NCBI RefSeq assembly: GCF_000226095.1
Contig: NC_016475.1
Span: 3,658,001-3,722,000, forward strand
Source: Thermothelomyces thermophilus ATCC 42464
Lineage: Eukaryota > Ascomycota > Sordariomycetes > Sordariales > Chaetomiaceae
Length of the DNA stretch: 64,000 bases
Direction of reading: 5' to 3'
The position numbers and the translations under genes were made by a program. This document shows, in pieces, positions 1 to 64,000 of the stretch. The notes beneath the pieces were generated by a model. That model was not told the DNA's origin. It saw nothing but the letters and a program-made list of their open reading frames with translations, and ran no database searches. Position 1 is the stretch's first letter, and each line of letters begins with the position of its first letter.

Positions 1-3000
1 GAAGTTGTACTGCCTGTGCCTGCCATGCTTTGTTTGCTGTTGTGCGCTCGCCGAGCTCCAGACACCGGACGCAGCCTGACCCAGGATTGTACGGTTGGGT
101 TGCGTCTCTATTCTTTCTACGTGGGGAAAAAAAAATCAGTATGGTAAAGGTTCGGGTACCACCTGCGTTGATTAGATTGACCAATCACCTATCACGAAAC
201 GAGGGCGGCCTGGCCTTGGTGGAGCCCTTGGTTACCCGCCCTGAAGGTGGTGCGCTTTTGGCTGGCAGAACTTGATCAGTGCCTACTGCGTACTAGTAAG
301 GTATGGATGTACGGAGTAGTAAGAGCTGTGTATAGGGATTACATATGTATAAGCCGTAATCCGCAGGGTTGTTCGCTGATTGTTCAAGTTCATCTTGGCC
401 ACAAACCGAGCATCACACGGACTCTAGTGTCACTTTTCTCGACTTTTACTTCCCTTGTTTATTTTCACAGAGCATGTCGGGCGAAGAGTGTAGGCGTCAT
501 CTTTGACAAACCACCCGGACTCCGGACTAACCCCGTCAGATCCCAGAAACAGAAAAGCAGTGCACAAGCGTTCCAAGGCGAGACCATAGGGTAATTAAAT
601 TCAAGGTACCAATAAGAACACAGCACAACACTTCTCGTCGCGGTTTCCACTTGCGTTCCAAAGCTCGAAACTTTCTGCTTTCATCAACCAGCGAACTGTT
701 TCGCAACCTTCCCATCCCAGTGCAGACAACGCCGCAACGCTCAATTATTCTAGCGCTTGTCATGTTGATCATGCTAGCTACCGACACAGATGTGTTCTAG
801 ATATATTCTCTTGGGCCCGGGTGACTACAGGAGAGCCCTTCACTTTGAATGGAAGATGATCACGCTCTGTAGTTATGGCCATGGTAATATGCTTTGCCTG
901 AACGAGAACTGTCGAAAGCAGGGTGAAACAAAGGGGAAGGAGGAGAGAGTGGGATGTGCCTTTAGGCTTTATGCTTGATTCTGGTGACAACAGCGAGTCA
1001 AAGCCATCAATGTCCCCTTCCGCTCAAGGCTGGTCCCGTCGGCAGCCGCCGGCGGGTGGAATGAGCGTACGTGTGGGAAACAGTACGCGACAAGTCACAG
1101 CTTAAAGAAGGGAGAACGAACCTTCTCTGTTGAGCCCGCAAAGGGCTGGACTGAGTGAACGCCCACTGCGCCGACTCCGCAACAACTGTCACCTCTGCAT
1201 CGGTTATTATACGGACTCGATAGCCGGAATTCACTGTCTCATGTTGCCGTCACAGCTGAACCACCCTAGCGAATTCGCAAGTCCTGTCCACTGCACAGTG
1301 ATTGTTGCGTTGGATTGGCGGTTGCCTTTTTGGTTGAGAGCTCGAAATGCGTCGAATGTATATCCCGATGTAACGCTTGTCGGGAGGCAACTACTGTGTA
1401 GAGAACCACTCAGAGCTGGTTCTGCGCCCACGTGCTGCACCGAGGGCACACGACACGCACGACCTCTTCTTTTCCGTTCTCCCAACCTACCAACTTGATG
1501 GGTGGCAACTCTTGTGTCTTCTCTCGGTAACAAATCCCACTTGCAGCAGGATTGGAGAGTTGGTGGCTGTTGATAATCTAGATAGCTATTATCTTGCGTC
1601 GCGTAACATCAATACTCCGGGGATAGTTCGAGCGCGGCTGCAGGACGGAGTACGGAGTGGAAATACGGAGTACTTGGCCATGCCATCCAAATGCATGCTT
1701 GTAGTGTATACTTGCACAACTGACTGCTTGTGCATGCATTACACTACATATGTGAGGTTGTGGACGTGCAAATGGTGCACAGGAAGAGTACCTGCTACTT
1801 CAGAGACCGCAACGATCGCGCAACCGGTAATGAAACTTTCTCCCGAAGGCAATATCTCAGATGACAAGACCATTTAGAGGTGTAATATATGTTCGCAAGA
1901 GTAAGCGATCTTATCGCAACCGGTTGGACGTCGATCATCTGGGGTGATATGAACATATAGAGTAATGAGGCACGTGAGGTAGTTAAAGAAAGTCAGAAAC
2001 TGATTCTCCGCGGGCCCAAGATCCCACGCAAGGGTCCATGTTCGGCGTCAGGACCCATGGGCGCATCTTGTCGGTCCATGTTCTGGATCATCGTTGCTCG
2101 AGCATAGTGCAGGTTCTGCAACGGTTCTGCGGCACAACCTGCAGGAGCGGGGCCAGGGGAAACACGGCCCCACCAGAGGCCTGAGCGTACTGTAATTAGT
2201 ACGGATTACTTTGCAATGTCTACGAAGTACTAAGTAAGGTCAGCCGTCCTCTGTCCTGCCAAGACCTGATATACTGTATAGTTGGTCACTGTATACAGCC
2301 AACACCGCTCCTTATAGATGTCGCAGACAGGGCAGTTCCTAACTAAACTTTTTAGCACTGCGAAGTTAAGCCGCTTTTGATAGTTTTTACAGCCTTGGCC
2401 TATTCAAACAGTCGGTAAGTCATTAAAAACCAGCCTAATACTCTAGTTAACGGATTCGATGTCGCAACGCCAACTCCTCTCATATCCAAGTTAGCCTGCC
2501 CCGACTAGTATTCTGCTTGTAATTTAGCCTCCTTTTCGACCTTTGAATTCATTCGCGCCATATACTGCTCGAATACCTGGCTCCTCTTCGCCTGGTGCGA
2601 GAGGTTCAGAAGAGCACAAGTACCCTGTATGACCTTCTTCGTATTCGTACGTTGCTAGCAGTCTTGGCAGGCCAACGTGATTTACTTTTGACCACAACCT
2701 TCGTAGTTCAAGTATTCGAGACACCAGGATCGCTGTTAGCCTCTTGCCCCGGCGGGTTTTGGTTTCCACGGTTTTCTCGAAGACTATATAGACATCTATT
2801 TCTAACTCTTTTTGTTTGTTTGGATTTTGTCTTCCTGTGGAGCAGGATAATCTGCGTTTGTCAAACAGCCGCGACACCCACGACGTAACTGTTGCGTCGG
2901 CGTCTCAGCACGTCCCGTCAGACTCTACTCCCAATGCCGAGTTGCCTGGCGCCAATCCATCCAACCTACCACGCAGCCGCCATCATCGCCATTGTACCTG

Positions 3001-3062
3001 CTTAGCCTCTAGTCGTTCACCGTCCATTAGGTACCTACCTACAACAGCAGCATCGTCGAGGC
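1..3062. other. Intergenic region, no supported gene
   Basis: About 3 kb with only short, unrecognisable open frames on both strands. Copies of the 8-mer ACGGAGTA occur at 311, 1645 and 1665. The stretch around 2200-2520 is noticeably more AT-rich and TA-rich than the coding blocks. A 117-codon minus-strand frame at 2524-2877 has a hydrophilic, protein-like C-terminus, but I do not recognise it. The last few hundred bases (about 2770-3062) are pyrimidine-rich and probably hold the promoter and leader of the SPX gene that starts at 3063. Confidence 0.6.
2524..2877 (-). other. Unrecognised open frame, possible relic
   Basis: An open frame of 117 codons ending in a Lys/Gly-rich tail (EFKGRKGG). 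I recognise no domain. The residues after the middle (runs of E, G, P and Y) look less random than those of neighbouring frames, but codon use is not clearly that of the host genes and no intron-exon structure was found. It could be a decayed gene, a decayed repeat, or chance. Confidence 0.15.
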
Positions 3063-4720
3063 ATGAAATACGGAGAGCAATTTGAGAGGGAGTCCGTGCC
3101 TCAATGGAGCCTTCGTACGTTTCCCGAGATCATTGGGCATCCTGTCTCCATCGCGAATGGCTGCCAGTCGCTAATTCAATCCCCCCCCTGTTGCAGATAA
3201 CATCGACTACAATTCGCTTAAACATCACATCAAGGCGCACACTACCAGGGACCAGGCCACGGCAATAACAATTCCAGGCTGCCCGAACACGGCACTGACA
3301 AAATTCGAAGACGATTTTTATGAAGAGCTGTGCCGGCAACATGATCGGGTGGATTTGTTCGTCTCGAGCAAGGCCGACGAGATTTCACGGCGGCTGCGTA
3401 CGTTACGGATGGATCGACGTGGGGAGCTACCCAATTGGCTAACATGGTGGTCCAGAGCACCTTTCGACCCAGTTACACCGACTCATCCTGCGATGCGCGA
3501 CTTCGGGACGGGACCAGATGCCCTTGAAGAGGCGGCAACGCTTCGCCAAGTACGAACAAAACTTACTACAATGCGGCGATGACATCAGGGCGCTTCAACG
3601 CTTCGTCAGCGCCCAGGTAGTTGCGTTTCGGAAAATAATAAAGAAGTACAGGAAATGGACAGGCTCCGTAACACTGGGAGCTCGCTTCAATGACCACGTC
3701 CTGTCGCACCCCAAGAGCTTTACAAAGCGTGACTTTAATCAGCTCCAGGCTCGGTATGAGGACCTGCTACAGACATTACGCGCTGCGTCACCCGCTGGCG
3801 GTGTTAGCTTTCCGCGTCCAAAACCCCGGTCCTCCCGTTCGCCCGCTCCACAGTTCTCACCAGCCGAGCGGACTGCCGCCTTGGAGCCACAACCGCCAAC
3901 AGGCTACTGGAATGAGTACGAGTGTGGCAGCGAGGCAGGGGACTTTGACCGCAACGGCGATGAGTACGCAATCTACATTGATCCGAACCAGGACACTAGC
4001 TTCCCGGGTTTCAAGGCTCTCGGCGCGTTCTTCGCAGAGTCCGCCCAGAAACTAAGCAGCTGGGTCTCGTCTCGACGCAAGCGCGATTCCGCAGCTGTCG
4101 ATATAGCCGGTACAGAGCGCCGGCCCCTCCTCCATGATCATCAGCCCAGCGACGCGGGCTACGGCTCCACCGCGATCCCTTCAGAATCAAGTGGCCCCTC
4201 CAGCCCGCCAGGCGGGACGAACATCTACAGCACCGGCACGGCAGCAGGCACCGACACGGACCTCGAGGTCCAGCGGACTTCGTCGTCGCGCCGCGGCTCC
4301 ATCAGCAGGGGGTACGTGTCGTCGTCATCATCGGACGAGCCTTTCTTCCGGCCGGGCGCCAGAGAGGAGACGTACTACGCGGGACTGCCGAGCATCGCGG
4401 ACCAGCGCATGGCGCGGTACCGCGAGCACGTGCTGGGCTGGGCGACGTGGGGTTGCTTTGGGGCCGCCTTCGCGCTGATGGGCCTCGCAGCCGTGCTGAT
4501 CGCCACCGGGCGCCACAAGATGAGGCTCGAGGTGGATGCCGGGGTCACACTTGGGATCGTGACGAGCCTGGGCCTGGCGTGCGGCGGCTTGAGCATGTTG
4601 AGCGCGCGGACTGGTACGCCTGGGTTGCTGGATCGTTTGGCGGTGTGGCTTGCATTTGCAGTGGTCTGTGTGGGAGATGGCATATTGTTGGTCTTGGTCA
4701 TGGGAAACGCGAGGAGGTGA
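3063..4720 (+). CDS. SPX-DUF202 vacuolar membrane protein (VTC-like)
   Basis: Predicted 505-aa membrane protein, probably a phosphate/inositol-pyrophosphate-sensing accessory of the vacuolar transporter chaperone (VTC) system. Exons 3063-3114, 3197-3397 and 3456-4720; both introns have GTACGT donors and keep phase. The start is fixed by the canonical SPX opening MKYGEQFERESVPQW. The SPX domain spans about residues 1-175, with basic motifs KHHIK and RKIIKKYRKW that in the family bind inositol pyrophosphates. A Ser/Pro-rich linker follows, then a DUF202 region (about 393-505) with three membrane segments, beginning near residue 410. VTC polymerase subunits carry a triphosphate-tunnel (TTM) catalytic domain between SPX and the membrane part; here the linker is low-complexity and no TTM-like block is visible, so this should be a non-catalytic subunit or a separate SPX protein. 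The family call is firm; the exact ortholog is uncertain. Confidence 0.85.
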
Positions 4721-5898
4721 CATGGATTATCGGGGACACCTTTCCCCCCTTTTCCCGAAAGGTAAACTCACACTCCCTTGGTTCTTCTGCCGGCGTGGGA
4801 TCCGTTTCCGCCTTTCTCGTTTGCATACTTCAAGGCCCAGGGCGACGTTTGCATGTCGAACGGAGCCAGAGATTTCTACGATTAGATACCTGGACGGCTG
4901 CAGGATGCATGAGACGATGAGATGACGAGACGAAGCCCGCTCGACTCACAAAGGGTGGATCACATCGAGGGCAATGGTCAGGGACATTAGGCGGTAGTGT
5001 TGCTGTGTGGCAATAGGAGCAGCATGATATCGGGTTGATACCTCCAGGTAGGAAGTGTTGACTGAGTGTAGTTTAGCGATTGAGGGGTGGAAGGCAGAGC
5101 AGTATCACGTAAACGGGGTGAACGGTACTAGTATGGAGAGAGAAGGAGGAAAGAAGAAGGACTGAACAATACAAGGAAAAAAAGAAACAAAAACATACAA
5201 CACCGGGGATTCCCCAGTCGTCACCGACCTGAGTACTAATCCGGCGATCAGTAGCTTGACTCTGGGAGAGCGGACGGGATCCCGTATTTTCTACTGTCTA
5301 TGGTCGTATGTGACAGTGCTTTGCAAAACCTGGGTCTATATCCGTATGACTGTCATTCAACACGCCAGGCAAGACCGATATATGTGTATATCCTAAGCAG
5401 GCTCCTACTTCGCTCCAAACAACCCCCCTCCCCCTCCCGGGGCCCGTGGCTCTTCCCCACTCGCTGCCCTCGACAAGGAACCCCGTTTCTGCCTACAGGG
5501 CTCCTCGAATGCTCTCTCCTCTCCTCCTTATCTTGTTCCCTCCCCCCGTCCCTATCTGTCTCATCCAAGCGGACCAAACATACCATTATTGCCCAGGATT
5601 TTCCGCCTTCACGGCGCCTCCCTCGCGCCCACGATGTCTCGGGCCATGCATGGCCTTGATGTGCCGGGACACCTCTTGGAACACGCGAGGGTTATGTGGT
5701 GCGAGAGTGCGTCTGGCCGCACTTGTGGTATGCTCACCCGGATGGCTTGTCCGCTGCGGATGAGGTGTGGATGCTCGAGATTCTCCATGACAGAGAGAGA
5801 ACTGGTATTGGAAGGGAAGTCATGGCGAGGGAAACACGTGTCGTCTATTGTGTGTGCTCACACAAAACACTTACCAGCTTTGTGACCTGATATCACTC
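4721..5898. other. Intergenic region between convergent genes
   Basis: Lies between the 3' ends of the SPX gene (+) and the amidohydrolase gene (-), so it should hold two 3' UTRs. A pyrimidine-rich stretch sits at about 5400-5570. No supported gene. Confidence 0.6.
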
Positions 5899-7895
5899 CT
5901 ATAGATCCTCCTTCAGTTCTCCCGTCAAGTAGTCTTGTTCCCTCGAATACACCCTCTTCCCCCCTACCCACGTCTCCCTCACCCTCAACCTCCTTATCTC
6001 TTCTGCCTCAACGGCCATGACGTCCTCATCCAAAACAATCCAATCCGCAAAAGCCCCCTCGGCGATGACCCCTGCCTGCCCATCCATGAACGCCCCCCTG
6101 GCCACGCCCCTGGTAAACCCATCCAGCGCCTGCTCCACCGTCAGCGCCTCTTCCACGTGCCAGCCGTCCTCGTACCCCGGCGGTCCCATTCCCGTGTGCG
6201 GGCTTTTCCTCGTTACGGCGGCGTAGACACCTTCCAAGGGGTTCGGCGGTTCCACGGGGAAGTCGCTGCCCAGGACGGGGCTAATGTCCAGCAGGGAGCG
6301 CATGCGGTAGGCCTCAGTGCGCGTGCGCTCCTCGCCGAGACGGAGCTCGGCGTAGGCCATGTCCGAGGTGGCGTGGGTGGGCTGGATGGAAGGGATGATG
6401 CCGATGGCGTGCAACCGCTGCTGGTCGGCCGGGTGGATGATCTGCGAGTGCTCGATGCGGAAGCGGTGGCGGGACTGGCAGGCCGCGAGGTCTTGGCTGT
6501 CGGGGCAGAGGTCCTTGAGCGATGCCTCGAGGGCATCGATGGCCAGGCGGTTGGCGAGGTCCCCGATGGCGTGGATGTTGACTTGAAAGCCGGCTGCAGA
6601 CCAGGACCGCGCGAGCGAAGTGAGAGTGGAGGCGTTGACCAGCAGCGAACCCGAAGTGTCGGGGCGGTCTGAATAGGGCTCGATCATGGCGCTACCCCAG
6701 CTTCCCAGGGCGCCGTCTGTTTTGACGTTAGCAGAGGTTGTGGTTTGAGAAGGGTTCCCTGAACGTACCGGCAAACAGCTTGACGCTCCTGACCGAGAGC
6801 ATGCCGTCGGGGTGCTGCACCTGGACCGCCTCGTCGGGGCAGAACGTGTTCCTCTCCGGACATTCGAGCATGGCGTACACCCTGAGCGTCCAGTCCTCCG
6901 TGCGACTCATCTCGTCGTACATTGCGACGTCAGCCGGCACCACGCCCGCATCGTGCATGCCCACGAGCCCGACCTTGTGCAGCTCCCTCATGGCCGACGC
7001 CACAAACTTCTTCCTCCGCTCCTTGCTTGGCTTAGGCCATAGCGAGGTGACCAAGTCCATTGCGTTGTCACAGAACACGCCCATTCCGGGCGTCCTCACA
7101 ATCTCGCCCCCGGGCACCTCCTCGGGCAGATCCGCCGGCAGCAGGTCCAGCACCGCCCTGGAAACCCACGTGCAATGCACATCCACGCGGTCTAGCATCA
7201 AGTATTTGCCCCTCAAGGCCTCATCCTCCTCCAGCATATCCTACCGCTCGCTCACACAGCGTCAGCACACCGCCACCCCCCTTTCAACCCCGAACCGGCA
7301 TTTTCTCAACAAGACCGGAAAGAGAAGGAAAAATACCCACGGCAAAAGGCATCCCCCCCATAGTCATCTGGTCCCAGCCGATTCCCCTGCCCCATTCTTC
7401 CTTGCTCCCGACCCCCGGGTTGGCATCCAGATACTCCCTCAGCCGCCTCCGCACCTCTTCCGGCGATGCGGCCCCGAACAGGTTGGCTGAGTGCAGGAAC
7501 TCGCCGTACTGGATCAGGTGCCCGTGGCCGTCCCACAGACCGGGGAGGACATGGCCGGGTCGGACGGCATACGCCTCGCTCCCGTCGTCGTGCGCTCTCG
7601 GCCGAGACGAGCGGGAGGAGAAGACGCGGGCGAAGCGGCCGTCAGGGGAGACCGAGAAGCAGTTCGGTTCCTCGATGCCGTTCTCGCCCGAGGCGGCGAC
7701 TATGGCGGCAGTGCGGACGGACTGGTAGCAATACGTCTGCACGCTGTCATGGATGCCGGACGATGACCGTGACTGGCCAAAAACACCCCGGGTAAGCAGC
7801 TGCGGCTGCAGACTGAAGACGACGGCGACACCGCCCGCAAGGAGAGATAGGCGGAGGCTCCATCTTGCAGCGGAGGAGGAAGAGGAAGGGGGCAT
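5899..7895 (-). CDS. Amidohydrolase family 3 protein, membrane-anchored or secreted
   Basis: Predicted 614-aa metal-dependent amidohydrolase of the YtcJ/amidohydro_3 group; the substrate is unknown. Exons 7341-7895, 6769-7240 and 5899-6716, joined in phase; the second junction rebuilds the family motif LFADGALGSWG. Residues about 12-34 form a hydrophobic segment (signal anchor or signal peptide) after a Ser-rich start. Metal and active-site signatures in order: PGLWDGHGHL (His124, His126), an Asp-initiated DGALGS near residue 343, IHAIGD (His about 391), FRIEHSQ (His about 432) and a late LGSDFPVEPPNPLEGV Asp motif. These match the HxH...H...H...D metal set of the superfamily. The first donor is GTGGGT, slightly unusual, but phase and homology support it. 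Transcribed convergently with the SPX gene. Predicted to act in the secretory pathway or outside the cell, by inference only. Confidence 0.85.
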
Positions 7896-8549
7896 GTGTC
7901 TGGTGACTTATCTGATCGGAGTCGAAGAGGGGGGGGAGGGGGGAGAAAAGGATGGGAACCAAAATGAAAAAAATGGAAAGAGAGGTGTGAGGGAAGGGAG
8001 GGTTGTAAAAACAGAGAAAGCAACAACACAAGCACAAACTCCAAACTTTGAAATGAAATGGTGATGAACCGCATTACAAGTAAGGAAAGAAGCGCCCTCA
8101 ACCGGAATCCACACTGGTCCCCAGAGTGCAGAAGCCTTGTTGGCGAGCAGCCTGCTATCTAATCGCGGACTCCTGCCGGGGGGGCTGCTGCCGTGGAGCC
8201 TCATCTGCTAACAACAGTGTGGGCAATCAACTATTCCGTTATGCCTCAGTGCATCAATCGCGTAGCTAAAGATATCAAATTGAACGCCAAATAACAGAAT
8301 ACCTCCCTCCATCCACACACATGACCATCTATGTACACACAGCAGTGCTGCGGAAGAAAATGAAAGAAAGCCGAATCATAGAGGAAACTCTGGTCAATGC
8401 CCAGAAGAAAGACATTGTAGGTAATAAGATTAGAACAAGTCACAGCCGACGCAACACCCCTCGTGAAATGCAAAAAGCAAGGTCGCCTGCCTGCCTGCCT
8501 GCCTGCCAATACGTGCCATATCCATAAACCCTCTCCAAGCATCAAACAC
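7896..8549. other. Intergenic region between tandem minus-strand genes
   Basis: Holds the promoter side of the amidohydrolase gene (just right of 7895) and the 3' flank of rsp5. A polypurine stretch (GGGGAGGGG-like) lies at about 7925-8010 on the plus strand, so it is pyrimidine-rich in the direction of the amidohydrolase transcript. A CCTG microsatellite lies at 8486-8507. No gene seen. Confidence 0.6.
8486..8507. repeat. CCTG microsatellite
   Basis: Five tandem copies of CCTG, the last followed by a partial copy. It lies about 45 bp beyond the stop codon of rsp5, in what is probably its 3' UTR. Confidence 0.8.
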
Positions 8550-11433
<2,884 letters not shown>

Positions 11434-11572
11434 GGCTCTTGGCAGCACAGGTCAGGGGAAGAACGTTGCGCCGTGTTCTGCCCACCAGGAAGGTGGTCGG
11501 CTCAAACGATGGGTCGTTTGCAAGCCGGACTATGGGCGAAGCGCTAGTCGGCAGCCGAAGCGACGTGAGCTA

Positions 11573-11602
11573 TCGGTCGGTCGGTCGGTCAGTCGGTCGG
11601 TC
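11573..11602. repeat. TCGG microsatellite in rsp5 upstream region
   Basis: Tandem TCGG units interrupted once by TCAG. They lie about 140 bp upstream of the rsp5 start codon. Confidence 0.8.
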
Positions 11603-12140
11603 GTTGAAGAGTGGATATTCCGTCGTTGTCAAAGGTTGTGGCAGATGCGCAACACCAAAAAGGAGGATGGAAGACGGAAGCGGCACGAGCCGGGATTGCG
11701 AGCAAGAGTGAGCAAGAAGGGCGGCTGGCTGTCGAGGGGTGGAAGTGATGAGGCTGTGCTGTTTGGACACCCCGCTTTGGCAACCTCGGACGTTGGCTAA
11801 CGGTGTTGTTGCTTGGCCGAGCTCGACAGCGGCAAAGTCGCAAAAATAAGCGGTAACGATGTGGTGAGGAGGCAAAACACTGCGCTCCCTCTCGCCGGAT
11901 GGCAGAGCGATGACACTCACGAATTCGAAGAGTCGGGGCAAGTGCTCGCGGCCAGTGGTTTTCGGAATAGTTCGTGAGGTGTTTGGGTCAAGCCTAAGTT
12001 CATGCAACTGACGGGGCCGCTTGCACTCACCCGTCCGTGCCACCAAACAAGGTGCTGTGGGTTCTAGGCTCCGTTTGGCGCAAGGACCAGCATAGGGACT
12101 GGTAATGTCCTGGTTGTATGTACAGTACATAGTATGCATA

Positions 12141-12220
12141 CTCCGTATAGGTACCTATCTATGTATGTATGTACAGTACATAACATACTTTGCGTACCTT
12201 ACATAACTACCTATACGGAG
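12141..12220. repeat. Inverted repeat of the ACGGAG/CTCCGT motif
   Basis: The 13-mer CTCCGTATAGGTA at 12141-12153 recurs as its exact reverse complement at 12208-12220, 54 bp apart. The spacer holds ATGTATGT repeats and TGTACAGTACAT, itself nearly palindromic. It could form a hairpin or be a remnant of a small inverted-repeat element. No coding potential. Confidence 0.6.
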
Positions 12221-13448
12221 ATAGGGAGGTACCTTGGTACCTACTGAGTGTCTGTTGTGTACGTCCGTACAGTACTCCGTATATACGGTACATACGCTAG
12301 TGAGCAACCCGGAAGCGCGAACTACACAGTATTTTTAGCCGGGATTCGTGTGTATCGTAGTCGGCGTATCGCGTGTGCAGGCGCCTTGCAGGCGACTAAT
12401 CCCCGCCTTGATATATGATGTCCAGTCACTACATGGCAGCAACAATAGCCGTGATGATAGGAACAGGTCCTCCATCTACTTCATCATTTACTATGTCCTA
12501 GTGCGCAAATAACTGCATAACACCTTTCTACTTTTTTCTTCTTCTCTTTGTCTTTTTCTTCCTCTTCCTCTTCCTTTTCTCTTTTCCTTCTTTGGTTATT
12601 GTGGCTGCAAAGTTGCGATGCAAGCGCCAGTACTCCATATGTACGATGTGCGGCGAACCCCATCGCGTGCCATGTCGACGCATCCAGGCACTAAGATGAC
12701 GAACCGTATCGAAATCAATCGGGGGCTGAGAAGGTTCTGTTGGTGTCGCGGTTGCTCGGCTCATTGAGAACTACCTAGTGTCCTGGCTACGGTAGGGTTC
12801 AACATCTTAGTCTAGTCCAGTACTGTACGGATTACAGTACACATATACATGTGCAAGTTACTTGATGAGATGAGCAAGTTTGCATGCCAATGGTTTGGAT
12901 ATTAGAGCTGAAAACTACAGTCTACGAGGACATACCATTGATCTGGCGTCACGGCTGGCAATACATTGGTGGAAAGTACACTAGGTGATCTGGTGTTGAC
13001 TCTGTAACTGCACTGTTCTGATAATAGCATTAGCAAGGTGGCGGGACCACAGGCTATCTTCTCGTATTCAAACCCGAGGTTTGACAATTCCAAATCACAG
13101 TAATGCTCGAGCCAAGCAAGATTTCCTCGGGAAAGAGACAAATGGATCTCTGGTACCTAGGTTGTCTCTTTCGCGTGGGTACCGAGAGGAATTTCCAGAC
13201 TCTGCCAGGTTATGAAGACTCGAGCGACGTGTTGAGTTTGACCTTCCGTTCCTTTGCCCAATTCCATGACGCCTTGCCGAAGCAGGAAAAAAAGAAAGAG
13301 AGAGGAGAAAGGAAATGATAATACCCGTAGTAAAAAGAGAAAAGTGCCACCTTGCCCGGTTCCTTCTCATTCAGCCCGGGAGGCTCTTGCCGTCATGGAA
13401 TCAAGTAGAACCCCACCCAGCCCTTGCACGCCTGGATACGTTCCCGGG

Positions 13449-14166
13449 TTAATACGGTGCAAACCCGCGACCACGCCCCCTATAGCCTCCACGGTATCCT
13501 CCTCTAGGGTAGTAGCCGCCTCTCCCTCCGTAGAAACCACGGCCGCCGCCCCGGAACCCACCCCTACCGCGTCCGCGCGACATGCCCGGAATGTTCGTTC
13601 GCTTCGGTTCCACCTTGATGTTGCGTCCCTTGAAAACGGAATCGTTAAGGACGAGAGCTTGCGCGACGAGCTGAGGTTCGCTAAATTCTACGTATGCGTA
13701 TCTGCTCAGCCTTGTGTTAGCGCTCCATCATCATGTTGAAGATAATCGAGAGGGCGTACCCCTTGGGCTGGCCGGTAAACTTGTCCAGAAGGATGGTGAC
13801 GCGGTTGATGGATCCGCAACTCTGGAAGTGCGCTTGAAGCTCCTCTGGGGACGTGGAGTAGTCAACATTGCCAACGAATATGCTCCGGTTGTCGACATCC
13901 TCCTTGTCTTCGGTCAGGTCCTGACGAGCCTGGTCGAGCGACGCCTGCATCTCCCTCAGCTTCGCTGCCTCGGCCTCCATTTCCGCCACGCGCTTCTTCA
14001 TGGCCAAAATCTCTTCCTGGTCGTCCAGTTAGCCTCCTCTTTTGTCATGTGCGCCGGCGCAACGCATATGCCCGTCAGCCTGGGAACGTCGCACCTCCTC
14101 GTTCTCGCCATCGACATTGTCACGAGTTTCGTCGTGCGGCTTTCCCTCGTCCTTGGGTGAGCTCAT
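13449..14166 (-). CDS. Nuclear poly(A)-binding protein Pab2 (PABPN1-like)
   Basis: 193-aa RNA-binding protein that coats nascent poly(A) tails and links polyadenylation to nuclear RNA turnover. Exons 14095-14166, 13760-14016 and 13449-13701 join in phase. Layout: acidic N-terminus, a short coiled coil (about 25-55, [17 protein letters not shown]), one RRM (about 68-145) with RNP2 IFVGNVDY and RNP1 KGYAYVEF (the latter rebuilt across intron 2), then an Arg/Gly-rich tail with [15 protein letters not shown], a likely arginine-methylation target, ending RGFAPY. This is the exact architecture of S. pombe Pab2 and human PABPN1. The start at MSSPKDEG has a good context (CCAAAATG); an upstream in-frame ATG at 14277 falls inside a predicted leader intron and was not used. 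The first coding donor is GTGCGA, weaker than usual. Confidence 0.9.
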
Positions 14167-14221
14167 TTTGGCTTCAGTTCGCGGTCCGTAGGCGACCTCG
14201 CGGGCAACAGAGTATGCGTTT

Positions 14222-14344
14222 CTGGGTGATGTCAGCGACAGCAGAGGTGGGGTCTGCGCGGCTCGACTCATTGGCAAAAGGAGAGCTGCGCTTGATTATC
14301 GGGAAGGCTAGCGGGTAAGAGACGCCGCTCACCAAGTTACTCAC
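14222..14344 (-). other. Predicted 5' UTR intron of pab2
   Basis: On the minus strand, a GTGAGT donor at 14344, a GCTGAC branch point and a CCAG acceptor at 14222 define a 123-bp leader intron just upstream of the pab2 start. It removes an in-frame upstream ATG at 14277, which supports the start at 14166. Confidence 0.5.
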
Positions 14345-16791
14345 CAAATAAGACACCTAACGAGCGGCCGTCGTCTGAACGCTGCAAGTTCACAAGAAGA
14401 CAACGATGATGTCTTCGGTTGCAAACTGCGAAGTTTGGCGAATGCGTGTTGACTGTCCGAGCTTTCACGCCACAGCCGCAACCCCAGTTCGGTTCCCAGG
14501 CGGCAGGTCTTGGCTTTGATGCTGTGGCGGCTAAATATCGGCAACCTTACATCAACTACTAGTATACCATATGTACAGTACATGCCGAGTAACCTATGCA
14601 CATCTATATACAGTAGAACATACTCTTACCTGCCGAGGTAAGGTATCTTACACAGTAGGTACAGTACAGATGTTGTTTGTCACACTCCCGTACCGCACCC
14701 CTCCGGAGAGCACAGCACGAAAGAACATCGAACCTGGGACTTTTCTTCTGTTCTGAGCGTGACTATCATGGGGCCCTCTGGAGCTAGAGCGAACACCACA
14801 AGTATGGTACTTTGTGAGGTAAGCACCGTGTACTAAGCCCCATTGGGCGGTTCACGCATGGTCAGCAACCTTCGTACTACAAACGCCCAGTTTCTTCATC
14901 CTGACCCTGAGTGAATCGCTTCTCAGTTCTTAGCTGCCGTGATCCGGAGACTCCTATGTCAGCAGGCAAGAAAGAACGTCTCTCGCTCCTGGCACGAGCG
15001 ATGGTTGGATCTGCTCCATCAAGGTCATGTCTGTGGTAGCGGCAAAGACGTTCGGAATCAAAGCCATTTTCAATGTGAATGATAGATGCAAGGACCTTCC
15101 GGTCTGTCGTACGAGGAGCAGCTCATCCACTGTAGACCGAAGCCATCTGCGACAAGAGGGTTGGGGGGGCGGCGCCAAGATGAGACTCTTCGCGGCCAAC
15201 GGGGAATCGGAATCAACGTCAACATAGACGTCAGCTTGTCTATTGAACAGCATGCTATGATCTCCGTGTCGCCAGCGTGCCCAGTAGCAAAGACGGCCAA
15301 GTTAACTTCTGTCAACAAGATGACCTAGGCCCAACCACACCAGCTCTACTGTGTATTGACACAGTTGGTCCAGCAAGCTGAACAGATAGTAGACAAGGTA
15401 CGTCTCGGACCAGGGTTTTCGAGCCAGTCTCGTCCACCCCACAGCTGCCACGTCCGATGACAAGCAGGCGAGCTGCTCGGTACAAGCAGCGCGGCGTTCC
15501 CGCGCCTTGTAAGAGAACCGCCCGAGCCCGCCCGGCGGCGGCCATCGCCCGATCGTCTTGGGCTGATGCGACCCCTCCTCAATGGAATTCACCAGGGGCA
15601 CCATCCGCCACCATATCCCGGAATATCGGCACCCGTGGACGACGATTATGGCGAGAAGAACGGCAGCTTGTCAAGCCAACCGCTCTTGGGTCTGCTGAAC
15701 GGCCGGTACCGATCGTGCTGCACCACTCTCCCCAAAGATACGTTGATGAAGGAGAAAATTCATGGGTTACCCTCTCCCTCACCGGTAGCACACTGGCTTT
15801 TTTCCCACGATTGTGCCCATCTGGTTCTGGTATTCCTTGCCTCAACAAGCAGCCTGGGTTGTCTTCAGACTGCCCTCTGTATTGCCAGGAGCGTGGAGAG
15901 GATGTCCAGGGCATGAGTCACTCAATCCCATATTGTGGACGCTTGATCGGGTTTCTAAGGGAGGGGGTAATTCAAGGGAAAAAATCGCTTTTTCGGTGCA
16001 ACGCGCGAATTAAACAAGTATCAGGAGGGAAAGGGGTTTTTTTTTTGGGGGGGGGGGGAACAGACGGGGTAGCAGAGGGGGTGAGTTGTCGATGAGGCGG
16101 CAAGTGGGAGGACTTGCGACCCTAATGCGCCAGCAAAGATATCTTAAGGCATATGTGGAGTGAGGTTGTTACTCATCAAACATGACAATGCGGATCATGA
16201 GAATTCGTACCCGAGGTAGCAAAGATGAGCTACCTTTCTCAGCTACGTAAGTAATGAGCTGGGAACTAGGTGGTCCCAGAGCAGACAGACTGAATGGGTG
16301 ACGTCATCCCGCCGCTGGCGGAATTGCTCTCACAATCTTAAGGTGTCGCGTATTTGGACATGACGATTAAAGCTGAACATTCCCAACTTGAGTTCCTTAT
16401 AAGTCGGGAAAGCATGCAGGATTCTCTACATGCTTGCATTCATCGCTATCAAACCCAACCCTCAAGTATACCTCAGCCCCTGATGGACGCGAAAGCATCA
16501 GTCAGGCTTGTGCGGTTGGATGCTCCAATCAACGGCCGACCCGCAGTTTAGGCGTCACCTTGCGTTGCTGTGGTGCCCCGCAACCACATCACCACCACCA
16601 CCCCTGACTTGATGCCCCTCCATGGTAAAGGTAGGCAGCGCACGCTCAGGCACCATCCCAGCTGGGCCCCCATTCTGAATCAAAACAGCACGCAAAACGT
16701 CTCTAAAGCGTCTCTTTTGTGTCGACGCCCTGGCTGTTTTCTCAACCAAAACAATCAGTCACTCGAGAGCCATTTTGCATAGCCCTCCATC
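14345..16791. other. Gene-poor region between pab2 and aip1
   Basis: Divergent promoters at both ends (pab2 minus, aip1 plus). In the middle, overlapping open frames of 80-210 codons lie on both strands between about 14950 and 16095. None carries a recognisable domain, and competing frames on opposite strands suggest GC-driven openness rather than a gene. A T10/G12 homopolymer junction lies at 16037-16058. Confidence 0.5.
15566..15916 (+). other. Unrecognised open frame, weak gene candidate
   Basis: 116 codons beginning MRPLLNGIHQGHHPPPYPG, containing a hydrophilic stretch VDDDYGEKNGSLSSQPLL that is less random-looking than its surroundings. It has no known domain and overlaps open frames on the other strand. 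It could be one exon of a species-specific gene, or chance. Confidence 0.15.
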
Positions 16792-18692
16792 ATGTCGATC
16801 GAAATCGAAAAGATCCTAGCTGCGGCCCCATCCACAACGCGAGGCCAGCCGACACAGCTCTCTTGCGATCCCAAAGGGGAGCGCATAGCCTATGCGGTGA
16901 GTGGCTATTTCGCCCCGCAACGGTCTGCGCCGGCCGTCTAACCGTCCCTTCGCAGTCCGGCAAGTCCATTTTCCTCCGTTCCATCGACGACCCTTCCATC
17001 AGCAAACAATATACCGGCCATACAGCAACCACCACCGTCGCCAAGTTTTCGCCCTCGGGCTTCTGGGTGGCCTCGGGTGACGTCTCGGGCAAGGTACGGG
17101 TCTGGGATGCCGTCGAGGCGGTCAACACCAAGGGCGAGTACGCCATCATCTCGGGCCGCATTACCGACATCGCCTGGGACGGCGACAGCCAGCGCGTCAT
17201 TGCCGTCGGCGACGGCCGTGAGCGCTTCGGCCACTGCTTCACCGCCGATAGCGGCAACAGCGTCGGAGAAGTCAGCGGGCACAGCAAGGTTGTCAATGCG
17301 GTGACCATCCGCCAGCAGCGTCCGCTGAGGGCGGCCACCGTGTCGGACGACAGCACCATGTGCTTTTTGCACGGCGCGCCGTTCAAGTTCGCGAGCAAGG
17401 CGGCGGGGTTGCACAAGGGCTTTGTGATGGGCGCGGCGTTCAGCCCGGACGGGACCGCTCTGGTTACCGTGGGCGCGGACAGGAGGATCCAGCTGTACGA
17501 CGGCAAGACGGGCGAGCCGACGAAGCAGATCGGCGAGGGCGTTCACACGGGCAGCATATTTGCTGTTAGCTGGGCGAAGGACTCGAAGCGGTTTGTCACG
17601 GCGAGCGCCGACCAAACGGTGCGGGTGTGGGATGTCGAGGCGGGAGAATGCGTGCAGACGTGGAGGATCGGAGAGGAAGGCAGCGTCAGCGTCGACAACC
17701 AACAGGTCGGCGTGGTGTGGCCTCACGGGAGGAGCGACGGACTCATCATCAGCCTGAGCTTGAGCGGCGACCTCAATTATCTCAAGGAAGGGAGTGACAA
17801 GCCCGTCAGGGTCGTGCAGGGGCATAACAAGAGCGTCACCGCGCTGGGTGCAGCGTCCGGAGGAAAGGGGGAGGTCGTCGCGACGGGCAGCTTCGACGGT
17901 AAGGTCTGCAGATGGGACGTCTCGACAGGCATCGGCACTGTTGTTGAGGGTCAATCCCACTCGAATCAGATCACGCAGTTTGCCGTTGGCGCGGGGCAAA
18001 CATACAGCATCGGCTGGGACGACACCCTGCGTACCATCCAAGAGTCGACAAACAACTTCGTCGGCACCCCCACAAAACTCCCCTCTCAGCCCAAGGGCAT
18101 CGCCATCTCGGCCAAGCACACAATCGTCGCTCTCAGCGACAGCATCGCCGTGTACGCCGACAATCAGCTACTCTCCCAGCTCCCGACTAGCTACACCCCA
18201 AGCGCCATTGCCGCGCACGGCTCGTTCGTCGCCGTCGGCACGGCGAACAACGCCGTCGAAATCTACACCCTCGACAGCACCTCGGGGCAATTAACACCTT
18301 CCCACACGCTCACGAACTCTACTTCCGCCATCTCGACCCTTGCCTTCTCCCCCGACGGCGCGCACCTCGCAGCGGGCAACGCCTCGGGCAAGATCGTCGT
18401 CTACCAGACAGGGAGCGGGAGCCAGCCGTGGCCGGTAGCGACGGATCGATGGTCGGCCCACACGGCGCGGGTGCTGAGCATCGCTTGGAACAGCGCCGGC
18501 ACGCACGCGGCCAGCGGCGGGCTGGACACCAAGGTGCACATCTGGAGCCTGGAGAAGCCCGGGAACAGGCTAAAGGCGGCCAACGCGCACAAGGACGGGG
18601 TCTACGGCGTCGCGTGGGTGAGCGAGCACCAAGTGGTGAGTACGGGCGGCGACGCGGCGGTCAAGGTGTGGGAAGTGAAGGGGCTGCAATGA
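16792..18692 (+). CDS. Actin-interacting protein 1 (Aip1), WD40
   Basis: 613-aa WD-repeat protein that works with cofilin to disassemble actin filaments at endocytic patches and elsewhere in the cytoplasm. Exons 16792-16896 and 16956-18692; the intron has a GTGAGT donor, a TCTAAC branch and a CGCAG acceptor. The family length (about 600-615 aa) and opening (IEKILAAAPSTTRGQPTQLS) match. Repeated WD units are visible, for example GKVRVWD, RRIQLYD, QTVRVWD, GKVCRWD, TKVHIWS and a final AAVKVWEVKGLQ, consistent with the two joined seven-bladed propellers of Aip1. The repeat RFVTASADQTVRVWDVEAGE is typical. Start context is CATCATGTCG. It lies tail-to-tail with alg13, about 820 bp away. Confidence 0.95.
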
Positions 18693-19513
18693 GCGATGAA
18701 AGCCACAATCGTTTTGAAGCAGGGATCATCGAGAGTACCGAACCATCCTGTTATGATTGTGGGTAGATGAACGTGAGAGTACGTAATGTTCTTTCTGCCC
18801 AACCATGCGACTCAAACTGTTCAAATTCCTCTTAAGTCTTCGTAGTGATTCCAACCCCAGGTCAGTAAAGGGGGGTATCCTTTCCCAACTATTGTATGAT
18901 CGTAAACAGCCGGCCTGGTCCGCAAAGACGAGGCAATCCCCTTTCAACTCATGAGAACAGGCTGCCGCGATGCCTGGGCTTGGTCATTTTCCCCGTTCCC
19001 AAGACAGAACGAACCAAAATCATGACACCAAGGACCTAAATCACCAAACCAGTGAGGAGGGTGGAAATTCCGGGTGGGAGGAGAAACTTCCACCCGGCTA
19101 AGTCCCCGTTTCAAGGCGCATCAGCGGCCGAGGGCAGTATTGGCATCCTCCATCTCATCCTCCCGATCGTCTCCCCGCTCACTCTGCCGACCCCAGACTC
19201 CATCCCAGTCGGCCACTTGGTTGTCGATGCCGCCTGTTGGAAGACTGCCACCAATGATGCGATCGTGATGAGTGCCGTAGCCGTTGACCGTCGGCAACGG
19301 CCGCAATGCGTCGTCCAAATCGATGAGCTCGTCATTCTCATCATGATTCCATGGACCCATCCCGCCAGCAACGACAGGTACGACAAGGTTATCAACTTCA
19401 GATCCCTGATACGGCCGGAACACGCCATTGATCGACAGTTCAGGAGTGTTGCCGTTCAGAGTAGCGCCTCCGCTGACCGCCGGGGGCGCAGCACGACTGC
19501 TAGCCTCATATTC
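18693..19513. other. Intergenic region between convergent aip1 and alg13
   Basis: Should contain both 3' UTRs. Open frames at 19100-19430 on either strand have no recognisable content. No gene supported. Confidence 0.55.
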
Positions 19514-19559
19514 CTAATCGAGCTGGAGCAAGCCGTTGTTCTCTTGGTTGATGGTGCTA

Positions 19560-19597
<38 letters not shown>

Positions 19598-20644
19598 ACG
19601 CCGTTGGTTGGCAAAATCCGCCTCGGCCTGGTTCAGGTCGGCAATGTGCATCTGGGCGGCGAGCTCGTCTGGGTAGCAGGTCAGTACCATCCAATCGAAG
19701 AGCGTAATGCGATCGGCGGCGGGAACGGGGAACGACGGCGGAGAGTACGGCGGGAGGGCGTCCAACATGCCTTGGGCGATTCGCTCGGCGATACGGTCAA
19801 TGGCGGCGGCGAGGAATCTGCACAATGTACAACGAGGTTAGCTTCTGTGATAGTAGTCCAATGTTGCGCGAATGGGAATGCCAAGATGGTGTTTGCTTAC
19901 CGAATGCGACCGTGGACAGCCATGTTTTGGGCCTCGAGGCTCTCGGCAAGCTCAAGCTGGTGGTTGTCCATCAATGTCGGGTTTGCGACGACAATCAGTG
20001 GGGCACCGATACCCAGCACCTCGCCAACGGTTCCGGTGCCTAAGTCGAAGAAGCGTCAGTTGCGACCGAGGCAGACGGACGCGCGCTCGGGGCGGGGAAG
20101 ATAACTTACCACCGTGGGAGATGACGCATCCGGCGGGCCGAACACCCGCTTGACCGCGGCAGTTGAGGATGTGGGCTTGCATGTCGCGCGTGTAAGCGAA
20201 GCTGTGAATCGCGACTCCGTGCTTGTCGTCGTCGCTCAGGCTGGCCACGCGGTTGGCAAAGACGGCCTGGTCCGGTCCACACTGCACCTCGAGGGTGGTG
20301 TAGCCGTGCTCCGCGAGGCACTGGAGGAACTCCGCGGTGCTGACCTCCTCAAGAAGGGCACGGAAGCCGGCCGTCGCTCCGACCGTGACGAAGCAGCTGC
20401 GGCCGGGAAGACTGGGCTGCCCTGTCGCTTGGTGAGCTTCGACGCCATCATCAGAAACATTGACACGCCGCCGTTTGAGCTCACGCGTTTGGGTAGTCGC
20501 GACGGTGTCCGAGACGGAGCTCGAGCCACCGTCGCTGACTCCGCCGACGCCGTTGACGCCGTTGACCATCGCGGCGATGGGCGCGGTGTCTTGGACGGAG
20601 AGAGCGGGGCCCGGCCCACCGCGAAGGAGGCTGAACAGATCCAT
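19514..20644 (-). CDS. UDP-GlcNAc transferase catalytic subunit Alg13
   Basis: 325-aa catalytic half of the Alg13/Alg14 enzyme that adds the second GlcNAc to the dolichol-linked oligosaccharide on the cytosolic ER face. Exons 20110-20644, 19901-20039 and 19514-19817. The core starts about residue 82 with RSCFVTVGATAGFRALLEEV, and the nucleotide-binding signature SHGGGTGTVGEVLGIG is rebuilt across intron 1, followed by PLIVVANPTLMDNHQLELAE, all characteristic of Alg13. Compared with the about 200-aa yeast protein there is an extra N-terminal stretch of about 80 residues (Gly/Val/Ser-rich with an RRR motif) and a C-terminal acidic and Gln-rich tail with 12 consecutive Gln. The upstream Met was used because no other in-frame start lies just before the core (the nearest is Met26). 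It is head-to-head with the mS35 gene. Confidence 0.9.
19562..19597. repeat. CAG/CTG trinucleotide repeat inside alg13
   Basis: Twelve perfect CTG units on the plus strand, coding for Gln12 near the C-terminus of Alg13. A pure run of this kind is expected to vary in length between strains. Confidence 0.95.
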
Positions 20645-21334
20645 TGTTCTTATCGTAAGGCAGAATCACGTTGCTTGCGTTTCGATAAGCAGGCGGTGTG
20701 CCGGCTAAAATCTGGTTATATCTCGGAGATTTGCGTTGATGAAAGAATCGTGTCGGTTAATTATCGGAGATACTTCGGAATTGTTTTTGGTGGTGTTTGG
20801 TGGCGCCGAAATGTGGGGCAGTAACAGAAGGGGGTTCACTACGCTCTCAACCGCTGCTCAGATGGCCTCACAACGCTGGCTGTGCGTGGAATCCGATGCT
20901 AACACTCCACCACAAGTTTTGAGCTCAGAAAGGATGAGGCAATCTGAGCAGGGAAGATTCCACAGTTTCCATACTTGTGCCTACAGCTTTTGTTCTGCAC
21001 AGTAATGCAATCCTCCATTGTTGCCTCAGATAGTCCCTGAACGAAGCATGGTGCGCTAAAGCAACATAATAGATATCTTCCAGTTTATCATTGAGCACTA
21101 ATTACACTAAATACACGACTGTCGTTTTACTATGAACGGTAATGTTTGTTTCGCCCAACGTCTGCGCGTCGAGTTGTTAAACACCCCCGAGAACGGAGCC
21201 AAAGCCAAAATGTGGCGGTGCAGATGTGGCTAGTTACGGCTGACGGCTGAGCGCAACCCAAATTTTTGGCGATCCAGTTCCGGCCGCGCATCGGCAGGCG
21301 TGTCTAACCACCGTGACCCGACTCAACATCCGGC
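20645..21334. promoter_or_regulatory. Shared upstream region of alg13 and mS35 gene
   Basis: About 690 bp between the starts of two divergent genes. No single consensus element stands out. An AT-rich block (21060-21160) is the likeliest nucleosome-poor core. Confidence 0.35.
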
Positions 21335-22564
21335 ATGGCCTCCCCCGCCAACTTCCTCCGGCTGTGCCTGCGGCCGAGCAGGAGGCTACCGACCCTCCGA
21401 GTTGCCGCCCTCCAGCAGCCAGTCCTCCGCCGGGTTTTGTCAACGACACAATGGCGAGCCGCAGCAGCAGACGACAGCGCCAATAAGGAGGAGGCCGAAG
21501 ACGAGATCACCGAGGTCTTCACGAACCCTGGCCAATATCTGAGCAGCTTTCTTCGCGACGAGAAAATAACGGATGAGGAGCGTCAATTAGCCACGCGCAT
21601 GCTTGAGGACTGGCAGAAGGTGCCGCCAAACATGCGCAAGAGTATCGAGAAGCTCACGGAGGAGATCACGGACGAAAGCGCGCCTCTGCGAAGGCCGGTG
21701 ATGCCCAAGAGGGACAGCTTTTGGAATGCGGAGGAAGCCGATACTGATCTCATCACGGACGAAGTCGGCGAGGACGATTTCGAAGAGGACGATATCTTGG
21801 CGATGGGCCACGCCAAGCTCGAGGAGCACCGCGAGTTCAGAGAGTACGCGCGCATTGCCGTGTGGGAGATGCCGCTGCTCTCAAGTAAGCTCCCCAGAAC
21901 TCTCTCTGTTCTCGCACCGATGCAGGCGGGCTAACGCGTGACCAGAACTGGCCAAGCCCTTCCAACCACCCACCGAAGAGCAGGTGTTGCGGTTCAGATA
22001 CACGACATATATGGGCGAATTCCATCCTGCCGACAGAAAGGTGGTGGTCGAGTTCTGCCCGAAGGACATTCCCGGTCTTAGCGAGGCGCAGCAGCTGAAG
22101 CTCAAGAAGCTCGCCGGGGCCAGGTATAACCCAGAGAAGGATATTATCAAGATGAGCTGCGAGAGGTTTGAGCACCAGGCACAAAACAAGCGATACCTGG
22201 GTGACCTCGTGAACAAGATGATTGCGGCGGCTAAGGTAACGAGTGACGCGCTTGCTGTTCCCTGACTTGCCATGCTAAGACCGGATATCAGGACCCGACC
22301 GATATGTTTGAGGACATTCCCCTCGATACCCGCCACCACACGTTCAAGCAACAGATCAAGTTCCCCAAGGAATGGTACCTGACAGAGGAGCGGAAGAAGG
22401 AGCTCTACGAGCAGCGAAAACAGGCGTTGCTCCTGGACGAGCGGAAGAGGTCCGAAGGGTCTCTGATCGACGGAGTCGAGACCATTCAGCAAGCTCTGCT
22501 TCGCGCGAAGGTTGAGGAGCCTGTTCCGGTGCTGAGAGGACGGTCGACCCGTGGCCGTCGGTAA
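21335..22564 (+). CDS. Mitochondrial small-subunit ribosomal protein mS35 (Rsm24)
   Basis: 370-aa component of the mitochondrial ribosome small subunit. Exons 21335-21884, 21946-22235 and 22292-22564, all in phase, with GTAAGC/GTAACG donors and CCAG/TCAG acceptors. The N-terminus has an Arg-rich, hydroxylated presequence (SPANFLRLCLRPSRRLPTL), then an acidic segment. The conserved fungal Rsm24 core (LSKLAKPFQPP, EQVLRFRYTTYMGEFHPADR, KVVVEFCPKDIPGL, EKDIIKMSCERFEHQAQNKR) is intact, with a basic C-terminal helix (LTEERKKELYEQRKQ). The length is close to other filamentous-fungal orthologs. The intron inside LLS|KLAK restores the conserved reading. A run of about 15 T follows about 25 bp after the stop. 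Confidence 0.9.
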
Positions 22565-23897
22565 CGTAGACCGAGCGAGCCTCTGCTGACATTTTTTTTT
22601 TTTTTTGTTTCACCGCGCTGATGTGCGGGAGCTTGGCTGGCTACTGATCAACGCCGGACAGCATCTCACGGCCCAAGGATCTCGGGGCCCATCTTGTTGA
22701 GGCGACCTACTCAGCCACTGTTCGCCAAGGCGATCCGTTGGCTGTTGTACTATGTATTATGAGTTACATTGTACATCAATCCACATAGAATTGGGAGATA
22801 TTCGTGTTCTCTGTTATCTCTACCCCTTTTTCATTTCTTTCCGTTTGGGCCTTCCCCGTTGCTCCGCATATCGACCGAACAACCCGTCGCCCAAATTTAT
22901 CAGGTGGAGCGGTTTGGCAAGCAAGCATACCCTTCTTCCAATGACCCACCATTTCAGATTGTCAATGACACCCTCCCAGTACGGAGTACGGAGTACATGT
23001 ATGATGGCGAGTGTATTTCGTAGAAATACCCATCACAGTTAACCTTTGTTGGTGTTGGGCTGGTACTGAGTTATCGGCTCGAGATTCATATGCTAACATT
23101 TCATCTTAAAGGATTTTATTGCAAGGTCGCAAACCTCGGCACTGGGTTCGAATTCTCGGTGTTTGCCCACAGCAGCGCCTCTACCCCACTTCGCCGATCC
23201 ACCCTTGTACGGATAGGTCCCCGATGGTATTCCAACGGCCGTTAGTGGCTCTCCTGGAATTTGAAATTTACAAAGAGTTCGTCTTGTTAGCTGCCCGCCT
23301 AGAACCTGGGCGCGGCTGTATAGTACTCGAAGTGTTTAGATGGCAGTTTCAAGGTCCCCGTCGTTCAGTTACCGGGTTCTAATAACCAGCTGACTAAACC
23401 CGTCACGATATTTCATCAAAGGACAACGGCTCGCCAATGTCTCATGTCATGTATGCACCCACACTACGGAGTAGTACGATGGACTCGAGACGGAACGGGA
23501 ACTTCACCCGATCTGCACGGCACCCCGCTTCGGTTGCTGCATGCAGTGGCTTGCATACCTCGGCCCATGCCTGGTATCGATTGAAATCCCTATTTTGATC
23601 CACTCGATGAAGCCCGCAATGTCCTGGAAAGGTACCCATCGGGACCATCCCGACTTGCTGCTTGCCAGTCGAGCCTGGCCTCTTTTGAAACACCCGAGTA
23701 CGGAGAACGGGCTACTCCGTAGTCGACTGGCCGCTCGCCCACTATATCTGTCGTTCGCATCCTCGCTAGGTCGTACATACTAATACTCTGGATGCCTCAT
23801 TTGCGTGACGAGACCGCAATCGCCTCGACCTGACTTTTAATTTTTATTTTTTTTTACTGCTTGACGATTCGTTTCACGTCTCGGTTTGCAGTCCACC
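22565..23897. other. Intergenic region with ACGGAGTA motif cluster
   Basis: 1.3 kb between two tandem plus-strand genes. It holds a T-rich tract at 22591-22605, a tandem pair of ACGGAGTA at 22981 and 22988, and further copies at 23466 and, inverted, at 23713. No gene. A T-rich tract and a TTTGCAG just before the aldehyde dehydrogenase start (about 23840-23891) suggest a leader intron. Confidence 0.55.
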
Positions 23898-25573
23898 ATG
23901 ACGATTCCCGAGTTTCAGAATACAGCCCTCGAGGCCATCCCCGGCATCGCGAGCAATGTGCGCGGCGCTTTCCGCACGCACAAGACCAAGACGCTCCAAT
24001 GGCGCCAGACGCAGCTGCGGAAGCTGTACTGGGCCATGGAGGACTACCAGCCCCAGATCCTGGATGCGCTCAAGAAGGACCTGCACAAGTCCGACTTTGA
24101 GGCCCTGTTCACTGAGATTGACTGGATCAAGAAGGACTGTCTGTTTATGCTCGACCATCTCGAGAACTTCATGAAGGACGACAAGCTGGGTTCGCCCTAC
24201 GTGCCCGCCACTCACTCCTTCATGAAGTTCCGCGTCCAAAAGGATCCCGTTGGCACCGTCTTGATCATCGGCCCCTACAACTTCCCCATCCAGCTTACCC
24301 TGGCCCCGCTGGTCGGTGCCATCTCTGCTGGCTGCACCGCCGTGATCAAGCCCTCGGAGCTGACCCCGGCATGCGCCATGGTGATGAAGGAGCTCATCGA
24401 GAGCAGGCTCGACACCAGCGCCATTGCCGTGGTCAACGGCGGCATTCCGGAGACCACCGCGCTCCTGAACGAGAAGTGGGATAAGATCTTCTTCACGGGC
24501 AGCGCCGCGGTCGGCACCATCGTCGCCAAGAAGGCTGCTGAAACCCTCACCCCCGTGGTGCTCGAACTCGGCGGCAAGAACCCCGCCTTCATCACCAAGA
24601 ACGCGAACCTCGCCTTGGCTGCGAAGCGCCTGCTCTGGGGCAAGACCATGAACGCGGGCCAAATCTGCCTGTCCCATAACTACATCCTCATCGACAAGGA
24701 CATCGTCCCCACCTTCATCACCCACCTCAACCAGGCCTACAAGGACATGTTCCCCAACGGCGCCAAGGCGAGCCCGGACCTCGGGCGCATCGTCAACCAG
24801 AGGCACTTCCAGCGCATTAAGAAGATGCTGGACAACACCAACGGCAAGATCGTCATGGGCGGCGCCATGGACGAGTCGGAGAACTACATCGAGCCCACCG
24901 CCGTGCTGGTCGACTCGGTCGACGACTCGATGATGCAGGAGGAGTCCTTCGGGCCCGTCTTCTCCATCTACCCGGTGAACTCGCTCGACGAGGCGCTCAA
25001 CGTCGCCAACCTCGTCCACCGCACGCCCCTGTCTCTGTTTACGTTCGGTTCCAAGGCAGAGAACAAGAGGAGTAAGTTTGCCGCGGGCAAGCGCCGCGCG
25101 CAGAAATCTTCAACAACAAATAAAATAAAAAGACAAACCTCAACTGACTCGATATTGTCACAGTTCTCAACGAGATGACCTCGGGCGGGGCCACGATCAA
25201 CGACGCCTTCTTCCACGCGTCCCTCAACACGGTCCCGTTTGGCGGTGTCGGCGACAGCGGCTGGGGCGCCTACCGCGGCAAGGCAAGCTTCGACGCCTTC
25301 ACCCACTTCCGGACCGTTTCCGAGACGCCCTCCTGGGCCGAGAAGCTCATTGCCATACGCTACATGCCGTTTGACCTCTCCAAGCTTAAGCTATTCAACC
25401 GCTTCACTACCAAGAAGCCCAACTTTGACCGCAACGGCAAGGTGGTGAAGGGTTTCGGCTACTGGACGGCGATGCTGTGCGGGCTGGGCAGCAAGAGCGC
25501 CAAAGGTGCGTTCATGAGGTGGTTGGTTGTCTTGGCTGCCCGTTATCTTTATGTAAAGCGCTCTGGAAGTTAG
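23898..25573 (+). CDS. Fatty-aldehyde-type aldehyde dehydrogenase, C-terminally anchored
   Basis: 527-aa NAD(P)-dependent aldehyde dehydrogenase of the class 3/fatty-aldehyde group (yeast Hfd1, human ALDH3A2-like), which oxidises long-chain aldehydes such as those from sphingolipid breakdown. Exons 23898-25071 and 25164-25573. The active-site Cys is about residue 257 (NAGQICLSHNY) and the general-base Glu about 223 (VVLELGGKNP). The cofactor motif is FFTGSAAVG, and the conserved PFGGVGDSGWGAYRGKASF closes the domain. After the domain come a basic stretch and a hydrophobic C-terminal segment (RWLVVLAARYLYV) followed by KRSGS, typical of the tail-anchored form at the ER or mitochondrial outer membrane. 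Start: the first ATG after a likely leader acceptor, giving MTIPEFQNTALEAIPGI. It faces rrp4 tail-to-tail. Confidence 0.93.
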
Positions 25574-26101
25574 GGCAACGATTGGGTTCCTTTTTTGTTT
25601 TATTTTGCATTATTTCTTGTTTTTGGATCTTGAACATGTTCAGCGGTCTAATACTGTATGTTTGATTTAGGAGACGATCAATGAAAAGCTGTACGATATG
25701 CCAAACTACGTTGTATTCGAGCCATGGCCGACGACCCCAACGTAGCGTACGCAGCATGAGCGGTATGCATTACTGATACCCGGTGTTCAATCCGCGTTTT
25801 TCTTTTCTTTGCTTTTCTTTTCTTTCTCCCAGCATCTATACCCACCCGCAAGGTCGGTTTCAAATTTTTTCCTTTTGTAACTTTTAATTCTCATTCGGCA
25901 CTTGATACCAAACCGGGGCTACCATAGGCCCAAGTTCGTCGTGTCGAGTGATTAGCATATAGTTAATAGGAAGCTCATAAGGAGCCCCGTATCAAACCGT
26001 TAAGATCTGGGTGGGAATCCCCCCCCCAAAAAAAAAACCTTTATCATGCTGTAGCTTTTTTTATCCCACCCCTCTTTCTTCTCGAGCGCGGGCAAGGGGA
26101 T
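25574..26101. other. Intergenic region between convergent genes
   Basis: About 530 bp with T-rich and C/A homopolymer tracts (for example C8 followed by A9 near 26020-26037). Likely both 3' UTRs. No gene. Confidence 0.6.
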
Positions 26102-27205
26102 TCAAGCCCCCGTGAGCGCCGCAGCCAGCTGTTGTCCCTTCTCGCCACCTAGGTAGACATCATCCGGCCCTTCGGGAGACACCAGCGCCATCTCCACAGC
26201 CTCGTGGTACCCCTTGACAACCATTTCCTCGTCGACGCGGAGCCCGTTCTCGACCAGCGCCGTCACGACGCCGCGTAACCTCGCAATCTCCCTCATGGTC
26301 TCGACCTCGATCCGGTCATTCTGGCTCGAGTACACCGTGGCGCTGACGCTCTCTTCCATGTTGGTGATGCCCGTTGCCTTGCCGGCCTCCGCCTCGGGGG
26401 TCTCGACGTGCTTGCTGATCCAGACGTACCCGTTGACGCCCAGCACGACGTCGATCTGCCCGCCGCCGTTGGCCGCGTCCATCGTCCAGACCTGGCGCCG
26501 GCTCCTGACCACCCCGCCGCCGCCCCCCATGCCGCTGACGGCCACGAACACGCCGTTCCTCAGCTTCCCGTACTTGAGCGACCGCGTGTGCAGCACGGCC
26601 CCGCCGTCCCCGAACAGCTGCTGCACCTCGGCGACGAGCAGGTCCCCCTCGGCGAAGAAGGTGCGGATCTGCAGCTCGTCCGTCTCGGTCCGCTTGCGCA
26701 GGATGCCGCCCGGCAGGTTGATGGCGCTAAGGGGCAACGCGGCCAGCTGGGTGGAGCCGACGTCGACGCGCCAGCGCTTGGCCTGCACCTCGACGATGCG
26801 GCCGACCACCAGGTCGCCGACCTCGGGGGTGTAGCGCGCGCGGAGCGGCCGCACCGACAGCAGCTTGTTGGTGCGCGTGACGGTGCCGGCGACCGACGAG
26901 ACGATGGCGGTCGTGTGCGGGGCGACGTAGGTCCCGTGGCCGCGCATCCATTGCGGGTCCTCGGTGATGACCTCGCCCGGCGTGACCACGGCGGACGCGA
27001 GGTCCCGGCGCGCCGGGGCCCGGAAGGTGGTGCGGACCGACGACGGCCGCGGCGGGCGCATGGGCACGTCGCCGTCTAGGTCGACGCCGCCGCCCGAGTC
27101 CGAATCGCTCTCTTCTGACGAGGCATCCTCTTGTGAGAAGCGGGGGTTGCTGTTGTCGCTGTTGATCGGCCGAGCGGGTTTTGGCGTGATAATGGTAATT
27201 GGCAT
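26102..27205 (-). CDS. Exosome complex RNA-binding subunit Rrp4
   Basis: 367-aa cap subunit of the 3'-5' RNA exosome, which processes rRNA and degrades nuclear and cytoplasmic RNA. Intronless. An N-terminal acidic, Ser-rich stretch ([14 protein letters not shown]) is followed by the exosome N-terminal beta domain ([15 protein letters not shown]), an S1 domain (about 125-200; [20 protein letters not shown] and [12 protein letters not shown]) and a KH-type region around [16 protein letters not shown], the order expected of Rrp4. A glycine run (GMGGGGGVV) sits where the S1 and KH parts join. It is divergent from mct1, with 808 bp between the starts. Confidence 0.95.
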
Positions 27206-28013
27206 GGTGAGGGCTGGTCTGCCGTGCCTATCTTTCTCTCTCTCCCTCTCTCTCTTTCTTTCTCTTTTTTATTTATTTCTTTCTCTCTCCTCCGTTGAAG
27301 AGACCGCGGCAGGCGCAGAGCAATGTAGGAAGGAAGGACACTTCCCGCGCTGTTCTGAACCCCCCAAGGAGATCAAAAGGTGCAATAATAATTCTGGCTC
27401 AAAGTCGTGAATGGGAAAATCTGTCGTCGATTGCAAATGCTCGAGATTTCCAAGGCGGATGTCTTTTTTAACAGTGCCAAGTGATGGCTCTGAAGTTTGT
27501 AAGTACACACACAGTTAAGGTGCGGTTCATGTGAAATATTCCAAGTGAACTCAACTTCCGTTTGCAGGTTGAAAATTAATTACAATCTCTGTATCGTTCG
27601 AATGGTAAAATACCGCGTAGGCGGTATTGACTACAGAATACGTCCGTACACACAGTACGGAACACACCTCAATGTGCGCCGGAGGGGATATTTTCTCCGT
27701 ATTAATGGAAGCTTCAAAGCTTGGCACAGCAGCAAGCTGTTCCCATCTTGGTTAGCTGCCGCCGTTGCTGAACTTCCGTTGGACGGCTGCACCCCACTTA
27801 ACCCCGGGATCCGTTCTCCGTTTCCCGGCTCTTGCGCCCGTCAGCTCCCCGAAGATGCCCGTCGACAACTGCCCGCGCCTTCTTTAGCAGCCACGCCGCA
27901 ACTGCCACGCTATCGTTTGCGCGACTGATGAAGCGGCCGCCCTGAAAAGCCCCAGCTTTGCACTGGCCGGCTGCTGGCGACATCGACCACCTGTTGTCTC
28001 GTCCGAGCCGAGA
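27206..28013. promoter_or_regulatory. Shared upstream region of rrp4 and mct1
   Basis: 808 bp between divergent starts. A CT-rich microsatellite-like tract (27228-27296, polypyrimidine on the plus strand) lies next to the rrp4 start, followed by an AT-rich middle. No clear protein-binding consensus was identified. Confidence 0.35.
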
Positions 28014-29385
28014 ATGAATTGGTCACGTGGGTCCTGTCGCTTGCTCGCCAACAACGCGAGTCTCCGTCCCATCGCTGTCTCGGCGTCTACATGCATATCC
28101 CCGAGACGGTCCCCGGTGTTGCGAGCGCATGTACAGTATCGCCATGCATCGACAAGAGGACCGCGGCCCAAGACGGCCATCTTCTTCCCTGGTACGCTGC
28201 CTTCCCTCTTCCCCCCCCCCCCCCCCCCAAAAAAAAAAAAAACCTTCTTCGAGCCTGGCCTCGTCTTCATCCCACTTACACGAAGCCGTCGCAACAGGGC
28301 AAGGGGTCCAAAAGGTGGGCATGCTCACGCCCTGGATAGAAGCGTTCCCGGCAACGGCCATACCGATCGTGCAGGAAATCGATCACATTGTGGGGTACAA
28401 GCTGTCCGAGGTAATACAAGAAGGCCCCGGGAGGGTGCTGAGCATGACCCCGAATGCGCAGCCAGCCATCATGGCGACCTCGATCCTGATTCTCCGCGTC
28501 CTCGAGAAGGAGTTCGGCTTCAAGACGGCCGAGCGCGCTGACTTCACCTTGGGTCACTCGCTCGGGGAGTTTGCCGCCTTGGTCTCGAGCGGCTACATCG
28601 AGTTCGAGGACAGCCTCTTCATGGTGCAGAAACGGGCCGAGGCCATGGTCGCAGCCACCAAGAGCGCCGAGGACGAGTACGGAGGCGAGTACGGCATGGT
28701 GGCGGTTGTGAGCGAGCCCGAGTACATGCCGTCGCTGATCAGCGCGATCCACGAGTTTGTCGGTTACAGCAGCCCCGGGAGCAAGTCGGAGAGCGCCGAG
28801 GACCGGTCGCCCATCGACCAGGTGCTCATCGCCAACATCAACAGTAAGAACCAGATTGTGCTGAGCGGGAACATTGCGCGCATCAAGACGCTGGTCGCGC
28901 ACGTCCGGCAGTTCCTGGGCCACGACCCCCGCGCGGTGCGGCTCAAGAGCGACAGCCCATTCCACAGCCCCATCATGAAGCCGGCCGTGTCGGTAATGCG
29001 AAAGGTGCTGGCCGGCAATAGCCGCGTAAGGGGAAGGGAAGACCGAGACATCATCACCTGGCCCGGTGCGGTGCCCTGTATCAGCAATGTCACGGCCAGG
29101 CCGTTCCAGAGCAAGGCCGAGCTCAAGGACCTCCTCGCGAGGCAATGCCTCGAGACCGTGCAGTGGTGGGACAGCATAAAGTACCTCGACCAGGAAGAGA
29201 AAGTCAGGAGGTGGGTCGGCATCGGCCCCGGCAAAGTCGGCCGCAATCTCGTCGGCAAGGAGGTGGGCATGAGAGGCAAGGACACAGTCAAGGGGGGCGG
29301 CGTCTGGGCGATCACCGATCCAAGCGAGATCGAGGAAGTCCTGAGAGGGCTAGAGGAGACTGAGTGCATCGTTGATGAGGAGTGA
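28014..29385 (+). CDS. Mitochondrial malonyl-CoA:ACP transacylase (Mct1)
   Basis: 421-aa FabD-type acyltransferase that loads malonyl groups onto the acyl carrier protein for mitochondrial type II fatty acid synthesis (the lipoate precursor route). Exons 28014-28191 and 28298-29385. The intron sits exactly inside the family motif FFPGQGVQKVGM. The first about 50 residues are basic and poor in acidic residues (NWSRGSCRLLANNASLRP, SPRRSPVLRAHVQYRHAS), a good mitochondrial presequence. The catalytic Ser is about 147 in GHSLGEFAALV; the partner His lies in DSPFHSPIMKPA; QPAIMATS and LIANINSKNQIVLSG are further family blocks. The 106-bp intron holds an 18-C run joined to a 14-A run. An in-frame open reading through the intron exists in one frame but would break the GQG motif. 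Confidence 0.93.
28211..28242. repeat. C18/A14 homopolymer junction in mct1 intron
   Basis: Eighteen C followed directly by fourteen A, between the donor (28192) and acceptor (28297) of the mct1 intron. It should be prone to length change and to sequencing error. Confidence 0.85.
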
Positions 29386-29885
29386 CCATCCGACGTGATG
29401 CAGCGCCGTTTCGCAAGAGGGTTGTTTAATCAGACTTTTAACCCTACAGCGTTGTCGCATGTACTGTACCGTGTATGTACGCGGTACTTGAGCACTCCGG
29501 GAGTCCATTTTGGTAGAAGCGCGTCCTGCGTGCAGCGAACGGTATGCGCCGCCGGTTGGACGTGATGAGAGTGAGGGAAGGTCTTCAGGCTAATAGTTAT
29601 ATGTACATACCCTAATTACCCGCCCAAATACTGTATCAAGAGCTATGGCACCCAAAAAAGAACTCGAGGGTAGAGAGGTTCGGACCACGGGGTTGATGTT
29701 GTCGTGCCAGCGTTCCGTTGTTGCGACGGCCGCTTATTACGGCGCAAACGGACTGCAGCACCGTTAGGTATGCGGAGCTTGGACAGTGCTAGCTAGTACC
29801 ATGTCACTCCGTCGGTCCCTCCAAGCAACTTCTACCTGCTCTCCTTAATCAGCTAGTACACCCGAGCAGTTCCCAATCGCCCACC
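29386..29885. other. Intergenic region upstream of the TRAPPC2L gene
   Basis: 500 bp holding the mct1 3' flank and the promoter of the next gene. It has GTAC-rich short words (around 29460-29490) like other spacers here. No gene. Confidence 0.6.
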
Positions 29886-30524
29886 ATGGCAACGGCAATT
29901 CCCTCGATAGCCTGTCTTGGGGTGATTGGCCGCAATGTAAGCTGTGTCCGACTTTTCGCGCCCGATTGCTTCTGTCGGCTGCTAACCGGTCATTATTAGA
30001 ACAACCCGCTCCACACGTCCATCTTCCCCTCCTACGACCCCTCTACCAACTCCTTCCACCCCGTGCGCACGCCCCTCCAGTTCGCCCTCATCCTCTCGAG
30101 CACGCTCGATATCTTTGAACTCCGTTCTCGCCAGAACGCGGCCGCCGGTGTCGGTCTGACCGGCGACTTTGGCCTCCTCCACGCCGTCGACGACCGCCTC
30201 GCCGCCTACGGTTTCGAGACAAACACGGGCACCCGCTTCGTAGCCATTGTCGATATGCGCGGCCGCCGCATCGATGGCGCGATTGCAGATGCGAGAGACA
30301 GGAGAGCTGCCGGCGCGGCCACCGGCCTGAGGGAGGGCGAGATGAGGCCCGTGTTCAAGGCCATGCAGATGGCTTACACAAGGCTGATGCAGAATCCCTT
30401 CTTTGACCCGGACGAGCATTCGCCGCCTACGGGCCATGGTGGCAAAAAGATTACGAGCAGGAAGTTCACCGAGGAGATGAGGAGAATTGGGGAGGCCTGG
30501 ACGCCAGGGGTTGGGAGTCTCTGA
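29886..30524 (+). CDS. TRAPP subunit, TRAPPC2L/Tca17-like
   Basis: 191-aa longin-like (sedlin family) subunit of the TRAPP tethering complex acting at the Golgi as part of the Rab exchange factor. Exons 29886-29936 and 30000-30524; the intron begins GTAAGC, has a GCTAAC branch and ends TTAG. The opening IACLGVIGRNNNPLHTSIF and the LLHAVDDRLAAYGFETNTGTRF block are diagnostic of TRAPPC2L rather than TRAPPC2. The later part DARDRRAAGAATGLREGEM is a fungal-type insertion, and MQMAYTRLMQNPFFDPD closes the fold. Start context is CCACCATGGC, excellent. Only about 230 bp separate its stop from that of the convergent GT90 gene. Confidence 0.88.
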
Positions 30525-30751
30525 GGCGCGGGGCCGAGTCGATGGAGTATCCGGTCACCAAACACACCGGCGTTGGCAGCCGCGATACGGAGCGTGAAAG
30601 GGATACGGCGTTTGCCGCCATAATATTCGCAATCGATGCGTTTTTTTTTTGTGCGGGTATATCGACACAAACCAACCGCCCAAGCTCTCACTCACGGCCA
30701 CTGAACGCCAAAGCCCAGAGCGCCTGACAACCCAGATCATCGGTTACCAAA

Positions 30752-32320
30752 TCAAACAGTGTTTGTCAGACTGAACGCCTCGAACGAGATTCCTTCGGTC
30801 TCTTCCCATCCCTGACCCTCGGTTCGCGCCATCTCCGCCCACCCTCGCACCAAGGCCCGCCAGTAGCATGTCTCAGCAGCCGGGCTGAAGTAACCCCCAC
30901 CGACGAACAGATCCCGCTGCCTCCTCGCGATCCCCTCGGCGATCTCTGGATTCTCTTCCAGCCACGCCACGGTGGCCCCCAGATCCGACCAATCCGGCGC
31001 CACAAAGACAATGTTCGCCTCCTGGGGCTTGTACCTCACCGGCCACGCCCGGCGCACGTTCTCCGTCGGCGTCCACCCTTTGGAGCCCTTCAGATTCAAG
31101 TCACTCGAGAACAGCGGCTTCACCAAGTGCGTGACATGCTGCATCCACTGGATCGGCGGGGTGAGCACGACGCTGGCGCACATCTGGAGGAACTGGAACC
31201 GTCCGCTGTACGTGACGCCCTCGGTGTGCACAATGTATTTGTACCGGCAGAACTCCTCGACGGGCAGCGCGTTGCTCGCGTTGCCGGTCGACCCGTTCCA
31301 CTCGAGCGGCTCAACGTCCGCCCAGGGCTCGCCCCTCGCCGTGGCCACGAGGTTCTGCCGCATGCGCGGATTGTACACGCTGTTGAACCACGTCGTGCCC
31401 CGCCACACGGCCTTGCCTATCTTTTGGTGCCACCTCCCGTTGGCGAACTCGGCTTCTACATCGCTAATGGCCTTTGCCGCGCGGCCCATGGAGCCGATGA
31501 AGGGAAGCTTCCAGGCCCAGAAGGAGAAGTGCGGCATGAGAAACGTACGCGCGTTGGAGCCCTTGGAGCGGAACTGTGGGTCGGCGGCCCGCGAATACGC
31601 CCACGCTGTCCCGAACGGCTGGTCTTGGAAGTTGAGCGTGAAGATCGTGTCTGGCAGTGGCGAAGGAGAGGTGAGAAGGGCGCGGTAGAGCTGGTGCAGC
31701 GAGGCGGTTCGTGACTGATTGGGGTCAGCGTGAGTATGAGCAGCATGTGAATTGGAATCTTAAGGGGGGGGCGCGAATATCAATAACACGCGAGGGCTTA
31801 CGTTCATCATCTCCTTGGAGAGGTCTGACTTGCGCTGCGCGTGAATGATAGAGATCTATGTTAATCCATCGCCGTCAGTAAGACAAAAGTGGTCCCAAGA
31901 TGCGCCCTCGTAGACGAGAAAAAGAAGGGGGGGAAGGGGGAGGGAGGGACGCCAAACCTGTCCATCCTTGATCCTCCCCTGCAACGGGCCCATATCGCCC
32001 ATCTGCTTTACCTGAAACGGCCCCTCGGCGACGGCATCATCGATCTCCTTGGTAAGCCCTGGGAAGTAGGCATTGCACTGCGCCTCGTCCAGGGAGAGGT
32101 TGTTGAGTATCTCTGGCGGCAGTGGCTTCTTCCGCGACGACGCTCTTGTCGCGGACCCGGGGATGTTCCAGACAAACACCACGCAGTACAACGCCAGGAC
32201 GGCGCCGATGACGAGCGTGATCTGCCGCAGCTGGCGGCGGTTGTGTCGCGGCCGTGGCCGCATCATCATCTGGAATCTTGTCTTCTCGCCCATGGTGCTG
32301 TCGTCGATGACCACCACCAC
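30752..32320 (-). CDS. GT90 (CAP10-like) glycosyltransferase
   Basis: 459-aa type II membrane glycosyltransferase of family 90, related to Cryptococcus CAP10/CAP59-region enzymes and animal POGLUT-type proteins; sugar and acceptor are unknown. Exons 31958-32320, 31802-31855 (54 nt) and 30752-31714, all phase 0. The basic cytosolic tail (RPRPRHNRRQLR) is followed by one membrane segment (about 32-51, TLVIGAVLALYCVVFVW), so it should be Golgi- or ER-resident. Family blocks: KAVWRGTTWFN, ALPVEEFCRYKYIVHTEG, SGRFQFLQMCASVVLTPP, QWMQHVTHLVKPLFSS and SPAAETCYWRALVRGW near the end. MGEKTRF, nine residues in, is an alternative start. The donor after exon 1 is GTTTGG, non-consensus, but the reading on both sides fits the family. 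Confidence 0.88.
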
Positions 32321-33257
32321 CCCGCGGAGGGGCGCATTACTCTTCTGGTGAGTTGATGGGAGAGGAAAGGTGGGGGATTTAAGTTAGTTACAGGAGCAAG
32401 ATCACCGTGGCATGGGAAAAGTTGTTGATCTACCTAAGCAGGATGTATATGAACCAAACCTTATCCAGAAGTATATACAGATTACAGCCGAGTATGTCCT
32501 TTACGCTACCTTCATCCTACTTGCATTGGCTAGATCCGGGGGGGAGGGGGGGCTGCGGGCCCGAAAGGGCGAGGGAAAACGCGGAGATCCAGGTTCGCCG
32601 GCAGCACTGGTTCCGCAACGTGGTGAATTACTCTTCTGGGGAAGAGGGCGTACTTTGGGCTGTCGGGGGGGAAGAGGGACCCGTATGTCATTGGTGGCTG
32701 GCCAGGGTAATTGGAAAGGCGGGTGTGCCACAGCACCTTCCCCGTCTCTCCTGGAATGCGTGTGCTGCCTTAGCTCATTGCTGTGATGATAATCAACAAC
32801 GGAGCTTGGTCTTTGCAAAATACTCGACATGGCATGCGCAGTAGCATCGGCACAGCAATGTTGCTAAATAATGCATTGATCTAACTATACGGAGTAGCGC
32901 CTATCCCATTATTAGGTGTGCCAGCCAGGTTCAGAATTGGCCGACGAAGGCTGGGTTTGCTGTGTGAGGTTACATTTGAGGGAAGTCGACCTCTAGAGAC
33001 CCCACAGTTACTTGGCTCAAATTCAAGTTACTCCGGACTGTGTGTGCTTCGAGACAGCTCCCTTCAGTCTCGAGGTTGACCACCCCTTGAAGTGAGTCGT
33101 TCTTTCGAGGACATCATGCCCAAACTTGAAGGGTTTGCATGACTGTGCAACACGAACGAGCTACTACAATAGCCCGCTTAGCGCAAGCATCTCTTGAGTT
33201 TTATGGTTGCCGAGCCAGTTGCAGCATTGCGCACGGCATTCTTATCCCGGCTCGACG
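32321..33257. other. Intergenic region between GT90 and afg1 genes
   Basis: About 940 bp: promoter of the GT90 gene and 3' flank of afg1, both on the minus strand. G-rich blocks (32538-32690), open frames without recognisable content, and one ACGGAGTA at 32889. Confidence 0.6.
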
Positions 33258-35249
33258 TCAGCGGCCAGCCATATCAGCGTCTTGACTGTGTCCGTTCTGC
33301 TCGCTTCTCCTCAGTGCCGCGACCCGAAACCTCTCCAGGCCCGCAGGCTCTTCCAGCTCGATCGACTCCCCCATTGTGACTTCACTTGACGCAGTTTGCG
33401 CCAACGGCGCAGGCGGCGGCTTCGAGGGCTCAGCACCCTCCCAATGTCTAGCCTCCTTCGGCAGCGGCTGCCACCATTGCCCCGTCCGCGCGTGCCACTG
33501 TGCGCTGCAGAGTTCCCAGAGGCGACTCGTCGCCCGCTTGTACGCAAATCGTTCGTCCTCGCCGGTGAACGCGCTTGTATTGCTAAAATCAATCCTTCGG
33601 CCTTGCTCCTTTCCGAAATCCGAGTCCTGGTCTGGGTCGTACTTGGAATTGGAGGACTCGGAGTATGTCGATACATTTGGGCGGAATGGAGACACCTGAT
33701 CCTGGAACACCTCGGCAATCGTCTCAGAGTATGTTGCATCTGTGCCGTCGTCCTCGCTAGTGGCAACCTGCACCGCGTCGAGTTCCGCTGCCCGTGTCCT
33801 TGTCTCGGGGAAGAAAAGATCGTCGGGGCCGGCCTCGGCTCGAATCATTAGCTTGCACCGTGACTCGTAGAGTGCGTCCAGGAGAGTAATGAACCGCCGG
33901 GCCTCGTTCTTCATGGAGAGGCTGAGGACAGGGACGTGGTCAATGATGAAGGTATGATAATTGCATGCCAACGTGATGTAGTCGGCTGGACCCAGCGTGC
34001 CCACGAGCTCGGGGAAGTCCCAGTACGAAACACCATCACGGTGTCGGGGGACGACTAGTTTCCTCCCGTACACTACCAAGGTTGCAGACGACCACTGTCG
34101 GTCTGCACTCGCCAAATGGTCAACATCAAACCCCGTCGCGTGCCGTAGTGCAGCTGCCCATGTCTCTTCCCCATCGGATGGTGAGAAGTACATGGTTGGC
34201 ATCTGAGTTTCTCTCTCTGCTCTGTCCATGGCAAAGCCACTGCTCTCGTTTGTTGTTGTCCCCTGCAATTGGGAAGCGATCCCTGGATCTGAACCAGCAG
34301 CGCACGTAGATCCCGCTAGAAGGGAAGCACGACGCTCCCTCCTTCTCCAGTCCTGCGTCCCCTCCATGTGCCAGAAGTCACACCGCGCTTTCAAAACTTC
34401 TAGAAAGGCGGCAAAGTCGCTAGATCGGCCAAACAGCTCGCCCCTAAATCGGCTCCTGCCAAGACCAAAAACTCGATCGACCAAACCACCAGTGGCCGGC
34501 GGCGAGTAATAGCCTCCCGTTGCCTTTTCAAGCTCCTCGGGCATTCTGTTCGAAGACGCGACGAGGACTCCGCCAAGATGGAAGAAGGCAACAAACAGAT
34601 TGCTCATGATCTTGCTCGCGGCCCTGTCTGGCAGCTGGAACTCGTCCAGGAACAGTATAGGAGATGTCTCCACAAGCTCTTTAGCCATCCACAGCAAAGA
34701 GTGTTCCGGGCTATCAGCGGCCTCACGGGGACGGGACTTTCGAAACTCCTCTAGTCTGGAAAAGATGTGCAGCATGAAGGTATTGAAATGCCACCTCTTT
34801 TTGCGATGGGTCGGCAAACCTTCGGCGAGGAGGTCGAGGAGCATCGACTTTCCCGTGCCGACCTCTCCAGAGAGAAACAACCCTTTCGGAGAATCGACGT
34901 GCAAGGCAGCCTGATAGCTCGTCATGACCCGTGTCAAGGCCAGACTATCCTTCCTTTCGTGACTCTGAAAGAAGCGCGCGAAGAGAGGATTGCGGCGGAT
35001 CGGGTGGGTTGGAGACGCCAGTTCATCCCCATCGTCCTTGCCTGTCGTCTCAACCACCTTTGCGATCTGCCGGAGCCTGCTCCGGTACTCGTACGAGGGT
35101 GCATAGTCCTTCAGCCTCGCATACACCTTCTGCAGGTGGTGAGCGAGACGGTACTGGGCCGCATCTGGGCAGTACACCCCTGTCGCAATCAAGGATGTGT
35201 ACTTGACGAAAGGGTCGGTGATCGTAACCGAGGTTGCGGCCCGGTTCAT
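33258..35249 (-). CDS. Afg1-family AAA+ ATPase (LACE1/AFG1L-like)
   Basis: 663-aa ATPase of the Afg1 family; members in yeast and animals sit in mitochondria and help remove damaged or unassembled respiratory-chain proteins. Intronless. The opening (KYTSLIATGVYCPDAAQYRLA) and the Walker A loop GEVGTGKSMLLD (about 128-139) are typical, as are Walker B ILFLDEFQLPDR (about 198-209) and VLVASSNRMPEELEK (sensor region). The C-terminal half keeps the family pieces FLEVLKARCDFWHMEGTQDWRR and LACNYHTFIIDHVPVLSLSM. It is longer than the usual about 500 aa through inserted hydrophilic segments (residues about 320-350 and 495-580) and a tail after the last conserved block. No classical presequence is obvious before residue 20, so mitochondrial location is inferred from the family only. 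Divergent from nup133. Confidence 0.9.
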   Translation of the reverse strand: MNRAATSVTITDPFVKYTSLIATGVYCPDAAQYRLAHHLQKVYARLKDYAPSYEYRSRLRQIAKVVETTGKDDGDELASPTHPIRRNPLFARFFQSHERKDSLALTRVMTSYQAALHVDSPKGLFLSGEVGTGKSMLLDLLAEGLPTHRKKRWHFNTFMLHIFSRLEEFRKSRPREAADSPEHSLLWMAKELVETSPILFLDEFQLPDRAASKIMSNLFVAFFHLGGVLVASSNRMPEELEKATGGYYSPPATGGLVDRVFGLGRSRFRGELFGRSSDFAAFLEVLKARCDFWHMEGTQDWRRRERRASLLAGSTCAAGSDPGIASQLQGTTTNESSGFAMDRAERETQMPTMYFSPSDGEETWAAALRHATGFDVDHLASADRQWSSATLVVYGRKLVVPRHRDGVSYWDFPELVGTLGPADYITLACNYHTFIIDHVPVLSLSMKNEARRFITLLDALYESRCKLMIRAEAGPDDLFFPETRTRAAELDAVQVATSEDDGTDATYSETIAEVFQDQVSPFRPNVSTYSESSNSKYDPDQDSDFGKEQGRRIDFSNTSAFTGEDERFAYKRATSRLWELCSAQWHARTGQWWQPLPKEARHWEGAEPSKPPPAPLAQTASSEVTMGESIELEEPAGLERFRVAALRRSEQNGHSQDADMAGR

Positions 35250-36196
35250 TATGATGGAAACTATCCTTCGAAAAGATCCAAGCTCAGGAAAAGAATCATA
35301 AAAAGACAGAGGAATGATGTTGCCGCATAACGTAACTGTTTCGAAGAGAAGGACATCCGGAGATTGGGAACGACGCCCCTCGGTTGCTTGAATAAACTAG
35401 GTATATCAATCGTGCGCTGGTGTTGTTAGTGTTGCAGTTGAGTTATATCGTCACAGCACCGAGGAAAAAAAAGGATACCGAAAATGGCCGCCCAGAGGAT
35501 GATGGCCACGCTGGGAGATCTTTTGAAAAGGGCCTCAGCTTGCTTAGCAAGAGAGGCGCGGTGCCATTGCAGGAACATGAAGGGCCTTTCAATAATGCAA
35601 GAAAGCTTTTTGGTCCGTAACGGAGGTAAACGATGCAAATTGGAAGTTACTACAGACGTACATACAATGCACAAGCTGCACAAAGTCGAGCTCGAAACCT
35701 GGGCCAAGCAATGGGCCCTGATCGAGATCGAAACCAAAAGGGGTCCAGGTACGGCATGTGCATGCGCCAGCAAGGCCAGTTGTTTGTGGGTCCCGCCGTA
35801 TGGGGCTGCTCAATTAACTAGAGGCTAACGTTCGCGCGTGGAAAGAACTGGCAAGCTGGGCTCCACGGCCTTTCAGCTCCAGCCAGTGGCAGCCCCGGAT
35901 TTTTTGCCCAAAGTCAACACAGGCCAATCGACGGAAGCTTCGTCACTCATGCTTCTGCCGGCCTTGACAAGCCTTGACAGGAACCACTTCATTCTCAGAC
36001 CTTTCGCCCTCTCGCTTCTTGAGCGCCTTCCCTTCGCTGTTGACCGGCCCCTCATCCATCTTTTTCACCATTTGCATTTTTGGTGTTGCTTGGCTGGCGA
36101 TGATTTACTGACATCGCGGTTTTTGGTCCTTTGCTCGACATCTCGAAGTCGCGCCGACCGCACTACCAAGCGACTCCATCAGAACGACCGCGAAAA
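35250..36196. promoter_or_regulatory. Shared upstream region of afg1 and nup133
   Basis: 947 bp between divergent starts. Open frames here (for example 35484-35828 plus) have no recognisable domain and overlap frames on the other strand. No clear binding consensus was found. Confidence 0.35.
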
Positions 36197-39100
36197 ATGT
36201 TTTCTTCGGCGCTGCAGGAAGGCGGGCCTGCCAAAGGTACACGGAGCAGCCGCCGCCGACAGCGCACCTCCGAACCATCCTCCCAGCAGCAGCCAAAAGC
36301 GAAGCGCCAGAGGGTACCCCCAGCTGAGACGTCGTCTGCCAATCCGGATCCGCAGCCCGATATGTACGAAGTCAAGCCTGACAAGATTGATCTGCATGCG
36401 ACCAAACGGGACGGTGTCGAGACTGTTGCTCCGCCGCGTAAGGAGCTCAGCGTGCGATCCAAGAAACCCAAACCAGGCGAGAGGAGCACCAAGGGTGACG
36501 GAAGCATTGTCCTAGTTCGTTCTCCTGCTTCGGCCCTCGACGCGACGTGCGCCTTGAGCTAACCCCCTGTGCTTCTAGACAACAAACAATGCGTTTACGG
36601 TGAGCAAGTTGCCGGCGCTACCAGACAGACTCCGGGCAGACGCGCAAAGTAAGGACAAGGCATTCCTGATGCCCAAGGGCGGACTGCTGTGTAGACAAGA
36701 TTTGCTAAACTCTTTCAAAGATCGGCAGCATGGCGTTGTCGACTCGACTACCGGCTACGCTTTGAGCCTCACCCACACCCACGCCTTCGTCTGGCCCTAT
36801 ACCTCGACAACTTCATCACCCGAAACCTTTATATTCACCCTCCCGTATCCTTCGAAGCATGCTTCCGACCCTCTCCCACTCGGATCCCTTGTTACCCCAT
36901 CAACCTCTTCAGATGAACCAGGCTTGGTGATCGTCATGCCTATGAGCGGCAAAGTTGCCTATTGGGAGTCGATTTCTAGCGCAGCCACGCTCGACTTCAT
37001 CCGCCAACAACGGAGCGGTGTCGAAGATTCAATATCCGGGATGTATTCAGGCGAGCATGTCACGCAGATCGTGAACGCCGGGTCGGCCGGATTTGTGTTG
37101 GTTTTCAGCAGTGGACGGTTGGCATACTTGAGCGTGAGGGACGCACACGGACGACCTGGAATCACAGTCCAGTTCCTCCGGAGCGGCCTGGGCGGGAGCG
37201 CATTGGGTTTTTTCGGAACCATCCGTCACGCCCTTAGCTCAGCAGCCTTCCGCGGTCAGATTGCTGCCGCCCGGACTAGCCCTGGTTCCAAGGTCGGGGA
37301 GAGGGTGGTGGTCGCGGCGACGTCCAAGGGACGGTTGCACTCTTGGAAGATCCACCGCGGCGGCCATCACGAACTTCTATCCGACTCCGATATCCGAGAC
37401 AGATTGGTCGAGGCCATCCACGAAGCGGACCCATCCGTCAGCAACTTCCCTCAGGACTCGTTCGAGGTGCTCGACTTCACTCTGGTTCCAAGGGGCCTAG
37501 AGCAAAAATACGTCAATGCCAGCCGATTGAGCGAAGCTTTGACTCATGAAGAAGAGTCTTTGCAACATGCTTTGCTTCTTGCTTCGTTTTCAAGACAGCA
37601 TCGGTCTCGGTACTCGCTGGTTGAGGTGATTTTAACGCCCCAAGGCCCCCGAATCGGCATGGTCCGGCCGGTGGTCTCATACACCAGCTCTGTCAGATCT
37701 GGGGCCCCAGAGAGACCTCGCATCTACCTACCGCGGCCTGGTCTTATCGCCTTCCTTGTCTTCGATAGGGCGGTCGTAGTTGCCTCTATGATTGCGCCGC
37801 CGGACTCTCCCGACGCGCAGTTGCAAGAGGATAACCACATCTTACCGCACTCCTTCGAGGACGTGGTAGACTTCAGAGATGAGGAGAAGCTTCAGGTTGT
37901 CGGTTCTGGTGTCGAGGAGCCCAGTGGGAATGGGCACCCTCAAGACGACTTGCGGCCGCATCGTCACCGAACCAAAAATCCCACGGTAGTGCTCCTTCTT
38001 CAAGGAGTTGGGACCGTTAGGATTGCGGTCTCCGACATCGACCGTTTTGCTAGCGACACACCGCCGGAGGTCACTGCGAAAAGCAAGCTGGAGCAGGCGG
38101 TGTTCTTTGGAGTCAAAGATGACAACCCGCTAGTGTTTCAGGGCAGGAGAGATCTTCCCTTCTCCAGCCAGGAAATTGGAAACGCGGCCATCGAATTGAG
38201 CCACGAAATTGTGGGCTCAAAGACACCTTTTATCGCGAATCTGCCGGCCTCCCTCGAGAACAACATGAAGAGCAGGGTCGTCTACCTAGATGGTCTGATT
38301 GCCTACCTGAACTCGCTCAAGATAGACCTGGACATTCGCACCCGGTGGATGCTGCTGTACAATGCCGAGAAAATGGCAGTTGCGACCTGGATATGGCAGA
38401 AGCATGAACAATTTCTTGCGGAACGCCCCAAGGGAGAGAAGAAGACACTGATCTCCGAGACAGCGGTCTATATCAACGAGCAGCAGAAGACGGAGCTCAA
38501 CCCGGCCGTCGGTCAGGTGGATCCCGTGCGTCACTGGTTTATTAACGACGTATGGAGACTGGATATCTTCGTCGCTTGGGCTTACCAGATCATCAAATAT
38601 CACTTCACCGAGCGGCTAGCGGATGAGGCCGGCATCAACCGGTTAGTATGGGAGGCCGTTACGGTGAACAACGGAGCTCTCTTTGAGGCCCGTCAGTTCC
38701 GGCTCAACAGAGCGAGGCAATACGGCGTCGACCCAAGCGACATCGCAGGCGGCAATGCTATTCCTGAACCCTGGACAGCGACCTATTTCATCACGAATAA
38801 CCTCAAGCGACTGGTCGAGTTCTGTTACCAATGGCTTGATAGGTACTCGACACAAACTCCCGATGACGCGCCGATCGACACCCGCCTCCTCGATTCCATC
38901 CGCCATCTCCTACCTTCGTTAACGAGCCAGTACCTCACGTCCCTCGCCGAGTTCTCCAGCTGGGCCGCGTTAAGCGACGATGCACAGGCCCAGGAGCGGG
39001 GCAAAACCTACCAGCAGATCTTCCAAGAAGATGTGTACACGAAGATCCTGAGGCTAAAGGACTTCAACTTGTGGGAAGAAGCCATTGACCTTGCAAAAGA

Positions 39101-40563
39101 GTACAAGGCATTCGACTCGCTTGCGGAGGTAGTGGTGCAGCAAATCTTGTCCTTGGAGCAACGCGCGGCTGAGCCAGGCACCACCGAGAGTGCGGCACAA
39201 GAAAGCCTCGCTCTTGCCAAGCTCAAGAAGCAGAAGATGGGCCGTATGTTTGATGAGTACGAGGAGAGTTTTGCGTTTCGCGCATACGAGGTTCTTCTCG
39301 AGAGCAGCGGAGTCCAGGCGGTGCTGGATTTTCCTTACGACAGGAACGGCTACGCGACCAAATTTCTCCGGACGAAGCCAGAATTGGCCAAAATCTCGTG
39401 GATCAACGATGTGGAGAGAGAGAAAGACATCGACCACGCTGCCGAGACGCTGCTAGACCTGGGCCTCACCCGCGAACAGCAGGTTTGGAACAAGAAGATT
39501 GAGCTCAGTTTGGGCAAGCTGGCCTTGCTCGCCGAAGAAGCTGAACAAGCCGTCAACGGTGACGGACTCAGCAGCGCCCCCTCTGAGAATGAGGGGAGAA
39601 ATGGCGTAAGCCTCGAGAAGGTTGAGAACGCGCTCGAACTCATCAAGATCCAGGACGCTCTCTACAGTCAGATCCTGCCTACGATCCAGGAGGGTGTCGA
39701 TGAGTCGGCGGAGGTGGAGTTGGCCGTAAAGGAACATGGAATTCTGATCCCAAAGAGGCAGAAGGCGCTTCATCATATCTTCGATGATGCTATGGCACGT
39801 CTCCTCAGGCACGAGGCTCTGCAGCCACATACACTCATCGATCTGCTCACCTTGGCGTCCCTTCCCTCTAGCCATTACGACACTATCGGCGACCAGTTCT
39901 ATCTTGCCCTTAAGGTTGCCCAGTACGGCCTGAAGGGCGAAGAGCGCGCCGATGCCGAGCGGCTGATCTGGCGGCGGTGCTTTGCACGTGATGACTGGAA
40001 GCGCGTCAACGAGACAAACGAGAAGGGGGATCTCGATCAGCTGGCCACTGTGGGCGAGACGGCCGCCTACCACACCCTATTCGCCGTCGTCGACGAGCGT
40101 AAGTCTTTCCAACTCCGCAGTCCATACCTTCTAAAGCATAGCCACCTTCTAACCCCTTCCGCGCATGACAGAACATTCCAACCCGGAGTTCCGCCCGTTT
40201 GTCAAGCCGTCTGAAGCGCTCGGCGTCTTTACCGACAAGCTTGACCGCCGCTTCGACGCCATGGATGACGGTTTCCGTGCCAAGCTGCTCGATGCCATGC
40301 GCTGGGAGGACAAGCAGCTGCGCACGGCCATTGAGAAGTCGCAGCTTGACGCGTGGTACAGGACGACAAGGGAGTGCGCCGAGAAGACGGTTGCCGTCAC
40401 CTATGACAGGCTGACAGCTGCTAAGGCAGCCGCCGTTTCTGCCGAGAGGCGAGCGCAGGCTCTGGATGCACCGGTGCAGGCTAACGGGAGCGCGAAGGGG
40501 CACTTGTTCATTGGGGAACGGACGGACGGCGTGTCAATGCCCGGTGGGTTGTTTGGGTTCTAA
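36197..40563 (+). CDS. Nucleoporin Nup133
   Basis: 1409-aa scaffold nucleoporin of the Nup84/Y-complex of the nuclear pore. Exons 36197-36514, 36579-40098 and 40172-40563. Intron 1 starts GTTCGT (weak donor) and ends TCTAG with a GAGCTAACC branch; it joins GDGSIVL to TTNNAFTVSKLPALPDRLR, the conserved fungal reading. The N-terminus is basic and Ser-rich (RSSRRRQRTSEPSSQQQPK). A beta-propeller follows (about 115-560; HTHAFVWPY, GKVAYWES, GFVLVFSSGRLAYLSV, SKGRLHSWKIHRG), then a helical solenoid (about 600-1400) with VRHWFINDVWRLDIFVAWAY and FRAYEVLLESSGVQAVLDF, and a last exon ending FGF. The length fits filamentous-fungal Nup133. Confidence 0.92.
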
Positions 40564-43500
40564 ATTCCTCAGGGGGTTGAGTGTTCATGGTGCTTGTGTC
40601 AACGGGTATTTCGCTTTGTTCTGCACTTGTTCGGTATTTTGGTAGCGGAAGGTGGGGAAACGATGGATGGGCAGGTCCTTGCACCTCCTTCTGCTGGAGA
40701 TGGATGGGAGATAACTCTCGTTTCGTTTTATATTCCTTTCTCCGGGTAGATGATGGGACCGCGGGCGGAGAACGGTTCTACGCAGGCCAAAAATACTGTA
40801 TAATCCGTCGGGTGGTATAGTTGCGGTGGCTTCGGCGGTTATGATGAGATATCATGAGAAGATGGGCAGCTTTCGTGGGTTTGACCCTTTGCATGGGTGG
40901 CCGAAGAGCATGTCATCTAGAGCCACTTATACAGAAAGGATGCTCCTTCTGCCTTGAACGTCTCCCATATTGTTTTTTTCCTACTATTCACTTCCCTCTG
41001 GCAAGTTGTTCGACATAAGTTGCGTGTTCTATTGTCCCAAGGTCATCATCCTCTTCGCTCAAAGATGTTTTAGCCCCGGAATTTCCAAACTGAAGAGGGC
41101 TGTTCATATGACGGAACATGTTCAGAAATCATTGGTACCTATGCCCCACCACATAGAGTCGCCGGGCGTAACGGCATCTTGAGAACGAGTATTAGTCACG
41201 CAGTATTGGTTTCATCCTTTTTATTCTCATTGCTTTTTCCGGGAGAGGAAGGCACGAGCATCAGCTTTAGGATGCTCAAACTGGACGTGACCATCGCACA
41301 AACGGAGCGTTCGTGGGTCGGCTCTGGTTTCAGTGAGGAACGAATCATGTGGTCAAGATGGGAAAGGGCTAAAGGAAGGTGAAACAGGAAGTTGTTGATA
41401 GAAGCGATGGATATAAACATGGGTTAGCTTTTGGTGAAACCGTGCTGGACGTTTGTGGAGAGCCTGAGCCTAAGCCGATTCAATCAATAAACGAGGCGTA
41501 ACCCATCGCAATCCTAAGGTAGTTGGAGGCTTTAGGTTCTCTGGCGTGGGTGGCACGCTGACTCTGTCATGTTGGTGTGTTTGCGACAGGATCCCGAGTA
41601 CTCTACGCGGACTGCTCGTACATGATGAAGTGTGTTAGTTTGCTAAACGGCTAGCCCCCATGTCACGAGAAAATCAACAACGCCAAGGTTTGTTGCGTTG
41701 TTGAGAAGCCTGGGCCGTTTCGCCAAGGCCAAATCAGGTACCAAAGGAAAGCGATCACCCTGCGAATCCGGAGTTCGTGAGTGGGCGGTCAACGGGCAAA
41801 CAACGGAGTCCTCTGTACATAATCCGTACATACATAAGCACTGCAAAGGCGCGACATTGACGGCGACGACCAGGGCTTTGCAGGACTGGCCGACTTTCTC
41901 AGAGTCAGCGTTGAGCAAGTGGCTGAACTGTGCTCCCAGCCTTCTTCCAGGGGCTTTTTGCAGTGGTTTTTTTGGGCAAGGGGAAGGGGGGAAGGGGGGG
42001 AGGAGCAGCATAACACGGGTTATTTGGCTGGCTGCGCCTGGTTCATGAAAAGAAAAAAGCGCTCCACCGCGCCGAAATGGCGTCCTTGCCTTACCGAAGC
42101 TCGGCGTGACAACGGAGAGCATGCGGGTAAGTTGCTTCTCTGCAACATCGACGGCCGAGTGTAAGATGCTGTTGGTCTCCGTCCCTGAACTGGCCTTGCT
42201 TTGCCTGGGTTTTAGTCGCTTCCCCCAACGAAAAACCCACACTGGCCTGCTGTGGAGGCTGCAAGAGGCTCACCGCGGCAACACAAACTCATCTGATCGC
42301 TCGGAGCCATCCCTTTTTTTTTGGGTCCCATCGTTGCCGGTGGGGACGAAAGAGGCTGGGGGCGGATGCAGTTCCCCACAGGAATCTGTCGCGGTCGCCG
42401 CGCTCAACGGCTGGCAGATCGGCGGACGGCCGGCTTCGGGCGGTGAAAGAGCAAACTGGTTGGTGCCAAACGAGCGCGTCTGGCGGAGGTCTGCCGCTTG
42501 GTTGGCCAAGATTGCAAAGTCGCATTCGAGTCTGGCGGTGCGGAACAACCCAGACACAGTAGTCTATCCGTACAGTAGTACGGATACATTTCCGTGAAAA
42601 AAAAAACTTCCAGGGATCAGGGCTGTGTTGGCGGACGTTAACGGGGACTTAGTCCCGACAGAAACATCCATTATTCATGTCCAGGCATAAAGCTGCTTTG
42701 CTCTCTGTTCTGCTCTGCCCTGAGCACGGATCAAGTGCATTTGGTGACCGCTGTCCTCCCACGCCTTGGTGCCCTTCCTCTCTTGACCCCGACTCGCGCC
42801 CGCGCAATGCGGCACCTCTTGGCCTGTGCATCCACGAACTAACCTTCCAATTGTGGTTGTATTGTGGCAAGGACCAGACCTGCGGTCGGCGCGCAGCGAA
42901 GTCCAGGTTGGCAGAAAGCTGGAGGCTGCGCGAGAACCTGAGCACTTCCCTGCCCGCCAGCGAGCCCACTTCACGCTTTGCCGCGGCTCGATTGGCTCAG
43001 CTGCTGGAGACCCTTGTCCAACGACTCCGCTGCCCTGCCTTCCCCTTCTGGTGTCTCCCATCCTCGTCCTTTTCCTCCTTCTCCATTCCAAACCGCCACA
43101 CCTCACGACATCGCCAACCCACCAAACTCTGTGCGCCTTCGCAGAGGCCGCAGACGACAAGCCGTGTCGGGGCGACCGAGCGTAGTATACAGAGCGTGGA
43201 CCGCCGATCGGCCCGTTCAATCAAGAAGTGTTGCTCGAATTTGCACCTTTTAGTGCAGCCCGATACTCGACCAGCAAAAGAAGCACGGCATAGCCCGAAT
43301 CCTTTTTCCCCCATCCCATCCCATCTCATCTCATCTCCGACGCGGCAGAACCTCCGGATCTTTTTACCGAGAGCCGTAGCAATTGTTTGTTTTCCTGTAG
43401 TCGTTGTCGACCAAGTCTATGCCAGCGAGACATCGCCTCGCGACAGTTGAGCTCCGCCCACCGCCTCACCATAAGGTCGTCTGATGACCCGAACCATTTG

Positions 43501-43817
43501 TGAGTTCGCTTGTGCCCACCGCATGCACTCAATTTCCATAGCATCATTTCTCCGTCCTTCCTCGGCTTTTTGGGGGTCTGTTGCGTTCTCGGTGGTTGCG
43601 GCGCCTTTTTCTTGGGGGGTTCTAGTGTTCCACCGGCTTGCTGCATCACCCGACTCGTCTAACGCTGTCATCATCCGGTTTCGACTCGGTCATCTCGGGC
43701 CGTCACCGACTCATCTTGCGCATGTCTTTCGATCTTGAAACTGATGGTTTGGCCACATCGCAGATACCACCACCGCATATTCAGATAGGACTGCGCGACT
43801 AGCGCCGAGCGTCCGGC
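40564..43817. other. Long intergenic region upstream of casein kinase I
   Basis: 3.25 kb. The left part is the nup133 3' flank; the right part (roughly 43000-43817) is the leader of the kinase and is pyrimidine-rich with TTTTCCTGTAG-like acceptors. Many 60-260-codon frames exist on both strands between 41640 and 43670, but they overlap and have no recognisable domain. A G-rich block lies at 41975-42005. Confidence 0.55.
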
Positions 43818-45351
43818 ATGGCTTCGTCATCCTCGAACGTCGTGGGTGTACACTATCGAGTGGGGAAGAAAATCGGAGAGGGCTCGTTTGGCGTCATTTT
43901 TGAAGGCACAAACCTCCTCAATAGCCAGCAGGTTGCCATCAAGTTTGTACGTTTGAAGGAGTCATCCATTCAGCTTTTCGCAGTTTTTGGCAACACTAAC
44001 CAAGGTACGAAATAGGAACCCAGGAAGAGCGATGCTCCGCAGCTGCGTGACGAGTATCGGACGTACAAGATCCTCGTTGGTTGCCGTAAGTCTCCTATGG
44101 AAGGATATCAAGAATGCACGCAGTCTAACCATGGCAATCCATCCCGCCATTCAGCTGGCATTCCCAATGTCTACTACTTTGGCCAAGAAGGCCTACACAA
44201 CATTCTCGTCATCGACCTGCTTGGCCCGTCGTTGGAGGACCTCTTTGACCATTGCAACCGGAGGTTCAGCCTCAAGACGGTTTGTATGGTAGCGAAGCAG
44301 ATGGTACGTACACTTTCCGGTATCTCGCTTCGTATCTAACCACTGCTTGCAGCTGTCGCGTGTCCAAACGATTCACGAGAAGAACCTCATCTACCGGGAC
44401 ATTAAGCCGGACAATTTCCTTATCGGGAAGCCCGGCACCAAGACCGCCAATGTAATCCATGTGGTCGACTTCGGTATGGCAAAGCAATACCGCGATCCCA
44501 AGACAAAGCAGCATATACCATACCGGGAGCGCAAGTCGCTTTCGGGTACTGCACGGTACATGAGCATCAACACCCATCTTGGCAGAGAGCAGTCGAGACG
44601 AGACGACCTCGAGGCATTGGGTCATGTCTTCATGTATTTCCTGCGCGGTGGTCTGCCTTGGCAAGGTCTCAAGGCGGCCACCAACAAGCAGAAGTACGAG
44701 AAGATTGGCGAGAAGAAACAGACGACCCCTATCAAGGAACTGTGCGCCGGCTTTCCTGAGCAGTTCGAGAAGTACCTGAGCTACGTCCGCGGCCTCGGCT
44801 TTGAGGATGAGCCCGACTATAACTATCTTCGTGGCCTGTTTACCGAGGCTCTTCAGGCTGCCGGGCTAGTTGAGGACGGCGAGTACGACTGGATGAGGAA
44901 GCAGGACAAGAAGGGGGACTGGAACCGCCAAGCCCTGCACGACCCAAACTCTCGGCCCGGGGCATCTGCCATGGAACTCCACGGCAACTCGCGGGGGGCC
45001 ACCACTCGTCACCAAAGCGACCCGCAAGCCCCGGGACTGACCGCAGCTCGTTTAAACGCCACGCAACCCCCGCTGCCGCGCCAGGTTATGGGACAGCAAC
45101 CGAACCAAGGGCGGCCAAACGGGCCCGGATTGGCAAGTCCGCGCTCACCGGCGGCTGGGGGTTACATGCAAGCGGCGCCGACGCCGACTGGCTCGACCCA
45201 GGCGCAGTTCCAGACAAGCACCCAGAACCTGCCCCAGCGGCCAATGACCCAGTCGCCCCAAATGAACAGCCCGGCCCAGCCGCAGAATAACACCCAGCAG
45301 CCTCAACCGACGGGCTTCCAGAAGTTTATGAAGACGCTGTGCTGCGGCTAG
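43818..45351 (+). CDS. Casein kinase I, Yck-type (plasma-membrane form)
   Basis: 448-aa Ser/Thr kinase. Exons 43818-43946, 44016-44085, 44155-44303 and 44353-45351. The glycine loop is [13 protein letters not shown]; the ATP-binding Lys is about 42 (VAIKF); the catalytic loop is [10 protein letters not shown] with Asp about 132; the metal loop is [10 protein letters not shown]; the CK1-specific block is [20 protein letters not shown]. After the kinase domain (about 10-300) a Gln/Pro/Asn-rich tail ends MKTLCCG, with a Cys-Cys pair like the palmitoylated end of yeast Yck1/2, implying plasma-membrane anchoring. In Neurospora the CK1 gene of this class is ck-1b, distinct from the clock kinase ck-1a, which has another tail. 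Junctions are supported by [17 protein letters not shown] across intron 2. The leader is several hundred bases long. Confidence 0.93.
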
Positions 45352-46602
45352 TTGTCCTGATGCTGAACTTTTTCTCTTTTTTCCACGTTCCATTGTCTGG
45401 CGTCCTGTCGGGTAATCAAGCGGTTTTGTCCGACAAACCGCAGCGACCCCTGCTAACAGGTTGTGCCAGCGAGAGAGGCGGCAGCGGACGGCATGTTTAT
45501 ATAGAAGACTTCCCAGGAGATGAGTCGGACATGATTTGCCTGCAACATGCGCATGCGTTTTTTTCGTCTTGTTATTTTTTTTTTTTTTTTTGTATGGGAC
45601 ATAGAGGATGCCTTCTTTCCATAGCGGTTTCCGGCACTCTCGGCGCCTCTGGACATCATTACGATCACGATAATCCGGTTCTCTTCTCTCGTTTTAGACT
45701 GCGAGTCCCGCTTCTCTATCTCGACCAAGGCCTCCACACCTCTTCGCAGCTCTCTCGACAGGGCTGGGTACTGCTGAGCTGGGCTGGGCTGGGCCGGATC
45801 GGGCATCGCGGGGCAGAACAAGGTATCATGGCGCTCTTTGGACGTGTTTTCTTCTGTCTTCCCCATACAGATACTCTATAATAATCAGCATCGTCTTTTG
45901 CGTACTCACAGGGCCAAAGCTAGGCAACACAGAAAAGGGCTGGTCAGGCGTAAGGTTGACTGCGCTGCTGGCCTTTGAGCTGAGCGAGACCAGACGCCGG
46001 TGTTGATAACAGGATCGCGAAGTTTATTCATGTTAAGCCAACGGGATTATCGTTCCTGTGCTCGTCGGGCCGACGGCTTGTCTTCTAATATAACACGTAT
46101 GTATGTATGTATAACGAACCACAGGACTGCATTAGTCGTGCCATGCCCCTCCCCCAGCTCGCCCGTCCTCCTTGACTCTATAAGTAGTTCCCAGACCCAT
46201 CAGTACCTCCCGAGCCGTGCACGTAAGAGGAGAGGGATCATGAAGCGACAACGATCTCGGATCAGATCTCGGGTGCCGCTGGGAGCCAGACGCGGTGGGC
46301 GAGGCAAAATCAACCGCCCATGCGACTTTCGTGGCCCACGCATGTCCAACCCGATGTAACACCGCTTTTGTAGCCATCATTGATTGCGTTTAAAAAAAAA
46401 ATTCCCCCTCCCAACCAAGCCCATGGATGTCCTCTCCCTTCCCGCCCACTGAGACCAGAAATGGGAAAGAAACCTCTTGACTCGAATACAGGCGAGATGC
46501 ATTTCAGGAACAGAGGCTAAACGGATTCATACACATCATGACAAGCAGATCCCAACAGCCCCATTACAGAATCAACCGGGTTTTCGCATGTATAAACTCT
46601 TC
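45352..46602. other. Intergenic region between convergent kinase and p24 genes
   Basis: 1.25 kb carrying two 3' UTRs. T-run at 45579-45591, GTAT microsatellite near 46098-46112, A9 run at 46392-46400. Small open frames without recognisable content. No gene. Confidence 0.6.
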
Positions 46603-47444
46603 CTATGTGAGCTTCTGCTTAATGAAGAAAGACCGCAGGTGGGACAGCTGCCAGGCGCATGTCACGCCGAGGACGGTGAGCTGAATCAGAATCCAGCGGA
46701 CCACACGGGCGTTGGTGCTTTCGGACTGATCGCGAAACTCGGCCTCGCGTTCCTGTTTGGTCATAGTATCTATCAGTATCCCAGAAGCTATTGACAACGA
46801 AGAGATGACAAGGATGGCGCGCAGGCAGACGCACCCGTTGGAAGACCTGCTCCCTCCTGATATCGTTCAGCCGGGCGTTCAGATCCTTGACGCGCGTCGC
46901 GAGATCCTGAATCTTCTCCTTGTTGCCGCCGTCGAGAGCGCTCGTCTCGCCGATGGCCATGTCCAACGTCAGGCGGATGCCGCCATTGGGGGAGGCCGCC
47001 GACAGCCAGTTGGACCGGCCGCTGTTGGACGAAGGGGTGAAGCAAATCTTGTGGTCGCCCGCCTCGGCCGCCGTGAAAGTGAATTTGCCCGAGGGGCCAC
47101 CGCGCTGAGAGACGACGCGATGGTCGTTGTCAAATATTTCCTAAAGGGAGGTCTCGGTCAGTCGTTGTCTTCCTGCAGGAAGGGGGGTCTCCTCCGGACC
47201 CGCGGGGGGGCGAAGGCGGGAAGATCATCCGGCAACATACGTCAACAGAGATGTAAATGCTGATGCCGTCGTGCTTCTCCCAGGCGCGCCTCTGGTCGTT
47301 CCATTCCTCGGCCGTATAGTGACCCACCACCAGGGTGTCCTTGGGGAGCTCCTCGAAGAAGCACTTGGGTTTCGTCACATCGATGTAGAAGTAGAGGGCC
47401 CGGGCCATGGCGGCCAGGGAGAGGAAAGGGAGAAGAGTCCTCAT
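46603..47444 (-). CDS. p24-alpha family cargo receptor (Erp1/5/6-like)
   Basis: 219-aa type I membrane protein of the emp24/gp25L family, cycling between ER and Golgi in COPII/COPI vesicles. Exons 47241-47444, 46835-47140 and 46603-46752. The signal peptide is short (about 1-16, MRTLLPFLSLAAMARA). The lumenal GOLD domain has paired cysteines (KPKCFFEELPKD and HKICFTPSSNSGRSNW). A coiled-coil segment (IQDLATRVKDLNARLNDIRREQ) precedes the single membrane span RVVRWILIQLTVLGVTCAW. The short tail HLRSFFIKQKLT carries the Phe-Phe COPII signal and lysines near the end. The tail and the ALYFYIDV start resemble the p24-alpha branch (yeast Erp1/Erp5/Erp6, human TMED9). Met at 47444 was used; an upstream in-frame Met at 47501 would put residues before the signal peptide. 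Confidence 0.9.
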
Positions 47445-48012
47445 CTTTATCAATGGCTGGCAAGTATCACCTCGCGCTGTCGGCGACGGAGGGAGGGTCA
47501 CGGCGGAGTGTGTGTTGAGTTGAGATGCAGGGAATTCGGCAGGTTCCCGCTGGCAACAGCAACACTTGGGGCTCTCCCTATCGCGACCCTAGCTAACGCC
47601 AGTGAAGCTGCCACGTTCAAGGGAAAATTGGGCCCAGGGATTGGTCAGGTCACGTGTAGGCTTGTAAAGATGGGTCTTGGCACCCAGTTCGGGCATGGAT
47701 GGACAGGTAGTTGCTCCGTAGCGGGAAACTTTTTGGCGGTGTTTGCTGCCAGAATCCACAAGTTCAAATCTCAACAGTGCACTACTAAAGTTTATCGAAC
47801 TGCATCCGCCCAGATAACGCTCCATCGAGTCACCCTCAAAATACGAATAAACTGGCCTCGCTTCATGTGTAAATACCGCAAATAAGTGTACTGAATCAAG
47901 TCCGGTCCAGAAAGGCAGAATTCGCTGGCTGCGACTGCGACGAGTCGACCCACACACCTTGGCAGCGCTCCCGCCCGCAGCGACGCGACGTGCGCAACAC
48001 CACCCCACCAGC
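47445..48012. promoter_or_regulatory. Shared upstream region of p24 and swc4
   Basis: 568 bp between divergent starts. AT-rich patches at about 47755-47885 probably mark the nucleosome-free core. No named site identified. Confidence 0.35.
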
Positions 48013-50067
48013 ATGACTTCCCACGATGTCCGCGACGTGCTAAACCTTCCCTCCGACCAATCTACAGCCCCTCGCCCGTCCAAAAAACAAAGGACTAGTG
48101 CTCCGCGACCAAACCTGAAGGGACTTGCGCGCGAAGTTCAAAATCTTGGCGGCGACAATCCGATCGCAATCGTTCCCGATGTCTCGTTCTTTAAGAAACG
48201 GCGATTTGCCAGCCGTAAGCCGGCTGCTAGATGGGAACTGAGACCCTTTATAAACTCGGCCCGCAACGATGGCGGCGCGCTAGTTCTTCGACACTGGAAA
48301 CGGAAAACGGACCACGGACCGCCGCCGGAGACCGGGCAGGACGGGGAATCGAGGCCGAGTGAGGAGGCGGCAAACGGGGAGAAGAAGGACGACCAGCCAG
48401 AAGACTCGGCGTTTGCCAAGTTCAATGTGCGCGTCTCGGTTCCGCAGTACAACGATGACCAATACCAAGCCAACCTTCAGAGCGATGACTGGACAAAGGA
48501 GGAAACAGACTACCTGCTGGAGCTGGCGAGGGAATATGACTTGCGTTGGCCAATCATCTGGGACCGGTACGAGTTCGCGCCGAAACCACCTGAGGGAGAA
48601 GAGGCCGACGGGACGAGCACGGCCGTGGTGACTGCACCCAAACCGCGAACGATGGAGGACCTTAAGGCACGCTACTACGAGGTCGCCGCGAAGATGATGG
48701 CAGTCCAGAAGCCGGCGCAGTACATGACGAGACCGGAGTTTGAGCTCTACGAGATGATGCTGAATTTCAATCCCGAGCAGGAGCGCAAGCGGAAAGAGTT
48801 TGCGCTCAACACGATGGCTCGCTCTAAGGACGAGGCTCGGGAAGAGGAATCCCTCCTGCTCGAGATCAAGCGCATCCTCGCGCGCACAGAGCGCTTTAAC
48901 GAGGAGCGCCGCGAGCTCTACAACCGCCTCGACTACCCGGCCACCGATTCAGACATTAACTCGTTCAAGTCTTCTGCTGGCCTGCAAGCCCTCCTTCAAA
49001 ACCTCATGTCCACGGACAAGGCGAAAAAGCGCAAGAGCATCCTCGGGCCAAACGGCGAGGGTGCCAGTCCGGGCGGCGCAGCCCCAGGCAGCGCGGCATC
49101 GGAGGGAGGAGCCAGCCACAACCGGCGCGAGAGCATCGCAGCCGCGTCCGCCAACCGCCGCGACTCGGATGCTCGTGCTGGCGGGGCTCGCGGGTCCGCG
49201 GAACCGACCCCGACATCGGGCGCGGCCGCAGCGGGCGCCGGCAACAAAAAGAAGGGCGGGTCATCCGCCGCTGCCGCCCAACCAGAGCGCCGCAAGCTCT
49301 CGGAGCAGGAAGAGAAGATTTACGGAGTGTCGTACCACGACCGACTCGGAAGCGGGCCAACGTTCCGGTATGAGCGCATCAACAAGCTGTACAGCCACAA
49401 GTCGGGCCAGCAGCAGTTGCGCATGACCAACGCCCTTGCCGAGCTCGACGTGCCTCCGCGCCTGATCATGCCCACGGCCGCCGTGACTTCCCAGTTTGAG
49501 GTCCTCTGGGGCGCCGTGGCCGCGCTGGTTGATGCGCGCAAGTTGAGCGATAAGCTGGACGCGGAGATCAAGTTGGAGGAGGCAAAGGCGGCGGAGAGAG
49601 CGAAAGCGAAGGAGGCAGCAAAGATGGATGGGAAAGGTGCGGATGGGAAGGGTGCGGATGGGAAGGGTGCGGATGGGAAGGGTGCGGATGGCGGCGAAAA
49701 GGAAAAAGAAGATGCAAAGGCGGCTGAAGGGCAGCAACAACAACAACAACAACAGCAGCAGCAGCAGCAGCAAAAGCAGGAGCAGCAAAACCAGGAACAG
49801 GAGCAGCAGCAGCAGGAACAGCAGCAGGAACAACAACAGGAACAGCAGCAGGAACAACGACAGGAGAAGCAGCCGCAACAACCCTCTAATGGGGTTGAAG
49901 GCAGTGAGCAAGCAGATGGCATCAAGGAGGAGCCGGGCACTGAAAAAGATGAGGCTGCTGCCGCCGGCGCCGGCGCGAGACCGGGCAGCAGTGGTGGTGC
50001 GCATAAACGGAGCGCGAGTGTGCTGAGCGCCGCAAGCGATAAAAGCGCTAAACGGCAGAAGAAGTAG
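48013..50067 (+). CDS. SWR1/NuA4 subunit Swc4 (Eaf2, DMAP1-like)
   Basis: 684-aa subunit shared by the SWR1 chromatin-remodelling complex (H2A.Z exchange) and the NuA4 acetyltransferase. Intronless. The start MTSHDVRDVLNLPSDQ is the conserved fungal opening; an upstream in-frame Met at 47959 is less likely. N-terminal block (WELRPFINSARNDGGALVLR), SANT/Myb-like domain (about 155-190; WTKEETDYLLELAREYDLRW), a helical block with FELYEMMLNFNPEQERKRKE, and the C-terminal DMAP1-type block (GPTFRYERINKLYSHKSGQQ ... MTNALAELDVPPRL). The last about 150 residues are low complexity: four GADGK-type units, then a long Gln/Glu-rich stretch. Some regions (Ala/Gly/Ser, about 355-420) are also insert-like compared with the core. 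Confidence 0.93.
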   Translation: MTSHDVRDVLNLPSDQSTAPRPSKKQRTSAPRPNLKGLAREVQNLGGDNPIAIVPDVSFFKKRRFASRKPAARWELRPFINSARNDGGALVLRHWKRKTDHGPPPETGQDGESRPSEEAANGEKKDDQPEDSAFAKFNVRVSVPQYNDDQYQANLQSDDWTKEETDYLLELAREYDLRWPIIWDRYEFAPKPPEGEEADGTSTAVVTAPKPRTMEDLKARYYEVAAKMMAVQKPAQYMTRPEFELYEMMLNFNPEQERKRKEFALNTMARSKDEAREEESLLLEIKRILARTERFNEERRELYNRLDYPATDSDINSFKSSAGLQALLQNLMSTDKAKKRKSILGPNGEGASPGGAAPGSAASEGGASHNRRESIAAASANRRDSDARAGGARGSAEPTPTSGAAAAGAGNKKKGGSSAAAAQPERRKLSEQEEKIYGVSYHDRLGSGPTFRYERINKLYSHKSGQQQLRMTNALAELDVPPRLIMPTAAVTSQFEVLWGAVAALVDARKLSDKLDAEIKLEEAKAAERAKAKEAAKMDGKGADGKGADGKGADGKGADGGEKEKEDAKAAEGQQQQQQQQQQQQQQKQEQQNQEQEQQQQEQQQEQQQEQQQEQRQEKQPQQPSNGVEGSEQADGIKEEPGTEKDEAAAAGAGARPGSSGGAHKRSASVLSAASDKSAKRQKK
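49627..49686 (+). repeat. Four 15-bp tandem units in swc4
   Basis: Four near-identical copies of GATGGGAAGGGTGCG (the first differs by one base), coding for DGKGA repeated, then a broken fifth copy. Followed at about 49732-49875 by CAA/CAG-rich sequence coding for Gln-rich protein. Confidence 0.9.
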
Positions 50068-51225
50068 AAGGAAGGGGGGGTGGTGGGGAGGGGGAGGGGT
50101 TTAATGATTTGCAATGTGAAGACAGTTTACTACTGCCTTACGAAGTGAGGTTCAGCATACAAGTCGAAGTCATGCTTCTGCCCCAACTCTCTACTAATAT
50201 CGAATGCCAGCCTAAGAAGCCAGGCATTGCCCGTGGAGGAAGTCCCGCCATCAGTAACCAGCGTAAGGTTTTACAAACACTCGACTCACTCCGCACAGGT
50301 TAACAGATTCTGTGCTCTTTCAGATGCTTTTCATTCACTGTGTTTATTAGTCACTCAAGTGGTTCGTTTAGCTGTACATACCGAATTGTAAAGGCCAGGT
50401 ACTGATTAATAAGTGGAGAGGATGGGTGAGCTATATTGGCGATTAACAGCACCCGGTGCCCGATTTCTAGGGGATCAAGCAAGACGTAAAGGGATCTAAG
50501 TATGACATCATTTAAGCTTTAAGACAAAAAAAAGTACGAGATGATTGTTAAGTCAGTAAATGCACGGTATAAAAGCTAACCCGAGCGGAACAGCTTTAAC
50601 CAGCACGTCATGCTGTATCAACTCTTAAAACTACAACGCTAAATTACTTCCAAGATAAACTCCGGGCGTAGGCTTTTTGTTACAGTATTTGACTGTCTGT
50701 GGGTCGAATCTGACCAACCCACCAACAGGGATGACGAGCCAGGGTCAACATGTATTTAGACAGCTTCTCTGAGTGCCTCTGGCACTTGGAACAATTAACA
50801 CTTTTATCACCTACTTCTGCAGATCGTAACAGTTGGTCTAGGAGTGCCGCCCACGGCGCGAACACCGCTGTGGTGTCGTACCTTTGCAGCCTTTCTGAGC
50901 TGTACTGATTGCAGCCACCGAGCTGTAGCACTTTGAGCCGGTCTGCTGCCTATTTATTATGCGAGGCAAGAAGCATTCCGTGCTTCATACAGCCTGTAGC
51001 ATGCGGGTAGGACACTAGAACAGCAGCAACGGCCTTGTTCAAGTTGATGGAGAGCAGGATCACTTAACGTGCCAAGGGCCCTCTCCAGCTCAGTACATAC
51101 ATAGGTACCTTGTTACCCTACAGTTTCAGGTCCAGTTCCAGCCATCCCCTACGCGCCACCTCTTCTTGTTAGCAACCTCGAATAACTACCTGCTTGATAA
51201 CATCCACTGTGACACTCCGTCAAAG
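50068..51225. other. AT-richer intergenic region, possible decayed repeat
   Basis: 1.16 kb. From about 50300 to 50690 the base composition is clearly AT-richer, with many TA steps, than the genes on either side, a look that repeat-induced point mutation can give. A minus-strand frame at 50680-50931 (83 codons, with NCSKCQRHS) is not recognised. No gene supported. Confidence 0.45.
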
Positions 51226-52035
51226 ATGGCGATTCAAATCCTCTCAGACTTACATCTAGAGGCGCCCAAAGCATACGATGTGTTTGAAATAGAGCCCAAG
51301 GCGCCGCACCTGGCTTTGCTCGGCGACATTGGCAATGTTGTGGCTCACAAGGACGACTTTCTCGGGTTTCTGACCCGACAGCTGCAGCGGTTCCGAACCG
51401 TGATGCTCGTGCCCGGGAATCATGAAGCATACCATTCCAGCTGGCCCGAAACCCTCAGCGTTCTTCATGCCTTTGAAAACGATTCGAGAGCGCGCAACGA
51501 CTCTTCGCTGGGCGAGTTTGTCCTGCTCGACCGCCGCGTCCTGCGGCTACCAGACTCTGACATCGTGGTCTTGGGATGCAGCCTCTTCTCCTACGTCCCG
51601 CCAGAGAGTCGCATGGCTGTTAGTATGGGCATGAACGACTTTTTTCTAACCGACGGATGGGACGTGGACGCGCACAACGAGACGCACAGGCGGGATCTCT
51701 CGTGGCTAAACGCTCAGGTCGCCGACCTCGAGCGTTCCGGCGTCAACAAGATCATCATGTTGTCGCACTGGAGCCCAACCATGGATGCGCGAGCAATCGA
51801 CCCGAAGCACGCCGGCAGCCGCGTCACGAGTGCCTTTTCGACCGACCTGTCTAGGGAGAAATGCTTCAGGAGTGCCGGCGTCAGACTTTGGGCGTTTGGA
51901 CATACGCATTACAATTGCGACTTTGTTGCTGACCGGGAGGATGGTGCCGGCCCATTGAGATTGGTGTCGAACCAGAGGGGATACTACTTTGCTCAGAGCA
52001 AGGGTTTCGACAGTGGAAAGACGATCGAGGTATGA
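51226..52035 (+). CDS. Calcineurin-like metallophosphoesterase
   Basis: 269-aa predicted soluble dimetal phosphoesterase; the substrate is unknown. Intronless. Metal-binding motifs appear in the usual order: ILSDLHLE (D-x-H) at the start, LLGDIGN (G-D), VPGNHEAYH (G-N-H-E), LSHWSPTMD (H) about two-thirds along and AFGHTHYNCDF (G-H-x-H) near the end. No signal peptide or membrane span. Start: the Met directly before the IQILSDLHLE beta strand; an upstream in-frame Met at 51166 would add 20 non-conserved residues. This small-phosphoesterase type is widespread in filamentous fungi. It is isolated, with 1.2 kb of empty DNA on the left and 8 kb on the right. Confidence 0.88.
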   Translation: MAIQILSDLHLEAPKAYDVFEIEPKAPHLALLGDIGNVVAHKDDFLGFLTRQLQRFRTVMLVPGNHEAYHSSWPETLSVLHAFENDSRARNDSSLGEFVLLDRRVLRLPDSDIVVLGCSLFSYVPPESRMAVSMGMNDFFLTDGWDVDAHNETHRRDLSWLNAQVADLERSGVNKIIMLSHWSPTMDARAIDPKHAGSRVTSAFSTDLSREKCFRSAGVRLWAFGHTHYNCDFVADREDGAGPLRLVSNQRGYYFAQSKGFDSGKTIEV

Positions 52036-55000
52036 TGAAAGAAAAGAGAAGAACGATAAGCTGTTCAGGATGCGCCTGCTTGCTTGTTGCCAAAGAGAAC
52101 GAGGGAGCTTTCGAGCTCGAAGGCAGCAGCTCTAATAGCAGAATCTATTCGCTTAATTATACTATTAGTGTATTCCGATATAATGTTGCTAGTACTGTAC
52201 CTGGGTAAGTGATTGCATCGAACAACTGAGACATTACAGGGGGCAAGGCACGCAGAACCAGACAAGGGACGAGATTATTGCAGCGCGTGAGCGCTTGCGC
52301 CGTGCTTTGTAAACAATCATCCGGATTGGCGAACTTCATTGGCTTGTACACAGTTAGTTCTCGGGATTATTTCCTTTTCTTTTCATATCGTTTCTTTGTT
52401 TCTGTCTTTATGGGCTGCGATTTGCGGCGATGATGGACGGCACTCGGCGGAGACCGAGGAGGCAATGGCCTCAAAACGACATAAGGCGCCTGAGCTGCCT
52501 TGAGAGCTCGCGCGAGAGACGCGGCGAACGTATGAGAAAGTTTTGGTATGCTAGGCGCTCGATTAACGTTGTTCGGTACAAGGCAGGCCAGCTAGGTATC
52601 TGTGAGGGCTTGAGCCCGCTCGTCTAGTAATAGGCATCCGACTGACTTACAAAGGCGGTTTAGAGCCAGAATTCAACGAATATCAGAGCACATGTTTATG
52701 AGATTGCCATCCACTTCTTGCCCGGCTCACAGCGAGCACCGCCCGAGTTGGCCGATGTGTCTCGCAATGAGTCAATCTTCCCATCCGGTGTGGTTTGACT
52801 TATCCGGACTCCCCTCCCTTATGAGCCGTTCTGACCAACCTGTTTGCCAATGGGCGACTAGGCGGCGACATGGCTAACAACACCACAACGGCAGGACTCA
52901 ACATTGCTATCTCCAGGTCGCAACTGAACCCACATGACTCACTCACTCGCCCGCCCAGCCACCTTGGAAGCGCAGTAAGCGATAGAGGAAGGGTAGTCAA
53001 CCTCTAAACCGTTGCACGCATGGAGGCAGCCCATACCGGCGACTGGCCGACCATGATTAGTTCCATATCGGTATCACCTACCTACTGGTTGAGGCGCCGA
53101 GGCGCGTTTGGTACGTCAACTGATAGCCCGAAAGACCGATGCGTCATTCTATAACCAAGGTAAGGTTGCTCTACCCTAGATAGGCACCGATATGCCATTC
53201 AAATCCCAGCTTGGCCTCGGTGACGCGCCGAATACTTTGCAGTTTTTGGGCGGCTGGCTGGTGATGGGTTGATCTATAGAGGAGACTGCGCGGCTAAGCT
53301 ATGTTCCTCCTCTGTGCGCTTCGGATTGATCAGTAGCCGTTTTGGATAAAATTAGAAGGGATCATGCGGCAATCAAGATGACTTCTGGGATTGTTGCCCG
53401 GCTGAACCATTAGGCACGTGGTGTTTCGCAGGTCAATGACACGCATGATACCATGTCCTCGGAAACGATTCGCAAGAGCAGACGGGGAATTTATTTCACC
53501 AACGGACAGAAAAGTTATAAAAAGAACACGGGAAAGCTTCCTCGCCAATAGACGGCTGGCGTTTCGTGTTTCTTTGTGAGACGTGGGCGGCTCCATGCGG
53601 TCCGGGCGCGTTCGAAGAGGGAGGCCGAGGGAAGCCAGGTCGTCGAGAGTGGACCCAAACCATATGCAGGTACCGCGCGCAGATCCGGCCACGCGAAGGA
53701 GACAGAAGTACCGGTACCTGGACCTTTTAATCGCGGTACCGGGTCCCCGTGCGGCAGATCTAGATCTGCTCATGCCGGTGATAGGAGGGTGATACGGCCC
53801 TTTGCCGCAGGAGTCCAGGGTCGTCGATGCGTGACGGCGGCAAGGGTGTGAGGGACACCCGGGTTGCTGGTTCATGCCAGGGACGGATGTAAAGCGGCCC
53901 GCCTTGAGAGGGTATGACGTGACGGCGTGCTAACAACCGGGGAAAAAAATAGGCTGGAAGGGGGGGGGGGCGAGACTCGCTGCTCGCCGGCATGCAGGCG
54001 CCACCGCGTGTTGCCGCCTGCGGATGCCGTAGCCGCTGACCTGTAGCGTAGTGGATAGTAGCATTTGTATGTACCTTCTCTCGTACTCCAGTCAGATAGT
54101 GAATTTTAGATCCGCACCCGCCTTGCGTGCACTTGGCGAAATGGTGCTGCATGACTTTCATGCCTGGGAAAAGGGGATAGGGGGGTGTAGAAGGTCGCTC
54201 ATGGATCCCCTAAGACCATCGACTCTCTTCCTCTCGAAGGAGGCCATGAATGATGTCACCGTAGGGCTGGCTGGCTAACCGGCGGTGAATTGCGGTGTTT
54301 CCAAACAATGTTTCTTCCTGAGGTCGAATATCGTGGGCAAAATGGTCATCCAATGTCATGATGGTGGTTGAGAAGGCCGAAACGGTGTTGAGGAACGAGC
54401 CAATAGAATGGGCCAAAATGGGGCCTCGAAGCGCTGCTGGGGGTTTGTAAGCGCCGGCCTGGCGCCTAACAGCGCGGGACCTCGATACGGTGAGCGCCCA
54501 GCGGCGACCTAGCGCCTACTTTGTAAGTGTGCACTCGTGCGATTGTGCATCCAATGCCGGCGGCGAAGACCACAGGCTCGCGGACTATCCGGTCGGCAGC
54601 ATGGTATCGCCATCTCTCCAGACCGAGATGGCGGTCCAATTTTCTGGTTGTGAGCGGCCGTCGCTGCCAAGTGGCAAATCTTTTTTTGGCATCAAGAGAA
54701 CCTCATCCACAGATCACTCACGCCAACCCCGTTCAGACTGTTTGACACGGGGAAAGAAGATAAAAATAAACGCGCTTTTGAACCGAAACTGGACGGTGAA
54801 GTGCATAAACATCTGCCTGGTGTCGATTGCAGGTATGTCGAATTGTAAGAATTCATGTCTAGCGTGCATTTCGTCCGTCCTGCAAATGTCACCATTTCCG
54901 AAAGTGTTGGATTGCTCTCCGTCCCAGCAGCTCCATGTTGGGTCAACGGGGGTTTCAATTGTGGCGGCGACCTGTTTTGCAATCGTGATGGGCTTTGTCT

Positions 55001-58000
55001 TTGCATTGACCGCGTTCCCGGCTCCCGGTTGATTCAACCAGACAAGGCATGACACTCGTTTACTCGGCTGACGGTAAGTGGAAATGATTCTTGAATTGCT
55101 GGCGAGAGTGTACTAGTATACGAGTGTATCTGATGAGGCCCAAGCAAGAACTGGCTGTTGAAATTTCCGTTCGCATCAAAGCTGGATGTTGCCTACCCCT
55201 GCAGTAAGCTGTTCCTGCAAGACGGCGCGGGTCGCTAGCAAAGAATAGAATGCTTTCCCGGCCGTTTCCGTCTTCCTATTGTTAGCATAGACCCTGTCAT
55301 GGGCGGAACTAATCCGTACACTGTACTGTACAAAGGTGCTTCCATGATTGCGGTAACCTCGGCTAGTGTGTGTTTCTATGGGGCTTCGCCGTCTTAGGGG
55401 CCTGGTCACCGACCTTCAATGCACACCGCTGCCCGTTGGCAATCCCGTAGTGCTCAACGACTGGTCCTTCGGCTACATTTCACATACATTGCTCGTTCCG
55501 GGCGATGATACGATGCCCTGAGCCGCTAAGGCGAATGTTGAAACCTCTTCCAAGTCGCTTGACTCTTCTGGCGGGTGTCGTGTCGTCAATGCTGGGACGA
55601 TGGGTGTGCGCTGCAAGCCCGACCCGACCGCGCTTGCTAACCTGGGCAGGTGGAGGGTTCCCCACCAATCGAATGAATTCCGTCTCGCGCGAAACGAAAA
55701 AGCACGTTGCGGCAAGGGCATCCAAGCGCAGGCACGAATCGCGATAGCCGCCTCCGTCCGGCATGCTCAAGTACACTCGCGGTTGAGTCCAGAATCGCAC
55801 ACAATTCATCTCGGCGGATATGACTGGCGACAGAGGCTTCATCTGGCTTCTCCATCAAGAATGCTCTTCACGCAGAGCAGAGACTTGTCCTCCCGTCCTC
55901 TTGCTTCCAGGGCCGCGCCGCGGCTGCACCATACTAGTAATTGCTCGCACTATCGTCGCCGTTCGTACCCCCTCATAGGTCGCCATGCCGTTTCCGCTGG
56001 CCAATCGGGCTTCCAGGCCCACACAACTCGCCTGTCCAATCAGACCGCGTGTTCTGGAAATGGAGACCACTGGCAACAGGTTTAGCGGGTCAGCCGTGCA
56101 TGCGTCCGTTCCATAGTGTAGTGTAAGACGTTGTGGGAGTACATTCGTTTGTGGCCAAGGTTTTCACACAGTCGCGACCGCGAAGAACCGACAGAAGGTC
56201 ACCAAGTTCTGCCACATGCCAACAGCGAATACCTCACAAGGCAACATGCATCGAGGGTTTGCAAAGATTGGTATCGATTCTGTTTCTAAATTTAACTCGC
56301 TTGAAATCATTTGCTTTCGAACACTTGCGGTTGCGCTTCATTCGGGTCATGACAGACTCGGGAGTCGGGTTGGCTGAGTGTGGGGATTGATTACACCCAG
56401 TGCTAAGACGCAAGTACGAGGCGCGGGAGAGCGCAGGCAGAAACACGCCGGTATTTTGCCCGTCACGCGGGTGTGACATTTTTGTTGCTAACCCATGTTC
56501 GCTGGCCACACGAACAATGTCGGTACTTGGCCGAATCCGGACATGCGACGGCAGTGCTGGCAGCTGGTCGGTATGCAGTTTCGGCAGCCCGTTTGTGATG
56601 ACCAAGAGGCAACTTCTCGATATGACCACTTGAGAATCGACCCACTTCCCGAGGTTGTTGGCTTGCTTCTCGTCTTAGTGTAGGGGATTGGGCTTCCGCG
56701 CCTCCTCTTAAGTTAGTTGACCACGAGTGAAAGCAGCGAGTTGTGTGTAGCCATTGGCCATTGTCTAAATCCCAGAACTCGCATCCCCCCACCCCCCCCC
56801 TTTTAATCACTCCACAGGCCGGCATATCTTCTTCTGCTTTCTGGGGTTCATCAGTCTCCCTACCCAACCTCTGTATTTTGTTACACTCTCTGGCGGGGTG
56901 CGTGCGCGCCGAAGACAATGGCGATGTGGTACTACAACAACCGTTGGGGCGCCATGGATGCTTTCGTAGCGCGCGTGTCGCCCTGTCGCTTCGAGTTCTG
57001 CAAGGGACCCTATGTCGCTTCCTAGGACATGCCTCCAATCCCAGTCATTGCGGAGTCAAAGGGCGTGCTTAGCATCCAGATGGGGACAGAACGGTGTACG
57101 CCAGGTCCGGACATTACTCCGAAATCCATCTGTTATCCACACCTGTCGTTACCGTTTCATCATACCCGACACCCACTTTGTGCAACAAGGGGAAGATCCG
57201 CTAGGGGCCTTGCAACCAGCGGTCATACTGCAACAGATTTTTGATGGGAGTTAGGTCGGCTTGGGATAGGACTACAACTCTACAAGTGCTTCCGCCAGAA
57301 TAAACATGTTTGTTCCACAACGCGCAGTAAGCCTGGTGTTTTCTCTCCAAGGATTGTGCTCGCCAGCTTTGTCGCGCTCATGGTTGGCAACGCGACTGTG
57401 TGGCTTCAGGGTTAGGTAGCTCTGTTGCGCAAAAATACTTACCTTGGTATAGTTCACCCCACTTTATGAGGTAACTGCACCGCCTGAGCATATTCCGCGT
57501 CCTTGATGTGTAATCCGTACATACCTGTACACTAGTTAGAGCCTGGACCAGCACGAAGCCGCGGCTGTCTACAGAGTGCTGCGTAAGTACGTACTGTGTA
57601 AGGTATGGACAGTCCAGTCCATGCTCGGCTCGGCAGTGCTCGTCGCAGCGCTACGCAGTAGTGGCGTACTCCGTGCGTATCATCTTTCATTTGACAGTGT
57701 CCCTTTCAACCCCAGACTGGCCCGTGCAAGGTTCAATCCCTGCGCAACTGTGCCGACGGAGCTAGGCTTGTGCATGCAAGTGCCTCTCACTCGCCCGCTC
57801 GTTTGAGGGCGGAAGTCACAGAACCTTCCGCACCCGGGCTCTTCCCAAAACGGAGCACTTGGTATCCCACACCATGAGTGCACCCCATGGCAGTTACCAC
57901 CCCACCCTGGCGCATAGTGTAACCAACGGAAAGGCAGGGTCGGGGATTGAGGGCCGGTACTTAGGTACTGTACCCCTCTACAATGTACTGGTACAATGCC

Positions 58001-60245
58001 CAAGTTCCCGTTATCTCTCTTGGTTCTCTGCGGCGTGCCGCTGGGCTGCTCACTGAGGCATCGAGTTGTACGTCCGTATGTAATTCGCAATCCGTACACA
58101 TGATGTGATTGACAGGGCTCTGTCGTTAACGTTACTCCTCGTCTCCGTGGCAAACGCCAGATTGGATGGGCAGCGGCAGTGTAATAACTTCCATTGCTCG
58201 TTCTCACTCTCTCGTGCACCAGGTAGTTAGGCCGCTTCTTGGAGGTACCCTGTTCCTCCTAATTTTGAGACAACGTACTGCGTAAGCTCTGCTAGCCTAA
58301 GGTCGGGGAGACTTCCTCTTTCTCGCACCGTCCAACTCCTGTGTTGCCCGCCATAACGAACCCCGGGGGTCTCCGTATGCAATTCAGGCACACCTCGCGG
58401 CAACTTTGAACTCTGGCCCACATGGTCACTGACCGGGAACCCCTGCCGGCCAGATCTCGCCGCTTCCCATCCAGCCTTCTGCCACCCGCGGGCGTCTGTG
58501 CGCTGCGACTCTCGACGGGCGGGACATTTTTCTGGCGCTTGTTTGGCTTACGAGCCACTCGATGGGCGCCGTGTCCCTGATTACCTCTTTCTTCTCTCTT
58601 CAACCCCCCTCCACTCCGCACTGCATCCTGCGAGACAGGCCACGAGGAGAGTCTGTCAAGGAAAGAAAAGAAAAGAGGAATATACCTGTCCGCTTAGTGC
58701 GCCGAGTTAGCGACCGCCTCTGGAGGATTCCTTGATCACTTGGTGGTGGCACCGAGAAACCCGCTATCCGTCCGGCCTCCCGCCCCGTTTCCGACAGGCG
58801 CAGCATACCGTTAATCGCGCGTTAAAGAGAGCCAAGCGCCAGCATACTCGGCTACCGCGAAAAAGAAAGCTGGGAGGTTTCTCGATTCAATTTTTCGACA
58901 ACGACGGTCGCAGCATCGACCTCGTTTTACAGAATCCCCTACGCACTTGTTTTTCGAGGTCGCTCGGACTTTCTCACTCTTTTCCGCCCCCGTTCGCTTG
59001 GCGCATTGGTAGCAGGCTGCCCGCCGAGGAGAACGACGGACAAAAAAAGGCGAATGCCCACATTTGGGATTTGCGCACTGATCATCGTGCCTCCTCGCCT
59101 ACCAGCGACGACGACAAGGTCCATGTCCCTCTGACGTGTCACAACAGTCACGATCGAAACGCCGCGTTTTTGATCGGGCCATCGCAAAGCAATCTTCCCC
59201 CCCCCCCCCCCCCTCTCCTTCGTTACGGGATAGCAGGCAACAGCAACAATAGCAGCAACAGCGCACCTTTAGCGGCGGGGAGGTCATCGTGGCGGTTTTC
59301 TTGAGGCCTTTGCGGCGGCTGCGGTTGTTTCCTGGCCGCTACCCGAACCCGGCACCCGGTCGTTTGCACACCCGGGCCGCAGATTTGCGGTCGCTTTTGT
59401 CACTGCATCCTGGATCCGCCTCCACAACGCGACCGACACAAGCCTCCACCTTTCGTTTTGCTTTATTCCGCTCACGTTGGGGGTTTAGCAGACCCCAGTC
59501 CGCCGACCAACACAAAAACGCACTTTTCCGCGCCAGGACCGGAGTTGAATCCGCCTACGCTACGGAGTAAAACGGACCCCAAAACAAGCCCACGCCAGCA
59601 CCCCGGGCGAGTCCAGGGCTGGAAGTTACGGACGCACGAGCGCCGACCTGTCTCCACTTTCCTTCAGCAGTGCATCACAGCGCCAGCGCCTTCCTGCTGC
59701 AGCACAGCTCCTTCTGCTGCAGCCTGACCACGCACGTTCTTCCCAGCGTTCCAGCACAAACGCGGACCAAGAATCGGGACCTGTAATTCATTGGGCAACG
59801 GGTTTCTGCGATTCCACCATTTCCAAGCCCTAACCCAGCGCTCACGAGGAACACTCTCGGGTTGCGACCAGGAAAGAGCATACCCTGCTCGCTTTGGACT
59901 GGCTCCCGGATCCCGGAAGCCGACTCGCTTAGATCCGCCTTATTCAGACTCTCTCATTTATCTGCCGCACCCGGCGCTCCTCTGCTGAGGGCGCTTTCAT
60001 TGCGCGACTCTACTGACACCAACCCAGCCTGTCGCTGGCATCCGCGCCAATCCGCAACGACTGTCTCGCACCTGCAGACTGGTCGCTCGGTTTCCTAGTT
60101 TGCGGCAGCCTGGATTCCGTCCCCGGATCTCCAAGCTCTTAGACCCTCGTGCAGCTTCACCCTCTGCTCGCTACATCATTAAGACGCATTCGAAGCACGA
60201 CAAGAAACATTTAAAGACGCCCTGCAGAGGCGGCTGTGCGTGGAG
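52036..60245. other. 8.2-kb gene-poor region
   Basis: Longest stretch without a supported gene. All open frames are under about 190 codons, overlap on both strands, and show no domain. Features seen: palindrome-rich sequence at 53690-53775 (TACCGGTACC, CAGATCTAGATCTG), duplicated GCGCC-rich words at 54450-54515, motif copies at 57668 and 59562, GTAC-rich words around 57500-58100, and a C17 run at 59197-59213. The last 1.5 kb is pyrimidine-rich and is probably the promoter and leader of the gene starting at 60246. The rest could be regulatory DNA, non-coding RNA or decayed repeats. Confidence 0.55.
53690..53775. repeat. Cluster of short palindromes
   Basis: Contains TACCGGTACC and CGGTACCGGG (related inverted words about 30 bp apart), GGACC/GGTCC arms, and CAGATCTAGATCTG, a perfect 14-bp palindrome. 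It could be a regulatory site cluster or a remnant of an inverted-repeat element. Confidence 0.4.
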
Positions 60246-62582
60246 ATGTCGACATTTACTGCCCTGAATGGGGGCTCGCCAAAGTCCGCCGAAGGAGTCA
60301 ACGGGGCGGCGGATGGGGATCGAGCAAACAGGCAGTCACCAAGCGTCGAATCAAGGTCTGCTGGAGGGTACTACGGCCAGAGAGATCGGGAACGAGATAG
60401 CCGTGACGCGCAGGAGCGTCGGGGCAGCACCAACCACGATAGGCTTCCGTTTCCTGGTGCTGCCACTCTTCCGGATACCGAGGGCTCCCACAAGCGCAAA
60501 AGGTCTTTGTCGGATTCACCAAGGAGGGAGCGCCCACCATCTCCGCCTGTGAGAGCTGGAGCAACTGAGCGGGTGGAGCGGGGGGAACGATCTGAGCAGT
60601 ATGCACCTCAGAGCCACCAGTCGGAATCACGTGAAGAGCGGACAACACCGCAGAGGGAGGAGTATCGAGGCTCACAAAGGGAGGAAGCGCGGGAGAGTGA
60701 GAGGCACTGGCGCGCTGACCGGGCGCGTGAGGACCGCACCTCGAGCTATGAGACTCCTTACTCGGCCGGTCCGGTTTCAGCTCAGTCGGAGGAACCAGCC
60801 AGCGATCTGGCACGGAGGGCGACCAGTCACGGCGACGAGGAACACAGCCCGGATGGCGAAGATCGCAACCTGTTTTCCGGCCAGTACACATCCGAGCAGC
60901 GCAGGGACGGCATCGTTCAATCGGACCCCAAGAAAAGGAAGCGCAACTTCAGCAACCGGACCAAGACGGGCTGCCTGACATGCAGAAAACGAAAGAAGAA
61001 GTGCGATGAGAAGAAGCCCGAATGTACGCCTTGATTCTTCTCCTCCCCCTCCCCCCCCCCCTTCCCAATTCCCTGATACACCGCACCTGTTCACACGCAT
61101 GGCCGCGTTTTGCGGCCGCATCTGGCCCGTCCGGCAGGCTGACAGCACGCACAGGCAACAATTGCTACAAGGGTGGTTTTGTTTGCGCTGGGTATCCCCC
61201 ACAGAGGGGAGCTTGGACCAATAAGCCTGAGAGCAAGCCCGCGCAGGTCAACATCGAGTCGAAGGATCCGAACTATGTGCCTCCGGGAGCGTACGGAATG
61301 CCCCAGCAACCACCCCCGTACAGCGGCAGCCAACAGCCTCCGCTGGGTCAGCAACCGAAACGTGACTCCCTGCCATATAACCGCGGCCAGCCCACGCTCC
61401 GCATCACGCCGCCTCAAGGCCGCCCTTTGCAGACAGACGACGACAGGCTGACAGCATCGACCATGCCGAGCTCTATCATCAGCCCCGACAACAAGCTCTC
61501 GGCACTGTCAGGGTATACGACGTCGGCATCGGCGAACGTGTTCCCTACCCCGGTGAGCGCCGCCGCGGGCTCTGCCTTTTCAGATCGAACGCCGAAGGAG
61601 TACCAGCGCGTGCCGCCGCTTCACGACCTTACGCGGACGGAGCCGGATCAGCAACATCCTCCCCCTCCCCCTCCCCCTCCTCAGAGCACAACTTTGACGC
61701 ACCCGCCCTTCAGTAGTATGCTGCATGGGGGTAGGACGTCGACTCCGCCAGCCCCGCCATCTACCCTGTCCTCCTCCCAGCCTCCTTCCGGAGGTGTTCA
61801 GGCGACGGCACAAGCCGCGCTTTCACACACGCAGTTCCCCTCGGACAGGCCGCGCCGGCAGAAGGAGGAGATGCTGAACGGCAGACCGTACTATCCCTTT
61901 GACAAGGAGCTGGTGCTCGAGCGGGAGCGGTGCAACGCGGCGTGCTGGCGGTTCAATAACTCGACCAACCCGAACCTCGGTGTTTCTCCCGCTGAGCGGG
62001 CACGGCTGTTCCGTGACATATTACACCCGCGTGAGGGCATCCAGTTATCGCCCACCATGGTGTCGCCCGTCACGCACGCCGGGCGCGTGGGCGAGAACGC
62101 GACGGTTGAGGCGCCCTTTAACTGCGACTACGGCTATAATATTCACATCGGCAACAACGTCTCGATCGGCCGCAACTGCCTCATCAACGACGTCTGCGAA
62201 GTCAGCATTGGGAACAACGTCATCATCAGCCCCAATGTCTGTATTTACACGGGTACCTGCAGCACCAACCCTCGCTATCGCAAAGGCAATCAGGGTACGC
62301 AGTACGGCAAGCCCGTTATCATTGAGGATGACGTGTGGATTGCTGCCAACGTGGTCATCCTTCCCGGTGTCAGGATCGGAAAGGGCTCGACTGTTGGCGC
62401 GGGGTCGGTCGTGACGAGGGTATGTCATTCTGCTTGCCTTCCCCCCACTTGTCCTGCCACTCCCAGAAGGCTGGATTCGGGTTTACTGACAATGCTTGCC
62501 TGATATATAGGACGTTGCCACCTGGAGTGTCTACATGGGCTTGAAAGCGGGTCACCGCAGGGGCATTGCCCTTGTCCCCTGA
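60246..62582 (+). CDS. Zn(II)2Cys6 domain fused to maltose O-acetyltransferase-type enzyme
   Basis: 704-aa fusion. Exons 60246-61023, 61155-62419 and 62511-62582, all in phase. Residues 1-240 are disordered, rich in Ser, Arg, Glu and Gln. A basic stretch ([14 protein letters not shown]) leads into a fungal zinc cluster with spacing CX2CX6CX6CX2CX6C (Cys243, 246, 253, 260, 263, 270); intron 1 splits Cys260, and the splice [18 protein letters not shown] confirms it. A Pro/Gln/Ser linker (about 280-495) contains a Pro run. Then a Mac domain (about 495-555; [20 protein letters not shown]) and a left-handed beta-helix of hexapeptide repeats (about 560-700; [39 protein letters not shown]) as in maltose/galactoside acetyltransferases, which transfer acetyl from acetyl-CoA to sugars. 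The catalytic His normally lies at a G-H-D-H or Y-x-H type turn of the helix; which His serves here is not certain. The C-terminus ends soon after the last repeat. Confidence 0.88.
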
Positions 62583-64000
62583 ACTCGCGAGTTTCGCTTC
62601 TGGGTCCGTGGGTCAGGATCGAACGTTCTAAGTCTTTCCTTACACACTCTACTCTCACCGTTTTTATTACTGTTTTCTTTTGGAGGCGGGGCTGGATCTC
62701 CCTTGACTCCCCTCTTGTCTTTACTACAATGACGAACGGCTTTGAGTTGGTCAAGATCTGATGAGTGTCTGTTTACCCCCATCTCTCCTATGATACCCGG
62801 TATTGTTTGTTGTATGTTGATATGGATGGGACGAGGCCAAGTCTTTCTTATTCGTTGTCTCGCTGCGTACGGATGGAGACGATGTGAGTGGGAACCAGTA
62901 ATGTGGAAGCGGGAATATGGATGGGTTGCGGCGGCGTGACGAGTTGATACCTACTGGGCCATGGATGGATGGTTCTTACCTCGATACCTTACCTGATCGA
63001 ACAGTTACCTAGTACACCCCTGTTTGCATCTATTTTTGTGAGGTGACCTTCCTGCGAGTAACCTGCTATTGGCATTGGCACCGATAAGGTTGGCTCGCCC
63101 GATTTACGTTACGTCGTGTGAAGTACCTCGGGATGATCTGTTTGGGTACAGCTGGTCGATCGCGAGATCTGTGTATCCATTGCACGTGTCTGGCGGCAAA
63201 TATTTGTCTGTTGGCGGTTGGTTGCGGGATGGATGTTGTGGTTCGCTATTAATAGGTGGCGCAGGGGAGGCAAAATGACGACCATGGATCCGTGCCCGCA
63301 GCCATCAACTGAATTCCGTTCGCAATCAGAAGGTTTATTGAAAGCTATTTTCGCTAGCAAGTCCATTTCGCCTTGCTCTATGGAGTACGTAGTGCACACG
63401 GATTGTTCGCTTATACGGGTACAAGTTCGCTAGTTAGTACGATGTGATGTGAGCGCACCGGCGAGGGAGGGAAGGGGTGGGGGGGGAGGATCCGAGACGC
63501 TGGAGTCAGCAACGCGCCTTCGGAATTGGAGCCTCCATGCTCTTTGCTACTTTTTACACTTCATTCCATTTCACGGGTCGCGACGTTCGCGACCCGGCCA
63601 CGAGAATTGGTCGGTGGAACGCAGCAAGTCGACGTGGAACCCTTGCGTGCGCGGTCTTGAATTCGGGCCAAACATGGTCCTGGCAGGCGGCCGGGTTTAC
63701 AACTACGGATTATTATATTTCGGTAGTATGTACTTGAATTAGCACTGCGCAGCGGAAAATAATACGCCACTCGCTTCGTGATCATGTCCAGGACGCTGTG
63801 CGAGGTGGATATTCCGTACAGACGCTAGTTATGCTTAATTATCTGACAGCTTATGAGCGGGGGTTTCCTTCTGATGGCGAGAGGATGGGGATGCCCGGAA
63901 GAGAAACCCCCTGACATCCGTTTGCCAACGGCGGATCACATGCGAGGAGCATGTTCGGCTTTTGCAAATCGATCCACGGCGGAACGATTATTACACCCAG
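62583..64000. other. Intergenic region to the window edge
   Basis: 3' flank of the fusion gene and spacer. Only short, unrecognised frames. A G-rich block lies at 63466-63490. A gene could begin beyond the right edge; no part of one is visible. Confidence 0.55.

Follow-up and report, generated by a model that had tools for sequence, protein, structure and literature searches.

A zinc-cluster protein of Thermothelomyces thermophilus, a probable orthologue of Neurospora FF-7, with cysteine in place of the catalytic histidine of its acetyltransferase-like domain

Gene structure and domain organization

The segment 60246–62582 on the forward strand of the window (the whole stretch of 64,000 nucleotides of Thermothelomyces thermophilus DNA that was analysed) holds one open three-exon gene encoding a protein of 704 residues (Table 1). 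Exon 1 contributes 778 coding bases, the last of them opening codon 260, and among the open splice combinations listed only splicing at 61024/61154 rebuilds the six-cysteine zinc cluster; removal of intron 2 at 62420/62510 lets the last coil of the β-helix continue. Near the 3' end of both introns lies CTGAC, which we take to be a branch-site-like motif. A sequence-only reading of this locus had proposed the same three exons, and splice and reading-frame analysis bears out its coordinates and junctions as well as its view that the zinc cluster is reassembled across the first intron.

Pfam supports the domain names given in that reading, namely a Zn2Cys6 cluster fused to a Mac cap and hexapeptide repeats. 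Zn_clus covers residues 241–277 (E = 3.2e-9) and Hexapep covers residues 647–681 (E = 8.4e-14), both above their curated cut-offs. The zinc cluster thus lies mid-protein and the helix of the maltose/galactoside acetyltransferase (MAT/GAT) type lies at the C-terminus, an order that fits the description of the FF-7 family in PMC8079791. The NCBIfam equivalog model for maltose O-acetyltransferase (NF007499), a bacterial model against which the exon 2 part alone was scored, gave 105.5 bits and did not reach its cut-off of 314. The insertion that separates the Mac cap from the helix is a candidate partner-binding loop.

Table 1. Features of the gene, with positions in the window and residue numbers of the encoded protein
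Feature	Position	Strand	Content or comparison
Exon 1	60246..61023	+	Predicted disordered basic/RE-rich N-terminus; cysteines 1–3 of the zinc cluster
FF-7 phosphopeptide stretch, residues 116–141	60591..60668	+	Sordaria macrospora SMAC_06177 peptides aligned (PMC7550108)
Zn2Cys6 cluster, C243–C270	60972..61186	+	C-x2-C-x6-C-x6-C-x2-C-x6-C, split by intron 1
Intron 1	61024..61154	+	131 nt, GT..AG, phase 1; splits the C260 codon (fourth cysteine of the cluster)
Exon 2	61155..62419	+	Two bases of the Cys4 codon, cysteines 5–6, proline/glutamine-rich linker, Mac cap, most of the β-helix
Mac capping motif, residues 499–549	61871..62023	+	Pfam PF12464, E = 1.4e-13, above curated cut-off
Insertion of about 19 residues (550–568)	62024..62080	+	Between Mac cap and helix; gap in 80/80 listed bacterial relatives
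Left-handed β-helix, MAT/GAT type, residues 572–681	62090..62419	+	Pfam Hexapep, PDB sequence matches, model, Foldseek; completed by exon 3
Gly598 (GGC)	62168..62170	+	Bacterial Asn: 80/80 and 47/48; 124/125 distinct genes
Cys628 (TGC)	62258..62260	+	Bacterial catalytic His: 80/80 and 48/48; 125/125 distinct genes
Trp654, acetyl-CoA-site Trp, kept	62336..62338	+	Trp in 80/80 and 48/48; 125 distinct genes
Intron 2	62420..62510	+	91 nt, GT..AG
Exon 3	62511..62582	+	Last β-helix coil, C-terminal tail (Lys693), stop

The single open exon 2 encodes the last two cluster cysteines together with the acetyltransferase domain as far as residue 681. Because these two parts share one uninterrupted exon, the fusion is not an artefact of annotation, a product of chance or a misjoining, and the union of a Zn2Cys6 cluster, a Mac cap and a hexapeptide β-helix in one gene is confirmed. 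Nothing spoke for a pair of distinct genes or for a wrongly joined gene model; either is extremely improbable, and both are rejected on this shared exon together with the Botrytis cinerea gene, for which PMC8079791 describes the same architecture and intron position.

Upstream of the gene, the roughly 8 kb from 52032 to 60183 contain no stop-to-stop frame of at least 220 residues and are preceded by a Metallophos-type frame (51019–52032). Other nearby frames are those of ordinary fungal housekeeping genes, with family matches to a nucleoporin (Nup133-like; 36579–40211), a HECT/WW ubiquitin ligase (8719–10761), an AFG1-type ATPase (33261–35396), a DAMP1-like SANT protein (47851–50064), a WD40 protein (16707–18689) and the exosome component RRP4 (26105–27268).

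Relationship to FF-7 and its orthologues

Domain order, intron position and a peptide alignment make this gene, most probably, an orthologue of Neurospora crassa FF-7 (also FF7; NCU04001), Botrytis Bcin04g03490 and Fusarium graminearum GzZC087 (FGSG_10069). Bcin04g03490 is described as a GAL4-like cluster followed by a linker and an LbH_MAT_GAT domain, an arrangement shared by the gene product; the BLAST analysis in that paper confines proteins of this type to Pezizomycotina and its text names ff-7 and FGSG_10069 as orthologues (PMC8079791). The coordinates printed there for the Botrytis gene (start 1253972, intron from 1252942) place, by our calculation, 1030 coding bases before the intron, which therefore falls after the first base of codon 344; given that the second cysteine is C330, codon 344 is that of the fourth cysteine. 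Intron 1 matches the Botrytis intron in both codon and phase. The two genes differ in the length of their products (754 residues in Botrytis versus 704 here), in the 5'-UTR intron of the Botrytis gene and in the absence, from the Botrytis model as described, of an intron before the last coil.

Further evidence comes from Sordaria macrospora, in which the FF-7 orthologue SMAC_06177 appears in a STRIPAK phosphoproteome table (PMC7550108). Adjacent FF-7 peptides from this table (26 residues) align with residues 116–141 of the gene product with 14 of 26 positions identical and a local alignment score of 66, which was reached by none of 1000 shuffles of the protein (maximum 48); the phosphosites S147 and S155 fall on S126 and T134, respectively. 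For another Sordaria peptide, TERTPIERPER, the alignment did not rise above chance, 359 of 1000 shuffles reaching its score. GzZC087 and SMAC_06177 are named as FF-7 orthologues and were compared through phenotype rows and peptides only, and the likeness to Neurospora FF-7, a regulator of sexual development that shares the Zn2Cys6 and maltose acetyltransferase-like architecture, is drawn from its published description. A Colletotrichum gene is listed in a table row with a GzZC087 match and the hexapeptide family (PMC4782317).

The sequence-only reading had mentioned similar fusions in other filamentous ascomycetes, and FF-7, Bcin04g03490 and GzZC087 are such fusions; its further statement that no function had been described was wrong, as all three are treated in the literature. 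The fusion and its biology are already published, and the orthologues are linked there to fertility, to transcription induced by light and to virulence.

Fold and catalytic site of the C-terminal domain

In a phmmer search, the solved structures that matched this domain were acetyltransferases of the maltose and galactoside kinds, the lowest E value being 1.8e-30. AlphaFold2 was run on residues 502–681 of exon 2 as a monomer, using the 80 bacterial sequences described below and with the final 23 residues from exon 3 lying outside the modelled region, and gave a mean pLDDT of 89.7 and a pTM of 0.86. The block containing Cys628 averages a pLDDT of 90, the remainder of its loop 73 and the insertion region 62–65. 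Among solved structures the best Foldseek matches to this model are maltose acetyltransferases (2p2o_A, E = 3.6e-12, query TM score 0.82, 38% identity), and the predicted fold of the MAT/GAT type is kept. The Mac cap, the β-helix and the fold are shared with the bacterial O-acetyltransferases Maa, LacA and NodL; these, however, are stand-alone enzymes with a catalytic histidine, whereas the gene product is a zinc-cluster fusion with Cys628, Gly598 and the insertion at 550–568.

Relatives of the acetyltransferase half were found in bacterial sequences. The genome_contigs collection gave 103, of which 80 were listed, all bacterial, with a best segment identity of 48%; a further 455 plasmid records matched, all at less than 60% identity, and viral_contigs gave no match to this half. 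The 80 listed genome_contigs relatives (35–49% identity) form our first comparison set and were retrieved with peptide patterns having some overlap with the region under comparison, so that conservation is inflated at the pattern stretches but not at column 628. The second set comprises 48 loci picked by the Mac cap family alone; three genes are common to both sets, giving 125 distinct bacterial genes.

Cys628 occupies the position of the bacterial catalytic histidine and Gly598 that of a near-invariant asparagine (Table 1). In all five listed PDB alignments, two of which involve near-identical entries, Cys628 stands opposite the histidine of the YTxxHP loop. According to PMC3046976, every crystallized family member carries its catalytic histidine on a loop that juts out of the helix, and those that use acetyl-CoA as donor also share a tryptophan contributed by the neighbouring subunit. 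Both substitutions need two base changes (TGC versus CAY and GGC versus AAY), and a single read error therefore cannot explain either. Asp605 and Arg635 are kept, each being matched in 80/80 and 48/48 bacterial sequences. When positions conserved in at least 76 of the 80 first-set sequences are counted as near-invariant, 22 of 27 are retained and Gly598, Asn604, Cys628, Gln642 and Lys693 are changed. Gln642 is not used as evidence of inactivation because the corresponding glutamate, present in 78/80 of the first set, is found in only 31/48 of the second. Lys693 replaces a proline present in 80/80 of the first set and in 39/48 of the second, the other nine being gaps. Retention of 22 of the 27 positions is more than a decayed enzyme would need, so that ligand binding or an altered chemistry is conceivable.

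The words 'histidine', 'catalytic' and 'active site' are not used in the main texts of the principal FF-7 and Botrytis papers, a count that concerns those texts and not the literature at large. Relative to them, the loss of the catalytic histidine, observed here in one fungal protein, is new. Structure prediction had been suggested in the sequence-only reading as a check on the integrity of the site; the fold and the acetyl-CoA-site tryptophan came through this check and the catalytic histidine did not, which weakens that reading's idea of a DNA-bound acetyltransferase. Its other proposal, a regulator responsive to acetyl-CoA or a sugar, is compatible with these results.

Functional implications

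Loss of Bcin04g03490 in Botrytis abolishes sporulation, sclerotia, the light response and infection, and loss of the orthologue in Neurospora and Fusarium abolishes fruiting bodies (PMC8079791). Loss-of-function alleles in Botrytis comprise C330Y in the zinc cluster and Y633D and G722R in the helix domain (PMC8079791); because changes to a cluster cysteine and to two helix residues all give null phenotypes, both domains are essential in that fungus. By numbering, Y633 and G722 fit Y585 with G674 or Y587 with G676 of the present protein, and also Y585 with G676 if Botrytis lacks a two-residue loop insertion, so we assign neither to a single residue. In Neurospora, FF7 carries a Zn2Cys6 cluster followed by a maltose acetyltransferase-like domain, and co-precipitates weakly and in both directions with the GATA factor SUB1. 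ChIP assigned it 2756 putative sites, spread over 2315 genes and marked by an AACCGC motif; of the 519 light-inducible genes, 192 need FF7 for full expression and are reduced in the deletion strain (PMC4378982). Light-induced nucleosome loss at WCC sites was reported as unimpaired without FF7, and the authors suggested a role in transactivation (PMC4378982). Deletion of ff-7 changes the period by +0.87 h (PMC8495738).

The motif is spelled AACCGC in the Results and AAGCGC in the Discussion of PMC4378982. Self-regulation of the present gene through AACCGC was considered and rejected: the 2 kb upstream contain two copies (both as GCGGTT, at 59292 and 59321), whereas the window contains 46 on its two strands, or about 1.4 per 2 kb, so that there is no enrichment.

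In papers on FF-7 and the Botrytis protein the C-terminal domain is labelled a putative acetyltransferase, and acetylation of chromatin proteins has been proposed for the Botrytis orthologue (PMC8079791). An active enzyme with changed chemistry, for instance with Cys628 serving for histidine, might acetylate chromatin, or proteins of another kind, at the promoters to which the factor binds. Conservation is seen at most residues of the pocket, and missense alleles in the Botrytis domain abolish function (PMC8079791); these alleles fit a defect in catalysis as well as one in folding. Against it, the catalytic histidine and the near-invariant asparagine are both gone, no histidine lies within 37 residues of Cys628 and nucleosome eviction does not need Neurospora FF7 (PMC4378982). 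We regard such an activity as distinctly improbable, and as less likely than a non-catalytic module.

The helix might alternatively bind acetyl-CoA or a sugar without turnover, with occupancy controlling trimer formation or partner binding and thereby coupling carbon status to development. The retained tryptophan (128 of 128 rows, from 125 distinct genes) and the fold kept in the model are consistent with such a sensor, as is the carbon-responsive expression of Neurospora ff-7 through col-26 (PMC8495738). Control of ff-7 expression, however, is silent on ligand binding, and the proline of the bacterial C-terminal loop is lysine in a tail that also differs; we consider a sensor of this kind unlikely.

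The explanation that we favour, and consider probable, is that this FF-7 orthologue is a DNA-bound transactivator in which the β-helix acts as a non-catalytic oligomerizing or partner-surface module lacking a catalytic base. The catalytic-site residues suggest a domain without catalysis, and most likely one that serves as a scaffold or ligand pocket rather than as an acetyltransferase. By analogy with the maltose and galactoside acetyltransferases, homotrimers whose active sites lie between subunits, the β-helix is probably homotrimeric. We infer functional orthology with FF-7, under which the zinc cluster would bind promoter DNA and the β-helix, presumably descended from maltose/galactoside acetyltransferases and devoid of the catalytic base, would oligomerize the factor as a trimer and offer a surface, or a remnant acetyl-CoA or sugar pocket, to partners such as SUB1. 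The outcome would be transactivation of light-regulated and developmental genes.

Tentatively, the whole FF-7 family may consist of pseudo-acetyltransferases, with a fold taken over from the maltose-acetyltransferase lineage that has lost the catalytic base and now serves in trimeric co-activators or sensors of acetyl-CoA or sugar that place three zinc clusters on DNA and join light and metabolic signals to sexual development, although we hold this broader view to be somewhat doubtful. The missing histidine, seen here in a single fungal protein, has a bearing on the acetylation hypothesis in the literature; were it absent throughout the family, the proposal of chromatin acetylation would need replacing, and a major regulator of the light response, fruiting and virulence would represent an enzyme fold that has been converted to regulatory use.
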